Origin: Methylosarcina fibrata AML-C10
Lineage (GTDB): Bacteria; Pseudomonadota; Gammaproteobacteria; Methylococcales; Methylomonadaceae
Direction of reading: 5' to 3'
NCBI RefSeq assembly: GCF_000372865.1
Contig: NZ_KB889965.1
Span: 3,145,450 to 3,209,449, forward strand
DNA: 64,000 bases
Position numbers and translations under genes: made by a program. Of this stretch, positions 1 through 64,000 are shown piece after piece; position 1 is the stretch's first letter, and every line of letters starts with the position of its first letter. The notes beneath the pieces were generated by a model. It saw only the letters and a list, made by a program, of their open reading frames with translations, did no database searches and was not told the DNA's origin.

Positions 1-301
1 ATGTCCGGATTACCGCGGTAGAGACGAACTCATTCCCCCTTATACGCGATATGAAAATATTTTAACCTTCCGATGCAGCGAAAATCGGCGATCAGCCGAA
101 TCGAACCCACCGCTCTCTGCGGCAGACGATCCGGTGACGTGTTTTAATTCAAGTACCGGCTTAATTTTCTTTGGGAGACGACAGGCGATGTCCGCTTGCC
201 TTGCGGGCCGGGCGAAAACCGCCTGAAGATTTTGGCGCGGAACGTCGCCCGGTGCATTCGGCAACGGCCTCATGCGAAAGGAAAATGTCGGAAATATCGG
301 T
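1..301. other. Gene-free flank downstream of lpd
   Basis: No convincing coding sequence, tRNA or strong terminator is visible here. Short open frames on both strands have no recognisable protein character. The minus strand carries a T-loop-like string near position 100, but no paired arms surround it. This is the 3' flank of the sucA-sucB-lpd operon. Confidence 0.5.
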
Positions 302-1741
302 TCAGCGGGGTAAATGCAGGGTTTTTTTCTTGAGCGCCAGCGCGGCCTCATAGAGACTTTCGGAGAGCGTGGGATGGGCATGAATGGTTCGGGCCAAGTC
401 CTCGCTGCTGGCGGAAAATTCCATCGCCAACACGGCTTCGGCAATCAGTTCGGAAGCGCGTTCGCCAATGATATGCACGCCCAGTATCTTGTCCGAGTCC
501 CGGTGCGCGATAATTTTGACCAGCCCCTCACTCTTACCCATGGCCAAGGCTCTGGAAGAGGCATGAAACGGAAAAACTCCGACTTTGATCGGCTCGCCCA
601 GCGCTCTTAACGTTTGCTCGGTTTGGCCGACCCAGGCGATTTCCGGATCGGTATAAACGACGCTGGGCAGCAGGTCGTAATTGATCGGCGAGTGAATCCC
701 GGCAATTTGTTCGGCAACGAACACGCCTTCTTCGATGCCTTTATGAGCCAGCATCGGTCCGAGCAAAGTCAAATCGCCGATGGCATAAACGCCGGGCAGA
801 TTGGTTCGACAGTTTTCGTCGACGTGCACATAACCCGATTCATCGAGCAGCAAATTGGCCTCGGGCGCCGCCAGATTTTCGGAGTTGGGTTTCCTGCCGG
901 TGGCGACGATCAGCTTGTCCACGCGCAACACGTGCGTACCTTCGTGATCCTGGTATTCTATGACAACCTTTTTATTGCTTTTCTTCGCCGAAATGACCCG
1001 CGCGCCAAGCCGCAGCTCCAGACCTTGCTCGGTAAATAACCGATAGGCTTCCCGCGAAATCTGCTGGTCCGGCAACGATAAAAACGTTTCCTGCGCTTCG
1101 AGCAATACCGTTTCAGAGCCCAATCGATTCCATATGCCGGCGATTTCAAGGCCTTTGATGCCGGCCCCGATGATCGCCAGACGCCTGGGCACTTCTTCGA
1201 GATTCAAAGCGGCGCCGGTATCGATGATAGAGTCGTTGTCGATGGCGGCGCAAGGCAGCTCAATGGGAGAAGATCCCGCCGCCAGAATGATGAACTCGGC
1301 TTTCAGCAGATAAGGCTCGGCCTGGTCCACCGGAAAAACCGCTACCTGCTTTGCCGCCTGTAGTTTGGCCCGCGCATGAATCGTGTCGATCTTGTGATGT
1401 TTGAACAGATTGACAATTTTGCTGTTGATGTCATCGATGATGGCGTCTTTCCGGCGAATCATCTGGCCGACGTCCAGATCCACGGTATCGGCGACGATGC
1501 CGTGCTCGGCGCCGTTATGGATAAACGCATGATAAAGCTTCGCCGATTCGAGCAAGGCCATTGAAGCCACGCAGCCGGCGTTGAGATAAGAACCGCCCAG
1601 ATTGAGCCGGCCCTGTTTATTTCTCCAGTTATCGATGCAGGCCGTTTTCAACCCAAGCTGGGCGGAACGGATGGCGCTGATGTAACCGGCGGGACCCGCT
1701 CCAATTACGATGACGTCGTAATGTTTCTGTTTTTTCGGCAT
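302..1741 (-). CDS. lpd: Dihydrolipoyl dehydrogenase-like protein (E3), altered redox disulfide
   Basis: This is a 479-residue flavoprotein of the class I pyridine nucleotide-disulfide oxidoreductase family, last gene of the sucA-sucB-lpd operon. E3 normally reoxidises dihydrolipoamide on the E2 of 2-oxoglutarate dehydrogenase, using FAD and NAD+. The N-terminal FAD motif GAGPAG is at residues 14-19. A second nucleotide-binding motif (GAGIKG) and the C-terminal HPTLSE His/Glu motif of the dimer-interface active site are present. The odd point is the active site. The family motif GGTCLNVGCIPSK reads GGSYLNAGCVASM at residues 49-61, so the first redox cysteine is Tyr52, and only Cys57 remains; the usual Pro and Lys are also replaced. 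The TAT codon at 1586-1588 is unambiguous. Classical E3 activity is therefore doubtful. The start lies 3 bp after the sucB stop. Confidence 0.88.
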   Translation of the reverse strand: MPKKQKHYDVIVIGAGPAGYISAIRSAQLGLKTACIDNWRNKQGRLNLGGSYLNAGCVASMALLESAKLYHAFIHNGAEHGIVADTVDLDVGQMIRRKDAIIDDINSKIVNLFKHHKIDTIHARAKLQAAKQVAVFPVDQAEPYLLKAEFIILAAGSSPIELPCAAIDNDSIIDTGAALNLEEVPRRLAIIGAGIKGLEIAGIWNRLGSETVLLEAQETFLSLPDQQISREAYRLFTEQGLELRLGARVISAKKSNKKVVIEYQDHEGTHVLRVDKLIVATGRKPNSENLAAPEANLLLDESGYVHVDENCRTNLPGVYAIGDLTLLGPMLAHKGIEEGVFVAEQIAGIHSPINYDLLPSVVYTDPEIAWVGQTEQTLRALGEPIKVGVFPFHASSRALAMGKSEGLVKIIAHRDSDKILGVHIIGERASELIAEAVLAMEFSASSEDLARTIHAHPTLSESLYEAALALKKKTLHLPR

Positions 1742-1744
1742 GAG

Positions 1745-2971
1745 TTAGATGTTAAGAAGTAGGTGAGCAGGCGCTTCCAGGCATTCTTTAATGGTCACTA
1801 AAAACTGCACGGCTTCCCGTCCATCGACCAGCCGATGATCGTAGGACAAGGCCAGATACATGATCGGCCGGATCACGATCTGGCCGTTTTCCACCACGGG
1901 CCGTTCCTTGATCGCATGCATTCCCAAAATGGCGCACTGCGGCGGATTCAGTATCGGGGTCGACAGCATCGATCCGAATACGCCGCCGTTGGTAATGGTA
2001 AACGTTCCGCCCTGGAGATCTTCGTAGCTCAAGGTTCCGGAACGGGCTTTCTCGCCGAAATCGGAGATGCTTTTTTCAATGCCGGCAAAATCCAGTTGAT
2101 CCGCGTCGTGCAATACCGGCACGATCAGCCCGCGCGGCGTACTGACGGCGATGCCTATGTCGTAGTAACCGTGATAGATGATGTCGTTGCCGTCGATGGA
2201 GGCATTGATCGCCGGGAAACGCTTCAATGCTTCGATCGAGGCTTTGACAAAAAAGGACATGAAACCCAACTTCACGTTATGTTTCTGTTCGAACCGGTTT
2301 TTATACTGATTGCGCAAATCGATGACGCTTTGCATGTTGACTTCGTTGAAAGTGGTCAGCATGGCCGCGTTCTGCTGGGCCTGGAGCAGGCGTTCTGCGA
2401 CTTTCGCCCGAAGTCTCGTCATCGCCACGCGCTGCTCGGGCCGAAGGTTTGACGGGTGTCCTGCGGGCTCGCCCGGAGCGGACGGCGGCTGCCGGGCTTC
2501 AGCCTCCTGAGCCTTGTTTTCGTCGGGAGGAGCAGCCTGTTTCTTGAGATGGTCCAACACGTCGGTCTTGGTAATGCGTCCGCTTTTTCCGGTGCCGGTG
2601 ATCAACGACGGATCGATGGTTTTTTCGTGAACGAGACGCCGTACCGAGGGACTCAAAGGCCGGTCCGATTCCTTGCTCTCGGACGCTTGGGCTTCGGCCG
2701 GTTTACTGCCTTCTTTGGACGGCTCTGCCGTGGCCTGAGTATCTATTAAAGCCAGTAATTCGCCCCCGGTAACGATCGAGCCGTTCTCCTTCCGGATCTC
2801 GGTGAGCACGCCCGATTCCGGAGCGGGCACCTCGAGCACCACCTTATCGGTTTCAAGATCGACCAGATTCTCGTTTTTAGTCACCCTGTCGCCTGCCTTC
2901 TTATGCCAGGCAACGAGAGTGGCGTCAGCAACGGATTCGGGGAGAGTGGGGACTAAGACTTCAGTGTTCAT
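1745..2971 (-). CDS. sucB: 2-oxoglutarate dehydrogenase E2, dihydrolipoyl succinyltransferase
   Basis: This 408-residue protein transfers the succinyl group from lipoyl-lysine to CoA in the cytosolic 2-oxoglutarate dehydrogenase complex. One lipoyl domain is at residues 1-75, with the acceptor Lys43 in DLETDKV. An Ala/Pro/Glu-rich linker and a peripheral-subunit-binding domain ([11 protein letters not shown]) follow. The rest is the 2-oxoacid acyltransferase domain with the catalytic HRLVDG motif near the C-terminus. The start MNTEVLVP at 2971 is preferred over the in-frame upstream start at 3013: it matches the family N-terminus, and AGGAAA sits just upstream, inside the end of sucA. The start follows the sucA stop by one base, so translation is probably coupled. 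Confidence 0.93.
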
Positions 2972-2972
2972 G

Positions 2973-5801
2973 TTATTTTCCTGAAAATTTGCCGTATAAA
3001 GCCGATTCAACAACCGCTTTTTGTTGTTCGAGGTGGACGTGGAAGTTGCCTACCGCAGGCGCCGCGGAAGCCTCGCGCCCGCTGTAGTTCACTTTGATGT
3101 TATGAGGCGCCAGATTGTCGATGAAATGATGATTGGACTGATACCAGGCGCCTTGATTCTTAGGCTCCTCCTGGCACCAGACGAACTCTTCCAGTTTCGG
3201 ATAGCGCGCTATTTCCGCCCTGAACAATTCCGTCGGGAACGGGTAGAGCTGTTCAATGCGGGCGATCGCGACATGCCGAAGATTGTCCTGGCGGCGCGCC
3301 TCCAGAAGATCGTAGTAGACTTTGCCGGCACAGAAAACCAATCGGGTCACTTCCGCAGGATTGATCTCGTCCTGCTCCCCGATGACGGGCTGGAACTGGC
3401 CGGCCGTCAGATCTTCCAGGGTCGAAACCGCCAGCTTGTGACGCAGCAAGCTTTTGGGGCTCATCACAATCAGAGGTTTTCGGTAGGGTCTGAGCAACTG
3501 GCGGCGCAGCAAATGGAAAATCTGGGCCGGCGTCGTCGGGCAGCATACCTGCATGTTATGTTCCGCGCACAGTTGCAGATAGCGCTCCAGGCGGGCGGAG
3601 GAATGTTCGGGACCCTGCCCTTCGAAACCGTGCGGCAGCAGCATGACCAAGCCGCATAGCCGCCCCCATTTGGTCTCTCCGGAGCTGATGAACTGGTCGA
3701 TCACCACCTGAGCGCCGTTGGCGAAATCGCCGAACTGCGCTTCCCAGATCACCAGGGTATTGGGCATTGTGGTGCTGTAGCCGTATTCGAAACCCAGCAC
3801 GCCCGCTTCCGACAGCAGAGAGTCGTAAATCTGCATGCGTCCCTGGTCTTTATCCAGATGGGTGAGCGGTATATACGTTCTGTTGTCGATCTGGTTGTGC
3901 AGAATGCCATGGCGGTGCACGAAAGTGCCGCGCCCTACGTCCTGCCCGGTCAGCCGGACTTGGTATTGCTCCATCAGCAAGGTGGCATAAGCCATGTTTT
4001 CGGCAAATCCCCAATCCAAGGGCAAAGCCCCCGCCGCCATTTTCCGGCGATTGTCCATGACCTTGGCCACTCTCGGATGCAGCTCGAAACCGGGCGGCAA
4101 GCGCTGCATGCGGTCGTTGCAAAAACGGATCCGGTCCAGGGATACGGCGGTCTTGCAGGAAATATCCCAGGATCTGCCGTGAAATTGGTTCCATTGATGA
4201 GTATAGGAATAATGGGCGTCGGTCGCCATCGGCCTGGAGACGACTTCCCCGGCCTCCAACAATTTCTGGTAGTCTTGCTCCATGGCGGCCGCTTCTTCGG
4301 CGGTAACGACGCCTTCTTCGATCAGCTTTTCCGCATATAATTTCCGCGTCGTCTTGAGCTTGCGGATTTTTTTATACATGATAGGCTGGGTGGCGGCCGG
4401 CTCGTCCGCTTCATTATGGCCGAGCCGGCGGTAGCAGATCAGATCGATAACCACGTCCTTGTTGAAATTCATCCGGTAGTCGAGCGCCAGCTTGGTGACG
4501 AAGATGACCGCTTCCGGATCGTCGCCGTTGACGTGAAAGACGGGCGCTTGAATCATGCTGGCGATGTCGGTGCAATACAGCGTGGAACGCGCGTCCAGAG
4601 GATTGCTGGTGGTAAAGCCGATCTGGTTGTTGATGACGATGTGGATCGTGCCGCCGGTAGTGAACGCACGAGTTTGCGACATGTTCAACGTTTCCATGAC
4701 GACGCCTTGTCCGGAAAAAGCGGCGTCGCCGTGGATTAATACCGGGATGACCGTATTGATGCCGTTCTTTCCGGCCCGGTCCTGACGCGCTTTTACCGAG
4801 CCTTCCACTACCGGATTGATGATTTCCAGATGGGAAGGATTGAACGCCAGGGTAAGATGAACCGGCCCTCCCGGCGTAGCCACGTCGGAAGAGAAGCCCA
4901 TGTGATATTTCACGTCGCCGGAGCTGACGCCGGGCGACAGCAGCGAAGTGCCGGCAAACTCGTCGAACAGTGTCGCCGGGCTTTTGCCCAATATGTTGAC
5001 CAGCACGTTCAGGCGGCCCCGATGCGCCATGCCGATGACGATTTCATTGACTCCCTTGTCTCCTCCGCCGAGAACGATCTCGTCCAGGATGGGAATCAGG
5101 GAATCTCCGCCTTCCAGGGAAAAGCGTTTTTGTCCGACAAACCGGTTGTGCAAGTGCACTTCGATGCCTTCCGCAGCGGTCAGCAGTTTTAATAGGCTGC
5201 GTTTTTTTTCGGGATCCAGATTGAGTTGAGCCCGGTTGTTTTCCATGCGATTGATCAGCCAGCGCCGGATGTGCGTATCGACGATGTGCATGTATTCGGA
5301 ACCGATACTGCCGCAATAGATTTCTTTTAACCGGGCAATAATGTCGCGTAAAGGCAGCCGGTCTTCGCCAAAGAGCATGCCGGTGTCGAACAACGTATCC
5401 ATATCCGGTTCCGACAATCCGTAAAAGGCCGGATCCATGTCGGGCTGGGCGGGAATGGTGCTGCCCAGCGGATTGTTATGGGCAATTTGATGACCCCGGA
5501 CACGGTACTGATTGATGAGCCTGGCGACCGCTGCCTGTTTTTTTACGCTTTCTTCGGTAAATCCCTGCAATTGGGCGAGCCTGCCTTGGGATTTAACCGC
5601 GAGCTGCGCGAATCGTTCCACGATGGGACTGTGGGGAGTTTCGTAAGTGGCGCCGTTATGAATTTCCAGGAATTTTTTTTGCCAACTGGGCTCGACGGAT
5701 TCGGGATCCTGCAGAAACCGTTCGTACAGGTTTTCGACGAACCAGGCATTGCTGCCGTATAAAGAGGAAGAGTCTTGAAAAAGCTTAAGCAGGTCACTCA
5801 T
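2973..5801 (-). CDS. sucA: 2-oxoglutarate dehydrogenase E1 component
   Basis: This 942-residue thiamine-diphosphate enzyme decarboxylates 2-oxoglutarate and succinylates the E2 lipoyl group. It has the N-terminal E1o segment ([16 protein letters not shown], near residue 15) thought to bind E2. The ThDP region includes [23 protein letters not shown] and [23 protein letters not shown] and the C-terminal transketolase-like pyrimidine-binding half follow. Length matches E. coli SucA. It heads the operon with sucB and lpd. Type I methanotrophs were long regarded as lacking this activity although genes were later found; if the taxon guess is right, this operon belongs to that question. Confidence 0.95.
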
Positions 5802-6115
5802 AATCGACGTCCCAAAAAATCTGCAAGTATTTTGGCTTTATATTACTTTCTAAGTGATATATTACCAAGCTATAACGCATTATCTCCCAATGGAATCGCC
5901 GGCCGGCCCGGCGGGTTCTTTCATTTCAGTGGGGCACTGCCGTAATCTGTTATTATAAGGTATTGATTTTTGCTTAATCTCGGCAAGCCGGATTTACCGA
6001 CAGGAGATCGTTGACTCACCAGGATAAGTGAGTACGGCGTTTTCCTTAGAACAAGAAGTATTCCGACAGCAAACGCGGTCACAACGTTTCACCTAAGAAT
6101 AGGATTTATTACAAA
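5802..6115. other. Divergent intergenic region between sucA and the DUF2914 gene
   Basis: These 314 bp hold the 5' regions of two divergent genes. The sucA side has the candidate promoter listed separately. On the plus side an AT-rich TATTATAA stretch at 5951-5958 could serve the DUF2914 gene, but no convincing -35 box was found. No open frame here looks coding. Confidence 0.4.
5840..5868 (-). promoter_or_regulatory. Candidate sigma70-type promoter for sucA operon
   Basis: Read on the minus strand, TTGGTA (5868-5863) and TAATAT (5845-5840) are separated by 17 bp. Each matches four of six consensus bases. The -10 box ends about 38 bp before the sucA ATG. The area is clearly AT-rich relative to its surroundings. 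Visual call only. Confidence 0.35.
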
Positions 6116-6928
6116 ATGGCGAACAAAAAACAAATTGTAATCAAAGTAAAATACCCCTCGTCCGAAGGCCAGACTCAAGATACCCCTTCCTCTCCCGAAA
6201 TAATAACAGAATGGAATGTCAAGCGGATAGTATCGGCCTTTGCCGTCATTGTCCTTCTTCTTTCGCTGGTTCTTTACTTTACGGTTTCGGACGATGACAG
6301 TGTGGACATGCCTTCATCGCTCTCCGAAAATCAACCCGACCCGGAAATCAAGCAAGAGGCCGCTCCCGAACAGGCAAAAGCGGCCGGGACCGAGGAAAGA
6401 TCCTTGAGCGATTCCGTTCCTAATGATAGGCCATCAAGTCCGCCATTACCAATCAATCCACCCGAAGCAGGCAAAAAATCTACCCCGGCGGAAACGGCAG
6501 CAGTCGGGGAAAAAGCCGTTCAGAAAACGGCGGCAACCGCCTCCGCAGTATCTGAAAAAAAGCCATCGACGATACCTAAAAAACGCAGCCAGGAACGGGT
6601 CGCAAGATCTTTTCTGGCGCATAAAATCGTTAACAAGGAGCCGGTCCATATAGTCAACTCCACAGTTAAAATCGGCAAGACCAAAGCCGTATGGATCAAT
6701 TATTTTACGGAGCTCAAAGGAATGAATAATAAAGCGGTTTATCATGAGTGGCTAAGCAAGGGCAAAGTCACTTACAGGCAAAGATTCAACATCGCTTCCA
6801 ACCGATGGCGGGCCGCCAGCCGCAAGCTATTCAATGCCGGGTCCGCTGGGGTCTGGCTGGTTAGAACGGTTGATACGAAAGGTCGCTTGCTCGATCAGAA
6901 GGAATTCAAAATTATTCAGGAACGTTAG
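6116..6928 (+). CDS. Membrane-anchored DUF2914 protein
   Basis: This 270-residue protein has unknown function. Residues 1-35 are cytoplasmic. One hydrophobic segment follows at about 38-60 (IVSAFAVIVLLLSLVLYFTV). Residues 65-165 are a low-complexity Pro/Ala/Glu/Lys/Ser linker. A C-terminal domain at about 180-270 resembles DUF2914: a tryptophan-rich pattern with VYHEWLSKGKV, NRWRAASRK and GVWLVRTVDTKGRLL. The layout suggests a single-pass protein with the C-terminal domain in the periplasm. It stands alone, divergent from sucA, and is followed by a hairpin. Confidence 0.72.
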   Translation: MANKKQIVIKVKYPSSEGQTQDTPSSPEIITEWNVKRIVSAFAVIVLLLSLVLYFTVSDDDSVDMPSSLSENQPDPEIKQEAAPEQAKAAGTEERSLSDSVPNDRPSSPPLPINPPEAGKKSTPAETAAVGEKAVQKTAATASAVSEKKPSTIPKKRSQERVARSFLAHKIVNKEPVHIVNSTVKIGKTKAVWINYFTELKGMNNKAVYHEWLSKGKVTYRQRFNIASNRWRAASRKLFNAGSAGVWLVRTVDTKGRLLDQKEFKIIQER

Positions 6929-6991
6929 TTCCGTCGAATAAGACGAGGCACTTGCCGGCAATAGATAATGCTTTATTACCGTGAAAACCTA

Positions 6992-7020
6992 TTTTCATTC
7001 TGAGGAATGAAAACCGCTTT
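6992..7020 (+). terminator. Probable rho-independent terminator after the DUF2914 gene
   Basis: A perfect 9-bp inverted repeat, TTTTCATTC / GAATGAAAA (6992-7000 and 7005-7013), has a 4-nt loop. It is followed after CCGC by a T run (7018-7022). The stem is AT-rich, so the strength is uncertain. Confidence 0.5.
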
Positions 7021-7216
7021 TTCATGATCGTTAAATTAATTATTATATGAACCGGCTTCCTTTTTATCCTAGAAACAATCCGGCAATATAAACCATACTA
7101 TAGATATTAATCGCTTGAAAACAACGAAGTTTAAATTAAAGCGGCGCCTCGTCAAGCCGGTTATTATAATCTTTGCCGTTTGCAATTAATAAATAATACC
7201 GCCTATCAATCAATGC

Positions 7217-7225
7217 TGATATAAT
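7217..7225 (+). promoter_or_regulatory. Extended -10 promoter for the H-NS-like gene
   Basis: TGATATAAT is a perfect extended -10 (TGnTATAAT), about 30 bp before the chosen ATG at 7256. No good -35 box lies at the usual distance, which is common for extended -10 promoters. The leader would be only about 24 nt. Confidence 0.45.
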
Positions 7226-7255
7226 ATCTTTATTTTAATGGCAGGTAATATCTAT

Positions 7256-7570
7256 ATGACAGATTATAAAAATCTTTCCGAAAATGAATTACAGGCGGTT
7301 ATCGAATCCGCCGAGAAAGCGCTAAGGTTGAAACAGGCCAATAAACGAAAGGAAGTCCTTGCCCAAATCAGGGAACTTGCAGCATCGATAGACGTTACCG
7401 TCGAAATTGTCGAACACGACAAGAAATCCGTCCGCAAAGGCGTCAAAGTGCCCGTCAAATACCGCCATCCTGAAGATCCCGATAAAACTTGGACAGGCCG
7501 CGGAGTAACGCCTAAATGGATGCGCGCCTTGTTGAATGCCGGACACGATTTATCCGAATTCGAGGTGTAA
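7256..7570 (+). CDS. H-NS family nucleoid-associated protein
   Basis: This 104-residue protein has an N-terminal helical oligomerisation region (residues 1-50, rich in Glu/Lys/Leu). Its C-terminal H-NS DNA-binding domain is recognised by KYRHPEDPDKTWTGRG, with the TWTGRG core and KWM after it. Proteins of this family bind AT-rich, often acquired DNA and silence transcription. The ATG at 7256 gives MTDYKNLSENEL, the usual family N-terminus. An in-frame codon at 7238 would add six residues. A strong terminator follows, so it is monocistronic. Confidence 0.87.
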   Translation: MTDYKNLSENELQAVIESAEKALRLKQANKRKEVLAQIRELAASIDVTVEIVEHDKKSVRKGVKVPVKYRHPEDPDKTWTGRGVTPKWMRALLNAGHDLSEFEV

Positions 7571-7687
7571 TTGCAATCGGCAGGGATTCCCTGCTTTGCA
7601 CGGAAGCAGGTTCAGTTTTTTCCTCCATTTCATCCAGGCCATCCTGCTTCCTTCCGGCACAAAAGCAAGGGCCTGGTAAACCGATCG

Positions 7688-7714
7688 GCCTCCGCAACCC
7701 GGAGGCTCTTCTTT
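7688..7714 (+). terminator. Rho-independent terminator after the H-NS-like gene
   Basis: GCCTCCG and CGGAGGC form a perfect 7-bp GC-rich stem with a 5-nt loop (7688-7706). TCTTCTTT follows. It lies between the convergent H-NS-like gene and ppdK and may serve both directions. A smaller hairpin GCAGGG/CCCTGC at 7580-7594 lies just after the gene's stop codon. Confidence 0.65.
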
Positions 7715-7810
7715 GAATAATAAAATTCTGACCGGAATGATTTTCAGAAAGCCTGAGTCCGCATTGCCGGCGTTTCACGCATCCATCGCCGCAGGCAAAG
7801 GACGAGAAGC

Positions 7811-10555
7811 TCAGACAAGAACTTCGCCTTCAAGCAGCTTTGCATGGGCTGCGGCCAATCGCGCGATGGGAATGCGCAGCGCCGAACAGGACACGTAGTC
7901 CAGCTTGATCTGATGACAAAACCGGATCGATTCCGGATGTCCGCCCTGTTCTCCGCAGATGCCTATTTTCAACTCGGGCCGCGTTTTTCGACCCAATTCG
8001 GCGGTCATTTTCATTAACTGGCCGACGCCTTTAATATCCAGCACTTCGAACGGATTATCCTCAAGAAGGCCCAGATCGTTATAAAGCGGCAGGAATTTGT
8101 TTTCGGCATCCTCTCTGGAGAAGGAAAAAGTCGCCTGAGTCAGGTCATTGGTTCCGAAGGAGAAAAACTCGGCGTATTGAGCCAGTTGCCCCGACCGAGT
8201 GCAGGCGCGCACGGTTTCGATCATGGTGCCGAATTTGAACTTGACGTTCAGTCCGTACTGATCTTCTATTTCCCGCTGCACTTCGTCGACATACTCCTTG
8301 ACTTTTTTCAATTCCTCGGCCGTTATGACCTGAGGCACCATGATTTCCGGAGCGATGGGCACGTTTTGCCGGGTACAGATCGCCGCCGCGTCAAGAATGG
8401 AGCGTATCTGCATCTTGTAGATTTCGGGATAAGACATGCCGAGACGCACGCCGCGATGGCCGAGCATCGGGTTCACTTCATACAATTCGCGCACCTTCTT
8501 CAGCATGACCTGCTTTTTCGCGATGGCCTTGCTGACGACTTCTTCGTTCAGCAAATTAAAGGGCGCCGGCAGCCTGTCGTGGGCCCCGACCGTTTCCAGA
8601 GTAACGCGCTGACCCTTGATGACGACTTCATATTGCTGCAACGCGGCAATTTCGTCCTCCAGTTGATGTTCGCTCGGCAGAAACTCGTGCATCGGCGGAT
8701 CGAGCAGGCGCACAGTAACCGGCTTGGGCGACATCGCGGTAAACAGTTGCACGAAGTCTTCCCGCTGTATCGGAAACAGCTTGTCCAGCGCCGCCTTGCG
8801 ACTGTCCGGATCCTCCGCCAGAATCATGTCCACGACCAGCGGCAGACGGTCTTTCGCATTGAACATGCGTTCGGTCCGGCACAACCCGATGCCGACGGCC
8901 CCGTAGGAAAGCGCCACGCGCGCCTGCTCCGGCGTATCGACGTTGGCGTGCACTTTCAGTTCCGCATGATCGTCGGCCCAGGCCAGCAAGGTTTGCAGCT
9001 CGCCGGATACGGACGGCGTCACCGTGGCGATTTTACCCTGATAAATCAGGCCGGTGCTCCCGTCGATGGTAATGATGTCGCCTTCGCGGATCTGTGTTTC
9101 GCCGACGACCGCCAGCCGCAGCTTGACGTCGATCCGGATGTCTTCGGCGCCGGCAACGCAAGCCTTGCCCATGCCGCGCGCGACCACGGCAGCGTGGGAC
9201 GTTTTGCCGCCACGGCTGGTCAGAATGCCTTGCGCGGCAAAAAAACCGTGGATGTCTTCCGGCTTGGTTTCCTCACGCAGCAAGATGATTTTTTCTCCCG
9301 CCCGCCCCATCATCGCCGCGGTATCGGCATCGAAAACGCATTTTCCGCAGGCAGCGCCCGGCGAAGCCGGAAGCCCCTGAGCCAGCGGCGGAATCTTGTT
9401 GTTCGGATCCAGTTGCGGATGCAGCAACTGCTCCAGCAGTTCCGGATTAATCCGGAGCAAGGCCCGCCGTTTGTCGATCAGACCTTCGCCGACCATTTCC
9501 ACCGAGGTCCTGACCATGGCCGCGGCGTTCATTTTGCCGTTGCGCGTCTGCAGGCAGTAAAGCACGCCCCGTTCGATGGTGTACTCGTAATCCTGGACTT
9601 CCCGGTAATGGTTTTCCAGCTTGTTGCGCAACTCGACCAGTTGCCGGTACAAATCGGGCATTTCTTCGACGAGAGCCTGCACCGGCTTGGGCGTGCGAAT
9701 GCCGGCCACCACGTCTTCGCCTTGTGCGTTGACTAGGTATTCGCCGTACATTTCGTTGGCTCCGGTGGCCGGGTTACGGGTAAATCCGACCCCGGTCGCA
9801 CAGTCGTTGCCCATATTGCCGAACACCATCGTGACCACGTTGACGGCGGTGCCGTTGGCCATTTGCGGCGTAATCCGGAACTCCCGGCGGTAATCGACGG
9901 CGCGTTTACCCATCCAGGAATTGAAGACGGCCTTGATGGACAGTTCCAACTGCTCGTAAACGTCCTCCGGAAAAGGCCGGCCGGTTTCTTCCTTAACCAC
10001 GTCCAGAAACAGTTCGCTGATTTCTTTCAGATGATCGGCAGCCAGCGCCACGTCTGCCTTGATGCCCGCCTGCCGTTTGACATTGTTGAAATGAGCATCG
10101 AACTTTTCGTCGGCAATACCGAGCGCCACCTTGCCGAAAAGCTGAATAAAGCGCCGGTAGGCATCGTAGCCGAAACGGGGATCCTGGGTTTCTTCGATCA
10201 ATCCTTTCAGAGTTTCCCGGTTCAGACCCAGATTTAAAATCGTATCCATCATGCCCGGCATCGAGATGGCGGAGCCCGATCGCACCGAGACCAGCAGCGG
10301 CCTGGAACTCGATCCGAAGCGCTTGCCGGTGGCTTCTTCCACTTCATGGATATGGCGTTTGACTTCGTCCATCAAGCCGTCGGGAAGCTGATGGTTTTTT
10401 AGATAATCCAGACAGGCTTCGGTCGTAATGACGAAGCCGGGCGGTACGTTCAGGCCAATCTGGGTCATTTCACACAGATTGGCGCCTTTTCCGCCTAACA
10501 ACACTTTGTTTTTGCCGTCGCCTTGCTGGAACGAATAAATATATTGAGCGGTCAT
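7811..10555 (-). CDS. ppdK: Pyruvate, phosphate dikinase
   Basis: This 914-residue cytosolic enzyme interconverts pyruvate + ATP + Pi and PEP + AMP + PPi. The N-terminal ATP-grasp domain starts with GGKGANLCEMT. The central phosphohistidine domain carries GGKTSHAAVVARGMG, with the catalytic His and the adjacent regulatory Thr conserved. The C-terminal TIM barrel has GICGEQGGHP with the catalytic Cys. Length fits the family. A strong AAGGAG ribosome-binding site lies 7 bp before the ATG. In one-carbon metabolisers that use PPi-dependent glycolysis, this enzyme recycles PPi; that role here is inferred. Confidence 0.95.
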   Translation of the reverse strand: MTAQYIYSFQQGDGKNKVLLGGKGANLCEMTQIGLNVPPGFVITTEACLDYLKNHQLPDGLMDEVKRHIHEVEEATGKRFGSSSRPLLVSVRSGSAISMPGMMDTILNLGLNRETLKGLIEETQDPRFGYDAYRRFIQLFGKVALGIADEKFDAHFNNVKRQAGIKADVALAADHLKEISELFLDVVKEETGRPFPEDVYEQLELSIKAVFNSWMGKRAVDYRREFRITPQMANGTAVNVVTMVFGNMGNDCATGVGFTRNPATGANEMYGEYLVNAQGEDVVAGIRTPKPVQALVEEMPDLYRQLVELRNKLENHYREVQDYEYTIERGVLYCLQTRNGKMNAAAMVRTSVEMVGEGLIDKRRALLRINPELLEQLLHPQLDPNNKIPPLAQGLPASPGAACGKCVFDADTAAMMGRAGEKIILLREETKPEDIHGFFAAQGILTSRGGKTSHAAVVARGMGKACVAGAEDIRIDVKLRLAVVGETQIREGDIITIDGSTGLIYQGKIATVTPSVSGELQTLLAWADDHAELKVHANVDTPEQARVALSYGAVGIGLCRTERMFNAKDRLPLVVDMILAEDPDSRKAALDKLFPIQREDFVQLFTAMSPKPVTVRLLDPPMHEFLPSEHQLEDEIAALQQYEVVIKGQRVTLETVGAHDRLPAPFNLLNEEVVSKAIAKKQVMLKKVRELYEVNPMLGHRGVRLGMSYPEIYKMQIRSILDAAAICTRQNVPIAPEIMVPQVITAEELKKVKEYVDEVQREIEDQYGLNVKFKFGTMIETVRACTRSGQLAQYAEFFSFGTNDLTQATFSFSREDAENKFLPLYNDLGLLEDNPFEVLDIKGVGQLMKMTAELGRKTRPELKIGICGEQGGHPESIRFCHQIKLDYVSCSALRIPIARLAAAHAKLLEGEVLV

Positions 10556-10723
10556 CTTGGCTCCTTAAGTTAAGTTCTTTATGAATGTCGAAATGCTTTC
10601 TTGCGCCCGTTCATTGGTCAAAGACCGGGAAACTCCGGACTGCAAGACGGCAAGAGTGATTCGGACTGTTTATCGGTGCCGCCGCGGCTTTCTGACGCTT
10701 CCTCCAATCGGCTCGAAAAAAGG

Positions 10724-11650
10724 TCAGGCGTCCAACAGGGCTTTTACGTGGATAGCGGCGCTGGCCGCCAACGCCTTCAGATGATAGCCGCCTTCCAGTA
10801 CGGAGAGGATGCGGCCTTGGCCGTGGCGCCGGGCGATGGCCAGCAATTCTTCGGTAACCCAGCGGTAATCGGCTTCGACCAGATTGACGTCGGCCAGAGG
10901 ATCGTCCCGATGAGCATCGAACCCAGCGGAAATCAGCATGAATTCGGGTTTGAAGCGATCGAGTTCGGGCAGTATGAGAGACTGGTATTTTCGCCTGAAA
11001 TCGGCTCCGTCGTCGCCTGCCGAGAGCGGCACGTTGACGATGTTGCCGGCGCCTGTTTCGGAAGGATAACCGGTCCCCGGATAATGCGGCATCTCATGAC
11101 TGGAAGCATACAGCACCCGGGGCTGGCGATAAAAAGCGGCCTGAGTGCCGTTGCCGTGATGCACGTCGAAGTCGACGATCGCGATGCGCTCGAGCCGGTA
11201 GTGAGTCCGCGCGTATTCGGCGGCGATGGCCACATTGTTAAACAGGCAGAAACCCATGGCGCGGTCGGGTTCGGCGTGGTGTCCGGGCGGACGCACGGCA
11301 CAAAAAGCATGCTCGGCGCGGCCCGTCATGATGTGATCCACCGCATCGCAAACGGCGCCCACGGCCCTGAAAGCGGCCTTTCTCGAACCGGGCGACACCA
11401 CCGTATCTGCGTCCAGATAATGATGCCCTTGTTCCGGCACGGCCTTTAACACCGTATCGATATGGCGCTGCGAATGAATCAGCCTGATTTGCTGCTCGCG
11501 GCCCATCGGAGGCGACATCCGGACCAACGCCGAGAATTCGGACGCGGCCAGAGCATCGGCTATGCTTTTCAGACGCTCGGCGGATTCGGGATGTTCGGCG
11601 CCCGTATCGTGCAGAAGAAAATCCGGGTGGCTGTAATATAACGTCGTCAC
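10724..11650 (-). CDS. Histone deacetylase / acetylpolyamine amidohydrolase family hydrolase
   Basis: This is a 308-residue zinc-dependent deacetylase of the arginase/HDAC fold. Seen motifs are RPPGHHAE (tandem His charge relay), the metal-binding VDFDVHHGNGT, the SAGFDAHRDDP Asp ligand, and LEGGYH near the C-terminus. Bacterial members act on acetylated polyamines, acetoin-pathway targets or proteins; the substrate cannot be told from sequence. It lies upstream of ppdK on the same strand with a 168-bp gap, so co-transcription is uncertain. Confidence 0.88.
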   Translation of the reverse strand: MTTLYYSHPDFLLHDTGAEHPESAERLKSIADALAASEFSALVRMSPPMGREQQIRLIHSQRHIDTVLKAVPEQGHHYLDADTVVSPGSRKAAFRAVGAVCDAVDHIMTGRAEHAFCAVRPPGHHAEPDRAMGFCLFNNVAIAAEYARTHYRLERIAIVDFDVHHGNGTQAAFYRQPRVLYASSHEMPHYPGTGYPSETGAGNIVNVPLSAGDDGADFRRKYQSLILPELDRFKPEFMLISAGFDAHRDDPLADVNLVEADYRWVTEELLAIARRHGQGRILSVLEGGYHLKALAASAAIHVKALLDA

Positions 11651-11804
11651 AAAATCTTACTCGCTTCAATGGCCTGGGGACTTTATCGGCGGCCGGCCTT
11701 ATCTCCCGCCATGCCTTAACAAGGTTGCTCTAACTGAAGATTGAGCCAAAGGTGATAAAGTTCATGCCGTTGAAAATTTGTTTGCAGCGGCATGCGGCCC
11801 GGTT

Positions 11805-13538
11805 TCATAATCGGTAAAGCGGCTCCAGGCTATGCTCTTCTCGAGCTCCAAGTTGCCGCCGGGCCCTGTGTTCGGAAAAAGCCTGAAACAGTTTTTTTCC
11901 TTGCCACCGACCTGATTCCTTGCTGTACAGGATACGGTTCAGTTCCAGAATTTCATCCCGCAGCCGCGCTTCGCAGCAGGAAGCGACGGCGCCCAAACTG
12001 GTGGCTTCGTACGTCTGTCTACCCCAATTAATCAAAGCGTTTTTAGCTGCACCCGCATCGTTGCTCTCGCAGGCTTTTTTCAGACTCCTGATAAAAACGG
12101 CGGTTTCTTCCTCCTTTTCCCGAACGGTTTCCGCCGGCTTGGCCCATGGCCGCTTCCGTAGAAAATAAACCACGGTCAGAAGCCAGCCCGCCGCCAGAAA
12201 AACCGAAATCCAAAGCCAAAGGCCGGCTTGTTCGGCCTGAGTCCTGATAGCCGGTGCATTTTCCGGCGGTTTTACGGGCGTTGCGGCCGGCGTCCGAGCA
12301 TCGGCCTCGGTTTCTCCCGCCGCCTTCGCGGTGATTGTGACGGCCGGGATTTTAACGGTCTCCATGGCCTGCTTTTCCGTATTGAACCAGGGAATCTCTA
12401 TGGCCGGTAGAGTATAGCTGCCCGCCTTGGCGGGGATCAAAGCGATTTTTTCCTGTCTTACCGCAACCAGACCGTCCGGTTTTTTCTGTTCCTGAAGCAC
12501 GGGCTGATCAGGATAGACCTTAATCCGATCGTCCGTCCGGGCCGTATTCAGCTCGGGCAACTGGCCGACCGTCGCCCCCCGGGCTTGCAGCGTCAGGGTT
12601 CGGGTCAGAGGTTCCCCCACGTTCATTTGTTGAACGTCTCCCGACCATTCCTCCGCCAGCTCCACATGCTCGGCAGACAGCCAGTTCGCTCCCGTATAGT
12701 CGGCGGGCGCCGGCCTGACTTCAAGGTCTACGGCTTTTGAAACGGCTTTTTGAGTTCTGGTCAGTTGGGAACCGAAGAAACCGTTGAAATTCGGCCGGCT
12801 GCCGGTCAGCACTTCGGCGGTCAGGATCAGCGGCTGAATCGTCATCCGGCCGCTTTTTTGCGGAAACACGGCGTATTTGCGCTCGGTCACGGCATAATCG
12901 ATTCCGTTGACTTGCGTCGTATAAGTACTGTCGTCGCCCAGTTTTTCGATCACCGCATCGGCGAGCTGCGGCTCGTTCAAACTGGCTCTGACGATTTCGA
13001 TTCGCGAATAAATACGCACCGTGTAAATGACCTGGGATTGTATGAAAGGATTTTTCGGCGCCGCATCCACTTCCAGCATGATGTCGTCTTCGGCGCTCAG
13101 ATTTTTCGCAGTCGAACCGGGCGTGACCACGACCACCATGGGCTGGCTCACGTCCTTACCGAATTTGATCGGCGGCACAATCAGACTGCCGGCCTGCCTG
13201 GCCATGACGTTCAGCGTCCATTGCATCGACTTGCTGGCTTTTCCGTTATGCCAGGTGGCGCTGCTGCCGGTGCTTTGGCTGATGATGTCGAAATCCTGCT
13301 CGAGCGGGCTGAAGTCGGGATCGTCGTCCGGCGTTTCAGCCGCAGTGAAAACGATCTGAAAGGACTCCTCGAGTCCGACCGGATTACGGTCCACCGAAAC
13401 CTTGATCGGCGCGGCAAACCCTTCGCCCATCGCCGGAATCTGCAATAAAATCACGAGCAGGATACCAACCGGGCTGGAAAAAGAGAGGAAATTCCGGCGT
13501 CCAAGCCTATTCACTTCATTGATTATGGAGGCTGTCAT
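11805..13538 (-). CDS. batD: BatD family protein
   Basis: This is a 577-residue envelope protein. A hydrophobic N-terminal segment (about residues 22-42) looks like a signal peptide or anchor. Beta-rich BatD (oxygen tolerance) domains follow, with the family N-terminal pattern of VDRNPVGLEESFQIVF. One transmembrane helix is near residue 445 (LWLWISVFLAAGWLLTVVYF), followed by a cytoplasmic tail of about 110 residues. BatD usually sits with batA/batB/batC and a MoxR ATPase. Those partners are not in this window, so this copy is either detached from them or a divergent member. The Bat function is not settled. Confidence 0.8.
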   Translation of the reverse strand: MTASIINEVNRLGRRNFLSFSSPVGILLVILLQIPAMGEGFAAPIKVSVDRNPVGLEESFQIVFTAAETPDDDPDFSPLEQDFDIISQSTGSSATWHNGKASKSMQWTLNVMARQAGSLIVPPIKFGKDVSQPMVVVVTPGSTAKNLSAEDDIMLEVDAAPKNPFIQSQVIYTVRIYSRIEIVRASLNEPQLADAVIEKLGDDSTYTTQVNGIDYAVTERKYAVFPQKSGRMTIQPLILTAEVLTGSRPNFNGFFGSQLTRTQKAVSKAVDLEVRPAPADYTGANWLSAEHVELAEEWSGDVQQMNVGEPLTRTLTLQARGATVGQLPELNTARTDDRIKVYPDQPVLQEQKKPDGLVAVRQEKIALIPAKAGSYTLPAIEIPWFNTEKQAMETVKIPAVTITAKAAGETEADARTPAATPVKPPENAPAIRTQAEQAGLWLWISVFLAAGWLLTVVYFLRKRPWAKPAETVREKEEETAVFIRSLKKACESNDAGAAKNALINWGRQTYEATSLGAVASCCEARLRDEILELNRILYSKESGRWQGKKLFQAFSEHRARRQLGAREEHSLEPLYRL

Positions 13539-14267
13539 ATAGAAATACGCTTGCGTTTAACGCTCACCTGGAAAATAAATTGTCGACTTTGAATCGGGAA
13601 AGCTCTTTTGAATATGGCAAAGGAAAGATGCCGGCATCCGATTCCGGTTCAGCCGCTTTCCGTCAGCTCTGAAATCAAAACTGTTCGAGAAGCATTGATT
13701 CCTTCGTCGGATCGGCTATTTTGCCCGGAGCCCGATCGGCTTAGGCTATCTCGCCGGGACCGTCACGATTCTGGGCATAAGACCTTAACATTCATCACTT
13801 TGCTCAATTAGCCGTCGTACCGGCACGCACTGCCGGCATCCAGGGACAGGAAGGTATAAAGCCTTGTCGTCTCCGGCATCCGGATTCCGGCAATCCACTT
13901 GTGCCTCTTGGGTAGGCCGGAACGCCATCTCGGAAAAACCGGCGGACATTAAGGACATAAAGCATAAAAATTTTGATCTTTTTATTGGAGACGATATAAT
14001 CGATGCGATTCATTATTAACATAACTGTGTTAAATATCAATCTTAAACTATAGAAGCCTAGCGGAAAACAATTGCTTTACAGAACATGGTTTTTGTTGAC
14101 GGCAGCTTTCGATTCTTGATCTTTCTCGTTTGAGCCTGAATTCGGATTTACTGAACACCGGAATTATCGACCGACTTATTCAGACTTCCGTTTTGAGTTA
14201 TCAATCCCTTTGGGTATCCGCCTTATATAAAGGCCGCTTTCTTTTAACTTTAAAAAATTAAAGAAAC
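13539..14267. other. 729-bp intergenic region before the polysaccharide locus
   Basis: No gene is supported here. The middle part (13815-13920) has several CCGG-centred short inverted repeats, for example CCGGCA/TGCCGG at 13820-13836, resembling dispersed repeat fragments. From about 13960 the sequence becomes AT-rich. A TATATA box at 14224-14229, about 40 bp before the rfbB ATG, is a possible -10 element without a clear -35. No JUMPstart/ops element (GGCGGTAG) is seen. Confidence 0.4.
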
Positions 14268-15329
14268 ATGAGCATTCTTATTACCGGAGGCGCGGGCTTT
14301 ATCGGCTCCAATTTTGTGCTGGACTGGTTTGCCCATTCCGACGAAACGGTCGTCAACCTGGACAAGCTCACTTACGCCGGCAATCTGGAAAATCTGCAAA
14401 GCCTGGCCCGGGACGAACGGCATCAGTTTGTCCGGGGCGACATCGGCGACCAGGACCTCGTCAGCGGACTGTTGCAGCGCCACCGGCCCCGGGCGGTGCT
14501 CAATTTCGCCGCCGAAAGCCACGTCGACCGCTCCATTCACGGCCCTGAAGACTTCATCCAGACCAACGTCGTCGGCACCTTTCATCTGCTTGAAGCGGTG
14601 CGCCGTTACTGGGACGGCCTTACGGAAGAGGCGAAAGCGGATTTCCGTTTTCTGCACGTGTCGACCGACGAAGTGTACGGCTCCCTGAACCCGGGCGATC
14701 CGGCCTTTTGCGAAAGCCACCGGTACGAACCCAACAGCCCTTATTCCGCGAGCAAGGCGGCCAGCGACCATCTGGTGCGTGCCTACCATCACACCTACGG
14801 CCTGCCGGTGCTGACCACCAATTGTTCCAATAATTACGGGCCGTTTCATTTCCCGGAAAAACTGATCCCGCTGGTGATCCACAACGCCCTGGCCGGCCGG
14901 CCGCTGCCCATTTACGGGGACGGCCAACAAATCCGCGACTGGCTCTACGTCAAGGATCATTGCAGCGCCCTTCGCGCCGTGCTCGCCGCCGGGCAATCGG
15001 GCGAAACCTACAATATCGGCGGCTGGAACGAAAAAGCCAACCTCGACGTGGTGCACACGCTCTGCGCCCTTCTCGACGAACTGCGCCCCCGCGCCGACGG
15101 CCAGTCCTACCGCCGCCAGATCACCTTCGTCAAGGATCGTCCGGGCCACGACCGCCGCTATGCGATCGATGCCTCGAAACTGGCCCGGGAACTGGGCTGG
15201 AAGCCCGCCGAAACCTTCGAGTCCGGCCTGCGCAAAACCGTTCAGTGGTATCTGGACCATCCGGACTGGGTAGCCCACGTCACCAGCGGCGCCTACCGCG
15301 ACTGGATCGACCAGCATTACGCCGCATGA
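14268..15329 (+). CDS. rfbB: dTDP-glucose 4,6-dehydratase
   Basis: This 353-residue extended short-chain dehydrogenase catalyses the second step of dTDP-L-rhamnose synthesis. The NAD-binding motif [10 protein letters not shown] is at residues 7-16. STDEVYG (around residue 134) and the catalytic YSASK are present. It is the first gene of the plus-strand polysaccharide locus. Its stop overlaps the rfbD start (ATGA), so the two are translationally coupled. Confidence 0.95.
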
Positions 15330-16213
15330 ACATCCTCTTACTGGGCAAGGACGGGCAGGTCGGGCGCGAACTTCAGCGCACATTGCTGCCGTTCGGAGAC
15401 GTCGCCGCGCTCAACCGGCACCAGGCCGACCTCGGCCATCTCGACGAACTGGAGCGCTTGCTGCACCGGCTCAAACCGGATCTGATCGTCAACGCCGCCG
15501 CTTACACCGCGGTCGACAAGGCCGAAAGCGACCGGGACGCCGCCTTTAGGATCAACCGGGACGCGGTCGCCGTGCTGGCGGGCTGGGCGGCGCGCCACGA
15601 GGCGTTGCTGGTTCATTATTCGACCGATTATGTCTTTGACGGCGAAAAAACCGAGGCCTATCTGGAAACGGATCCCACGCATCCGTTATCGGTTTACGGT
15701 CTGTCCAAGCGGGCCGGCGAGGAGGCGATTATCTCAAGCGGCGGCCAGGCCCTGATTTTCCGCACCAGTTGGGTCTTTTCCTCCCACGGCAGCAATTTCA
15801 TCAAGACCATCTTGCGTCTGGCCAGGGAAAAAAACCATCTGAACATCGTGGCCGATCAGTTCGGCGCGCCCACCTCGGCCGAACTGATTGCCGACGTCAC
15901 GGCGCTGGCCGTGGCCGCGTACCGGGCCGGACGCCTTGCCGGCGGCATTTACCATCTGACCGCAAGCGGCGAAACCCACTGGCACCATCTCGCCTGCCAT
16001 ACGGTCGACCGGGCGCTGGCCAACGGCATCCCGCTGCCACTGGAGACGTCCGCCATTCGCCCGATCGGTACCGAGGACTACCCGCTGCCCGCAAAGCGGC
16101 CCAAAAACTCCCGGCTGAATACCGCGCTGCTTTCCTCAACGCTCGGCTTGCAGCTTCCCGACTGGACGGTTCACGTCAATCGCGCCGTCGATCAACTCAC
16201 ACTTTCCGGTTAA
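15326..16213 (+). CDS. rfbD: dTDP-4-dehydrorhamnose reductase
   Basis: This 295-residue enzyme makes dTDP-L-rhamnose in the last pathway step. It starts [16 protein letters not shown] with the GxxGQVG NAD(P)-binding motif. It also has YSTDYVFDG and the catalytic YGLSK. The open frame continues upstream, but the ATG at 15326, overlapping the rfbB stop by 4 bp, gives the family N-terminus. rfbA follows after 5 bp. Confidence 0.94.
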
Positions 16214-16218
16214 TCGTC

Positions 16219-17109
16219 ATGACCCCGATAAAACGTAAAGGCATTATCCTGGCCGGCGGCTCGGGCACTCGCCTGCATCCGGCGACGCTGGCCCTGTCCA
16301 AGCAATTGCTGCCGGTTTTCGACAAACCGATGATTTACTATCCCCTCGGCACGCTGATGCTGGCCGGCATTCAAGACATTCTGATCATTTCCACGCCGCA
16401 GGACGTGCCGCGCTTTCAGCAATTGCTGGGCGACGGCGGCCAATGGGGGCTCGATCTCCGGTATGCGGTCCAGCCGGAGCCGGAAGGACTGGCGCAAGCC
16501 TTTCTGATCGGCGAAGCCTTCCTGGGCGATCATCCTTCGGCGCTGGTCTTGGGCGACAACCTCTTCTACGGCCACGATTTTCATCATCTCCTCGATAACG
16601 CGATGACGCGTTCCGAAGGCGCCACCGTCTTCGCCTATCACGTGCACGATCCGGAACGCTACGGCGTCGTTGAATTCAACGAGCAAGGCAAAGCCGTCAG
16701 CCTGGAAGAAAAACCCAAGAGCCCGAAATCGAATTACGCCGTCACCGGGCTGTATTTTTACGATCACACCGTGGTGAGTCGCGCCAAGGACCTCAAACCG
16801 TCCCCGCGCGGCGAGCTGGAAATCACCGATCTCAACCGCCTTTATCTCGACCGGGACCAGCTCAGCGTCGAAATCATGGGCCGCGGCTACGCCTGGCTCG
16901 ACACCGGCACGCACGAATCCCTGCTGGACGCCAGCCAGTTCATCGCAACCCTCGAGCATCGCCAGGGCCTCAAGGTCTCCTGCCCGGAGGAGATCGCTTT
17001 CCGGAAACAATGGATCAGCGCCGAGCAACTGGAGAAACTGGCCGAACCGCTCGCCAAAAACGGTTACGGCCAATACCTGCAACGGATCCTCAACGAAAAT
17101 ATTTTTTGA
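16219..17109 (+). CDS. rfbA: Glucose-1-phosphate thymidylyltransferase
   Basis: This 296-residue enzyme forms dTDP-glucose from glucose-1-phosphate and dTTP, committing carbon to dTDP-rhamnose. The nucleotidyltransferase signature [11 protein letters not shown] and the following [11 protein letters not shown] are at residues 11-35. [11 protein letters not shown] and [10 protein letters not shown] complete the family pattern. The ATG at 16219 was chosen over the longer open frame by homology. Its stop shares one base with the rfbC start (TGATG). Confidence 0.95.
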
Positions 17110-17654
17110 TGAAAGCCACGACCTTAGCCATCCCCGGCGTCATACTGATCGAGCCGGCCGTGTTCGGAGACGAACGCGGCTTTTTCTTCGAAAGCTTCAA
17201 CCAGCGCCGGTTCGACGAACTCGTCGGCCGGCCGGTGACGTTCGTCCAGGACAATCATTCACGCTCGGCCCGGCACGTGCTGCGCGGCCTGCATTACCAG
17301 ATCCGGCAGCCGCAGGGCAAGCTGGTCCGGGTCGTGCAGGGCGAAGTCTTCGACGTCGCCGTGGACCTTCGCCGCTCTTCCCCTCACTTCGGGCAATGGG
17401 TCGGCGTCGTGTTGTCCGCGGACAACAAGCATCAGCTCTGGATTCCGGAAGGCTTTGCCCACGGCTTTGTCGTGCTGTCCGAGCGGGCCGAATTTCTCTA
17501 CAAAACCACCGACTATTACGCGCCCGACGCCGAACGCTGCATCCTTTGGAACGATAAGGATCTGGCCATCGACTGGCCCTTCAACGGCGAACCCTCGCTG
17601 TCCGCAAAGGATGCCCGGGGCGCTTCGTTCAAGGCGGCCGAGGTCTTCGCCTGA
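17109..17654 (+). CDS. rfbC: dTDP-4-dehydrorhamnose 3,5-epimerase
   Basis: This 181-residue cupin-fold enzyme inverts C3 and C5 of dTDP-4-keto-6-deoxyglucose. It shows DERGFFFESFN, the catalytic-His motif RGLHYQ and GEVFDVAVDLR, plus GFAHGF typical of RmlC. The start at 17109 overlaps the rfbA stop by one base. The end overlaps the following permease start by one base, which ties the sugar pathway to export. Confidence 0.94.
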   Translation: MKATTLAIPGVILIEPAVFGDERGFFFESFNQRRFDELVGRPVTFVQDNHSRSARHVLRGLHYQIRQPQGKLVRVVQGEVFDVAVDLRRSSPHFGQWVGVVLSADNKHQLWIPEGFAHGFVVLSERAEFLYKTTDYYAPDAERCILWNDKDLAIDWPFNGEPSLSAKDARGASFKAAEVFA

Positions 17655-18472
17655 TGCAACCATTTTCCATTGCCCCCAAGGAAATGGCGTTCAGTCTCTG
17701 GCGCAACCGAAACCTGGTCGCCAGCCTGGTCAAACGCGAAGTCGTCGGCCGCTACCGCGGTTCGGTCATGGGCATTCTCTGGTCGTTTTTGCATCCCATC
17801 TTCATGCTGGCCGTTTATACCTTTGTTTTCAGCGTCGTGTTCAAAGCCCGCTGGAACGTAGAGAGCGAATCAAAGACCGAGTTTGCCGTAGTGCTCTTTG
17901 CCGGCCTGATGGTCTTCAACCTGTTTTCCGAATGCATCAACCGCGCGCCCAATCTGATCCAGTCCAACGTCAATTACGTGAAAAAAGTCATATTCCCGCT
18001 GGAAGTCCTGCCCTGGGTGGCGATGGGCTCGTCGATTTTTCACGGCTTCATCAGCCTGACGGTCTGGTTCATCTTCTATCTGATTTACATAGGTCCGCCT
18101 CATCTTAACGCCCTGTTGTTTCCTTTAATTCTGCTGCCGTTGATCCTGTTGACCATGGGACTGTCCTGGTTGCTGGCGTCCCTCGGCGTCTATTTGCGCG
18201 ACATAGCGCAAATCACCGGCATTCTGACGACCACTTTGCTGTTCCTATCGCCGATATTTTACCCGGTCTCGTCCCTGCCGCCCGACTATCGGAGCCTGCT
18301 GCTGCTGAACCCTCTTTCCGCGGTGATCGAACAGGCGCGCGACGTGCTGATTTGGAACAAACTGCCCGACTGGCATTATTATTCTCTGTCGCTGCTGGCC
18401 TCGGGAACCATTGCCTGGCTGGGTTTCGCCTGGTTTCAGAAAACCAGGAAGGGCTTTGCCGACGTGTTATAA
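17654..18472 (+). CDS. wzm: ABC-2 type polysaccharide export permease (Wzm-like)
   Basis: This 272-residue inner-membrane protein has about six hydrophobic helices. It has the family N-terminal pattern of an amphipathic segment, then LVKREVVGRYRGSVMGILWS and hydrophobic HPIFMLAVYTFVFSVVF. The C-terminal part with SPIFYPVSSLP is typical of O-antigen and capsule ABC-2 permeases. It should form the channel that moves the undecaprenyl-linked polymer to the periplasm together with Wzt (18691-20052). The rfbBDAC-wzm-wzt order is common for ABC-dependent O antigens. Confidence 0.9.
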   Translation: MQPFSIAPKEMAFSLWRNRNLVASLVKREVVGRYRGSVMGILWSFLHPIFMLAVYTFVFSVVFKARWNVESESKTEFAVVLFAGLMVFNLFSECINRAPNLIQSNVNYVKKVIFPLEVLPWVAMGSSIFHGFISLTVWFIFYLIYIGPPHLNALLFPLILLPLILLTMGLSWLLASLGVYLRDIAQITGILTTTLLFLSPIFYPVSSLPPDYRSLLLLNPLSAVIEQARDVLIWNKLPDWHYYSLSLLASGTIAWLGFAWFQKTRKGFADVL

Positions 18473-18690
18473 TGAAAAATTTCTATCGATTAATCTTCTC
18501 AAAAGCATCCGACACAGGGTACTCTGAAGAATCATTACTAACGAAGTTTGATTATTATGACGATGGCCTTCGCTCAATACGCACCGTCTTGATCGCCCGG
18601 CATTTCTGCCATTAACAAGTTGTCGGCTAAAAAGCGATCCCGTTTCCAGTCCCCCAGTTTCCATCCGTAGTATCCAAAAACAAAACCCAA
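18473..18690. other. Spacer between wzm and wzt, with a doubtful 47-codon frame
   Basis: An ATG overlapping the wzm stop (TAATG, 18472) opens a frame of 47 codons ending at 18615. Its composition is AT-richer than its neighbours and the product resembles nothing known to me. The rest shows no gene. This gap is unusual in an otherwise overlapping gene string and may be the remnant of a lost gene. Confidence 0.25.
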
Positions 18691-20052
18691 ATGACCGGCG
18701 TTGCCATTAAAGTAGAAAACCTCAGCAAGTGCTATCAAATTTACGATCAGCCGCAGGACCGGTTGAAACAATCGATCATGCCGAGAATCCGGCGTATTCT
18801 GGGCCGGGCTCCGGTAAACTACTTTCGGGAGTTTTGGGCGCTCCGGGACGTCTCGTTCGAAATCAAAAAAGGCGAAACCGTCGGCATTATCGGACGCAAC
18901 GGCAGCGGCAAATCCACGTTGTTACAACTCATCTGCGGCACTCTCAATCCGACCGGCGGACGCATTCAGACCCAGGGCCGTATCGCGGCCCTGCTGGAGT
19001 TGGGTTCCGGATTCAATCCGGAATTTACCGGACGGGAAAACGTTTACATGAACGCGGCCTTGCTCGGGTTGAGCAAGGAAGAAACCGTAGCCCGCTTCGA
19101 TGACATCATCGCCTTTGCCGATATCGGCAATTTTATCGAACAACCGGTTAAAACTTATTCCAGCGGCATGATGGTGCGTCTGGCCTTTGCCGTTATCGCC
19201 CACGTGGATGCGGACATTCTGGTCATAGACGAAGCCCTGGCGGTAGGCGACGCTTTTTTCCGGCAAAAATGCATGCGTTTCCTGCGCCGCTTCATGAAAA
19301 CGGGAACGGTGTTGTTCGTCAGTCACGATACCGGATCGGTCAGAAGCTTGTGCACTCACGCCATATGGATCGAAAAAGGCCGGATGCTGCAACAAGGATC
19401 GCCCAAAGAAGTGAGTGAAAATTACCTCGAAGCCTTCTATGAAGAGCAACAAGGCAAAAGCACGACCACCCGCATCAAACAGAACTTTATCGACTCTTCC
19501 GACTCTCAGGCCAAAGATCCGCGGCTGGCGTTCATCAACGCCAGCAATTTGCGCAACGATCTTCGCTTGTTCGAATTCAATCCGGATGCGCCTTCCTTCG
19601 GCAAAGGCGAGGCGCAGATCACTTCGGTCAAATTTTTCGACCGACAAGGCGCCCCTCTTGCCTGGGTGGTGGGCGGGGAAGAAGTCGTCCTGAGAGTGGA
19701 AGCTCTTGCCAACTCGTCCCTCGACTCGCCGATCGTCGGCTTTTACATAAAAGACAAACTGGGCCAGTGTTTATTCGGAGACAATACCTATCTCAGTTAT
19801 ATGGACTCTCCGGTAGTCTGCGGTCCGGGCCAATTCCTGACCGCCGACTTTTCGTTTCAGATGCCGCGTTTATTGGCCGGCGATTACTCGGTGACCGTAG
19901 CCATAGCCAACGGCACCCAGCAGGAGCACATCCAGCAGCACTGGGTGCATGACGCCCTGTTTTTTAGATCGGAATCGACGAGCGTGGCAGGCGGACTGAT
20001 CGGCATCCCCATGAACAACATCCATCTGAGTGTAAAAAAACCGCATGAATAG
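18691..20052 (+). CDS. wzt: ABC exporter ATPase with C-terminal polysaccharide-recognition domain (Wzt-like)
   Basis: This 453-residue protein powers polymer export with Wzm. The N-terminal ATPase domain (1-250) has Walker A GRNGSGKST at residues 68-76, the signature YSSGMMVRLAF and Walker B DILVIDEALAVGD. Residues from about 290 to 450 form the beta-rich Wzt C-terminal domain. In E. coli O8/O9a that domain binds the modified non-reducing end of the chain and so selects finished chains. The gene overlaps the next one, a methyltransferase fusion, by 8 bp. The last ~90 bp are found again, degraded, at 34046-34134. Confidence 0.92.
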   Translation: MTGVAIKVENLSKCYQIYDQPQDRLKQSIMPRIRRILGRAPVNYFREFWALRDVSFEIKKGETVGIIGRNGSGKSTLLQLICGTLNPTGGRIQTQGRIAALLELGSGFNPEFTGRENVYMNAALLGLSKEETVARFDDIIAFADIGNFIEQPVKTYSSGMMVRLAFAVIAHVDADILVIDEALAVGDAFFRQKCMRFLRRFMKTGTVLFVSHDTGSVRSLCTHAIWIEKGRMLQQGSPKEVSENYLEAFYEEQQGKSTTTRIKQNFIDSSDSQAKDPRLAFINASNLRNDLRLFEFNPDAPSFGKGEAQITSVKFFDRQGAPLAWVVGGEEVVLRVEALANSSLDSPIVGFYIKDKLGQCLFGDNTYLSYMDSPVVCGPGQFLTADFSFQMPRLLAGDYSVTVAIANGTQQEHIQQHWVHDALFFRSESTSVAGGLIGIPMNNIHLSVKKPHE

Positions 20053-20850
20053 CTTCACCGACAGTTTGCTGGAATCGGCTCAATTTACGCCTCTCTCGCT
20101 GCAAGCGCCCGGCGCCTGGTGCGGCCATCTGCCGTTTGCGGACTGGCTGACCCGGACGGTGCAGCCCGATCTCTTCGTCGAACTGGGCACCCATTCCGGC
20201 AATTCCTATTTCGCTTTCTGCCAGACCGTCCGCGAGGCCGGCCTTTCGACCCGTTGCTACGCCGTCGACACCTGGCGCGGCGACGACCATGCCGGACGCT
20301 ACGGCGACGACGTGTTCGAGAAAGTCCATGCCCATAACCGGGCGCATTACGCCGACTTTTCCAATCTGCTGCGGATGACTTTCGACGAAGCGCTCGGTTA
20401 TTTCGCCGACGGCTCGATCGATCTGCTGCACATCGACGGCCTGCACACTTACGAAGCGGTCAAGCACGATTTCGACAGTTGGCGGCCCAAACTCGCTCCG
20501 GGCGCCGTGGTGCTGTTCCATGACACCAACGTACGCGAGCACGGCTTCGGCGTCTGGAAGCTGTGGCACGAACTTCAGGCCCGCTATCCCGGCCACCTGG
20601 AGTTTACCCATTCCCACGGCCTGGGCGTGGTGCAGGTGGACGGCGCCGAGGCCCGGCCGCTGCCCTGGCTGGACCCAGCCTCTCCGGCGCAGCGGCAGTT
20701 GCAGCGTTATTTTGCCGCGCTGGGCGCACTGCAACGGGAACGCTTCGAGCGGAACCAGGCGCAAAGCCGCCTGTCTGCCCTGACCCAAACCTTGACCGAG
20801 CGCGACGAACAACTGGCCGAACTTCATCGGGCCCTGTCGGACCGGGATTT
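19955..20850 (+). repeat. Duplicated segment, copy A (wzt tail plus methyltransferase 5' part)
   Basis: This stretch, from the last ~95 bp of wzt through the methyltransferase domain to the start of the coiled coil, is repeated at 34046-34920. Read by eye, differences are a few per 60 bases, largely silent. Copy A keeps the intact wzt reading frame and the intact gene junction, so it is the likely parent. Confidence 0.85.
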
Positions 20851-23800
20851 GCAGATTGCCGGCCTCCAGCATGCGGTAAAGGATTTCGACGGGCGCATTG
20901 CCGCGCTTGACCAAGCCAGACTCGACCGCGATGGGCAGATCGCCGCCTTCAATCAGGCAGTAGCCGAGCGCGACGGGCAAATTGCCGGCCTCAATCTGGC
21001 GGTAGCGGAACGCAACCACCGGATGGCCGGCCTTGATCAGGCACTGGCCGAGCGCGACGGGCAAATCGCCGGCCTCCGTCAGGCGCTGGCCGAGCGCGAC
21101 AACCAATTGCACGCCATCCAGGGCAGCCTGAGCTGGCGGCTGACCGCCCCGCTGCACGCCGTCCTAGCGTCATCGCCCGGATTGAGCCGGTTCCTTCGCC
21201 GCACGATGAAACTGATCTGGTGGACGCTGACATTTCAATTATTCCGGCGCTGGCGAGAAAGGCGCGCCGCCCTGCACCTGGAGCTTCCACCGGTTATCCC
21301 GCATTTCGCCCCCGCGGCCGGCGATTACAGCGTAGCCGTGCCTTTTTCCTACGACCTCGTGTCCTGGGAAACGCCGCCCCGCCTGGCGGTCATCTGTCAC
21401 ATGTTCTATCCCGACATGGCGGATGAATTCAAAGGATATTTTTCGAATATCCCGTTCGGTTTCGACTTGTACATCACCACCGACAGCGACGCAAAAAAAT
21501 CAAGCATTCAACAAAGCTTTTCCGGCTGGAACAAAGGCAAAGTCGACGTCAGGCTCGCGCAGAACCGCGGCCGGGACATCGCGCCCAAGCTCATTACCTG
21601 CCGTGACGTTTATCACCGTTACGAATTCGTGCTTCATGTCCATACCAAGAAATCCCTGAACTGGGGCGATGCGCACGGCTGGCGCACGTACCTGCTGGAA
21701 ACGCTGATGGGGTCGAGCGCCATTGTCGAAAGCGTTTTCGAAGCGTTCAGGCTGGACCCGAAACTCGGCATGATCGCCCCGCAACATATCGAAATGATCC
21801 GCCAGTATCTCGGCAAGGACAGCAATACCGGCAACGCCGAGCTGTTCGCCCGCCGCCTGGGCATTACGCTGACCCATGACAAAACGATCGATTTTCCGTC
21901 CGGCTCGATGTTCTGGGCGCGTTCTGCGGCGCTGAAGCCCCTGCTCGACCTCAAACTTTCCTTCAAGGATTTTCCGGAAGAATTGGGCCAGGTCGACGGT
22001 ACCCTGGGCCATCTGATCGAGAGGATGTATTTTGCGATTTGCGAGAAAGCCGGTTTTCGCTGGCTGAAAATTTCCCTGCCGGCCTGGCACGTGGATTTCA
22101 ACCGCTTCGATATCGACGAAAAGCTTCTGGCGGACGCGAAAGATCCCGCCCTCGATTTCGATGAAGCCTTCTATCTTCAAGCCACCCCCGAAGTGGCTCA
22201 CGCCGTGGCGCAAGGCGTCATGCCGAGCGGCTACTATCATTACTGCCTGTTTGGACAGTTCGAGGGCCGGGTCTGGAGAGACCGCCGGCACAAACTGGGA
22301 TTCTCCCAGTCCTCCGACCAACTGGTCCTTATCCAAAACCCGGACGATATGCAGGCGCTCATCGCCAAACGCGCCAATCCTCCCAAAACTCCGTCCGGAC
22401 AAACGGATGCGGCCCGGCTTGACGGCCAGGAAAGCCTCTATCGACAGGCCTACGAAAAATCCGCCTACCGCGATGCGCTCGAGTTCAGCCGCTTCGTTCA
22501 TGAAGTAAATCGCCTGGCGGCTAATAAAAAAAGCCTCATCGATTTCGACGAGGCCTTTTATCTGCAAGCGAACCCCGGCGTTGCGCAATCGGTCGCGCAA
22601 GGGCGCTTCCCGTGCGGATACGTTCATTATTGTCTGTTCGGCCAGTTCGAAGGACGGGCATGCAGAGACCACAAGCACAAGCTGGCGGCAATGCAAACGG
22701 CGGCCAAGGCGGCGCCGTCGGCCCGCTCCGAACAGAAAGAAAAACTCTACCGGAAGGCCTACGAGCAATCGGACTATAAAGACACGCTCGATTTCGCCCG
22801 CTTTGCCGAGGAGGTCGACCGCTTGGCCAGCCGCCAGGACAGCCTGATCGATTTCGACGAAGAAGCTTATCTGCAAGCCAACCCGGACATCGCAAAATCG
22901 GTGGCGCAAGGCATCATTGCCAACGGCTACGTTCATTATTGCGTGTTCGGGCAAAAGGAAGGCCGTTTCCGCAACCAAGAAGAACGGAGCGCTTATCTGC
23001 TCAAGCAGAAAGAAAACTTTTACCGCAAGGCTTACGAAAAATCGTCTTACAAGGACACGCTCGATTTCGCCCGCTTTACCGAAGAAGTGGATCGCTTGGC
23101 CGCAAATGAAGACAGCCTGATCGACTTCGACGAGGCCTTTTATTTGCAAGCCAACCCCGACGTCGTGCAGTCGATAGCGAAAGGAATCGTTGCCAACGGC
23201 TACATTCATTACTGCCTGTTCGGCCGGTTCGAGGGGCGCATTCATACCGAGCAGGAATGGCAGGCCCATCTGCTCAAGCAGAAAGAAAGCTTTTACCGCC
23301 GCGCCTATGAAAAATCGGCCTATAAGGACACGCTCGATTTCGCCCGCTTCTCCGCGGAGGTCGACCGTCTGGCTGCAAATGAAGACAGTCTGATCGAGTT
23401 CGACGAAGCCTTTTATCTAAAGGTCAATCCCGACGTGGCGCAATTGATCGCCAAAGGAACCCTTCCGAACGGGTACGTCCATTTCTGCCTGTTCGGGGAA
23501 TCGGAAAAACGCATCTCTACCGAGCAGGAATGGCAGGCTTATCTTGACACGCAAAAAGAAAATCTCTACCGGGAAGCCTACGAAAAATCCGATTACAACA
23601 CTACGCTCGATCTGACCCGTTTTATCGAAGAAGTGGAGCGTCTGGTCGAAAACAAGGCCAGCCTGATCGAGTTCGACGAGAAATTTTATCTTCAGGCCAA
23701 TCCGGACGTCGCTCAGTTGATGAAGCAAGGTACCCTTCCGAACGGATACGTTCATTATTGTTTATGCGGACAATTCGAAAAACGCGTCTGGAGCAATTAT

Positions 23801-24937
23801 GAAATCATGCGGCGGTTCGGGCAAGCGCCCAGGCTGTCCAAGGGATTCACGCGTCCGGCCAATCTGCGTCCGGCGCCCATCTATAAACCCGATTTAAGCG
23901 CGTTGCCAAGATCCAAGGACCCGTTCCTGCTCATTTTCTTTTCGCATCTGCAAGAAGACTTGTTTTTTGCCGGTTATACCGAATTCTTCAGGGACTTCAA
24001 ACCGATCATCGACAGCTTCGACCGAGTCGTCCTTTCCGTTGAATGCGACACCTTCAACCCGGAACTCGCCGCGCGCTTCTCGGACCGCATCGAGGTGATC
24101 CATGAAAGCAAGCTGAACACGCTGGAATGCCGTCCTACCGTGATTGTCTCCTTCAATAGCGAGCTCTTCCTGAAGGCACGGGACATTTTTCAGGATCTGG
24201 ACCGGACCATTTATTATTGCCAGGATTACGAGGCGGGATTCGGCCCGCTCGGAACGGGCTACGTCCGCAGCGAACAGGCGGTCGCCAGCTCGCGCAACAT
24301 CATCGTTTCGACGTCGCTCCTGTATCGTTTCCTGAAAGACAAAAGGCTCTTGACGGATTCCCAGCATATATGGATCACCACGCCCAAAATCGAGCCGGTG
24401 TCCGTCAGGCCCGAAAAAACCCGGCGGTTGTTCTTCTATTTCCGGCCCGAAAGCTTCCAGTCCCGGAATCTTCCCGAAATCCTGATGGGCGCCGCCGAAC
24501 AGTTTTGCGACAAATACACGGGCTACGAGATTTACATGATGGGCACCATCGACACCTGTTATTCCTATCGCATCAACGGCAATTCGATCTTCGTCAATTC
24601 GAAAGTGGCGAAGGAAGAGTACGTCGGACTGCTGTCGTCCTGCGATCTGGTGGTCTCGATGATTTATTCGGCTCACCCCGGAGTCATCGCCTTTCAGGCG
24701 GCGGCCTCGGGCATTCCCACGGTGACCAATATTTTCGAGAATCGGGATGCGGAATTGCTGAGGTCCATTTCCGGTAACCTCGTTCCCTACGATCCGGTCA
24801 GGGAAAATCTGCTCGACCGGATCGAGCTGGCGCTCACGTTGCCTAAAGGACAGCCTTCCTTTAACGGAAACCTGTACGGGCCGGCCGACAGCACGACCAT
24901 TTCCCGTTACGTCGAGGCCATGGTTAAAAATGGATGA
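20045..24937 (+). CDS. Giant methyltransferase / coiled-coil / RgpF-like / repeat / glycosyltransferase fusion
   Basis: This is a 1630-residue multidomain protein. Residues 1-235 are a class I SAM methyltransferase (ELGTHSGNS, LLHIDGLHTYEAV, VVLFHDTN). Residues 250-361 are eight 14-residue units of the type LAERDGQIAGLNQA, a very regular coiled coil, ending in SWRLTAPL. Residues 447-698 are an RgpF-like domain (HVHTKKS at 531, FPSGSMFWAR), the family of rhamnan synthesis protein F. Residues 703-1270 hold six copies of a module with FYLQANPDVAQ and NGYVHYCLFGQFEGR. Residues 1290-1625 resemble the C-terminal GT-B half of WsaF-like rhamnosyltransferases. The ATG at 20045 overlaps wzt by 8 bp. 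By position it could modify or end the chain that Wzt recognises. The exact linkages made are unknown. Confidence 0.85.
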   Translation: MNSFTDSLLESAQFTPLSLQAPGAWCGHLPFADWLTRTVQPDLFVELGTHSGNSYFAFCQTVREAGLSTRCYAVDTWRGDDHAGRYGDDVFEKVHAHNRAHYADFSNLLRMTFDEALGYFADGSIDLLHIDGLHTYEAVKHDFDSWRPKLAPGAVVLFHDTNVREHGFGVWKLWHELQARYPGHLEFTHSHGLGVVQVDGAEARPLPWLDPASPAQRQLQRYFAALGALQRERFERNQAQSRLSALTQTLTERDEQLAELHRALSDRDLQIAGLQHAVKDFDGRIAALDQARLDRDGQIAAFNQAVAERDGQIAGLNLAVAERNHRMAGLDQALAERDGQIAGLRQALAERDNQLHAIQGSLSWRLTAPLHAVLASSPGLSRFLRRTMKLIWWTLTFQLFRRWRERRAALHLELPPVIPHFAPAAGDYSVAVPFSYDLVSWETPPRLAVICHMFYPDMADEFKGYFSNIPFGFDLYITTDSDAKKSSIQQSFSGWNKGKVDVRLAQNRGRDIAPKLITCRDVYHRYEFVLHVHTKKSLNWGDAHGWRTYLLETLMGSSAIVESVFEAFRLDPKLGMIAPQHIEMIRQYLGKDSNTGNAELFARRLGITLTHDKTIDFPSGSMFWARSAALKPLLDLKLSFKDFPEELGQVDGTLGHLIERMYFAICEKAGFRWLKISLPAWHVDFNRFDIDEKLLADAKDPALDFDEAFYLQATPEVAHAVAQGVMPSGYYHYCLFGQFEGRVWRDRRHKLGFSQSSDQLVLIQNPDDMQALIAKRANPPKTPSGQTDAARLDGQESLYRQAYEKSAYRDALEFSRFVHEVNRLAANKKSLIDFDEAFYLQANPGVAQSVAQGRFPCGYVHYCLFGQFEGRACRDHKHKLAAMQTAAKAAPSARSEQKEKLYRKAYEQSDYKDTLDFARFAEEVDRLASRQDSLIDFDEEAYLQANPDIAKSVAQGIIANGYVHYCVFGQKEGRFRNQEERSAYLLKQKENFYRKAYEKSSYKDTLDFARFTEEVDRLAANEDSLIDFDEAFYLQANPDVVQSIAKGIVANGYIHYCLFGRFEGRIHTEQEWQAHLLKQKESFYRRAYEKSAYKDTLDFARFSAEVDRLAANEDSLIEFDEAFYLKVNPDVAQLIAKGTLPNGYVHFCLFGESEKRISTEQEWQAYLDTQKENLYREAYEKSDYNTTLDLTRFIEEVERLVENKASLIEFDEKFYLQANPDVAQLMKQGTLPNGYVHYCLCGQFEKRVWSNYEIMRRFGQAPRLSKGFTRPANLRPAPIYKPDLSALPRSKDPFLLIFFSHLQEDLFFAGYTEFFRDFKPIIDSFDRVVLSVECDTFNPELAARFSDRIEVIHESKLNTLECRPTVIVSFNSELFLKARDIFQDLDRTIYYCQDYEAGFGPLGTGYVRSEQAVASSRNIIVSTSLLYRFLKDKRLLTDSQHIWITTPKIEPVSVRPEKTRRLFFYFRPESFQSRNLPEILMGAAEQFCDKYTGYEIYMMGTIDTCYSYRINGNSIFVNSKVAKEEYVGLLSSCDLVVSMIYSAHPGVIAFQAAASGIPTVTNIFENRDAELLRSISGNLVPYDPVRENLLDRIELALTLPKGQPSFNGNLYGPADSTTISRYVEAMVKNG
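20792..21127 (+). repeat. Eight 42-bp units encoding a 14-residue coiled-coil repeat
   Basis: Eight consecutive in-frame units of 42 bp encode 14-residue blocks, for example VAERDGQIAGLNLA and LAERDGQIAGLRQA. Units 5 and 7 are the most alike in DNA. Fourteen residues are two heptads, so gain or loss of a unit keeps the coil register. The segment links the methyltransferase and the RgpF-like domain. Confidence 0.8.
22151..23790 (+). repeat. Six repeats of the FYLQANPDVAQ...HYCLFGQFEGR module
   Basis: The anchor (I/L)(D/E)FDE starts at 22151, 22538, 22847, 23120, 23393 and 23666. The last four are spaced exactly 273 bp (91 residues), the earlier ones 387 and 309 bp. Each unit has a helical part (LYRKAYEKSxYKDTLDFARF) and a globular motif (YLQANPDVAQSVAQG, NGYVHYCLFGQFEGR). 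Related YLxxNPDVxxAVxxG...HYxxFGxxEGR motifs occur in many bacterial surface and glycan proteins; their role is not known to me. Confidence 0.85.
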
Positions 24938-25023
24938 CGGCGCGTCGTCGCTGTAGACGTCACCCGCCGGCAACGAGCGGCTTGACCGGACAATTTAATC
25001 AATCGCTGGAATTAATCAAGGTC

Positions 25024-28000
25024 ATGACGGCCATAGCTTTTACAAAACCGAAAGTTACCCCTGAAGATGTGACGCTTTCCTTGCTGACGGGGGCGGGCTT
25101 GTCCTTTTTGATGGTCTGGGACCTGTACCCCTGTCTCAGCGACGGCCAGGAATACAAGGATCTGGTGATCGGCGCCCTGACTTGGGTCGATTACGACAAG
25201 GACCGGGAATGGAAAGCTCTTAACCTGCTCTTCGCCGGGTTCGTCATTTTTAGCATGGGCATGCTCATGCTGTTCCATCATTTGCGGAAAAAGGATGTTT
25301 CCGCAACATGGATCGGCGCGGTGCAGCAGTTGTTCCGGCTGGCCTGGCTGCCGGCCGTATTCTGGCTCGGCACCGCGCTCATGCGGCCCGACATGCCGTT
25401 CCTTTTGCTCAACGTTTCGGGTTTTCTGGTCCTCTTATTCGCCTTCATCGCCCTGGCCTTCGCTCGAAATCCTGAGACCGTCTCGGCCGGCGACGTGGCG
25501 GAGGCCGGCCTGTCTTCCGTGTTGATCCTGATGCTCGGCGTATTTTCCGTTGTTGCCGTCATCGTTGCCGTAACTCAGTTTTCGATTCCGCTGCGCCTCC
25601 TTTTGCTGAATAAGGGGAGCGGCGCGATTATCCTCGCCGCCGTCCTGGCGGCCATCGGATTTATCTGCTGGAATACGGTCCGTGCCGGATCATTGCCGCG
25701 CCTGAAAAGAGGGTTCCATCGGAGCTTGCTACTGCTTCAAATCACTCCTCCCTTGCTGCTTTTCGTCCTGGTGTCGCAATACGGTTTCTATCAGGGAAGC
25801 ATGATCAGGTTGTATCAAAGCTCCGGGCTGATTTTCACGGTCTGCGTCCTGGTTCTTTTTTCCTGGCATAGACTTTATCGGCATTATCAGCGCTGGCTTC
25901 AAGCGGAACGCTCGGGGCAACTTCTCAGCTATAGGGACATGTTGTCGCCGGCTTCCCTGTATCCGATCGCCGTGTACACCGGTTGCTTTTTTTTCTCCTG
26001 GGCGACTTTTTCCTTTGCCATAGATGATTTCCATATCGGGGAGCAGCTTCTGCCCTGGCAGCAGATCGTCGATTTCGGCAAGCTTCCTTATTTCGATTTT
26101 GCACCGATTCACGGTCTGATGGCATTAGCCTACGGGGGCCTCAATGCCTGGTTCTACGACGGCACCGTGGCCACTTTTCCTCAAGCCATGCTGTTGCTGA
26201 CGGCTCTGTTCATCGGGTTGAGTTTTTGGTCGATCTACAGTTTCCAGGGCCCCTGGCCGGCGCTCTTGTTGTCGCCTTTGCTCGGCATCGCCCCGAACCG
26301 ACTGCTTTGCCTGGTGCCTGTTTTGCTGCTGTTTTCCCGATTGCTTTCCGGAAATCGCAGAGTGGCCGCATGGCTGCCTCTGTGGCTTCTCTTTGCCCTG
26401 CTTTCCGTTTTGTACAATGTTCCGGTCGGAGCCGGTCTGATCCTAGGCAGCCTTCCGCTCGTGCTTTACCGTGGCTGGCTGGATTTTTCCGACAACAAAG
26501 CATGGATAAAGTTCTTTCTTCTGCTGGCATCGGCTTCAGTCCCGGGAATCGTCTTGGTTACCCCTCTGCGGCACATAGCCGGCGGTTTCCTGCACTTCAT
26601 CCTGGACAATGCCTCGACCAATACGGCCGCTAACGGCGTCGGAATATTGCAAATGGATTTGCGCCCGCATGATATCGGTTTTGCCGCAACCCAATTCCAG
26701 TGGGTTTTTTTAAAGCTGTCCTGGATCATTTTCATCATCGGCGCAGTAACGCTGCTGCTCCGCACCCTGGTCGAACAAAACCGTCGTCCCGAGCCGAGAT
26801 ACATAGTATTGCTCGCCCTGATTCCGCTGACTTTTTTCGTCATCGGCAAGTGGTCCATGGAAAGGATTTCGCCGGGCGATTTTATCTATCGAGACGGCGC
26901 GCTTTCCTTTCTTTCCCTGACTTTCTTTCTGCCTTTGCTCCAGGGCGGCTTCGGCACCGAGTCAACCCGGTCCCGCAGGCATCTCGCCCTGGCTCTGATT
27001 ATCGGCATCACGACCAGTGTCGCGGGAGTGACTCTGGATTATCGTGCGCTGCTCGTGAATCCCACCGTGACTGAGGCCATAGACGACAAAAACAGCCTGG
27101 TATCCGGAAAGGAGATCGGCTTGCCGCGTCTTGGCAAGTTGTTTGCGGATCCGCAGCGGATAGAGGATCTTCAATCGCTTCGGAAAGCAATAGCCCTCTA
27201 TCTCGAACCCGGCGAAACCTTCCTCGATCTCAGCAACCGTTCGGCTTTATACTATTATCTGGATTTGCCGGTGCCGGTCGTTTATTCGGCCGATTACGTC
27301 GCAGCCAATACCAAGTCGCTGGGCCGGATGATCGAGCAGATCAAGGAAAATCCGCCGCCTCTCGCGCTCATTGCACCCCGGCTCGTTTACGACGGCGGCC
27401 CCGCCTCCCTCAGGAGCTATCTCCTTTATAAGGAATTGGTCTCTTCTTATGTTCCCCGGGTCATCGGGAAGTATACTTTTCTTATCCGGGCCGACCGTAT
27501 CGGCACCGCTGACCGAAAGACTTTGCCGGAGTCCCTGGATATTCTCGATCCGGTGTTCAGAGCCGGCGACCTGCAGGCCATTCCGAATGCGTGGGGACGC
27601 TCCTGGAGACAATTAAAGGACAGATTCACTACGATTCGGCCAATGAAGCCAACGGCAATCTATCATTTTACCCGGACCGAAACGGGAGTTTACCGGCCAA
27701 CCGGGGATGATCCTTATTTCATGTTCGACATCAGTCCGTACCCTTTGGCCGGGAAAGAGGCCGACTTCCTTCTGATCGATTATGCCTGTGCGAGAAACCC
27801 GGCCGCGCCCGAACCGATTCTGGAGCTTTACTGGAATACCGAGAACGATCCCCAGAGCGAAAAAACCGTACTCCGTTTCTTCGGCTCCGGAAAAAAAGCG
27901 CTCATACCCATGGGAGCGCAGCCCAGGTGGCTTTTGGCCGAACGCATTGTTTCCTTTCGTCTAGATCTTCTGGACCCCAACTCTTGCCGCGAGCTGCGCC

Positions 28001-28044
28001 TGAACAGCGTAGAATTGCTGAAGTTGAATGCTCGTGCAAACTAA
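25024..28044 (+). CDS. Large polytopic membrane protein, possible GT-C glycosyltransferase
   Basis: This protein of about 1006 residues is not firmly recognised. The first ~680 residues carry many hydrophobic helices. A loop near one third of the length (DDFHIGEQLLPWQQI, then PYFDFAPIHGLMALAYG) resembles the first periplasmic loop of GT-C lipid-sugar transferases, where an Asp and His/Gly region lies in the active site. The last ~300 residues are mostly soluble and probably periplasmic. The ATG at 25024, with AAGG just upstream, is preferred. An in-frame start at 24934 overlaps the previous stop (ATGA) but adds 30 Arg-rich residues of poor coding character. A hairpin follows the stop codon. 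Confidence 0.65.
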   Translation: MTAIAFTKPKVTPEDVTLSLLTGAGLSFLMVWDLYPCLSDGQEYKDLVIGALTWVDYDKDREWKALNLLFAGFVIFSMGMLMLFHHLRKKDVSATWIGAVQQLFRLAWLPAVFWLGTALMRPDMPFLLLNVSGFLVLLFAFIALAFARNPETVSAGDVAEAGLSSVLILMLGVFSVVAVIVAVTQFSIPLRLLLLNKGSGAIILAAVLAAIGFICWNTVRAGSLPRLKRGFHRSLLLLQITPPLLLFVLVSQYGFYQGSMIRLYQSSGLIFTVCVLVLFSWHRLYRHYQRWLQAERSGQLLSYRDMLSPASLYPIAVYTGCFFFSWATFSFAIDDFHIGEQLLPWQQIVDFGKLPYFDFAPIHGLMALAYGGLNAWFYDGTVATFPQAMLLLTALFIGLSFWSIYSFQGPWPALLLSPLLGIAPNRLLCLVPVLLLFSRLLSGNRRVAAWLPLWLLFALLSVLYNVPVGAGLILGSLPLVLYRGWLDFSDNKAWIKFFLLLASASVPGIVLVTPLRHIAGGFLHFILDNASTNTAANGVGILQMDLRPHDIGFAATQFQWVFLKLSWIIFIIGAVTLLLRTLVEQNRRPEPRYIVLLALIPLTFFVIGKWSMERISPGDFIYRDGALSFLSLTFFLPLLQGGFGTESTRSRRHLALALIIGITTSVAGVTLDYRALLVNPTVTEAIDDKNSLVSGKEIGLPRLGKLFADPQRIEDLQSLRKAIALYLEPGETFLDLSNRSALYYYLDLPVPVVYSADYVAANTKSLGRMIEQIKENPPPLALIAPRLVYDGGPASLRSYLLYKELVSSYVPRVIGKYTFLIRADRIGTADRKTLPESLDILDPVFRAGDLQAIPNAWGRSWRQLKDRFTTIRPMKPTAIYHFTRTETGVYRPTGDDPYFMFDISPYPLAGKEADFLLIDYACARNPAAPEPILELYWNTENDPQSEKTVLRFFGSGKKALIPMGAQPRWLLAERIVSFRLDLLDPNSCRELRLNSVELLKLNARAN

Positions 28045-28048
28045 TCGG

Positions 28049-28070
28049 AATTTGCTTTCCGCAAATTTTT
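28049..28070 (+). terminator. Possible terminator after the large membrane protein gene
   Basis: AATTTGC and GCAAATT form a 7-bp stem with a 5-nt loop (28049-28067), and T bases continue to 28070. It begins 5 bp after the stop codon. The stem is AT-rich, so it may be weak. It would end the rfbB-to-here transcription unit. Confidence 0.4.
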
Positions 28071-28243
28071 CATGGCGAGGAGCGAGGAGTCCAGCTTTGA
28101 AATTGGCTCGGCTACCGGTTGTTCGGTTCCCTTCCCGGGCAAATGAACGCCGAATTCGTGAAAGCAGAAAACTTTGTTATATTAGCTGACGTTACGTACA
28201 GCCCTCTAAAACCGGTATGCTGTCTGGATGAAAAAAGCAGCAG

Positions 28244-28324
28244 GTAGCCCGCATGGAGCTGTGCGTAATGCGGGGATTATCGAAGTCAAGAATAGCCCGG
28301 ATTCCGTAAACTTCATCCGGGCTG
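28244..28324. repeat. Pair of REP-like palindromes in opposite orientation
   Basis: Two related palindromic elements lie side by side. The first (28244-28275) starts GTAGCCCGCAT and pairs CCCGCAT with ATGCGGG (28248-28254, 28268-28274). The second (28294-28323) pairs AGCCCGGAT with ATCCGGGCT, a perfect 9-bp stem. Read on the other strand it begins CAGCCCGGATGAAG, like the first. The layout matches a REPIN-type doublet. The second hairpin may also end transcription. Confidence 0.55.
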
Positions 28325-28364
28325 TTTTGCTGATAATAATACGCTTATGAGTTGAATTGTAAGA

Positions 28365-30914
28365 ATGACAACATTTTCCAACTATTTTCGAATCACGCAG
28401 AGGGCGTTCGCATCCAAGGCGGTTTTATTGTTGCGCGCGTTGCACGTCAAAGCCATGATGGCCATGCTATTGTTGACAACCTTATTTGCGGCCGCCGGCA
28501 CCTATGCACAAAGTACAGGGCAACCGGTGGCTCTGGGTAGTCTTGATACCATCAGCCTATCGGGAAACGAGTTTTTAGCGCAAGGTTGGGTGGCACCCTT
28601 TAACCCAACTAGAAAAATAACTGCGATAATCATTAAAGTCGGCGGCACAACCCTTTATGAAGGAGGATTTGAACAGTTCGAACGCCCCGATGTAGCCGCA
28701 ACAATGGCGCGGAAAGACTGGCTGAACAGCGGTTGGCGAGTGAAATCGGCACTCCCCTCGAATTTGAAGGCTGGAAAATATGCGGTAGCCGCGAAAGCCA
28801 GAATGGAGAATGGGGAACTTATTAAATTATCGGTCAACGGTCCCACATCCGTGATTGAAGTTAACCCGGATGGGCATGCGCGAACAACGATTGTGCTCGG
28901 CTTGCTTGGGTTTGCCGTATCGCTGGTTGTTGCTGCGTTGATTTTTGCGGAAAAAGCGGCAAGGAAACTTTCCGAACGGCTTAAGCGCCACATACATCCT
29001 ATCGTTATTCCAACGTCCGCTTTAATATTTCTTTTTGCCTGTCTTGTGGGCATGGGGACGTCCGGCTCGTCATTCCAGATCGGTTCCGAACAATCTTCCG
29101 CTTTTGTCAGCTCAGACGGTTTTCATTCCGTATGGGGAACACCCAAGCCCATTCGATCCGACGAGTGGCTGGTTTTTACTCCGTTGGCGATATCTCAAGC
29201 CAACCACTCGCCTGGATTTCCAATAATTAATAAAAATATTGGCGAAGAAGGGCAAAACATGCTCGTTATAGGATTCACGGGAATGCCTGTCAATCACGTT
29301 TCAGCTTTGGCAAAACCCGCAACCTGGGGTTTCCACTTGTTTGATTTGAGGCGTGCTTTAGCCTGGTACTGGTGGTTTCCCATTTTCGGCTGTTTATTTG
29401 CCCTTTGGTCGGTTTTTGGTTTGATCTCGCCCAATCATTGGCGCATAGGTTTTCTTCTCTCTCTGTCATTCTGTGCAAGCGCCTATGTCGCTGCATGGTC
29501 GTATTGGCCGGCCTATGCAGTTTTCTTTCCCAGTTTAATGTTGTACTCATTCATAGCGATATTGCGCAACAGAAATACCGTTGCGCTGTTTGTCCCGACC
29601 ATAGCGCTCGGCTTGTCTTTGGCTGGATTTGTCCTCTTATTGTATCCGCCATGGCAGATTTCCTTGGGATACTTATTTCTTTTTATAGGAATAGGTCTTG
29701 TGTTACGTGACAAGCTGTACAAAAAGTTCAATCCATTTAAATTGCTTTCTTTTGCATTCGCTTTCGGCTTGGCGATACTGATTCTTTGGAATTGGTGGTC
29801 GGATGCCGAATCCGCAATCTTTGCCATGATGGACACAGTCTATCCCGGGCATCGAGACAGCTTGACCGGCGGGAGCTTTACTGTTTCATACTTGCTGCGC
29901 GGCTTTACCAACTTGATAACGATTTATCGAATGGATGGGGGCTATTCCAACCAGACTGAAATTGCGTCGTTCTATTTTATGTTTCCCGCGCTCTTTGTTT
30001 TGTTTTGCGTACGCCTTTGGGATAAAAAAATCGATGTTGTTCATTGCCTGTTATTGTTATTTATAGCCTTCATAGTAACGTATATGTTAGTAGGGTTACC
30101 CAAGGACTTTACCAAGCCCACTTTATGGGGGCGCGTACCGGATAGTAGAGCGGATTTGTCTTTAGGTTTGGCCTGCCTGCTGCTGACGGGGGCGTTATTG
30201 GTTCCAAATAACGCCACCAATCGTTTATATAAAATACTGATCATGGTTTTTGCGGGAATTGCCAGTTTGGCGTGGGGGTTGATTGTTGTTTATGCCATTT
30301 CCAAAATACCTCCCGAAACGCTATCCGGTTTTTCACCCAGTATTTTAGTAGTTATATTCCTGGTCATTTTATTCGGCTCCTGGTGGCTGGCGATTGGGGA
30401 ATATCGAAAATATTTAGTGCTTAACCTGATGTTGTCGATAGCAACGGTTTTGCCTTTCAACCCGTTGATTATTTCCCCCCTTGCCGTTACCCCCGTTGCC
30501 GATTTTTCCGGGAATCGCTTCCGTGCCCTCGTCGCCGGTAATTACACGCCCGCAATGCTGCTGTTGGCAAGCGGTCGACCCGTATCGAACGGAATATTCT
30601 ATTACCCCCAAAAAAGAATGTGGGAGCGTTTAGACTCGGATGGATCACAAGAAAACATCTACAATCGGTACCAACATCTGGTTTTTACATTAAGTACCGT
30701 AGCTACCCCTTACTACCGGATTGAAACTCCGCAAGGTGACGTAGTTAAAGTGACGGTGGACCCGACCTACTTCGATTTCAGAAAGACGGGGGCCGGCATT
30801 TTCGTTGCGCCTTCTACCGACTCAAACGCTCTTAAATTGAATCAAAGCTTAAAGTTCGTAAGCGAGAATAAGGGATGGTCAAAATTTGTTATATCGGGAC
30901 CGGAAAATGAATGA
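28365..30914 (+). CDS. Polytopic membrane protein of unknown function (DUF7657-like)
   Basis: This is an 849-residue protein. A hydrophobic segment near residues 28-48 ends in TYAQS, like a signal peptide or first helix. A beta-rich extracytoplasmic domain (about 50-165) follows, with GWVAPFNPTRKITAIIIKV. Then come roughly a dozen hydrophobic helices up to residue ~730, and a short soluble tail. The PIRSDEWLVFTPLAISQ stretch recalls large membrane proteins found in O-antigen loci (I associate it with DUF7657, from memory). A lipid-sugar transferase role is possible, not shown. Base composition and codon use are AT-richer than in the rfb genes. Confidence 0.6.
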   Translation: MTTFSNYFRITQRAFASKAVLLLRALHVKAMMAMLLLTTLFAAAGTYAQSTGQPVALGSLDTISLSGNEFLAQGWVAPFNPTRKITAIIIKVGGTTLYEGGFEQFERPDVAATMARKDWLNSGWRVKSALPSNLKAGKYAVAAKARMENGELIKLSVNGPTSVIEVNPDGHARTTIVLGLLGFAVSLVVAALIFAEKAARKLSERLKRHIHPIVIPTSALIFLFACLVGMGTSGSSFQIGSEQSSAFVSSDGFHSVWGTPKPIRSDEWLVFTPLAISQANHSPGFPIINKNIGEEGQNMLVIGFTGMPVNHVSALAKPATWGFHLFDLRRALAWYWWFPIFGCLFALWSVFGLISPNHWRIGFLLSLSFCASAYVAAWSYWPAYAVFFPSLMLYSFIAILRNRNTVALFVPTIALGLSLAGFVLLLYPPWQISLGYLFLFIGIGLVLRDKLYKKFNPFKLLSFAFAFGLAILILWNWWSDAESAIFAMMDTVYPGHRDSLTGGSFTVSYLLRGFTNLITIYRMDGGYSNQTEIASFYFMFPALFVLFCVRLWDKKIDVVHCLLLLFIAFIVTYMLVGLPKDFTKPTLWGRVPDSRADLSLGLACLLLTGALLVPNNATNRLYKILIMVFAGIASLAWGLIVVYAISKIPPETLSGFSPSILVVIFLVILFGSWWLAIGEYRKYLVLNLMLSIATVLPFNPLIISPLAVTPVADFSGNRFRALVAGNYTPAMLLLASGRPVSNGIFYYPQKRMWERLDSDGSQENIYNRYQHLVFTLSTVATPYYRIETPQGDVVKVTVDPTYFDFRKTGAGIFVAPSTDSNALKLNQSLKFVSENKGWSKFVISGPENE

Positions 30915-31097
30915 ATGGATTTTCTTGCGTACATGCCAAATATTTATGTTGTAACTCCCCGTCTTTTGCGTGAGCTCTCACCCTGACTGTGGTTGAGTGC
31001 ATTTATCAATTAATGCGTATGTGAATAAAATGCTCGAATTCCTGCGAGCGCTTTTATTTAGTTTGCGCAAGAATACTCAAAGTGGCGTACCAACACC

Positions 31098-31994
31098 GTG
31101 AAAACAGAACATTATACGTGCTGGATTTGTAATTCAGACGACATGACTTTCGTCAAGCCTAGCAACATAACAGAAACGCTGAACAGCAGTTCCTTTGCCA
31201 TTACCGATAGCAATTACGGAAGCACCGGGCGATTATATCGCTGCGAAGGTTGCGGCTTCATCCAGTGCTCCGAATTGTCCGACGTGGCTTCTTACTATCA
31301 GGACCTTGAAGATAAACAATATGAACTGGGACGTAAAGAGCGGGGAATTCAAGCGCGCAAACTGCTGGAACTGTTACGCCCGCTCCAAGGCAGCGGCCGC
31401 TTGCTGGATATTGGCTCCGGGACCGGCATATTGTTGGAACAGGCTCTTTCCATGGGATATGACGCTGAAGGAGTGGAGCCTTCCTGTTGGGCGCAGAAAA
31501 AATCGACGGAATACGGCCTTAAAGTTCATCTTGGAACTTATCCTCATCCCGACATTAAAAATACTTTCGATCTGGTTACACTGGTAGACGTTATTGAGCA
31601 CGTGCCTAATCCCGTCGAGTTATTGGCTCATGTGGCACTGCAACTTGACGAGAACGGTTTTGGACTGGTGGTGACGCCTGACAGAGGCACGCTGATTCCT
31701 CGAATCATGGGGTGGAAATGGTGGCATTATCGAATAGCGCACATCGGTTATTTCACACGCAGAAATCTACTTTTAGCTCTGGATCGCGCCGGCTTGGAGC
31801 CGGTCAAGATTGGACGGCCAAGTTGGTATTTCAGTGCCGGATATTTATTGGAGCGTATCTACCGTTATCTTCCGAGTATTCTAAGAATACCGTTTCCGGA
31901 TTCACTGGACAGGATTGTCGTATCCCTGAATCTTGGCGACTCCATTTACATCCTGTTCAAGAAAAAAACACCAAGTCAATCAATTTACTCATGA
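31098..31994 (+). CDS. Class I SAM-dependent methyltransferase with N-terminal Cys motifs
   Basis: This is a 298-residue protein. The N-terminus has CWIC and CEGCGFIQC pairs, a zinc-ribbon-like pattern common in sugar methyltransferases of polysaccharide loci. Motif I, LLDIGSGTGILLEQA, starts near residue 99. VTLVDVIEHVPNP is the usual Methyltransf_23 motif. It probably methylates a sugar or a lipid-linked glycan; the target is unknown. The stop overlaps the start of the UbiA gene (ATGA), so they are coupled. Confidence 0.82.
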   Translation: MKTEHYTCWICNSDDMTFVKPSNITETLNSSSFAITDSNYGSTGRLYRCEGCGFIQCSELSDVASYYQDLEDKQYELGRKERGIQARKLLELLRPLQGSGRLLDIGSGTGILLEQALSMGYDAEGVEPSCWAQKKSTEYGLKVHLGTYPHPDIKNTFDLVTLVDVIEHVPNPVELLAHVALQLDENGFGLVVTPDRGTLIPRIMGWKWWHYRIAHIGYFTRRNLLLALDRAGLEPVKIGRPSWYFSAGYLLERIYRYLPSILRIPFPDSLDRIVVSLNLGDSIYILFKKKTPSQSIYS

Positions 31995-32911
31995 TAAAAA
32001 ATTATCTCTTTATTGCCAGAATAGACCACTGGTTTAAAAACGTATTCATGCTGCCAGGATTGGCTTTGGCTATAATATTTACTCACCCCGATATTTTACA
32101 AGCGATTACGCATTCTCTTATTGCCATATTTTCCACTTGTTTCATCGTTTCAGCCAACTACGTAATAAACGAATGGCTGGATGCCGAGTTCGACCAGCAT
32201 CATCCGGTCAAAAAACATCGCCCCGCAGTTGCAGGAAACATGAAGGCAGAATACGTTTACCTGGAGTACGCGCTATTTTCGATATTAGGACTTGGACTCG
32301 CTTTGCAGTTATCTTCAGTTTTTCTCATTTTTAGCGCATCCCTGTTATTCATGGGGATTCTATACAATGTAAGCCCATTCCGCACCAAAGACCGGGTTTA
32401 CCTGGACGTGCTATCAGAATCCTTTAACAACCCTTTACGTTTTTTGTTAGGCTGGACCGCGATAACCAGTCAGGTTTTTCCACCGTCAAGTATACTTTTG
32501 GCATATTGGATGGGCGGGGGATTTTTAATGGCCGTCAAGCGTTATGCAGAATACCGTTTCATCAACGATCCGAAAAAGGCAGGTTCGTACCGTCGATCGT
32601 TTAAGGTATATACGGAAAAGACCTTACTGTTGTCTTCTTTCTTCTATGCCATCACATCCTGTTTTTTTCTCGGTATATTCTTAATTAAATATAGGATTGA
32701 ATTTCTGCTGAGCTTTCCGCTATTTGCTTTATTATTCGTATGGTATTTGGGAATTGGCATGAAGCCCTTGTCTCCGACTCAGAGTCCGGAGAAATTTTAT
32801 CAAGAGAAGAACTTCATGATATATCTTATTTTTCTATGCCTGGTAGTATCATTGTTGTTTGTCATAGACATTCCATTTCTGCACAAACTGGTCGAGCCGC
32901 TGACCTATTGA
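31991..32911 (+). CDS. UbiA family prenyltransferase
   Basis: This is a 306-residue inner-membrane protein with about nine hydrophobic helices. The first Asp-rich UbiA motif appears as NYVINEWLDAEFDQHHPVKK, with the usual ND replaced by NE. The second cytoplasmic loop is YNVSPFRTKDRVYLDVLSES. Members close to Rv3806c transfer phosphoribose to polyprenyl phosphate; others prenylate quinone rings. Locus context favours sugar-lipid synthesis. The open frame begins far upstream, but the ATG at 31991 overlapping the methyltransferase stop gives the usual N-terminus (ARIDHWFKNVFMLPG). Confidence 0.8.
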   Translation: MIKNYLFIARIDHWFKNVFMLPGLALAIIFTHPDILQAITHSLIAIFSTCFIVSANYVINEWLDAEFDQHHPVKKHRPAVAGNMKAEYVYLEYALFSILGLGLALQLSSVFLIFSASLLFMGILYNVSPFRTKDRVYLDVLSESFNNPLRFLLGWTAITSQVFPPSSILLAYWMGGGFLMAVKRYAEYRFINDPKKAGSYRRSFKVYTEKTLLLSSFFYAITSCFFLGIFLIKYRIEFLLSFPLFALLFVWYLGIGMKPLSPTQSPEKFYQEKNFMIYLIFLCLVVSLLFVIDIPFLHKLVEPLTY

Positions 32912-32921
32912 AATTGTTGCC

Positions 32922-33359
32922 ATGAGAAGAAATAAACAAGTCAGGCTTTTTTCCCGCTATATACTATCCGGATGTGCTGCTGCCATTACCCATTTCAGTG
33001 TATTGGCAATATTGATCGAGTTTGTTGATTTCAATGCAGCCGTCGCAAGTATATTGGGTTTTTGCGCCGCTATTTTGGTCAATTATTCGCTCCAATACTA
33101 CTGTACCTTCAGGGCACAAGGGCCGCATTCCGTCATTCTTTTCCGCTATCTTCTCGTCACCTTCGCAATGCTGGCATTAAATACCTTGCTCTTCTGGACT
33201 TTGAACAGCAAACTGTCGCTGCATTATCTGGCAGCTCAATCGATAGCCACTGCGGTTATCATGATAGGCAACTTCAGCATCAATCGACGTTACACCTTTG
33301 TGTCGGATCGGAAGCCGGATACAGGACAAAACGTCCGACTTGTTGATAAACATGGTTAA
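32922..33359 (+). CDS. GtrA family membrane protein
   Basis: This 145-residue protein has four hydrophobic helices, the GtrA/DPMS layout. RYILSGCAAAITHFSVLAIL and the C-terminal NFSINRRYTF are typical. GtrA proteins are thought to move or present polyprenyl-phosphate-linked sugars across the inner membrane for glycosyltransferases. It lies 10 bp after the UbiA gene and may flip its product. A second GtrA is at 51944-52345. Confidence 0.85.
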   Translation: MRRNKQVRLFSRYILSGCAAAITHFSVLAILIEFVDFNAAVASILGFCAAILVNYSLQYYCTFRAQGPHSVILFRYLLVTFAMLALNTLLFWTLNSKLSLHYLAAQSIATAVIMIGNFSINRRYTFVSDRKPDTGQNVRLVDKHG

Positions 33360-33788
33360 CCAGAATATCTTGCGCGTCCGAAGAAAAAATCAAACGGACG
33401 ACCGAATCAGAGGGAACAAATCCTTTCACGCTTCGCACTTTGTTATTCCATCCTCCACGATCCTGTTCGCTCAGACTTACTCAAAATTTCGACTTTCAAA
33501 CAAGGTAGTGTAAAATTGGAGCCGTACTGAAACGAAAAACAACGACTATACAATCAAAGATGGGCTATCTCGAAGCAGATTTGATGCATTTCGGACCGAG
33601 AACTCATCTGTTCGGAGAGTTTCAGCAAGCCTTGCTCTCTCGTTCCGGATTCCGGCAAAGAGGCCGGAATCCCGATCTACAATAGTCCAGCGCCCAGGCG
33701 CTCTGAAATCCGTGTCGCCGACGGTTGCCGTTAGCACGGCATCCGGCTAAACCTTCCTTCTATTTCTAACTCGTTTGACTGAAATTTT
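33360..33788. other. Gene-free stretch between GtrA and a transporter remnant
   Basis: No coding sequence is supported. A perfect 10-bp inverted repeat, GGATTCCGGC/GCCGGAATCC with a 6-nt loop, lies at 33647-33672. It has no T run, so it is more likely a dispersed palindrome than a terminator. Composition is mixed, and this fits an old recombination boundary. Confidence 0.4.
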
Positions 33789-34058
33789 ATGTCTTTACCG
33801 CAGTTTACGTTTACGATACTGACGGTGCTGACGCTGTCGGCAGACCGGATATTGTTTAAAATAGCGGCCGGTAATTTTGAATTTTCGGCTGCGGGATTTA
33901 CTGGCAGCCCATTCAACATGAAGCTGATCGTCACCCTGATCGGCTGTTTTCTGCCACGACTAGGTGGTTTTTTATGCCCGAATGCGGCCGCAGGTCGGCC
34001 AATGCTGATAAATATAAGCAACTTGCAACAATCTCGCATTTTTAACCCTGTTTTTTAA
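33789..34058 (+). pseudogene. Remnant of a small EamA/SMR-like transporter gene
   Basis: The first ~55 codons (FTILTVLTLSADRILFKIAA, then GSPFNMKLIVTLIG) look like the N-terminus of the short DMT-superfamily transporters seen in polysaccharide loci. After position ~33950 the frame loses this character. A plus-2 frame carries FSATTRWFF, which resembles the expected continuation, so a frameshift is likely. The rest of the gene is missing and the wzt-tail copy begins at 34046. Intact relatives have about 110-120 residues. Confidence 0.5.
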
Positions 34059-34920
34059 ATCGGAACCAACCAGTGTAGCAGGCGGACTGACAGGCATCCC
34101 CATGAACGACATCCCTCTGAGCGCTAAAAACCGCATGAATAGCTTCACCGACAGTTTGCTGGAATCGGCTCAATTTACGCCTCTCTCGCTGCAAGCGCCC
34201 GGCGCCTGGTGCGGCCATCTGCCGTTCGCGGACTGGCTGACCCGGACGTTGCAGCCCAAACTCTTCGTCGAACTGGGCACCCATTCCGGCAATTCCTATT
34301 TCGCTTTCTGCCAGACCGTCCGCGAAGCCGGCCTGTCGACCCGCTGCTACGCCGTCGACACCTGGCGCGGCGACGACCATGCCGGACGCTACGGCGACGA
34401 CGTGTTCGAGAAAGTCCATGCCCACAACCGGGCGCATTACGCCGGCTTTTCCAACCTGCTGCGGATGACTTTCGACGAAGCGCTCGGCTATTTCGCCGAC
34501 GGTTCGATCGATCTGCTGCACGTCGACGGCCTGCACACTTACGAAGCGGTCCAACACGATTTCGACAGTTGGCGGCCCAAGCTCGCTCCGGGCGCCGTGG
34601 TGCTGTTCCACGACACCAACGTGCGCGAGCACGGTTTCGGCGTCTGGAAGCTGTGGCACGAACTTCAGGCCCGCTATGCCGGCCATCTGGAGTTTACCCA
34701 CTCCCACGGCCTGGGCGTGGTGCAGATCGACGGCGCCGAGGCCCGGCCGCTGCCCTGGCTGGACCCAAAGTCTCCGGCGCAGCGGCAGATGCAGCATTAT
34801 TTTGCCGCGCTCGGCGCGCTGCAACGGGAACGCTTGGAGCGAAACCTGGCGCAAAGCCGCCTGTCTGCCCTGACCCAAACGCTGACCGAGCTTCATCAGG
34901 CCGTCTCGGACCGGGACCGG
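34046..34920 (+). repeat. Duplicated segment, copy B (degraded wzt tail plus methyltransferase 5' part)
   Basis: This matches 19955-20850. The first 89 bp correspond to the wzt C-terminus (FF.SE.TSVAGGL.GIPMN can still be read). One A is missing from the A tract before the CCGCATG, which joins the wzt remnant in frame with the methyltransferase. At the coiled-coil start copy B lacks 21 bp present in copy A, exactly one heptad (RDEQLAE). Beyond 34920 the sequences diverge. Confidence 0.85.
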
Positions 34921-37900
34921 GAAATCGCAAATCTCAGGCAGGCGATTGCAGAATGCCAATGTCAGATAGCGGAATCGAACCGACTGCTCGGCACCCGCGA
35001 TCTGGAAATCAACGGCCTCAATCAGGCCATGGACGAGATTTCGGAGGAGATGGGCGCCTTGCGCAAGGCGGCTTTCGCGCAAGACGTACACTGCGCCGGA
35101 CTGGAGAAAGCGAACGCGGAAAAAGATCTTCAGATTCACCAATTGGCCTCCGCGGTTTCAACGCTGCAAGTGCACAATGCCGCTCTCGAACACCGGCTTG
35201 CCGAGTTGCTGAACAGTTCCTCCTGGCTGGTGACTCGGCCGATGCGCTTTCTGTCCCGGATCCTGAAAGGAGACTGGCTGGCGGTTAAAGACGGCTTGAC
35301 CAGGCATTTGGGCCCTCTGAATTTTCTTTTTCCCAAACGGCTTCCGGAGAATAAATCCCATTTATTGACCCAAGACTCCGCTCCCGGATTCGGCCCGGAA
35401 TGGCACAGCCATCTCGTGGACGTCGACGCCGTCCCGCCGGCCGCATCCGCCGGCCGCATCGGCGTCCACGTTCATATCTTTTATCAGGACCTCGCGGACG
35501 AATTTGCGGGCTATTTGAAGAACATCCCTTTCCCGTTCGATCTTTTCATTTCGGTCGTCGATAAAGAAGGACAGGCCATCTGCAAGCGAGCTTTTGCGAA
35601 GCTCATCCATTGCCGGAAACTGACGGTCAGGATCGTGGAGAACCGGGGGAGGGACATAGCGCCGCTGTTTTGCGCCTTCGGCGAGGAACTGGCACAGTAC
35701 GATTATCTGTGTCACCTGCACAGCAAGAAATCCCATTACAATAAAGGCGCCACCGAAGGCTGGCGCGAGTATTTGTGCACCCACCTGATGGGAAGCAAGG
35801 AGCGGGTGCAAAAAATCATCGGCCTCATGCAGGACAACTACGGCCGCGGCATCGTTTATCCTCAAAACTTCGTCCGCCTGCCGTACATGGCCAACAGTTG
35901 GCTGGCCAACCGGGCGATGGGCGCGGACTGGTGCGCCCGCCTGGGCATCCGGGACATGCCCTCCGGCTACTTCGACTTTCCGGCGGGCTCGATGTTCTGG
36001 GCGCGCGGCGACGCTCTGGCGCCGCTGTTCAAGGCCGGAATCCAACTGAACGACTTTCCCGAGGAAGCCGGCCAGACCGACGGCACCCTGGCGCACTGCA
36101 TCGAACGCCTGTTCGGGGTGGTTCCGGCAAGCCTGGGGCTGCCCCCCGGCATCATTAAAGACGTCCAGTTTCCCAGTTGGTCGGCGTGGCGATTCGACCA
36201 TTACATGAACCGGACCTTTCAGGACCTGGTCAGGGAATTTTATGCGAAAGAAGTCAAGGTCATCGGCTTCGACATCTTCGATACGCTGTTGTGCCGACCT
36301 TTGCTGGATGCCGAATCGGTCAAGGCCATCGTCGGCCGCCGCAGCGAAGAAGAAGCCGGCCGGCTCTACCTGAAGCACCGCTTCGAAGCGGAAAATCTGG
36401 CGAGAGAAAAGAAAGGATCGGACGTTTGCCTGGACGAAATCTATGCCCGAATGGCAGAGCTTGTCCCGCTCCCGGCAGAGACTCTGGCCGATTTGAGGCG
36501 CCTCGAGGAAGAAATTGAAATGGCCAGCGTCGGGCCGCGTGAACAATGCCTGGCGCTTTATCGTCAGGCGCTTGCCACCGGCAAGCCGGTGCTGTTGCTT
36601 TCGGACATGTTTCTGCCCCGTTCCGTGGTGGAAGCGATGTTGGCGCGTCACGGCATCGAAGGCTTCGAGGCCTTGTATTTATCCAATGACGTCGGCCTGA
36701 GAAAGGATTCGGGCCAATTGTACGAGCATGTGTTTGCCCGGTACGGCATCAAACCCTCCGAATTTCTGATGGTGGGAGACAACGAGCGTTCCGACTTCCA
36801 GATTCCCTGCGATCTGGGAGCCCGTTCTCTTTATATGCTGAAGCCGGTGGAAATTGCCCGCAGCCTGCCGCGATTCGGCGGCCTGATCCGGAAATACGAG
36901 AAATCCGACCTGGACGCCGAAGCGACTCTGGGGCTGGTGGTGCGAAAGAATTTCGCAGGCATCGCCCATCCCGGCTTTGATCCGCACTCACTGGTCGATC
37001 CGGCGCCTTTCAATCTGGGTTATTCCCTGGTCGGCCCATTGCTCGCCGGCTTCGCGCAATGGCTGGTCCGGACGTCCCGCAAGGACGGCATGCAAAAGCT
37101 GTATTTCCTGTCGCGCGAAGGAAAGCTCATCAAGCAGGTCTACGATTTCTGGACGCAAGGGTTGGCCGACGCGGCGCCTTCCGACTATCTGGTGCTGTCC
37201 AGAAGAGCGGTCAGCGTGCCCGCCTGTACCGGCCTCGACGACATTCTGGAGATTGCGAAAACCAATTATTGCGCCAATACGATAGAAAACTTTCTGCTGG
37301 AGCGTTATGGCCTGAATCTGGAAGACCGGCGCTGGAAAGAAATTACCCGGGCCACCGGCTGGAAGAGATCGGATACCGTCGAGGTCGCGCATAAAAAGAT
37401 TGCTTCTCTCGCTCCGCTGCTGGAAGCATTAACCCCGGAAATTCTGGAAAATGCACAATCGGAACACGCCGGCCTTCTGGCCTATCTGGCCGCCGGCGGA
37501 CTAAACAATAAAGGCCGATACGCCGTGGTCGACGTCGGTTACGGCGGCACGATCCAAAAATATCTGAACCGGATTCTGGACGGAAACATCCACGGGTACT
37601 ACATGATGACCGATGAAAGGATCGGCGACGTGGTTCGGGAGTACGACATCGTAACCCGCGGTTGTTTTCTGGAACAAATCAACTTGAACCAGCCTCTTCC
37701 CAAACTGTACCAATACAGTTTCGATCTGGAGAAATTTTTAAGCGCCGACGAACCGCAGATCATCCGCTATGAAGCGGACGAAAACGGCCATGCCGCCGCG
37801 GTATTCAGAACGCTGTCGGACGACGAGCGCGGATCTTGTGAATTTCGGAAATTGCTGACGGAAGGAGTGATGAGCTATGTGAGCGATGCCCGCAATCTCC

Positions 37901-38052
37901 GGGAGACGATGATTCCGGATTTCGTTCCGTCCCTGGCCGTGGCGAAGTCTCTGTACGAGTCGTTCGTTTCCCGCCATTCGGAGAATGAAAAAGCCTCATT
38001 GGCCGCCGTTACCCTGGACGACTATTACTATGGCCGCGGTCTGGTTTCATAA
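34135..38052 (+). CDS. Methyltransferase / coiled-coil / RgpF-like / HAD-like fusion protein
   Basis: This is a 1305-residue paralogue of the protein at 20045. Residues 1-235 are the same SAM methyltransferase with about a dozen substitutions. Residues ~240-365 are a less regular coiled coil ending in SSSWLVTRPMRFL. Residues ~442-680 are an RgpF-like domain (HLHSKKS at 527, FPAGSMFWAR). Residues ~707-920 are a HAD-like hydrolase domain (FDIFDTLL with Asp713, LLLSDMFLP, VGDNERSDF), similar to COG5610. Residues 930-1305 are a C-terminal region often joined to that HAD type (YFLSREGKLIKQVYDFW). The ATG at 34135 matches the start of the paralogue. An in-frame ATG at 34102 lies in the copied wzt tail and is probably not the original start. 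Confidence 0.82.
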   Translation: MNSFTDSLLESAQFTPLSLQAPGAWCGHLPFADWLTRTLQPKLFVELGTHSGNSYFAFCQTVREAGLSTRCYAVDTWRGDDHAGRYGDDVFEKVHAHNRAHYAGFSNLLRMTFDEALGYFADGSIDLLHVDGLHTYEAVQHDFDSWRPKLAPGAVVLFHDTNVREHGFGVWKLWHELQARYAGHLEFTHSHGLGVVQIDGAEARPLPWLDPKSPAQRQMQHYFAALGALQRERLERNLAQSRLSALTQTLTELHQAVSDRDREIANLRQAIAECQCQIAESNRLLGTRDLEINGLNQAMDEISEEMGALRKAAFAQDVHCAGLEKANAEKDLQIHQLASAVSTLQVHNAALEHRLAELLNSSSWLVTRPMRFLSRILKGDWLAVKDGLTRHLGPLNFLFPKRLPENKSHLLTQDSAPGFGPEWHSHLVDVDAVPPAASAGRIGVHVHIFYQDLADEFAGYLKNIPFPFDLFISVVDKEGQAICKRAFAKLIHCRKLTVRIVENRGRDIAPLFCAFGEELAQYDYLCHLHSKKSHYNKGATEGWREYLCTHLMGSKERVQKIIGLMQDNYGRGIVYPQNFVRLPYMANSWLANRAMGADWCARLGIRDMPSGYFDFPAGSMFWARGDALAPLFKAGIQLNDFPEEAGQTDGTLAHCIERLFGVVPASLGLPPGIIKDVQFPSWSAWRFDHYMNRTFQDLVREFYAKEVKVIGFDIFDTLLCRPLLDAESVKAIVGRRSEEEAGRLYLKHRFEAENLAREKKGSDVCLDEIYARMAELVPLPAETLADLRRLEEEIEMASVGPREQCLALYRQALATGKPVLLLSDMFLPRSVVEAMLARHGIEGFEALYLSNDVGLRKDSGQLYEHVFARYGIKPSEFLMVGDNERSDFQIPCDLGARSLYMLKPVEIARSLPRFGGLIRKYEKSDLDAEATLGLVVRKNFAGIAHPGFDPHSLVDPAPFNLGYSLVGPLLAGFAQWLVRTSRKDGMQKLYFLSREGKLIKQVYDFWTQGLADAAPSDYLVLSRRAVSVPACTGLDDILEIAKTNYCANTIENFLLERYGLNLEDRRWKEITRATGWKRSDTVEVAHKKIASLAPLLEALTPEILENAQSEHAGLLAYLAAGGLNNKGRYAVVDVGYGGTIQKYLNRILDGNIHGYYMMTDERIGDVVREYDIVTRGCFLEQINLNQPLPKLYQYSFDLEKFLSADEPQIIRYEADENGHAAAVFRTLSDDERGSCEFRKLLTEGVMSYVSDARNLRETMIPDFVPSLAVAKSLYESFVSRHSENEKASLAAVTLDDYYYGRGLVS

Positions 38053-38127
38053 TGGCGACCATTTTTTTACGATGATCCCGGCACTCGAAAAGACGGCAAA
38101 AGATCCGGCAACTGAAGCGGTTTTACG

Positions 38128-40452
38128 ATGCTGAGCAAAGGGCTGAACGCCTTGCGTTACGCCCAACAGAACGGCTGGCCGGCTTTGGCCCGGCTGATCA
38201 AGGACCGTCTGTTTCCGGCACACACGTTTACGGGAGAACATCATCTCAAAGCCGATCGGGAAACGATCCTGATCGTAAGCCATGAAGCCTCGAGATCCGG
38301 CGCACCGGTGCTGGCTTACAATCTGGTCTGGGCGCTTGTTGGACAGTACAACGTGGTGGCGCTGCTGATGGGCCCCGGCCCGCTTTCGCCGGCGTTCCGG
38401 GATGCCGGCGCCGTCGTGATGTCGGCGCCGGACTTAAAGCACAGACCCGAACGGGTGTATCGCACCGTAGACCGGCTGTGCCGGCGTTTCCGCTTCAAGT
38501 TCGCCCTGGTCAATAGCCTGGAATCCCGCGCCGCGCTCCCGGCCTTGTACGACCGGGACGTCCCTTCGATCTGCCTGGTTCATGAATTCGCCTCGTGCTA
38601 CACCCGCCCGCGCGAGGTGATCGGCGAAGCCTGTTTCTGGTCCGACGAAATGATTTTCTCGGCACGGGCCACTCTGGAAGATGCGCTGGCCGCTTACCCC
38701 GAACTGCACAACCGCCATTGCCACATCCTGCCCCAGGGCCGGTGCCTGCCTCCGGTGGAAGAAATCGATGAAGCGCGGCTTCAGACGGAGCAGGACCGCA
38801 TCCGCCGCTTGATGCGTTCCGGCAATTCGGCGGAAGACGTGATTGTACTTGGCGCGGGATACGTCAATTTCCGCAAGGGCGTGGACCTCTTTCTCGACTG
38901 CGCCGCACGCGTCATCCGTGCGCCGTCGCGCCGCACTTGCCGTTTCGTCTGGATCGGAAAGGGCTTCGAGCCGGACAAAGACCCCGAATATTCGGTCTTT
39001 CTGGCCGACCGGATCCGGCGGGACGGACTTCAGGAGCATGTTTTATTCATTGACGAAACGAGCGCCATCGAAACCGCGTATCAGGAAGCCGATCTTTTGC
39101 TGCTGCCGTCACGGCTGGATCCGTTGCCGAACGTCGCGATCGATGCGATGGCTCACGGCGTGCCGGTACTCTGCTTCGACAAGACCACCGGCATCGCCGA
39201 TTTTCTGAACGGCAGCGGTCTTGGCAGCCTGTGCGTTGCGGATTATCTCGACTCGGCCGACATGGCCGCAAAGATTCTGGCCTTGGCGGATTCCAGGACC
39301 TTGCGCCGGCAGACGGCGGACCGGTGCCGCCAAGCCGCGGCAGATTTTTTCGATATGAGGAACTATGTCGTCCGTCTTCAGGCACTGGGGGAAGACGCGT
39401 CCGAGCGAGCGCGGCAGGAGCGGGCCGACGCCCGGATCATCCTCGAATCCGGCCTGTTCCGAAGCGATTTTGCCTGTCCTCCGCAATGGCAGGAGGCCAC
39501 GGCCGAAAAGAAAATCCGCCGGTATGTCCGCACCTGGGCCAGCGGCATGGTCCGCAGAAAACCCCTGCCGGGCTTTCATCCCGGCATTTACCTGGAGCAA
39601 CACGGACTGGCCGTCCCGAATGCCAACCCTTTCGCGGACTATTTGCGGGCGGGAGAACCCGAAGGCCCCTGGCGCTATCCGGTGATCGGGCCGCCCAAAA
39701 CAAACGGCAGGAATCTACCCTCCGGTCACCGCGTGGCTCTGCACGTGCATGTTTTTTATCCGGAACTGCTCGCCGACATCATGACCCGGCTTTCGCGCAA
39801 CCGGATACGCCCCGACCTGTTCGTGAGCATTGCCGACGAGCAAATCCGGCCATCGGTGATGAGCGATTTAAAAGACTATTCCGGCACGATAGCCGATATC
39901 CGGCTGGTCCCGAACCGGGGCCGGGATATCGGTCCGTTATTTACGGCCTTTGGCCGGGACATCGCCGACCATTACGACTTTGTCGGCCATCTCCATACCA
40001 AAAAAAGCGCCGACGTCGAGGAAGCCGCCATAGGCCGGTCGTGGCAGCGGTTCCTGCTGGAAAATCTGCTTGGGGGCGAATTATCCGGCGCCATGGCCGA
40101 CCGTATTCTGGCCGAAATGAAGGGCGATGCGACACTCGGCATGGTCTTCCCGGACGATCCCAATACGGTCGGCTGGAGCGCGAACCGGAGCGTTGCCGAG
40201 CAGCTTGCTGAACGGATGGGGCTTCGAAATTTACCCGAACAGTTTAATTTTCCCGTAGGAGCGATGTTTTGGGCCAGGACTTCGGCCCTGACGCCCTTGC
40301 TGAATTTAAAGCTGGACTGGGAAGATTACCCGGAAGAACCCCTGCCGTACGATGGTACGATGCTGCATGCACTCGAAAGACTGCTTTCGTTGAGTCTGCC
40401 GCTGGAAAATTTACGCTGGGCGGCAACCCATGTAGAGGGACTGAGCCGCTGA
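38128..40452 (+). CDS. GT4 glycosyltransferase fused to an RgpF-like domain
   Basis: This is a 774-residue cytoplasmic or peripheral enzyme. Residues ~45-430 form a GT-B glycosyltransferase family 4 module. It has SHEASRSGAPVLAYNL at the acceptor side, then the donor-site part GYVNFRKGVDLF and LPSRLDPLPNVAIDAMA. Residues ~535-765 are an RgpF-like domain with HLHTKKS at 621 and FPVGAMFWAR, the third in this window. The gene lies 75 bp after the preceding fusion gene. The two domains could add two successive sugars. Rhamnose as donor is likely because rfbBDAC is present, but this is inferred. Confidence 0.83.
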   Translation: MLSKGLNALRYAQQNGWPALARLIKDRLFPAHTFTGEHHLKADRETILIVSHEASRSGAPVLAYNLVWALVGQYNVVALLMGPGPLSPAFRDAGAVVMSAPDLKHRPERVYRTVDRLCRRFRFKFALVNSLESRAALPALYDRDVPSICLVHEFASCYTRPREVIGEACFWSDEMIFSARATLEDALAAYPELHNRHCHILPQGRCLPPVEEIDEARLQTEQDRIRRLMRSGNSAEDVIVLGAGYVNFRKGVDLFLDCAARVIRAPSRRTCRFVWIGKGFEPDKDPEYSVFLADRIRRDGLQEHVLFIDETSAIETAYQEADLLLLPSRLDPLPNVAIDAMAHGVPVLCFDKTTGIADFLNGSGLGSLCVADYLDSADMAAKILALADSRTLRRQTADRCRQAAADFFDMRNYVVRLQALGEDASERARQERADARIILESGLFRSDFACPPQWQEATAEKKIRRYVRTWASGMVRRKPLPGFHPGIYLEQHGLAVPNANPFADYLRAGEPEGPWRYPVIGPPKTNGRNLPSGHRVALHVHVFYPELLADIMTRLSRNRIRPDLFVSIADEQIRPSVMSDLKDYSGTIADIRLVPNRGRDIGPLFTAFGRDIADHYDFVGHLHTKKSADVEEAAIGRSWQRFLLENLLGGELSGAMADRILAEMKGDATLGMVFPDDPNTVGWSANRSVAEQLAERMGLRNLPEQFNFPVGAMFWARTSALTPLLNLKLDWEDYPEEPLPYDGTMLHALERLLSLSLPLENLRWAATHVEGLSR

Positions 40453-40749
40453 AAATACCCGACGTTCGGCTCCGGACCACAAATTAAACCCCAAAGCCGA
40501 ATTGTCGCTGGGCACATCCTACGCCCCATCGATACATTCTACATCCGTTTGAATCGCACCCGGAAGCTTTCCTTTGAATTCATTACTTTACAAATACTGG
40601 TATAATCCACCGGCTTGCAATCGTTGTTTTTCTATTCCCATGCATATCGAATATCGGGCCTGCGTGGCTCATACGCCGCTTGCTTCATCCTTTTGCTGAA
40701 ACAAGAGCCGTCTTATCATCCTTTGGCCGATCATTTTTCCTGATACCTA
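40453..40749. other. Intergenic region with promoter for the next gene set
   Basis: About 300 bp without a gene. An imperfect hairpin (GAGCCG/CGGCTC, 40443-40472) spans the stop codon of the preceding gene. The extended -10 promoter at 40598-40606 is listed separately. This is one of the few real breaks in the locus and probably starts a new transcription unit. Confidence 0.45.
40598..40606 (+). promoter_or_regulatory. Extended -10 promoter upstream of the flavoprotein-GT2-flippase genes
   Basis: TGGTATAAT is a perfect extended -10 with the full TATAAT hexamer. TTGAAT at 40574-40579 could be a distant -35 (21-bp spacing), but the extended element may not need it. The start would lie about 135 bp before the ATG at 40750. 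Confidence 0.5.
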
Positions 40750-41961
40750 ATGAAAAATTTCAAATTCCTGGTGCTTGGCGCCGGACCGAGCGGATTGACC
40801 GTCGCTCATGCCCTGATCGACGCCGGCTGTTCTCCTACCGAGATCGCCGTCCTCGAACAGCACGAGGTCGCCGGCGGCTTGTGCCGTTCCGAAACCGTGG
40901 ACGGCGCGCCGCTCGACGTCGGAGGCGGCCACTTTCTGGACGTCAAACGCAAGGAAGTTCTGGATTTCGTGTTCCGCTTCATGCCGCAGGAAGAATGGAA
41001 CCTGTTCGAGCGCGTGTCGAAGATTCGCATTCGCGGCATGGAAATCGATCATCCGCTGGAAGCCAACCTTTGGCAGCTTCCGGTCGAGACCCAGGCCGAT
41101 TTTCTCGAATCCATCGCCGAGGCCGGGTGCGTGCGGGGCGAGCCCATGCCCGAATCGTTCGCCGAATGGATCCGATGGAAGCTGGGCGAACGCATCGCCG
41201 AGGAATACATGCTGCCCTACAACCGCAAGATCTGGTCGATGGATCCCGATCGGCTCGGCACGTACTGGCTGTACAAGCTTCCCGACGTCTCGTTCCGGGA
41301 AACGCTGTTAAGCTGCCTGGAAGGAAAGCCGATGGGCGCCCTGCCCGCGCACGGCACGTTTTTGTACCCGAAAAAATTCGGCTACGGCGAGGTATGGCGG
41401 CGCATGGGCGAAGCATTGGGCGACTCGCTCGTGGCGAACTGCAAGGTTGAACACATCGATTTGTCTACCCGCACCGTCAACGGGCAGTGGCGGGCGAAGA
41501 CGATCATCTCCACGATTCCGTGGACTTTGTGGCCGGGATGCTGCGATTTACCCAACGACATTCTGGAAGCCGTCGCCGTCTTGAAAAACGCGCCCATCGA
41601 CGTCGACTACCACCCCGAAACGCTGGACAGCCGGGCCCACTGGATCTACGAACCGAACGAGTCGATCGCCCATCACCGCTTGCTGCTGCGCGCCAATTTT
41701 GCCATGGGATCGCGAGGCTACTGGACCGAGACCAATGCCGCCCGCTCCCCCAAAAGCGAAAGCACGCGTTTCCATAACGAATTCGCCTATCCCGTCAATA
41801 CGCTCGGCAAGCCGGAAGCCGTCCGGAAAATTCTGGCCTGGGCGCGCGGCCACGGCATTCTCGGGCTCGGGCGCTGGGGCCGGTGGGAGCACATGAATTC
41901 CGACGTCGCGGTCGCCGAAGCATTGCAGATGGCCGCCGAATTAAACATAGAGGTTGCATGA
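40750..41961 (+). CDS. FAD-dependent mutase/amine-oxidase-like protein (UDP-galactopyranose mutase-like)
   Basis: This is a 403-residue flavoprotein. The N-terminal dinucleotide motif is GAGPSGLTVAHAL (from residue 10), followed by GGLCRSETVDGAPLDVGGGH. EEYMLPYNRKIW and the C-terminal LGRWGRWEHMNSDVAVAEAL are typical of Glf-related and protoporphyrinogen-oxidase-like proteins of glycan loci. A sugar ring contraction (pyranose to furanose) or another lipid-sugar redox step is possible; the substrate cannot be read from sequence. Its stop overlaps the GT2 start (ATGA). Confidence 0.72.
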   Translation: MKNFKFLVLGAGPSGLTVAHALIDAGCSPTEIAVLEQHEVAGGLCRSETVDGAPLDVGGGHFLDVKRKEVLDFVFRFMPQEEWNLFERVSKIRIRGMEIDHPLEANLWQLPVETQADFLESIAEAGCVRGEPMPESFAEWIRWKLGERIAEEYMLPYNRKIWSMDPDRLGTYWLYKLPDVSFRETLLSCLEGKPMGALPAHGTFLYPKKFGYGEVWRRMGEALGDSLVANCKVEHIDLSTRTVNGQWRAKTIISTIPWTLWPGCCDLPNDILEAVAVLKNAPIDVDYHPETLDSRAHWIYEPNESIAHHRLLLRANFAMGSRGYWTETNAARSPKSESTRFHNEFAYPVNTLGKPEAVRKILAWARGHGILGLGRWGRWEHMNSDVAVAEALQMAAELNIEVA

Positions 41962-42644
41962 AAATTTCGCTTTGCCTGATCGTATGGAACGAGCTTCAAG
42001 GGTGTCAAACAGATGTGCCGACGCTTCCTCGAGAGGAATTCGATGAAATCTTTGCCGTGGACGGCGGCAGTACCGACGGCACCGTGGCGTATCTGGAAAG
42101 CTGCGGCATTCCGGTGTACCGCCAGCCCAAACGCGGTCTGAACGCGGCCTACGTGCACGCCGACCGCATGGCGGCCGGCGATGCCGTGGTCGTGTTTTTT
42201 CCCAAAGGCACCCTGCCCACCGGCGACTTGCGCAAGTTTCGCCCGCTTTTCGAGCAAGGCTGCGAACTGGTGATCGCAAGCCGGCAAATCAAAGGCTCTC
42301 GAAACGAAGAAGACGCTCATTTCTGGCGCCCGCGCAAATGGGCCGTCAAAGGGCTGGCTGCCCTGGCCGGCCTGGTCTGGCGCCGCGAGGGAGCCTGGGT
42401 CTGGGACGTATTGCACGGCGTCAAAGGCTGGAAACGTTCGGCCTTCGAACGCATGAACATCCTGGAAACCGGCTTGTCGATCGACGTCGAAATGGTGATC
42501 CGTTCCTACAAGCTGCGCATTCCGCGCGTCGAGTTTCCGACCCGGGAAACCGCCAGGGACTACGGAGAGAGTCATTTCAAGATATGGCCGACGGGCAAAC
42601 GGCTGCTGGCTTATCTTTGGTACGAGCTGAGACGACATGACTGA
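41958..42644 (+). CDS. Family 2 glycosyltransferase
   Basis: This is a 228-residue GT-A enzyme related to dolichol/polyprenyl-phosphate sugar synthases. It shows the nucleotide-binding IVWNELQGC start and the DGGSTDGT motif. It lacks a C-terminal membrane anchor. The ATG at 41958 overlaps the preceding stop. Its own end overlaps the next gene by 8 bp. The trio flavoprotein-GT2-flippase suggests synthesis and flipping of a lipid-linked sugar. Confidence 0.82.
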   Translation: MKISLCLIVWNELQGCQTDVPTLPREEFDEIFAVDGGSTDGTVAYLESCGIPVYRQPKRGLNAAYVHADRMAAGDAVVVFFPKGTLPTGDLRKFRPLFEQGCELVIASRQIKGSRNEEDAHFWRPRKWAVKGLAALAGLVWRREGAWVWDVLHGVKGWKRSAFERMNILETGLSIDVEMVIRSYKLRIPRVEFPTRETARDYGESHFKIWPTGKRLLAYLWYELRRHD

Positions 42645-43665
42645 GCAAGTAATAACGGTCAAACCTCAAGGCCGGCTGCGCCGAACCGTGTCTTCCCTCT
42701 GGTTCAAATTGGCGATCGCCGCCGGCGTGATCGGTCTATTGATTTATTACAATCGCATCGATTTCAACGTACTGGCGTCGCTCAGGCACACCTGGCCCTG
42801 GCTGCTGGCCGCGTTCCTGCTGTCGCTGCCGCCTTTCCTGATCGTCTCTTTCCGTTTCAGGATCCTCCTCGCCAGCCAGGGCATCGACGTGCCGTTCCGT
42901 CAGGCTCTGCGCTGGACCATGGTCGGTTCCTTCTTCGACCTGGGCATGCCGAGTTCGAACGGCGGCGACGTGGTCAAGGCGGGCTACGTGGTCGAACACG
43001 TCGGCGCGGGGCTCAGGACCCGCGCGGTGATGGCGGTGGCGTTCGACCGGATCATCGGCTTGCTCGGGCTGTTTTTGCTGGCCAGCCTGGCCTGCCTTCT
43101 CGGCTGGGAGATGTTAAGCGATCTGCCGGCGCGGCATGTGGTGGCGGGCCTGTCGCTGGCCGCCGGAATCGGGCCGCTGATTGCTTTTCCCGTTCTAGGA
43201 TCGCGACGGCTTTATCACAACCCGACCTTGAACCGCTGGTTGGAGTCGCATACGTGGGGGCTGCGCTTGCGGCAGATGATCGGCTCGTTCAATTCTCTGC
43301 GGGAAAACGCCGGCGTACTGTTCGCCGCCCTGGGCTTGTCCATGCTCAACCACGTCTTCTGGTGCACGGCGCTCCTGTTCATTACCTTCGCGGTCGGCAA
43401 CGAGGTTTCGCCTCTGAAAGGATTCATCGTGTTTCCGCTGGCGATCTTCGGCGGAATTTTCGGCGTGGCCGGCGGCTTCGGCATCGGCACAGCGGCCTTC
43501 GATTTTCTGCTCTCCCATCTGTTGATGGTGCAAAACGGCGCGCTGATCGGGCTGCTGTTTCAAACGATCGGCGCCCTGTCGCGGCTGATGGGCCTGCCCT
43601 TCTATCTGGCGTCGATGCAGCGCCGCGGCCGCAGGCCTGCCGAAGCCGCGCAAAATACGAATTGA
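42637..43665 (+). CDS. Flippase-like integral membrane protein (LPG synthase TM / UPF0104 family)
   Basis: This 342-residue protein has about eight hydrophobic helices with the family pattern GSFFDLGMPSSNGGDVVKAGYV near residue 90 and GxxGGxGIGTAAFDF near 275. Members resemble the membrane half of MprF and AglD, and are often placed beside polyprenyl-phosphate glycosyltransferases. A role in moving a lipid-linked sugar is inferred from the neighbouring GT2 gene (41958-42644). Confidence 0.82.
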   Translation: MTEQVITVKPQGRLRRTVSSLWFKLAIAAGVIGLLIYYNRIDFNVLASLRHTWPWLLAAFLLSLPPFLIVSFRFRILLASQGIDVPFRQALRWTMVGSFFDLGMPSSNGGDVVKAGYVVEHVGAGLRTRAVMAVAFDRIIGLLGLFLLASLACLLGWEMLSDLPARHVVAGLSLAAGIGPLIAFPVLGSRRLYHNPTLNRWLESHTWGLRLRQMIGSFNSLRENAGVLFAALGLSMLNHVFWCTALLFITFAVGNEVSPLKGFIVFPLAIFGGIFGVAGGFGIGTAAFDFLLSHLLMVQNGALIGLLFQTIGALSRLMGLPFYLASMQRRGRRPAEAAQNTN

Positions 43666-44068
43666 CGACGACCGGAAGAACGAGACGTTAACCCGACAAG
43701 ACGCCGCTCGTTTCCGAATATCGATAAGGTTGGGCAACGTATTGACAATCTGTTATAGTACTTTCGGGTTTACGGCATTGGTTTGAATTTTGCAATTATT
43801 GCCTTGGCAGCCAATAAATTGCACAACCTTATCAATGAGATACTGATACGGGCCGCTATCGGCGGACAGGAAACAAAACTCCATTATGCCTTTATCGTAA
43901 GCAATCAAAAATATCCGTAAATCGTCGTCTATAAAACGCGGCAGCCTCATAAGGCATGTAATTGATAATCTCAACCGTACCGCCCACTTAATATCCCTGT
44001 TAATTTTTCCTTCTGGCTGTTTCGCTATTCAGAAATAGGTTAAACATGAATAGTAAGGACTTCTTATT
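43666..44068. other. 403-bp intergenic stretch
   Basis: No supported gene. A minus-strand frame of 65-73 codons (43753-43974) has no recognisable family, and no start context favours it. TTGACA at 43742-43747 and TATAGT at 43754 are too close to be a promoter. The AT-rich part from about 43980 precedes the next operon and may hold its promoter. Confidence 0.35.
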
Positions 44069-45502
44069 TTGAACTTGTATCCTCTTGTAGTTGATCTCGA
44101 CGGCACACTGATTCACACAGACATGCTCCACGAATCGGCATTAAGAGTTCTGCGCGATAGCCCGCTTTATACATTGCATATCCCTTATTGGTTGTCACGG
44201 GGTAAGGCTGCACTTAAGCAGAATTTAGCCAACCGTTCCGATTTTGACCCAAGCAGCCTCCCTTACAACAAGGAGTTACTGGAATGGTTAAGGCAACAAA
44301 AGGCTTTAGGCCGGAAACTGGTCTTATGCACCGCTTCCGACCTTTCCATAGCCACCGCCATATCGGAACACCTGGGCGTTTTTGATGAAGTGATGGCAAG
44401 TGACGGCGTCAGGAACTTGGCGGGAAAACACAAGGCGGAGTTGCTCGTGCAGTGTTTCGGTCATGCCGGTTTCGATTATGCCGGAAACTCCAATGCCGAC
44501 CTGGCGGTCTGGCAACAAGCTCATAAAGCAGTAGTCGTCAATGCTTCTGACGCCTTGATCAAAAAAGCAAGCGCTTATTGCGAAGTAGAGCGGGTATTTC
44601 CTTCCCCCGCTTTAGAATTCAAGGTTTGGCGCCGCGTGTTCCGGGTGCACCAATGGCTGAAGAACTTGCTGTTATTCGTGCCCATCCTGGCGGCTCACCA
44701 ATTGACCAACCCCGATATCTGGCTGGAGCTCATTCTGGCTTTTTTTTCATTCAGCCTGTGCGCTTCCTCGGTTTACATCGCCAACGATCTGCTGGATCTG
44801 GAAAGCGACCGGCAACATCCTCGCAAATGCAAACGGCCTTTTGCCTCCGGTCTGGTTCCGGCCTGGATGGGCGTGGTTCTGGCTCCCGTACTGCTGTTCA
44901 GCAGCCTGGCATTAGCCCGGCATGTAGGAGAGGCCTTCTTTTCCTGGTTGCTGTTTTATTTTGCCTTGACCTGCGCTTATTCCTGGATGCTTAAGCGCGT
45001 GATGCTGATAGACTGCCTGACGTTGGCCATGCTTTATACCTTGCGCATCGTTGCGGGCGCCGCCGCTGTTGAAATGAGTCTGTCTTTCTGGCTGCTGGCG
45101 TTTTCCGTCTTTTTATTTTTGTCCTTGGCTTTTGTCAAACGGTATGCCGAATTGGAGGTGCAACTGCTGCACGGAAAGCAAAAAGCTCACGGTCGCGGTT
45201 ATTACACTTCGGATGCCTCTTTGCTGCAAACGATGGGCATCACGTCGGGCTATGCCGCCGTTCTGGTGCTGGCGCTTTATCTTAACAGCGACGCCATATT
45301 GAAGCTCTATCGTACCCCCGAATGGGTATGGGGAGCGGTACCCATTATGCTGTTCTGGGTCAGTTGGATGTGGATGCAGGCTCATCGGGGCAAAATGCAT
45401 GACGACCCTTTGGTCTTCGCCGTTAAAGACAAAGCCAGCCTGCTGTCGGGCGTGGCTTTTTCCATCGTTCTGGCTATCGGTACCCTGGGATGGCCATGGT
45501 AA
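44069..45502 (+). CDS. HAD phosphatase-UbiA prenyltransferase fusion (polyprenyl-phosphate phosphoribosyltransferase type)
   Basis: This is a 477-residue protein starting at TTG. Residues 1-185 are a HAD phosphatase: DLDGTLIHTD motif I, LVLCTASD motif II, DYAGNSNADLAVW motif IV. Residues 190-477 are a UbiA membrane domain with YIANDLLDLESDRQHP (NDxxDxxxD) and LIDCLTLAMLYTLRIVAGA. In mycobacteria Rv3806c (UbiA) makes decaprenyl-phosphoryl-5-phosphoribose, and a phosphatase removes the 5-phosphate. This fusion would supply both steps. DprE1-like and DprE2-like genes follow directly, which supports the reading. AAGGAC lies 11 bp upstream of the TTG. Confidence 0.85.
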   Translation: MNLYPLVVDLDGTLIHTDMLHESALRVLRDSPLYTLHIPYWLSRGKAALKQNLANRSDFDPSSLPYNKELLEWLRQQKALGRKLVLCTASDLSIATAISEHLGVFDEVMASDGVRNLAGKHKAELLVQCFGHAGFDYAGNSNADLAVWQQAHKAVVVNASDALIKKASAYCEVERVFPSPALEFKVWRRVFRVHQWLKNLLLFVPILAAHQLTNPDIWLELILAFFSFSLCASSVYIANDLLDLESDRQHPRKCKRPFASGLVPAWMGVVLAPVLLFSSLALARHVGEAFFSWLLFYFALTCAYSWMLKRVMLIDCLTLAMLYTLRIVAGAAAVEMSLSFWLLAFSVFLFLSLAFVKRYAELEVQLLHGKQKAHGRGYYTSDASLLQTMGITSGYAAVLVLALYLNSDAILKLYRTPEWVWGAVPIMLFWVSWMWMQAHRGKMHDDPLVFAVKDKASLLSGVAFSIVLAIGTLGWPW

Positions 45503-46794
45503 AAGTTTCATCCTGGGGAAGACTGGACCATTGCGAACATGAAGTTCGAGTACTGACCGATCGGTATCAAGTCATCAATCAGCTAAAAAACAAACGCCCC
45601 GGTCTGGCTTACGGCATGGGACGCAGTTATGGCGACGCTTGTCTCAATCCGGGCGGCGCATTATGGAACACGACTGGCCTGGACCGGTTTATCGGCTTCA
45701 ACGAGAACACGGGCAGACTGGTCTGTGAATCCGGCCTGCTCTTGCGCGATATTCAACGCCTGGTTGTTCCGAGAGGCTGGATTCTTCCCGTTACCCCCGG
45801 AACCCAGTTGATAACGGTGGGCGGAGCCATTGCCAACGACGTGCATGGAAAGAATCATCACGCATTCGGCTCCTTCGGCGATCATGTGCGGAGGATCAAA
45901 CTGGCGCGCACGGACACGACGTGCATTGAGTGCGGACCTGACCGGAAACCCGACTGGTTTGCCGCCACCGTGGGCGGTCTCGGTCTTACCGGCCTCATTA
46001 CCGAAGCCGAAATTCAACTGCGCCGGATAGCCGGCCCATGGCTTGACGCCGAGACCCTGCCCTATACCGATCTGGACGAGTTTTTCCATTTGTGCGACGA
46101 TTCGGAAAGCGGCTGGGAACATACCGTTTCCTGGATCGACTGTATTCATAAAGGTGAAGGACGCGGGCTTTTCATGCGGGCCAAGCCGGCGAACGAACCC
46201 TCCCGTCCGGAGCCGTCACCCCGCAAACTGACGATTCCGTTCGTCCCCCCCGTATCTCTGGTTAACGGCCTTTCGCTTAGAGCGTTCAATACGGCCTACT
46301 TCAACGCCAAAAAGCAGCAATCAGGCAGAAGCATCGTCCATTATGAGCCTTTCTTCTATCCGCTCGACAATCTGCTGGAATGGAACCGGATGTATGGCCC
46401 TAAAGGCTTCTATCAGTACCAGAGTGTGGTGCCGCGTGAAGTTGGACGTGATGCCGTGCAGGCCATGCTGAATGAAATTGCCGGCGCCGGTGAAGGATCC
46501 TTCCTGACCGTATTGAAAACCTTCGGCAATCGTCAGCCCCTCGGCATGATGAGTTTTCCGCAGCCGGGCGTCACTCTGGCTCTGGATTTTCCCAACCGGG
46601 GAGAGCGGACGCTTAAGCTCTTCGATCGGCTGGATGCGATTGTCCGCGAAGCCGGCGGGCGAATTTATCCGGCCAAAGACGCTCGCATGCCTCGGGATCT
46701 ATTCGAATCGGGCTACCCTCGCCTCTCAGAATTTCTGCCATATCGCGATCCCGGCATCAGCTCGGCGCTGTCCCGAAGACTCATAGGAAATTAA
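45490..46794 (+). CDS. DprE1-like FAD-dependent decaprenylphosphoryl-ribose oxidase
   Basis: This 434-residue protein has an N-terminal FAD_binding_4 domain. Seen are GMGRSYGDACLNPGG, PVTPGTQLITVGGAIANDVH and GKNHHAFGSFGDHV, as in DprE1. The C-terminal ALO-type domain has RMYGPKGFYQYQSVVP. DprE1 oxidises C2 of polyprenyl-phosphoribose; DprE2 then reduces it to the arabinose epimer. At TLALDFP the residue that aligns with the benzothiazinone-target Cys of mycobacterial DprE1 appears to be Ala. The gene overlaps the preceding UbiA gene. ATG codons at 45490 and 45496 are both possible starts. Confidence 0.85.
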   Translation: MAMVKVSSWGRLDHCEHEVRVLTDRYQVINQLKNKRPGLAYGMGRSYGDACLNPGGALWNTTGLDRFIGFNENTGRLVCESGLLLRDIQRLVVPRGWILPVTPGTQLITVGGAIANDVHGKNHHAFGSFGDHVRRIKLARTDTTCIECGPDRKPDWFAATVGGLGLTGLITEAEIQLRRIAGPWLDAETLPYTDLDEFFHLCDDSESGWEHTVSWIDCIHKGEGRGLFMRAKPANEPSRPEPSPRKLTIPFVPPVSLVNGLSLRAFNTAYFNAKKQQSGRSIVHYEPFFYPLDNLLEWNRMYGPKGFYQYQSVVPREVGRDAVQAMLNEIAGAGEGSFLTVLKTFGNRQPLGMMSFPQPGVTLALDFPNRGERTLKLFDRLDAIVREAGGRIYPAKDARMPRDLFESGYPRLSEFLPYRDPGISSALSRRLIGN

Positions 46795-46798
46795 TACC

Positions 46799-47554
46799 AT
46801 GTCCCGTCCCCATAAAAGAATCGTCATCATCGGCGCAACCTCGGCAATTGCAGAACACTGTGCCCGTTTATGGGCCCACAATGCCGCGGTGGATCTGACC
46901 CTGGTCGGCCGTGACCCGGACAAAACGGAGCGAGTCGCCGCTGACCTTCGGGTTCGCAGCCCACAATCCGCCATACGCGTTCTCGCAGCCAATTTCACCG
47001 ATCCCGTCGCCATCCGCCAACTGGTGAATGAGATCACCGCCGAAGGACCCGTTCATACCGTGCTGATTGCCCACGGTTCGCTGCCGGACCAGGCCGCATG
47101 CCAACAGGACTTGACTGCATGCCAGGAAGCGCTGATTATTAATGCCATCTCTCCGGTACTGTTTGCAGAGGCGTTTGCCGGCTCCATGGAAAAGAACAAT
47201 CGAGGAACGCTGGCAATTATCGGGTCGGTGGCCGGAGACAGAGGACGCAAGTCGAATTACGTCTATGGCGCCGCGAAGGGATTGGTGACGCGTTATGCAC
47301 AGGGACTTCAACATCGTCTGGCAAATACCGACGTAAAAGTCGTTCTGATCAAGCCCGGACCGACCGATACGCCGATGACCGCACACATTAAAGAACAAGG
47401 CGGTGATCTCGCCAGTGTAGAAGCGGTGGCTCAGTCCATCGTTCAGGGAATCGATCAGGGAAAGCCTGTTATCTATGTACCGGCCAAATGGCTATTGATC
47501 ATGATGATCATTCGGCACTTGCCTCGTTTTATTTTTAATAAAATGGATATATGA
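46799..47554 (+). CDS. DprE2-like short-chain dehydrogenase
   Basis: This 251-residue SDR protein has a nucleotide-binding motif, IIGATSAIAEHCA, in the variant form typical of DprE2 rather than the usual TGxxxGIG. IGSVAGDRGRKSNYVYGAAK contains the catalytic Ser and YxxxK. It would reduce the 2-keto intermediate made by the DprE1-like enzyme. Its start is 4 bp after the DprE1-like stop. Its stop overlaps the next gene (ATGA), so all four genes look like one unit. Confidence 0.85.
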   Translation: MSRPHKRIVIIGATSAIAEHCARLWAHNAAVDLTLVGRDPDKTERVAADLRVRSPQSAIRVLAANFTDPVAIRQLVNEITAEGPVHTVLIAHGSLPDQAACQQDLTACQEALIINAISPVLFAEAFAGSMEKNNRGTLAIIGSVAGDRGRKSNYVYGAAKGLVTRYAQGLQHRLANTDVKVVLIKPGPTDTPMTAHIKEQGGDLASVEAVAQSIVQGIDQGKPVIYVPAKWLLIMMIIRHLPRFIFNKMDI

Positions 47555-49701
47555 ACAAGACATCAACGGTATTAAAAGAAAAAAATTTAATACTGGCCTT
47601 TGCAGGTTTTGCCCTATGGATGGTTGGGCTGACCGTCGTCGGCGCCGTTCGTACCTACTCGCCCGTACCGTTTTGGGATATGTGGGACGGCACCCTCGGA
47701 TTTTTTATGCGCTTGGACGGGGAGAATAATGAATGGTGGATGCAGCATAATGAACACCGCATTCTTCTGGCTCGTTTGTTGTTCTGGGCCGATTTTAAAT
47801 TCTTTGATGGCGCCAACTGGTTTTTAACAGCTTTCAATTATTTTTTGATCGGCGGAAGCGCGTGGGTGTTTTATCGAATACTTCGCGCAGCAGCCGCCAC
47901 GGAAAAACCGGCCACGGAAGAAGTTTTGCTGGGGCTTTTCCTGACCGCCTGGCTGTTCCTGTGGACGCAAAAGGAAAACATGACGTGGGGTTTCCAGAGC
48001 CAGTTCATCCTGGCTCAACTGTTGCCGCTGTGCGGTTTGTACTGGCTCTACAAGTCGCTCGCCGGAATTCATGCAAAGCGCCATTTTCTTACTGCATGCG
48101 TCTTTGGTTTGGCTTCTGCAGGCACCATGGCCAACGGCGTTCTTGCTTTACCCTTAATGACATGCTACGCGCTTGTCGCGAGGCAAAACCGGCTGCGCAC
48201 CGGCATATTGCTCAGTCTTTCCGCCGCCATGCTTTTCCTGTATTTTCACGACTATCGCTCACCGGCTGCACACAGCACCCTATCGCAAGCTTTGAGAGAA
48301 AATCCGTTCGGCCTGCTTCAATTCGTGTTGCGCTATCTCGGCGGTCCATTTTATTTTCTTTTCGGAAAAGAAGAACTTGGCAAACTGATGATGAATGGAG
48401 CGGCACTGTTTCTGATAGGAAGTTCCGTCGGCTTCACCGTCAAAGCTCTGCGCCGGCCTCAGGAAAACACGCTGACACTGGCACTGCTGTTCTTTATTCT
48501 TTACATAGGAGGCAGCGCTCTGGGCACGGCCGGGGGACGCCTGGTTTTCGGGCTCGATCATGCCTTTGCCAGCCGCTATACCACGCCTCCTTTAATGGCA
48601 TGGGCCGCTTTACTGGTTCTGTACTCACCCTCTGTGCTGGCCGCTTTAAAAACGAAGAGCGCAACAGTTCTACTCGCGTTGGCAATGCTTGCATTGCCCA
48701 TGGCCATTTTCCAGACGGAAGCAATGCAACCGGACTATGCGAAAGTGTTCCAACGAAAAATAGCTGCCCTCGCGCTTGATCTTCAAGCGAGGGATGAAAA
48801 ACAGATTAAAACTGTTTATCCGGATCCTCGGCGAGCTTTGGTAATAGCCAAAGAGGCTTCCGTTCGAAATCTTTCCATCTTCGGCGACTATCCTTCCCGT
48901 GATATGAGAGAACAATGGGGCCTGACAGTGCCACAGCAGACGTTGCCGGCCTGCCAGGGCCATCTGGACGCAGTGGAGGAAATCGATGGGGAGGGCCGTC
49001 TTATCCATGTCTATGGATGGATGTTTAACGTCGCCGGTAAAAACTATCCCGACGTCATTCGCTTCCTGGGAAGCCAGGGAAAGGTCGTAGGCTATGGGCT
49101 CACGGGTCAACCCAGGCCCGATCTCGCCAAGGCCATCGATAAAAAAGCGTTCCGTGCCGGCTTCCAAGGCTATCTGCTGGCGAATCAGAGAGGCAAGATG
49201 CTCACTCTGCTGGGAGAAAATCCTGCCTGCCAACTGCAGGTAAAAGTTCCGGCGCCTATCATATCCCTTACTTCGGCTGCCGGAAAGATCACTGCATCGC
49301 TTTTCTTCACCGAACAGTCAGTGAAGAACGCCACTCTTGACGGATCAACCGTTCTGCCCGGAAATCAGTGGATAGGTTCCGATTACTACAGGTCAATGAT
49401 CGACGGCCTGCAGGTTTACGGAAGCCATATCGACTCCGATGCGAACATAGGGAGCATTTCATTACGGGTCAAACGCGGGGATCGGCTTTTCTACCGATCG
49501 GGCCCGAAAGGGGGACAGCAGGTTCTCGAAATATCCGGCAGTGCCATTCCTCCGATTAAACTCCCCGTTGCCAAAGCATGGGCTCTTCTGGATTTGAACA
49601 ATGCGCTATTGCCGGAGGGGACTTTTACAGTGAAATTTTCGGACAATGGCGCGGGCTGGGGAGAATGGTCCGCCATAGCCGTTCGGCAAAGCAGTCATTA
49701 A
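47551..49701 (+). CDS. Large membrane protein, candidate pentosyltransferase (GT-C-like)
   Basis: This is a 716-residue protein. About ten hydrophobic helices occupy residues 15-395. A loop after the first helix holds VPFWDMWDGTLGFF, the acidic site position of GT-C lipid-sugar transferases. Residues ~420-716 are a soluble, probably periplasmic domain including YGWMFNVAGKNYPD. The family is not firmly recognised. Coupling to the DprE2-like gene makes it the best candidate in the window for using the polyprenyl-phosphate pentose. That role is inference from position. Confidence 0.6.
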   Translation: MNKTSTVLKEKNLILAFAGFALWMVGLTVVGAVRTYSPVPFWDMWDGTLGFFMRLDGENNEWWMQHNEHRILLARLLFWADFKFFDGANWFLTAFNYFLIGGSAWVFYRILRAAAATEKPATEEVLLGLFLTAWLFLWTQKENMTWGFQSQFILAQLLPLCGLYWLYKSLAGIHAKRHFLTACVFGLASAGTMANGVLALPLMTCYALVARQNRLRTGILLSLSAAMLFLYFHDYRSPAAHSTLSQALRENPFGLLQFVLRYLGGPFYFLFGKEELGKLMMNGAALFLIGSSVGFTVKALRRPQENTLTLALLFFILYIGGSALGTAGGRLVFGLDHAFASRYTTPPLMAWAALLVLYSPSVLAALKTKSATVLLALAMLALPMAIFQTEAMQPDYAKVFQRKIAALALDLQARDEKQIKTVYPDPRRALVIAKEASVRNLSIFGDYPSRDMREQWGLTVPQQTLPACQGHLDAVEEIDGEGRLIHVYGWMFNVAGKNYPDVIRFLGSQGKVVGYGLTGQPRPDLAKAIDKKAFRAGFQGYLLANQRGKMLTLLGENPACQLQVKVPAPIISLTSAAGKITASLFFTEQSVKNATLDGSTVLPGNQWIGSDYYRSMIDGLQVYGSHIDSDANIGSISLRVKRGDRLFYRSGPKGGQQVLEISGSAIPPIKLPVAKAWALLDLNNALLPEGTFTVKFSDNGAGWGEWSAIAVRQSSH

Positions 49702-49713
49702 ACTGGATAGATC

Positions 49714-50658
49714 ATGCAATTAAAACACAAAAAAATAATACTTCCCGGCGGCGCCGGACTGGTCGGCCAAAATCTCGTCGCCCGCCTTAAAGCAAAGGGA
49801 TACCAAGAGATCGTCGTGCTCGACAAACATCGGAGCAATTTGGCCGTCCTGAACCGGGTTCAGCCCGATATTATCGCAGAATATGCCGATCTGGCTTATC
49901 CGGGCGACTGGCAGCGGCATTTTGCAGGGGCTGACGTCGTCGTGATGCTGCAAGCCCAGATCGGCGGCACGGATTATCAGGAGTTCGTCCGCAACAATCT
50001 GGAATCGACCCGGCTGATCCTCGACGCCGTCAAAATCAACCAGATACCCTACCTGGTCCATATCAGTTCTTCGGTGGTGGAATCGGTAGCCGACGATTTC
50101 TATACCAATACCAAAAAGGAACAGGAACGGATGGTGCTGGAGAGCGGCATCCCCTGCCCTGTATTGCGCCCGACCCTGATGTTCGGCTGGTTCGACCGCA
50201 AGCATTTGGGCTGGTTGTCGCGGTTCATGAAAAAAATGCCTATTTTCCCGATCCCCGGAGACGGCCGCTACATGCGCCAGCCGCTGTATGTGGGCGACTT
50301 CTGCAACATCATTATCAGTTGCATCGAAAACGGAATCGCCGGCGGCGTTTACAACATCTCGGGCCATGAGAAGGTGGATTACATCGACATCATTCGCGAA
50401 ATCAAACGTGCGACGGGAGCCCGCGCATTGATCACCAGGATTCCCTATGGATTGTTTTACTCGTTGCTGTGGATCTGGGAGCTGTTCGATAAAAACCCGC
50501 CGTTCACAACCCAGCAACTGGCCGCCCTCACTGCCAAGGACGAGTTCGAGGTGATCGACTGGCCCGGTATTTTCGGGGTGCCTTGTACGCCTTTTATCGA
50601 AGCCATCAATGAAACCTTTAATGACCCGGCCTATGGCACGGTCATCCTGGAGTTCTGA
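49714..50658 (+). CDS. NAD-dependent epimerase/dehydratase family protein
   Basis: This 314-residue extended SDR protein has the motif [10 protein letters not shown] (residues 11-20) and catalytic Ser and YTNTK (Tyr/Lys). The C-terminal part has [11 protein letters not shown], a mildly hydrophobic stretch. It acts on a nucleotide- or lipid-linked sugar; the exact substrate is not evident. It lies 12 bp after the membrane protein gene and 2 bp before the next flavoprotein. Confidence 0.8.
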
Positions 50659-50660
50659 CG

Positions 50661-51947
50661 ATGAAGCAGCGCATTGCCGTGCTGGGAGCGGGACCCATGG
50701 GCCTGGCCGTGGCTTTTCAATTGGCGCGCGACGGTCACCAGCCGGTTGTTTTCGAAGCGGATGATCGCATAGGCGGCATGACCGCCTCGTTCGATTTTTC
50801 CGGCTTGACCATCGAGCGTTACTATCATTTTCATTGCATCTCCGACGAGGCTTTTTTGAAGGTGCTGGACGAATTGGCGATAGCCGACAAAATGCGCTGG
50901 ACCGAAACGAAAATGGGTTACTGGTATCAGGGACAATTGCAGCCCTGGGGCAACCCCATGGCGTTACTCAAGTTTCAAGGCTTGAGCCTCGCCGCCAAAT
51001 TCCGTTACGGTCTCCATGCCTTCCTCTCGACCCGACGCAACGACTGGCAACCGCTGGATCAAGTCGAAGCGACGGGCTGGATCAAACGCTGGGTGGGCGA
51101 GGAAGCTTACGAAGTCTTGTGGCGCCGGTTATTCGACTACAAGTTTTACGATTTTTCCACGAACCTGTCGGCGGCCTGGATCTGGAGCCGGATACGGCGA
51201 ATCGGACGTTCGCGCTACAGTCTGTTCCGCGAAAAACTGGGTTATCTGGAAGGCGGTTCGGAAACGCTGCTCCGGGCCCTGCGCGCGGATATTGAAAAGC
51301 ACGGCGGTGAAATTCGCCTCAACTCTCCGGTCGGCAAAGTCGTCATCGAAGAGGCGAAGGTGCGAGGCATAGAAACGGACGGACGATTCGAAGCCTTCGA
51401 CAAGGTCATCAGCACCGTCCCTTTGCCTTACGTGCCCAGTTTGATGCCTGATTTACCCTCTTCGATACTGCAAAGTTACCGATCGGTCAACAACATCGCG
51501 GTGGTCTGCGTAATCGTAAAACTGCGTCAAGCGGTAACCGAGAACTTCTGGTTGAACACGAACGATCCCGACATGGACATTCCGGGTTTGGTGGAGTACA
51601 CCAATTTAAGACCCCTGGATCGGCACATTGTTTATGTCCCTTTTTATATGCCGGGGGAACACCCTAAATTTGCCGAGCCGGATCAAATATTCCTCGACAA
51701 AGTGCGCCGCTATTTGAAGAAGATCAACCCCCGGTTAAGCGACGAGGACTTCATTGAGCTGCGCGCAAGCCGCTACCGTTATGCTCAGCCCATTTGCGAT
51801 CCGGGCTATCTCGACAAGCTGCCCCCGGCCGCGCTGCCGGTCGAAGGCCTGTGGGCCGCGGATACTTCTTATTATTATCCGGAAGACAGAGGCATTTCCG
51901 AAAGTATCGATTTCGGCAGAAAAATGGCAAGGGAAGCAACGGCGTGA
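50661..51947 (+). CDS. NAD(P)/FAD-dependent amine-oxidase-like oxidoreductase
   Basis: This is a 428-residue flavoprotein with [17 protein letters not shown] and [15 protein letters not shown] at the N-terminus. [21 protein letters not shown] and the C-terminal [19 protein letters not shown] are typical of protoporphyrinogen-oxidase-like proteins in glycan loci. It is distantly like the protein at 40750-41961. The pair epimerase-flavoprotein followed by GtrA is seen in other polysaccharide clusters, from memory. A redox step on a lipid-linked sugar is possible. Its stop overlaps the GtrA start (GTGA). Confidence 0.75.
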
Positions 51948-52345
51948 TTCGGCAATTTTTTTCGCGGCAATTTCTGATCTTTTTACTGACCGGCGGAACC
52001 GCCGCGGCGGTCAATTTCGGCTCCAGAATCGTCTATAGCCACTGGCTGGAGTTTTCCACCGCGGTAATCTGCGCCTACCTTACCGGAATGACCACCGCCT
52101 TCGTATTGGCCAAACTGTTTGTATTCCGGGAGAGCCGGCAAGCAGTGCATCGTTCGGCCTTCTTTTTCATTCTGGTGAACTTGGTCGCCGTATCGCAAAC
52201 CTGGGCCATCAGCATGGGCCTGGCCTATTATCTTCTGCCCCGCTGGGGAATAACCTTGTTCGCAAAGGAAATCGCTCATGCGGTCGGCGTGGCGGTCCCC
52301 GTATTTACCAGTTATATCGGTCACAAGCGCTGGTCCTTTCGCTAA
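51944..52345 (+). CDS. GtrA family membrane protein
   Basis: This 133-residue protein has four hydrophobic helices: [16 protein letters not shown] at the start and [13 protein letters not shown] at the end. The start is GTG at 51944, overlapping the preceding stop, with AGGGAAG about 9 bp upstream. No ATG in frame fits. It is the second GtrA in this locus and could flip the polyprenyl-phosphate pentose or another lipid-linked sugar. Confidence 0.83.
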
Positions 52346-52583
52346 AAGCATGGCTAAAATGTTAACCCGCTGTTATTGCCCGTCAGAATACCGGTGAACC
52401 GATCGCATCACAAGCGGGCCCAAAAACGCATTGAGAAAATCGGACACGCTCATCAGTCCTGTTGCTTTTGTCTCATTCTTTCTCTGTCTTTTCCGCTTGT
52501 AAAATCAATAGATACTTTCCTGCCACTCAAGAAGACGAACCCATTTTTAGAGAGTGGGGTTTACATCGCGGAATTCGAAAAAA

Positions 52584-53807
52584 ATGAAACCCATCATCAA
52601 TAAAAAAAGGCGATCAGGCTCGGCCATGCTGATCACGGCAGTCGAGCTGATCAAAAATCGATTGTATCCCTGGCTGAAAAAAGGCAGGGCGATCCTTCGC
52701 AGATTCAGCAGCAAGAATAAGGACGCCGCCGCGCCTTATACGGTGAAACGGCAGGAAACGGATTCTCCGGACGCGCCTCGGGTTAGCCACGTCATCGCCA
52801 ATTTCATGACCGGCGGCTCGTCGCGGCTGGTGGTCGACCTGATCGAGCAATTGGGCGGCTACCGGCAAAACGTCATGACCCGCCATATTCCCGATCCGCC
52901 GGCCTACGTGAGCCTGGAAATAGAAGAGTACCGCTACCCGGTCGATGAAAAGCCGTTCCTGGAATTTTTTAAGCGCAGCAAAACCGATTTCGTCCACGTT
53001 CACTATTGGGAGAACCGCGACGAGCCCTGGTATCACAAAGCCCTCAGGGCAGCGGAAATCCTGGGATTGCCGGTCATCGAAAACATCAATACGCCGGTCG
53101 CGCCCTATCTCTCGGATGCGGTGGCCCGCTACGTCTACGTCAGCGACTTCGTCCGGCGTACCTATGGCAAAAACGGCGCCCGGCACGTCACCATCTATCC
53201 GGGCTCGGACTTTTCCCTGTTCGACCGGAATGACGGCGAAACCCTGCCGGAAGACTGCGTCGGCATGGTGTACCGGCTTGAGAACGACAAGCTCGGTCCC
53301 CAGGCGATCGAACCGTTCATCCGTATCGCCCGGAAACGTCCGATGACGCGCATCCTGATCGTCGGCGGCGGCTCCTTGCTGGCCGTCTTCCGGCAGGCGG
53401 TCACGGCAGCCCGGGTAGCCGACCGCTTCGAGTTTACCGGCTATGCCGGCTACGAACAACTGCCCGGACTCTACCGCCGCCTGTCCTTGTTCATCGCGCC
53501 GGTCCGGCAGGAAAGTTTCGGCCAGGTCAGCTCCTTCGCGATGAACATGCGCATCCCGGTGATCGGTTACGATGCCGGCGCTTTGAGCGAAATCATCGAC
53601 GACCCGCAACTGCTGGCGTCGCCGGGCGACGCCGAGGCACTGGCCCGGATTGCGCTGGCCCTTCTGGACGACCCCGAGCTTCGGGAGCGCATCGGCCGCA
53701 GGCAGCGCGAACGCGCCCGCCGGCTATTCAGCGTGCAGGCCATGATCAAATCCTACGGCGATCTTTACGCTGAGATCGGCCGCACCCTCGGCAAGGAGAG
53801 CGCATGA
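52584..53807 (+). CDS. Family 4 glycosyltransferase
   Basis: This 407-residue GT-B enzyme begins with a basic, amphipathic stretch (residues 1-45, many Lys/Arg) that could bind the membrane surface. The N-terminal domain has FMTGGSSRLVVDLIEQLGG. The donor domain has VAPVRQESFGQVSSFAMNM and DAGALSEII. The ATG at 52584 (GGAATTC upstream) is preferred over a GTG at 52554. An ATG at 52626 is possible. Its stop overlaps the next glycosyltransferase start (ATGA). The 238 bp before it hold no gene I can support. Confidence 0.83.
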   Translation: MKPIINKKRRSGSAMLITAVELIKNRLYPWLKKGRAILRRFSSKNKDAAAPYTVKRQETDSPDAPRVSHVIANFMTGGSSRLVVDLIEQLGGYRQNVMTRHIPDPPAYVSLEIEEYRYPVDEKPFLEFFKRSKTDFVHVHYWENRDEPWYHKALRAAEILGLPVIENINTPVAPYLSDAVARYVYVSDFVRRTYGKNGARHVTIYPGSDFSLFDRNDGETLPEDCVGMVYRLENDKLGPQAIEPFIRIARKRPMTRILIVGGGSLLAVFRQAVTAARVADRFEFTGYAGYEQLPGLYRRLSLFIAPVRQESFGQVSSFAMNMRIPVIGYDAGALSEIIDDPQLLASPGDAEALARIALALLDDPELRERIGRRQRERARRLFSVQAMIKSYGDLYAEIGRTLGKESA

Positions 53808-55135
53808 ACATCGCCTTTTTCGTCCATTGTTTCTTTCCCGATCATTTTTACGGCACCGAAACCTATACCCTGGAGCTGGCCCGGCATTACCGAAACTGGG
53901 GGCATCAGGTGACCGTCGTATCCGCCGTTTTTCCGGGCGAACCGGCGAAGACCGAACTGATCACGCGATACGAATACCGGGGCGTTCCGGTCATTTGCAT
54001 CGACAAAAACAGGCTGCCCGATGCTCGGGTCAGGGACACCTACCATCAGCCGGCTCTTCGTCCCGTACTGGAACAAATCCTCGACGGGCTGAAGCCCGAC
54101 GTCGTCCACGTCACCCATCTGATCAACCATACCGCGGTTTTGCTGGACGTCACCTCTGAGCGCGGCATACCGACGTATGCGACCCTGACCGATTTTTTCG
54201 GCTTCTGCCTCAACAACAAGCTGGAAGCGGCCGACGGCGAGCTTTGCCTGGGGCCCTCTCCGTCCCGGATCAATTGCCTGGCGTGCCATTTGCAAGCGAT
54301 CCGCCGCTATTCTTCCGCCAAGCCCTGGCTTCGGGCTGCCGCGTTTCCGGAGCTCGCGCCCGTCATTGCTCGGCTGGCCCCTTTCGCCGGCAAGTGGCCG
54401 GGAGATTTCGGCCAACGCCTGACTCAATTGGTCGGAGACATTGCCGAGCGACCCGATACTCTGACGGAGCTGTACAACCGAACTTATCGAGCCGCCGTGG
54501 CGCCCACCCGGTTTCTCGAAAACGCCTACCGGAACAACCGGTTTACAGTCCCCTTGCATACCCTCTGGTTCGGCGTCGACATCGACCGGAGCCCCAAACC
54601 CAAGCGCCCCGAAGGCCGCTTGCCGGTGCTCGGATTCATCGGCCAGATCGCCCCGCACAAAGGCGTTGATCTTCTGATCGACGCTTTCCTCCGGCTTCCG
54701 CCCGGTTCGGCCGAATTGAGAATTTATGGCCCGGAAAATCTGGACCCCGTTTACATGGCCAGGCTGAGAGCTTCGGCTACAGGCGCGCCCATAAGTTTCC
54801 CGGGCACGTTCGCCAAAGAAGCGATGGCCGGCATTTTGGCCGACGTCGATCTTTTGGTCGTTCCGTCGCGCTGGTACGAAAACAGCCCTCTGGTTTTATT
54901 GAATGCGCTGGCCACCCACACGCCGGTTCTGATCGCCGACGTGGCGGGAATGACTGAATTCGTCGAAGAAGAAGTCAACGGCCATCATTTCCGGCGCGGC
55001 AGCGTCGACGATCTGGAAGCCAGGCTGCGAGCCCTGCTGAAAGAGCCCGACACTCTGGCCCGGCTGTCGGAAACAACCCGCTACGAGCGCACGATCGAAA
55101 TGATGGCGCGGGAAACTTTTCAAATATATTCTTAA
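53804..55135 (+). CDS. Family 4 glycosyltransferase with Cys-containing insert
   Basis: This is a 443-residue GT-B enzyme. The N-terminus, HCFFPDHFYGTETYTLELAR, is the usual acceptor-domain start. LCLGPSPSRINCLACHL (around residue 148) is a cysteine-bearing insert also found in some other GT4 enzymes. The donor domain has GFIGQIAPHKGVDLLIDAF and VPSRWYENSPLVLLNALA with the conserved Glu. It is coupled to the preceding GT4. The sugar and linkage are unknown. Confidence 0.85.
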   Translation: MNIAFFVHCFFPDHFYGTETYTLELARHYRNWGHQVTVVSAVFPGEPAKTELITRYEYRGVPVICIDKNRLPDARVRDTYHQPALRPVLEQILDGLKPDVVHVTHLINHTAVLLDVTSERGIPTYATLTDFFGFCLNNKLEAADGELCLGPSPSRINCLACHLQAIRRYSSAKPWLRAAAFPELAPVIARLAPFAGKWPGDFGQRLTQLVGDIAERPDTLTELYNRTYRAAVAPTRFLENAYRNNRFTVPLHTLWFGVDIDRSPKPKRPEGRLPVLGFIGQIAPHKGVDLLIDAFLRLPPGSAELRIYGPENLDPVYMARLRASATGAPISFPGTFAKEAMAGILADVDLLVVPSRWYENSPLVLLNALATHTPVLIADVAGMTEFVEEEVNGHHFRRGSVDDLEARLRALLKEPDTLARLSETTRYERTIEMMARETFQIYS

Positions 55136-55259
55136 TCCCTGTTTCATTTAACAGGAAATATGTGAAAAAATGAGTCTTTGCGAGTTCCATCCATCTTGCG
55201 GAAACACCGAATCGACCACCCACCTGCCGCCCAATCATAAACAATAAAGCCGCTCCGAG

Positions 55260-56231
55260 ATGACGATCCAGACTGCCGACACACAACTGAAATGCGTCAT
55301 TTTCGGAGGCGGCGGTTTTATCGGCTCGCATATCGCCGACCATTTGCTGCGCTCGGGCCATTCGGTCAGGATCTTCGAACGGCCCCGCATTCCCTTGTAC
55401 CGCTCCTTCGAGGCCCACGAACGGGTGGAATGGATCACCGGCGACCTGCTCAGCAATCACGATCTGAGCGACGCAATTCAGGGAGCCGACGTCGTACTGC
55501 ACCTGGTCTCCACGACGCTGCCGAAAAACTCCAGCGATGATCCGATCTACGACGTCCAGAGCAATCTGGTCGGCAGTCTGCAGATGCTCAACACGATGGT
55601 GACGCATCGGGTCAAAAAAATCGTGTTCATCTCTTCCGGCGGCACGATCTACGGAAACCCGGAGTATTTGCCGATCGACGAACGCCATCCGACCAATCCC
55701 AACGTTTCCTACGGCATCACCAAGCTCGCCATCGAAAAATACCTGTTGCTGTACGAGAAAATGCACGGCATTAAAGCGGTGATTCTCCGGGTGGCCAACC
55801 CGTTCGGCGAGCGCCAGCGCGTCGAGACCGCCCAGGGCGCCGTCGGCGTTTTCCTGCACCGGGCGCTCAGCGGCCGGCCCATCGAAATCTGGGGCGACGG
55901 CAGCGTGGTTCGCGACTATCTGTACGTCAGCGACGTCGCGGAAGCGTTCGTCAAGGCGGTCGAGTACCAAGGCGACAAAAATATTTTCAATATCAGCTCG
56001 GGCAAAGGCACCAGCCTGAACGAGTTGCTGGACCTTCTGGAAAACCTGCTCGCCCGGCCGATTCAACGCCGCTATCTGCCGGGCCGCAGTTTCGACGTGC
56101 CGGTCAGCATTCTGAGCAACGCCCTGGCCCGGCAGGAACTGGGCTGGCAGCCGGCCGTGCCGCTGCACGACGGCATCGTCAGGACCCTGGCCTGGATGGA
56201 GAACGAAATAGCCGAAGGCCGGCGGAGCTGA
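55260..56231 (+). CDS. NAD-dependent sugar epimerase/dehydratase (GalE-like)
   Basis: This 323-residue extended SDR protein has the NAD motif GGGGFIGSHIADHLL (around residue 16). SSGGTIYG and YGITK supply Ser, Tyr and Lys. NPFGERQ and the C-terminal LGWQPAVPLHDGI resemble UDP-glucose/UDP-GlcNAc 4-epimerases. It would supply a nucleotide sugar for the glycosyltransferases on either side. It is separated from the previous gene by 124 bp, in which a 6-bp inverted repeat (55138-55155) is the only structure seen. Confidence 0.83.
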   Translation: MTIQTADTQLKCVIFGGGGFIGSHIADHLLRSGHSVRIFERPRIPLYRSFEAHERVEWITGDLLSNHDLSDAIQGADVVLHLVSTTLPKNSSDDPIYDVQSNLVGSLQMLNTMVTHRVKKIVFISSGGTIYGNPEYLPIDERHPTNPNVSYGITKLAIEKYLLLYEKMHGIKAVILRVANPFGERQRVETAQGAVGVFLHRALSGRPIEIWGDGSVVRDYLYVSDVAEAFVKAVEYQGDKNIFNISSGKGTSLNELLDLLENLLARPIQRRYLPGRSFDVPVSILSNALARQELGWQPAVPLHDGIVRTLAWMENEIAEGRRS

Positions 56232-56239
56232 ATTTAAAG

Positions 56240-57583
56240 ATGCGGATTTTGTTGACGGTTCATCAGTTCTTCCCGGCGTACGGCTCCGGAACCGAAGTGC
56301 TCACCCATTCGGTCGCGAAGGAGCTGCAACGCCGCGGCCACGAGGTGCGGATTCTTGCGGCTCATCCCGATCCGGCCGAACTGGCCGACGAGGAGCGGTT
56401 CGACGACTATCTTTTCGACGATATTCCGGTCTACCGTTTCCGTCATGCCTATCGGCCGATGGGCGGACAAAGCTCGCTGCTGGCGCTGAGTTACGACAAC
56501 CGTCTGGCGGCCAGGGGCTTCGGGCGGATTCTCGGGCGATTCAAGCCGGACCTCGTGCATTTTTTCCATTTCAACCGGCTGGGCACGGGCCTGATCGAAG
56601 AAGCGGCAAATGCCGGCATTCCCGCCTATTTCACGCCGACCGATTTCTGGACCGTCTGCAAAACGGCGCAGATGGTCCTTCCGAACGGCCAAGCCTGCCC
56701 TGGACCTAGCCGCTACGCCGGCAACTGCATCAAGCATCTGGCGCTGCAACAGACCGGCGGAATGCTGGCCGCGGCCGTCGACCGGATTCCCGATACATGC
56801 ATGGAGGGAATAGGCTATCTCGCCGGAAAAGGATGTCTGCCGAAAGGCGGCTACGGACGGGAACTGGCCGCCCTGAGCCTGCGCCTGGAAACCAACGTCG
56901 GAAGACTCAACCGTCTGCGGGCGCTGGTGGCGCCCAACCGGCTGATGAAGGACCTGCTGATCCGCTACGGCGTGCGGCCGGAGCTGATCGTCGAATCCGC
57001 CTACGGCATCGCCGACCGGCAGGGGATTTCGAGACCGGCCCGGAAAGCGCCGAGGCGGCCTTTCCGGATCGGCTATATCGGCACGCTGATCCCGCACAAA
57101 GGCTGTCACGTTCTATTGAAAGCCTTCCATGCGCTGCCGGAAGGGCAGGCCGTGCTCAGAATTTACGGCGATACCGGGCAGTTTGCCGATTATACGGCCG
57201 AGCTGAAGGCCATCGCGGGCGGCCGCCGCGACATCGAATTTCTCGGCACCTTTCCCAACTCGGCCGTCGCCGAAGTCATGGCCGAGCTCGACGCGCTGGT
57301 CGTGCCTTCGCTGTGGCACGAAAATACGCCGCTGGTGGTGTACTCGGCCCAGGCGTCCGCCTGCCCGGTCGTCGCTTCCGATTGTCCGGGCATCGCCGGC
57401 TACATCGAAGACGGCAAAAACGGCCTGCTCTTTGCGGCAGGCGATGCCGAAGCCCTGGCTTTGCGGCTGCGTCGTCTGATCGACGAACCCGGACTGACCG
57501 TCGCGTTGAGCGCCCAGGCCAAACCGCCCAAATCGACAGCGGTTTACGTGGACGAGCTCTTGGCCGTCTGGGGACGCTCTTGA
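56240..57583 (+). CDS. Family 4 glycosyltransferase with Cys-containing insert
   Basis: This 447-residue GT-B enzyme has TVHQFFPAYGSGTEVLTHSV at the N-terminus. ACPGPSRYAGNCIKH is the counterpart of the Cys insert in the 53804 enzyme. The donor domain has IGYIGTLIPHKGCHVLLKAF and VPSLWHENTPLVVYSAQA. The two proteins look like paralogues of one subgroup. The gene starts 8 bp after the epimerase. Its stop overlaps the TTG start of the next gene. Confidence 0.86.
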   Translation: MRILLTVHQFFPAYGSGTEVLTHSVAKELQRRGHEVRILAAHPDPAELADEERFDDYLFDDIPVYRFRHAYRPMGGQSSLLALSYDNRLAARGFGRILGRFKPDLVHFFHFNRLGTGLIEEAANAGIPAYFTPTDFWTVCKTAQMVLPNGQACPGPSRYAGNCIKHLALQQTGGMLAAAVDRIPDTCMEGIGYLAGKGCLPKGGYGRELAALSLRLETNVGRLNRLRALVAPNRLMKDLLIRYGVRPELIVESAYGIADRQGISRPARKAPRRPFRIGYIGTLIPHKGCHVLLKAFHALPEGQAVLRIYGDTGQFADYTAELKAIAGGRRDIEFLGTFPNSAVAEVMAELDALVVPSLWHENTPLVVYSAQASACPVVASDCPGIAGYIEDGKNGLLFAAGDAEALALRLRRLIDEPGLTVALSAQAKPPKSTAVYVDELLAVWGRS

Positions 57584-58563
57584 AGCCATCCGGGCAAGCT
57601 CACTCCGCTCCGGGCGTTACCGTTGTAATCGTCAACTGGAACAGCGGCGATCTGCTGAAACGGTGTCTGAGCGCTCTGGCCCGGCAAACGGTGCCGCCCG
57701 ACAAAATTCTGGTCGTCGACAACGGCAGCCGCGACGGCTCGGCCGAAGGCGCCGGGCAATGGCCGAACGTCGAGCTGCGCGAAATGGGACGCAACCTCGG
57801 CTTTGCCGGCGGCAATAACGAGGCGTTCAAGGACTGCGCCACGGACTTTGTCGCCTTGCTGAACCCCGACGCCTTGCCGGAGCCCGACTGGCTCGAAAAA
57901 CTGCTCGCCGCCGCCCGTCTCCACCCGGAGTTTGCCGCTTTCGGCTCCCGGCAGATGGCGGCGGACTCTTTCGACGTTCTGGACGGCACCGGCGACGTCT
58001 ATCATCTCAGCGGCAAAGTCTGGCGGCGGGGCAAAGGGCAGCCTTACCGGAAACAGGACGAGTTGCCGTGCGAAATTTTTTCCCCGTGCGCCTGCGCGGC
58101 CTTATACCGGCGCGAAGCGCTGCTGTCCGTCGGCGGCTTCGACGGCGACTTTTTCTGCTACGTCGAAGACGTCGATCTGGGCTTCCGCCTGCGTCTTGCC
58201 GGTTACAAGGCGCTCTACGTGCCCGACGCCGTCGTGCATCACGTCGGCTCGGCGACCACCGGCGGACAGCACAGCGATTTTTCGGTGTATCACGGTCACC
58301 GCAATCTGGTCTGGACCTTCGTCAAAAACATGCCCGGCCTGCTGTTCTGGGGGTTGCTGCCGTTGCATATGTTGCTCAACCTCGTCTCGGTGGCCTATTT
58401 TGCCTTGCGCGGACGGGGACGGGTGATGCTGAAAGCCAAACGCGACGCGCTTAAAGGGTTGCCCCACATGCTGCAAAAACGGCGCGCGATTCAGCGGGTC
58501 CGGAAAGCGTCGACCCTGGGCATCTGGCAGGCACTGGATAAAAGCTGGCCGCCTTTCCGCTGA
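57580..58563 (+). CDS. Family 2 glycosyltransferase (rhamnosyltransferase-like)
   Basis: This 327-residue GT-A enzyme has VTVVIVNWNSGDLLKRCLSA at the N-terminus, VVDNGSRDGSAEG, the LNPDALPEPDWLEKLL motif and CYVEDVDLGFRLRLAGY. That is the pattern of WbbL/RfbF-type rhamnosyltransferases. A C-terminal hydrophobic segment (FWGLLPLHMLLNLVSVAYFA) may attach it to the membrane. No ATG fits. A TTG at 57580 overlapping the previous stop gives a sensible N-terminus, but this start is inferred. It is the last gene of the polysaccharide locus and converges on msrQ. Confidence 0.82.
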   Translation: MKPSGQAHSAPGVTVVIVNWNSGDLLKRCLSALARQTVPPDKILVVDNGSRDGSAEGAGQWPNVELREMGRNLGFAGGNNEAFKDCATDFVALLNPDALPEPDWLEKLLAAARLHPEFAAFGSRQMAADSFDVLDGTGDVYHLSGKVWRRGKGQPYRKQDELPCEIFSPCACAALYRREALLSVGGFDGDFFCYVEDVDLGFRLRLAGYKALYVPDAVVHHVGSATTGGQHSDFSVYHGHRNLVWTFVKNMPGLLFWGLLPLHMLLNLVSVAYFALRGRGRVMLKAKRDALKGLPHMLQKRRAIQRVRKASTLGIWQALDKSWPPFR

Positions 58564-58569
58564 TCCGGT

Positions 58570-59259
58570 TTAATCGTGAAACGGCGTCAGGCGATCCCTC
58601 AAGTAATCGATGCCGCAAATTAGGCCCGCCGCCAGCCGGTCCATGACCGGTCTTATAAAATTCACGGCCGGAGAGATCAGCCGAATGCCGAGCAGTACGC
58701 CCAGGATCACGGCGAACGTCAGCGGTTCGGAAACGTCTTTCTTGACCAGCCACCAGTAATGCACAACGCCGCCGGCGGCAATCGGATACACCAGGCGGTG
58801 CAACCATTTCCAGCGTTTGCCGCCCAGCCTGCGGATCATGCGATCGGTCGAAGTCACGGCCAGAGGCATCATCAACACGAAAGACGAAAAACCGACGGTG
58901 ATGTAGGGTCGCTTGACAATATCGGCAAGGATTGCCGGGAAGTCGAAAAACTGGTCCAGTGCGAGATAAGTCAAAAAATGCAGGCTGCCGTAAAAAAAAG
59001 CGAAAAGACCCACCATGCGCCGCATCCGCACCGGCCAGTTCCAGCCCGAAAGCTTCCTCAGCGGCGTCACGGCGAGCGTGATCATAAGAAACGCCAGCGT
59101 CCAGTAACCGGTCGAGCGGGTGATCTTTTCGATCGGGTTGGCGCCGAGACCGTCCAGACAGGCGCCCGCGACCAGATTGGCCAGAGGCGCCAGCGCCAGA
59201 ATGAACAGCCCGGTCTTCAGGCGGGCCATCGTTTTATTGTTCGGTGATTTGTGAGTCAT
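58570..59259 (-). CDS. msrQ: Heme-binding membrane subunit of periplasmic methionine sulfoxide reductase
   Basis: This 229-residue inner-membrane b-type cytochrome has about six helices and belongs to the ferric-reductase-like transmembrane family. MsrQ passes electrons from the quinone pool or flavin reductase to MsrP. RSTGYWTLAFLMITLAVTPL, then YGSLHFLTYLALD, and KWLHRLVYPIAAGGVVHY carry the His ligands expected for heme. The start is 4 bp after the msrP stop. Confidence 0.92.
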   Translation of the reverse strand: MTHKSPNNKTMARLKTGLFILALAPLANLVAGACLDGLGANPIEKITRSTGYWTLAFLMITLAVTPLRKLSGWNWPVRMRRMVGLFAFFYGSLHFLTYLALDQFFDFPAILADIVKRPYITVGFSSFVLMMPLAVTSTDRMIRRLGGKRWKWLHRLVYPIAAGGVVHYWWLVKKDVSEPLTFAVILGVLLGIRLISPAVNFIRPVMDRLAAGLICGIDYLRDRLTPFHD

Positions 59260-59263
59260 AACA

Positions 59264-60196
59264 TTAAAAATTTTTAATCAGATCCATGCCGGCGTAAAGA
59301 TGCGCCACCTGCTCGGCATAGCCGTTGAAAGGCAACGTGTTCCGTTTGAAAAATTCGCCGATGCGCCGCTCCTTGGCCTGGCTCCAGCGCCGATGGGGGA
59401 CGTCGGGATTGACGTTGGAATAAAACCCGTATTCGTCGGGACCGGCCTCGGTCCAACTGGAAATCGGCTGCATTTCGACGAAACGGATTTTGACGATCGA
59501 CTTGGCGCTTTTGAAGCCGTATTTCCAGGGCACCACGATGCGCACGGGAGCCCCGTTCTGGTTGGGCAGGACTTCGCCGTAAAGGCCGACGGTCAATAGA
59601 GTCAACGGATGCATCGCTTCATCGATGCGCAGTCCTTCCCGGTAAGGCCAGTTCAGTACGGACGAGCGTTGCCCGGGCATTTGCTCCGGGTCGTGCAGAC
59701 TGATGAATTCGACGAATTTGGCGTTGCCGGTCGGTTCGACCTGTTTGATCAGCTCGGCCAGCGGAAACCCGATCCAGGGTATCACCATGGACCAGCCTTC
59801 GACGCAGCGCATCCGGTAAATCCTTTCTTCCAGGGGCGCCATCTTGAGAATCCGTTCGATGTCGAATACGGCGGGTTTGTGTACTTCGCCTTCAACGGCC
59901 ACCGTCCACGGCCTGGTTTTCAGACGGCCCGCGTTTGCCGCGGGATCTTCTTTGCCGGTGCCGAATTCATAGAAATTATTGTATTGGGTGACCTTATCGT
60001 AGGGAGTCGACTCTTCCGATCCGGCATAATTCGAGGATTGGGCCACCGCCAGTTTTTCTCCCGCCAGAAGCCCCGAAGGCCAGATTGCCGCGGCCGTAAC
60101 GCCGGCCGACCATTGAAGAAATCTGCGCCTGGAACAGTACAACTCGCGCGGCGTAATCTCAGCCGATTTTATTTTTGTTTGAGCAGGATGGATCAT
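59264..60196 (-). CDS. msrP: Periplasmic methionine sulfoxide reductase catalytic subunit
   Basis: This 310-residue molybdopterin enzyme repairs oxidised methionine in envelope proteins. A Tat signal is at residues 23-46, [11 protein letters not shown] followed by a hydrophobic stretch. [20 protein letters not shown] contains the molybdenum-ligand Cys. Length and motifs match E. coli MsrP (YedY). It is coupled to msrQ and lies 4 bp after the DUF1003 gene. Confidence 0.94.
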
Positions 60197-60200
60197 GGCT

Positions 60201-60611
60201 TCAATCTCCTTGAGGGTTTATGTTACTAAGTCTCTCCAGGTGCCTTTCCAGTTCCACAAGTTTCCGGCAAGTCCGGACGATCACCTCGCCGTCCGTTTCT
60301 GCGCGTTTTTCCGAACAAGCCGTCTGACCGTTCCGGCTGATCCATACAAAACCGGCAATCAGGATGGCTTCAATGGAAAGCATGATGCCCGGCAGGCTGT
60401 AAGGATATTCGTCGAAACGGTTAATCGGACTGGACAGCTCCGGATTCTGGACGATCCAGAGTATAAACCAGACCAGAGGCAAAGTAATGAAGTAAGGATT
60501 GCCGCAGAATGCGGCGTGCTCGGCATTCTCGCCGCCGCAACACGGACAGACGGCGATGCCGGCGCTCCTTTCGGGAACGCCGTTTCGAGACATGGAAACG
60601 GCAGCGTTCAT
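60201..60611 (-). CDS. DUF1003-like membrane protein
   Basis: This 136-residue protein has a [15 protein letters not shown] motif near residue 22, a possible half zinc-binding site. Two hydrophobic helices follow (about 41-55 and 75-95). [17 protein letters not shown] and [19 protein letters not shown] resemble the DUF1003 core (FDPYPF..LN..LS and QNR.....R...D). The GSW part usual before the first helix is missing, so it is a short or divergent member. Function unknown. It overlaps the glucosidase stop by 4 bp and runs into msrP. Confidence 0.65.
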
Positions 60612-63331
60612 GAAGGCTTTCCTCCGTCAACAAGAGATAATAAGGGATGCGCTTCAGCCCCGGTATCAAAGCCGGCGATGTCGTAACCGTGGCAGCGCAT
60701 GACCAGATTGGCCAGAAGTCCGGTCCAGCCGGTCTGATGCGATGCGCCGAGGCCCAGACCGTTGTCGCCGTGAAAATATTCGTAGAACAGCAAGTGGCCG
60801 CGCCAATGGGGATCGGATTGCCAGGGGCTGTCCGCCGCAAATGCCGGCAGCCGGCCGTCCGCATCGGGCCGGTAGAGCTCGGTCATGCGCCGCGCCAGGC
60901 AGTCGACGATCCGGCTCAGGGTCAGCTCTTTTTCGCCAAGATCGGGCGCGGCGACGGTAAAGCCGTCTCCGAGAAACCGGTAAAATTTTTCCAGCGCCAG
61001 CATCAACACGTAATTGGTCGGCAGCCAGACCGGCCCGCGCCAGTTGGAATTGCCGCCGAACAGGGCCGAGTTGGACTCGCCCGGCACGTACTCGATCAAA
61101 GCCTGTCCGATGCCCGGCAAGACGCCCAGATCGCGGCGTTCGGCGTGGATGCGGCTGACGCTGCGGATGCCGTAAGGCGACAGAAATTCCCGTTCGTCGA
61201 ACAAACGCCGGATAATAGACGGCAGCATCGTATGATCGACCAGCGACAAGAGATGCTCGCCGCGCTCGTTTTTGTGCGCCGGGCAGGCGCAGATGGCATG
61301 GCCGTGAAACACGCCGCCTCCGTGCCGGTCAAGCAAGGCACGAAAGCGCGGCACCTTCCCGAGCAGACGCTCGTCCACGACCTCGCAGGCGAACAACGGA
61401 ATCAGCCCCACCCACGAGTACACGTGGAGCCGATGATAACGTCCGTCGGGCGCCACCAGCAAGTCCTTGAAGAATCCGTCTTCCGGATCCCAGAGCGAAA
61501 CCCCGGTGCCGGTATGGCCGCCGATGGTATTGGCGATGTTGAGAAACTGTTCGTAGGTCTGGATCGCCGTATCTTCGTAATCGGGGTCTTCGACCGCCAG
61601 CTCCAGCGCCATCACGGTCATGTTCAGCGCGAACATCGCCATCCAGCCGGTGGCATCGGACTGCTTCAGCGCGTAGCCTTCGGGCAAGCGCAAAGAGCGA
61701 TCGAAGACCGAGATGTTGTCCAGCCCCAGAAAACCGCCTTCGAACACGTTGAGCCCGTCCTTGTCCTTGCTGTTGATCCACCAGGCGTAATTCATCAACA
61801 GTTTATGAAAAACCCGCTGCAGAAAATTGCGATCGCCCCGGCAGCGCTGCTGCCGCTCCATGCGGAACACCTGCAGTGCGCCCAGCGCGTGCACCGGCGG
61901 ATTGACGTCCTCGAACGCCCATTCGTAAGCGGGAATCTGGCCGTTCGGATGGAAGTAGGTTTCCTTCAGAAGCAGCTCGATCTGGTCCTTGGCGAAGTCC
62001 GGATCGATCAGCGCGAACGCCATGCAGTGAAAAGCCAGATCCCACGCCGCAAACCAGGGATATTCCCAGGTATCGGGCATCGACAGCACGTCGCCGGCCC
62101 GAAGATGCGTCCAGCACCTGTTACGGCCGGACTTGCGGCGGTCCGGAGCCGGCACGCGGTCGCCCTGCAGCCAGCGCAATACGTCGTAATGGAAGAACTG
62201 TTTGGACCAGATCATGCCGGCCATGGCCTGGCGAAAAAGGCGCCGATCATGTTCGTCCGCTTCCGGCAGAATACTCTCATAAAAGCAGTCGGCTTCTTTA
62301 AGCCGCCGTGCGAATACCGCGGCGGCGCCTTCGAAAGGATCGCTTTCAAGGCCGGCCGTAAGCACCATATCGATGCGGCGCATGCCGCCTGCGGGAACGG
62401 TCAGCACGGTCCAGGCGGCGCTTTTGGTGCCGGTCAGCGCCGGATTCACGGCTCCGGTCTCGCCCTCGATCACGCGGCGATGAAACCCGTCTTTGACGAA
62501 GGCCGATGAATCGGCGCAGCCCCACAAGCGCCGGCCGTTGCTTTCATTCTCGGTAAACAGAAGCTCGGCCGGTTGCAGGCCGTGCAGCCGATATTCGCCA
62601 AGGTGCGGATGCGAGGACTTGATCGTCCAGGCGCCGCTTTCGGGATCTTCCCTTTCTAGGCAAGGCTTGTCCGATTCCGCCGCTTGCCAGCTCCAGGTGT
62701 TACGGAACCACAAAGTCGGCAGCACGTGGAGAACCGCATCGTCCGGGCCGCGATTGAAGAGGGACACCCGGATATGGATTTTATCGGTCGCGGCCTTGGC
62801 GTATTCGATGGCGACGTCCCAGTACCGGTTGCCGGCAAACACGCCCGTGTCGAGCAGGCTGAACGGCGGGTCGTGCCGGCTGCGCCGTTGGTTTTCCACC
62901 ACCAGTTGCCGATACGGATAGGCGGCCTGGGGGTATTTGTAGAGATATTTCAGATAACTGTGGCTCGGCGTCGCCTCGTCGTAAAAATAATATTCCTTGA
63001 CGTCTTCGCCGTGGTTGCCCTCGGCGCCGGTCAGGCCGAACAGGCGCTCCTTCAGGATCGGATCCTGGCCGTTCCACAGCGCCAGGGCGAAGCACAGCCG
63101 TTGTTTTTCATCCGAGATGCCGCCGAGCCCGTCCTCGTTCCAGCGGTAGACGCGGGAGCGGGCCTGATCGTGAGAAAAATATTCCCAGGCCGAACCGTCC
63201 GGACTGTAATCTTCCCGGACCGTGCCCCAGGCCCGTTCCGCCAGATAAGGCCCCCACAGACGCCAGTTTTGCCTGCCCAGCCGTTGATTTTCAAGCCGTT
63301 GCCGTTCTGGGTCGATGCTGTTAAAGATCAT
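60608..63331 (-). CDS. GH63-type glucosidase (MGH1-like glycoside hydrolase)
   Basis: This is a 907-residue (alpha/alpha)6-barrel glycoside hydrolase. The N-terminal half is beta-rich (WGPYLAERAWGTVREDYS). The C-terminal catalytic half has TWEYPWFAAWDLAFHCMAFA, QIPAYEWAFEDVNPPVHA and GGNSNWRGPVWLPTNYVLM, the family GH63/MGH1 pattern. No signal peptide is seen, so it is probably cytoplasmic. Likely substrates are alpha-glucosides or glucosylglycerate-type solutes; this is not decided by sequence. Length fits bacterial members of about 880-910 residues. Confidence 0.85.
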   Translation of the reverse strand: MIFNSIDPERQRLENQRLGRQNWRLWGPYLAERAWGTVREDYSPDGSAWEYFSHDQARSRVYRWNEDGLGGISDEKQRLCFALALWNGQDPILKERLFGLTGAEGNHGEDVKEYYFYDEATPSHSYLKYLYKYPQAAYPYRQLVVENQRRSRHDPPFSLLDTGVFAGNRYWDVAIEYAKAATDKIHIRVSLFNRGPDDAVLHVLPTLWFRNTWSWQAAESDKPCLEREDPESGAWTIKSSHPHLGEYRLHGLQPAELLFTENESNGRRLWGCADSSAFVKDGFHRRVIEGETGAVNPALTGTKSAAWTVLTVPAGGMRRIDMVLTAGLESDPFEGAAAVFARRLKEADCFYESILPEADEHDRRLFRQAMAGMIWSKQFFHYDVLRWLQGDRVPAPDRRKSGRNRCWTHLRAGDVLSMPDTWEYPWFAAWDLAFHCMAFALIDPDFAKDQIELLLKETYFHPNGQIPAYEWAFEDVNPPVHALGALQVFRMERQQRCRGDRNFLQRVFHKLLMNYAWWINSKDKDGLNVFEGGFLGLDNISVFDRSLRLPEGYALKQSDATGWMAMFALNMTVMALELAVEDPDYEDTAIQTYEQFLNIANTIGGHTGTGVSLWDPEDGFFKDLLVAPDGRYHRLHVYSWVGLIPLFACEVVDERLLGKVPRFRALLDRHGGGVFHGHAICACPAHKNERGEHLLSLVDHTMLPSIIRRLFDEREFLSPYGIRSVSRIHAERRDLGVLPGIGQALIEYVPGESNSALFGGNSNWRGPVWLPTNYVLMLALEKFYRFLGDGFTVAAPDLGEKELTLSRIVDCLARRMTELYRPDADGRLPAFAADSPWQSDPHWRGHLLFYEYFHGDNGLGLGASHQTGWTGLLANLVMRCHGYDIAGFDTGAEAHPLLSLVDGGKPS

Positions 63332-63445
63332 GGTAATACTCCGCTGTTCTGATTAGGATCGGAATTGCCTTGTCGCCTTCCGTCGAATCGGGACCGGCCG
63401 GAACATCGCCGATCCCGCGCCCAAAGTCATCGAATGGACAGCCGG

Positions 63446-64000
63446 TCATGCCGGAATTCTCCCGGCGATGTGATCGGCCGTACGTAAGGCCCAGGCATAA
63501 ATCGTCAAGGCCGGATTGACGCGGCTGCTGCGCGGCAGGATGCTGCCGTCCACGGCATACAGGTTATCCAGACCGTGAACTTTCCCGTTGCGGTCGACCA
63601 CGGAGCGGGCCGGATCCTCACCGGCCAGCAGGGTGCCGCAGGCATGCGCCGTGCCGGCCAGAGGCACGGATTGGATGAAGCTGAGGCAGCCCGCCCCGCG
63701 CAATGCCCGGCGGAAACTCCGGATCATCCTTTCATGCTCCAGCATCAACTCGGGAAACCGTTCGGGATCGTAGTCCAGTTTCGGCCAGCGGGCCTCGCCG
63801 TTGCTTCCTGCCGCATAAATCCGGTTATCCGCATCCGAACCGTCCTCGGTCTGCAGAAAGAAGCCATAGGCGCGCGCTGCCAACGGCCGTGCCATCCGCC
63901 TGGGCAGAAAGCCCGGAATCAATGCGCTCAGCACGTCCTCGCCGAATCCCAAAGGCTGAATACTGCCGTGCGGAAACTCGTCGTTCAGCCACAGAACGGT
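63446..64000 (-). CDS. GMC family oxidoreductase, C-terminal part (cut by window edge)
   Basis: The reading frame runs off the window at 64000, leaving 184 codons of the C-terminal end. AHACGTLLAGEDPARSVVD and LYAVDGSILPRSSRVNPALT are the GMC_oxred_C signature, with the His and Asn of the active site expected in this region. It should be an FAD-dependent alcohol or sugar oxidoreductase. It lies 114 bp upstream of the GH63 gene on the same strand, and such pairs are seen elsewhere (from memory). Confidence 0.88.
   Translation of the reverse strand, partial: TVLWLNDEFPHGSIQPLGFGEDVLSALIPGFLPRRMARPLAARAYGFFLQTEDGSDADNRIYAAGSNGEARWPKLDYDPERFPELMLEHERMIRSFRRALRGAGCLSFIQSVPLAGTAHACGTLLAGEDPARSVVDRNGKVHGLDNLYAVDGSILPRSSRVNPALTIYAWALRTADHIAGRIPA

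Follow-up and report, generated by a model that had tools for sequence, protein, structure and literature searches.

A run of seven genes in the methane-oxidising Gram-negative bacterium Methylosarcina fibrata AML-C10 is likely to be an operon that makes, flips and uses polyprenyl-phosphate D-arabinofuranose for the decoration of an ABC-exported surface polysaccharide. The run lies on NZ_KB889965.1, within the stretch of 64,000 nt analyzed here (the window). A sequence-only reading had placed a HAD-UbiA fusion, a DprE1-like and a DprE2-like enzyme and a large membrane protein at 44069-49701, and open reading frames, profiles and structure comparison confirm these four genes as overlapping or nearly touching. 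The boundary drawn there does not hold, however, as SDR, FAD and GtrA genes follow past 49701 and extend the run to seven genes (44069-52345), in which a donor synthase, a flippase candidate and a GT-C protein are all present together. The features are:

44069-45502, + strand, HAD-UbiA fusion gene, 477 aa (open reading frame list, profiles, structure)
45490-46794, + strand, DprE1-like FAD oxidase gene, 434 aa (13-nt overlap with the fusion gene)
46799-47554, + strand, DprE2-like SDR reductase gene, 251 aa (4-nt gap after the DprE1-like gene)
47551-49701, + strand, GT-C membrane protein gene, 716 aa (4-nt overlap with the DprE2-like gene)
49714-50658, + strand, extended SDR gene, epimerase/dehydratase family (PF01370)
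50661-51947, + strand, FAD oxidoreductase gene, PRK07233 family (NF005560, PF01593)
51944-52345, + strand, GtrA-family gene, candidate flippase (PF04138)
14268-20052, + strand, rmlB-, rmlD-, rmlA- and rmlC-like genes, an ABC-2 permease (Wzm-like) and Wzt with a C-terminal domain (Pfam)

In the proposed pathway, the UbiA half of the fusion protein would use PRPP to form lipid-linked phosphoribose on polyprenyl phosphate, and the fused HAD domain would take off the 5-phosphate to leave polyprenyl-P-ribofuranose. DprE1 would oxidize C2 and DprE2 would reduce the ketone, giving polyprenyl-P-arabinofuranose, the membrane crossing of which would be aided by GtrA. Outside the membrane, the GT-C enzyme would transfer the arabinofuranosyl unit onto the polysaccharide, possibly holding this polymer with its beta-rich tail. 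The proposal is based on gene order, predicted folds, catalytic residues and conservation; what we infer is that the genes share a single transcript, that arabinose is made and that GtrA does the flipping, together with the acceptor and the GT-C protein's role. The first two steps have been demonstrated for a homologue, according to the available part of Kelly et al. (2024; PMC11127046). The pathway is not new in kind, because the same work established the homologous fusion biochemically and connected homologues of DprE1/E2 with glycans that contain Araf. A polyprenyl-phosphate arabinose-type pathway, as suggested before from the sequence, thus finds support in the biochemistry of that homologue, ORF15 (PMC11127046, as far as available), and in our comparisons of sequence, fold and gene order.

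The fusion protein consists of a HAD phosphatase (residues 1-182, approximately 44069-44614) and a UbiA-fold polyprenyl-phosphate phosphoribosyltransferase (residues 183-477), both with putative activity. It reaches 684.7 bits against NF006088 ('UbiA family prenyltransferase'; curated cut-off 351) over residues 4-472, and 79.9 and 29.9 bits against the UbiA and HAD models of Pfam, respectively. The nearest PDB sequence is DPPRS (8j8j, E 7.6e-28). In the AF2 model (mean pLDDT 92.2), the UbiA half (183-475) is closest to the same mycobacterial phosphoribosyltransferase (VIA Z 28.4; TM 0.81 by target length), while the HAD half (1-180) is SerB-like (VIA Z scores of 17.1 for 3fvv and roughly 14-15 for structures of SerB). 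The Pfam name could suggest an ordinary aromatic prenyltransferase in the UbiA half, joined to a HAD domain that has nothing to do with it. This is extremely improbable, given that the best-matching model, the top PDB sequence and the closest fold all belong to phosphoribosyltransferases; moreover, two genes elsewhere in the genome reach 237-241 bits against the UbiA model, compared with 81 for the fusion, so the aromatic prenyltransferase role is probably already filled.

Phosphoribosyltransferase residues of the N-D-x-x-D-x-x-x-D and R-x-x-E type are present in the fusion. Across 20 aligned rows, D9 and D11 of the HAD DxDGT motif as well as N239, D243, D247, R358 and E361 are invariant, and D240 is conserved in at least 90%. 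For ORF15 of Citrobacter youngae, a homologous fusion, PRPP-dependent synthesis of polyprenyl-P-ribose was shown biochemically, and the available text names N247, D248, D251 and D255 as the residues tested (Kelly et al., 2024; PMC11127046); matched by motif, these correspond to N239, D240, D243 and D247 of the protein studied here. The idea that the fused phosphatase would supply the step performed by a separate enzyme in mycobacteria agrees with these data (PMC11127046, as far as available) and with the comparisons made here. A stand-alone HAD gene occurs in the cluster in six of 15 loci with an unfused UbiA versus none of 45 survey loci with the fused enzyme, a count that is partly circular, since three of the six positive loci seeded the profile; in the other nine unfused loci the HAD profile detected no HAD of the tested type. 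The unfused set comprised ten survey loci plus L119-L123, whereas L124-L128 were left out because they lack UbiA, have it truncated at a contig end or carry it on a different contig from DprE1. Five survey loci contain a long UbiA reading frame without a match to the HAD profile. No UbiA lies in the fetched stretch of 12 of the 72 surveyed DprE1 loci, five of which have DprE1 scores below 330 bits and may encode other oxidases. A scan of viral contigs for the fusion returned two pattern matches and no confirmed relative.

The neighboring gene, 45490-46794, encodes a DprE1-like FAD oxidase, the proposed catalyst of the first half of C2 epimerisation. It contains a FAD_binding_4 domain, and DprE1 entries head its PDB sequence matches (E 1.3e-67). 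The product of 46799-47554 is a DprE2-like SDR reductase proposed to catalyze the second half. Weighing against the assignment, both proteins stay under curated cut-offs: DprE1 reaches 335.5 bits against the equivalog model NF053785 (cut-off 500, passed by none of 397 genomes of the phylum), and DprE2 reaches 251.1 bits against NF005489 (cut-off 267) and 155.7 bits against the equivalog NF053786 (cut-off 250). The equivalent of mycobacterial Lys418, which we take to be catalytic, is kept here and is lysine in 142 of 143 aligned DprE1 rows, in which this window is counted twice; the row sets used here also overlap, some of the searched genomes repeating named loci. Mycobacterial Cys387, the residue modified by benzothiazinones, is replaced by Ala364, and the position is occupied by alanine in 131 and by threonine in 12 of these 143 rows. 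Because of this replacement throughout, a benzothiazinone, earlier put forward as an enzyme probe, would be a poor test, and covalent inhibition of this DprE1 is unlikely. The absence of the cysteine is relevant to inhibitor binding and has no bearing on the functional assignment of DprE1.

The grouping of these genes is conserved. A search of 151 same-family genomes yielded 14 with a DprE1 match above 200 bits, and in 12 of them a UbiA gene (at least 182 bits against NF006088, or cut by a contig end) is located within about 1.6 kb of DprE1; of the two exceptions, G125 has it at a distance of 133 kb and G132 on a different contig. Among 80 named HAD-UbiA loci, 74 extend at least 2.5 kb downstream and form the basis of the adjacency counts: DprE1 follows on the same strand at a distance of no more than 500 nt in 65 and DprE2 comes after DprE1 in 63. 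The association of fusion and DprE1 is therefore not due to chance. Of the 72 survey loci, 64 have DprE2 no more than 250 nt away from DprE1. The complete set of seven genes is also present in Methylovulum miyakonense HT12 (L042).

The HAD-UbiA fusion by itself is not diagnostic of arabinose, since 18 of the 27 same-family genomes exceeding the NF006088 cut-off (one of them, G064, unfused and two, G022 and G056, cut by contig ends) have no DprE1 match above 200 bits, and the fused loci of these 18 are similar to the ribofuranose-type system described in print. GtrA, SDR or FAD genes occur in none of these 18 clusters and a small helical protein is encoded in 13. Such ribofuranose-like relatives, together with the fact that lipid-linked ribose precedes in either case, lend something to the view that plain ribofuranose is added in M. 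fibrata and that the DprE pair lacks activity or has its role elsewhere. We regard this as very unlikely, with DprE1 and DprE2 intact inside the run, the Lys418 equivalent in place and the pair conserved in most of the named loci.

The product of 47551-49701 is predicted to be a GT-C glycosyltransferase and probably acts as an arabinofuranosyltransferase. It has neither a Pfam nor an NCBIfam match at 0.01, and the assignment comes from its AF2 model (mean pLDDT 85.3; tail mostly 56-87). VIA comparison reveals a GT-C fold, with Z scores of 17.3 to AglB, 16.2 to ArnT, 14.1 to AftB, 13.9 to EmbB and 12.4 to AftA, and rows 1-38 are by title all GT-C-type enzymes or subunits (Z 8.7-17.3). At E ≤0.001, the sole Foldseek matches were AftA (2.6e-4) and a protease, a result that would be weak alone. 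D43, W45, N67-R70 and R330 are invariant in 20 aligned rows. The C-terminal part (about 469-716) is beta-rich, and residues 592-712 resemble carbohydrate-binding jelly rolls (VIA Z 6.5 to 2waa and 5.2 to a CBM35); the fold search barely covered residues 469-575. The GT-C fold says nothing about the identity of donor or acceptor.

The last gene probably starts with the GTG at 51944, overlapping the FAD stop codon. Its product (51.8 bits against PF04138; cut-off 26.1) is a candidate flippase for the lipid-linked pentose, and GtrA is not universal, being found in 40 of 55 named and 34 of 72 survey loci. The genes at 14268-20052 provide a polysaccharide context in favor of the proposed pathway, pointing to an ABC-transporter-dependent and probably rhamnose-containing polymer.

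Two conserved enzymes bear on the nature of the final sugar. The SDR scores 67.6 bits against PF01370, and 46 of 47 rows retain its YxxxK motif (Y130), with a gap in the remaining one; the FAD protein reaches 572.9 bits against NF005560 (cut-off 252) and 116.3 bits against PF01593. As matches of both to PDB sequences are weak and mixed, we claim no function for them. A change of the lipid carrier by the FAD enzyme was considered from its resemblance to phytoene desaturase and protoporphyrinogen oxidase and found no further support. Given the conservation of the two enzymes, the donor could be modified further: acting on the same lipid-linked pentose before export, they might turn it into something other than plain arabinofuranose, for example into xylo- or lyxofuranose through C3 epimerisation or into a pentose altered in another way. 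Their co-occurrence is nearly perfect: FAD is present in 35 of 36 SDR-bearing named loci (the exception, L056, lies on an 8.4-kb contig ending inside the SDR) and in 9/9 in the phylum survey, and the genes adjoin in 31 of 35 named loci carrying both. Every SDR in the 80 named loci sits in a DprE1-bearing locus, the DprE1-less same-family clusters have neither gene, and in C. youngae O2 a GalE-type SDR decides between xylo and ribo (PMC11127046, available part). Against this stand 24 of 55 loci with adjacent DprE1 and at least 8 kb downstream in which both genes are absent, and locus L216, which has SDR, FAD and GtrA but no DprE1 within its 16 kb, the DprE1 of that genome being located on a 3.1-kb contig. 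Furthermore, seven same-family genomes without DprE1 above 200 bits possess PRK07233-type FAD genes without the SDR; the FAD enzyme therefore need not act on a pentose. Altogether, a modified pentose appears unlikely. Still more doubtful are two stacked redox pairs on one lipid-linked pentose, with DprE1/DprE2 acting at C2 and SDR/FAD at another carbon. If true, a doubly inverted polyprenyl-P-lyxofuranose or another new pentofuranose would be possible in many Proteobacteria. According to the available text of Kelly et al., Lyxf occurs in no solved carbohydrate structure (PMC11127046); dihydrohydroxystreptose, a branched L-lyxofuranose, is named in Coxiella LPS in the part of PMC9503072 at hand.

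The arabinofuranose pathway preferred here follows the same reaction order as the mycobacterial decaprenyl-phosphoryl-arabinofuranose pathway (Rv3806c, Rv3807c, DprE1, DprE2, Rv3789, AftA/AftB/Emb), with which it shares homologous PPPRS, DprE1 and DprE2 and the use of GT-C arabinosyltransferases. It differs in that the phosphatase is a fused HAD domain instead of Rv3807c, the benzothiazinone cysteine is absent, the carrier is presumed to be undecaprenyl and an arabinogalactan acceptor is unlikely. We take Rv3789 to belong to the GtrA family. The available part of PMC11127046 calls it an SMR-family protein. The pentofuranose system of C. youngae O1/O2 (ORF12-ORF15), as far as described there, likewise combines a HAD (PRP) domain fused to a UbiA-type PPPRS, a GT-C protein with a beta-rich C-terminal domain, a Wzm/Wzt-dependent rhamnose-containing polysaccharide and optional epimerases that decide the pentose (PMC11127046). 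It employs a small MATE/EmrE-like flippase where GtrA is found here, and its O2 version has just one SDR epimerase in place of DprE1/DprE2 plus the extra SDR and FAD enzymes. Arabinosylation of type IV pilin in Pseudomonas (TfpW, PPPRS) also involves a PPPRS and a proposed Araf donor in a Gram-negative background, but serves pilin glycosylation, and in P. aeruginosa the phosphatase is a protein of its own and not fused to the PPPRS (PMC11127046, available part). Among the titles listed by a literature search there is no second paper on a Gram-negative pathway, which does not prove absence, and in the available portions of PMC10412643 and PMC12826051 DprE1 or UbiA come up solely in connection with mycobacteria and corynebacteria.

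As a genomic guide we suggest two types of HAD-UbiA locus: one that lacks DprE1 and encodes a small DMT-like protein, and one that has DprE1/E2 and in many cases, though not in all, GtrA. For the DprE1 enzymes of Proteobacteria compared in this analysis, benzothiazinones are ill suited as probes. The almost inseparable, conserved SDR-FAD pair stands out as an extra feature of the set. The chemistry of lipid-linked pentofuranoses is most familiar from the tuberculosis cell wall, and the pathway proposed here would carry it over to the surface polysaccharide locus of a methanotroph.

The sequence-only reading had placed a HAD-UbiA fusion, DprE1-like and DprE2-like genes and a membrane protein in tight order at 44069-49701. 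This order is confirmed by the ORF positions, neighbouring genes overlapping or sitting no more than 5 nt apart, and the run extends further, to 52345, with genes for an SDR, a FAD oxidoreductase (PRK07233 family) and GtrA:

Genes of the run at 44069-52345
44069-45502, HAD-UbiA fusion (ORF call)
45490-46794, DprE1-like gene (ORF call)
46799-47554, DprE2-like gene (ORF call)
47551-49701, 716-aa membrane protein (ORF call)
49714-50658, SDR (ORF call and family search)
50661-51947, FAD oxidoreductase (ORF call and family search)
51944-52345, GtrA (probable GTG start overlapping the stop of the FAD gene)

On the ORF map, gaps of about 400 nt before and about 200 nt after flank the seven genes, which we infer to form one operon. 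The upstream part of the window contains rmlB-, rmlD-, rmlA- and rmlC-like genes together with those for an ABC-2 permease and a Wzt that has a C-terminal domain, after which RgpF-type and other glycosyltransferases are encoded. This region is an ABC-transporter-dependent polysaccharide locus, and its polysaccharide probably contains rhamnose. The window also encodes a duplicated pair of giant proteins (20045-24937 and 34102-38052), whose N-terminal Methyltransf_24 parts are near-identical and which have RgpF domains. A membrane protein of 1036 aa that matched nothing in Pfam (24934-28044) and a DUF7657/DUF7654 protein (28365-30914) may be further GT-C enzymes. Directly upstream of the run, at 40750-43665, a FAD enzyme, a GT2 and an LPG_synthase_TM flippase-like gene are arranged in overlapping order, a set that by eye resembles the combination of GT2, membrane and FAD genes at the relative loci L212-L215 and L217-L219.

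The fusion belongs to the UbiA prenyltransferase family NF006088 (684.7 bits, cut-off 351). The sequence nearest to its UbiA half is the mycobacterial phosphoribosyltransferase DPPRS (E 7.6e-28), and in the AlphaFold model (mean pLDDT 92.2) this half matches DPPRS 8j8j with a VIA Z of 28.4 (rmsd 3.0, 286 residues), other UbiA homologues reaching at most 21.8. The HAD half matches 3fvv (VIA Z 17.1 across 177 residues) and SerB phosphatases (about 14-15). An alignment of 20 rows shows no variation at D9, D11, N239, D243, D247, R358 and E361 and almost none at D240. By motif, these residues correspond to those tested in the Citrobacter youngae homologue ORF15, which in Kelly et al. (PMC11127046) are D18 of the phosphatase and N247, D248, D251, D255, R366 and E369 of the transferase; R366 and E369 were replaceable in vivo with no visible loss. 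As described there, ORF15 forms farnesyl-P-ribofuranose from PRPP (TLC, mass spectrometry, NMR), and its HAD mutant yields the 5-phosphate, yet still produces some ribofuranose. Because of this biochemistry, the proposal that the fused phosphatase supplies a step otherwise performed by a separate enzyme had already been proved for a homologue. A second, divergent UbiA-type gene adjoins a methyltransferase at 31712-32911 (protein about 31982-32908). Its best model is decaprenyl-phosphate phosphoribosyltransferase (77 bits, cut-off 234) and its Asp motif has NE in place of ND; six relatives hold genes with similar partial scores (77-91 bits).

Across the phylum, 72 of 397 genomes gave a DprE1 match at E 1e-40 or better, none above the curated cut-off. 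In 72 survey loci (71 fetched plus the window) DprE1 has DprE2 no more than 250 nt away in 64 cases, and the nearest phosphoribosyl-type UbiA is HAD-fused in 45, single in 10 and part of a long ORF without HAD match in five; 12 have no UbiA within the stretch. Within the window's family, five unfused loci were fetched; the clusters of four (L119-L122, not L123) include a stand-alone HAD gene, and the three tested (L119-L121) exceed the TIGR01490 cut-off. The HAD domain may thus be the 5-phosphatase of the pathway, with moderate support, since a separate HAD gene occurs in 6/15 unfused loci overall and in 0/45 fused survey loci, three of the six positives being profile seeds and three independent; nine of the 15 show none. 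A HAD-UbiA in an open frame of 801 aa, noted for L125 (G125:C1:240000-252000) and L124, is some 133 kb away from the DprE1 of its genome.

Pfam and NCBIfam searches of the 716-aa protein gave no match. Its model (mean pLDDT 85.3) resembles the GT-C enzymes AglB (Z 17.3), ArnT (16.2), AftB (14.1), EmbB (13.9) and AftA (12.4). Foldseek alone was weak, AftA and a protease being its sole matches with an E of 0.001 or better. The tail (residues 592-712) resembles carbohydrate-binding jelly rolls (2waa, Z 6.5; CBM35 2w87, Z 5.2), but domains from unrelated proteins match it equally at Z of about 5. Some of the Emb matches cover both parts of the protein. P40, D43, W45, N67-E68-H69-R70, N143 and R330 are kept in 20 aligned rows, and several aligned relatives are without the final 150 residues. 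Since matches are limited to 4/61 genomes (its own counted) and 19/80 named HAD-UbiA loci, the GT-C protein is far more variable than the donor genes, as expected of an acceptor-specific enzyme. The relative locus L039 encodes two tandem relatives (13480-17003), both ending in GEWSAIA, a motif also found at the end of the window protein.

The SDR and FAD genes form a conserved pair. Of the named fused loci, 61 extend at least 8 kb downstream; DprE1 is adjacent in 55 of these, of which 31 have SDR, FAD and GtrA, and neither SDR nor FAD occurs without the other (0/61). Without the length limit, SDR is present in 36/80 named loci and FAD in 35 of those; the sole exception is L056, whose sequence stops within the SDR at 8.4 kb. 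The phylum survey found both genes together in 9/72 loci and either alone in none. The SDR motif YxxxK is kept in 46/47 rows, the remaining row being a gap. Multiple candidate epimerases in Xanthomonas are mentioned by Kelly et al. (PMC11127046), and the three loci here that are titled Xanthomonas have DprE1/E2, SDR, FAD and GtrA. L216 has SDR, FAD and GtrA, with no DprE1 within 16 kb. PRK07233-type FAD genes occur in 12/151 same-family genomes, seven of which lack DprE1 above 200 bits. No SDR was found in the seven fetched stretches from these DprE1-less genomes; in six, GT2-like and multi-helix genes adjoin the FAD gene (read by eye, not by family search), and the seventh starts at a contig end. 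The FAD enzyme may therefore have a general role in lipid-linked sugar pathways.

Two versions exist in the window's family. The NF006088 cut-off is exceeded in 27/151 genomes (one unfused, two cut by contig ends), nine of which also have DprE1 above 200 bits, a threshold that leaves out a weak match in genome G052 (83.5 bits). The remaining 18 loci were fetched and all are fused; profile searches for DprE1, DprE2, GtrA, FAD and SDR matched in none of them. A simple hydropathy count showed an adjacent small ORF (122-151 codons, 4-5 helices) in 13 of the 18, and in 17 a larger ORF (about 410-600 codons, 7-12 helices) no more than 2.6 kb away. Three of the small helical proteins were tested: the EamA cut-off is reached by one (28.2 bits) and missed by another, and the third has no match. 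These loci resemble the ribofuranose system described by Kelly et al. (PMC11127046). GtrA is usual, not constant, in the arabinose-type module, since eight of 12 DprE1-bearing family loci examined have it (window, L042, L120-L122, L128, L221, L222) and four are without it (L119, L123, L124, L126).

Ala364 of the window DprE1 aligns to Cys387 of mycobacterial DprE1, which we take to be the residue through which benzothiazinones act. Ala (131) or Thr (12) occupies this position in 143 aligned rows, drawn from overlapping sets with the window counted twice, and this alignment warns against a benzothiazinone probe.

The proposed lipid-linked arabinofuranose-type pathway is therefore supported and extended. 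The pathway itself is already known and the window locus is a further member; what is of interest is the conserved SDR-FAD pair and the division of the family's loci into two versions, rather than the pathway.
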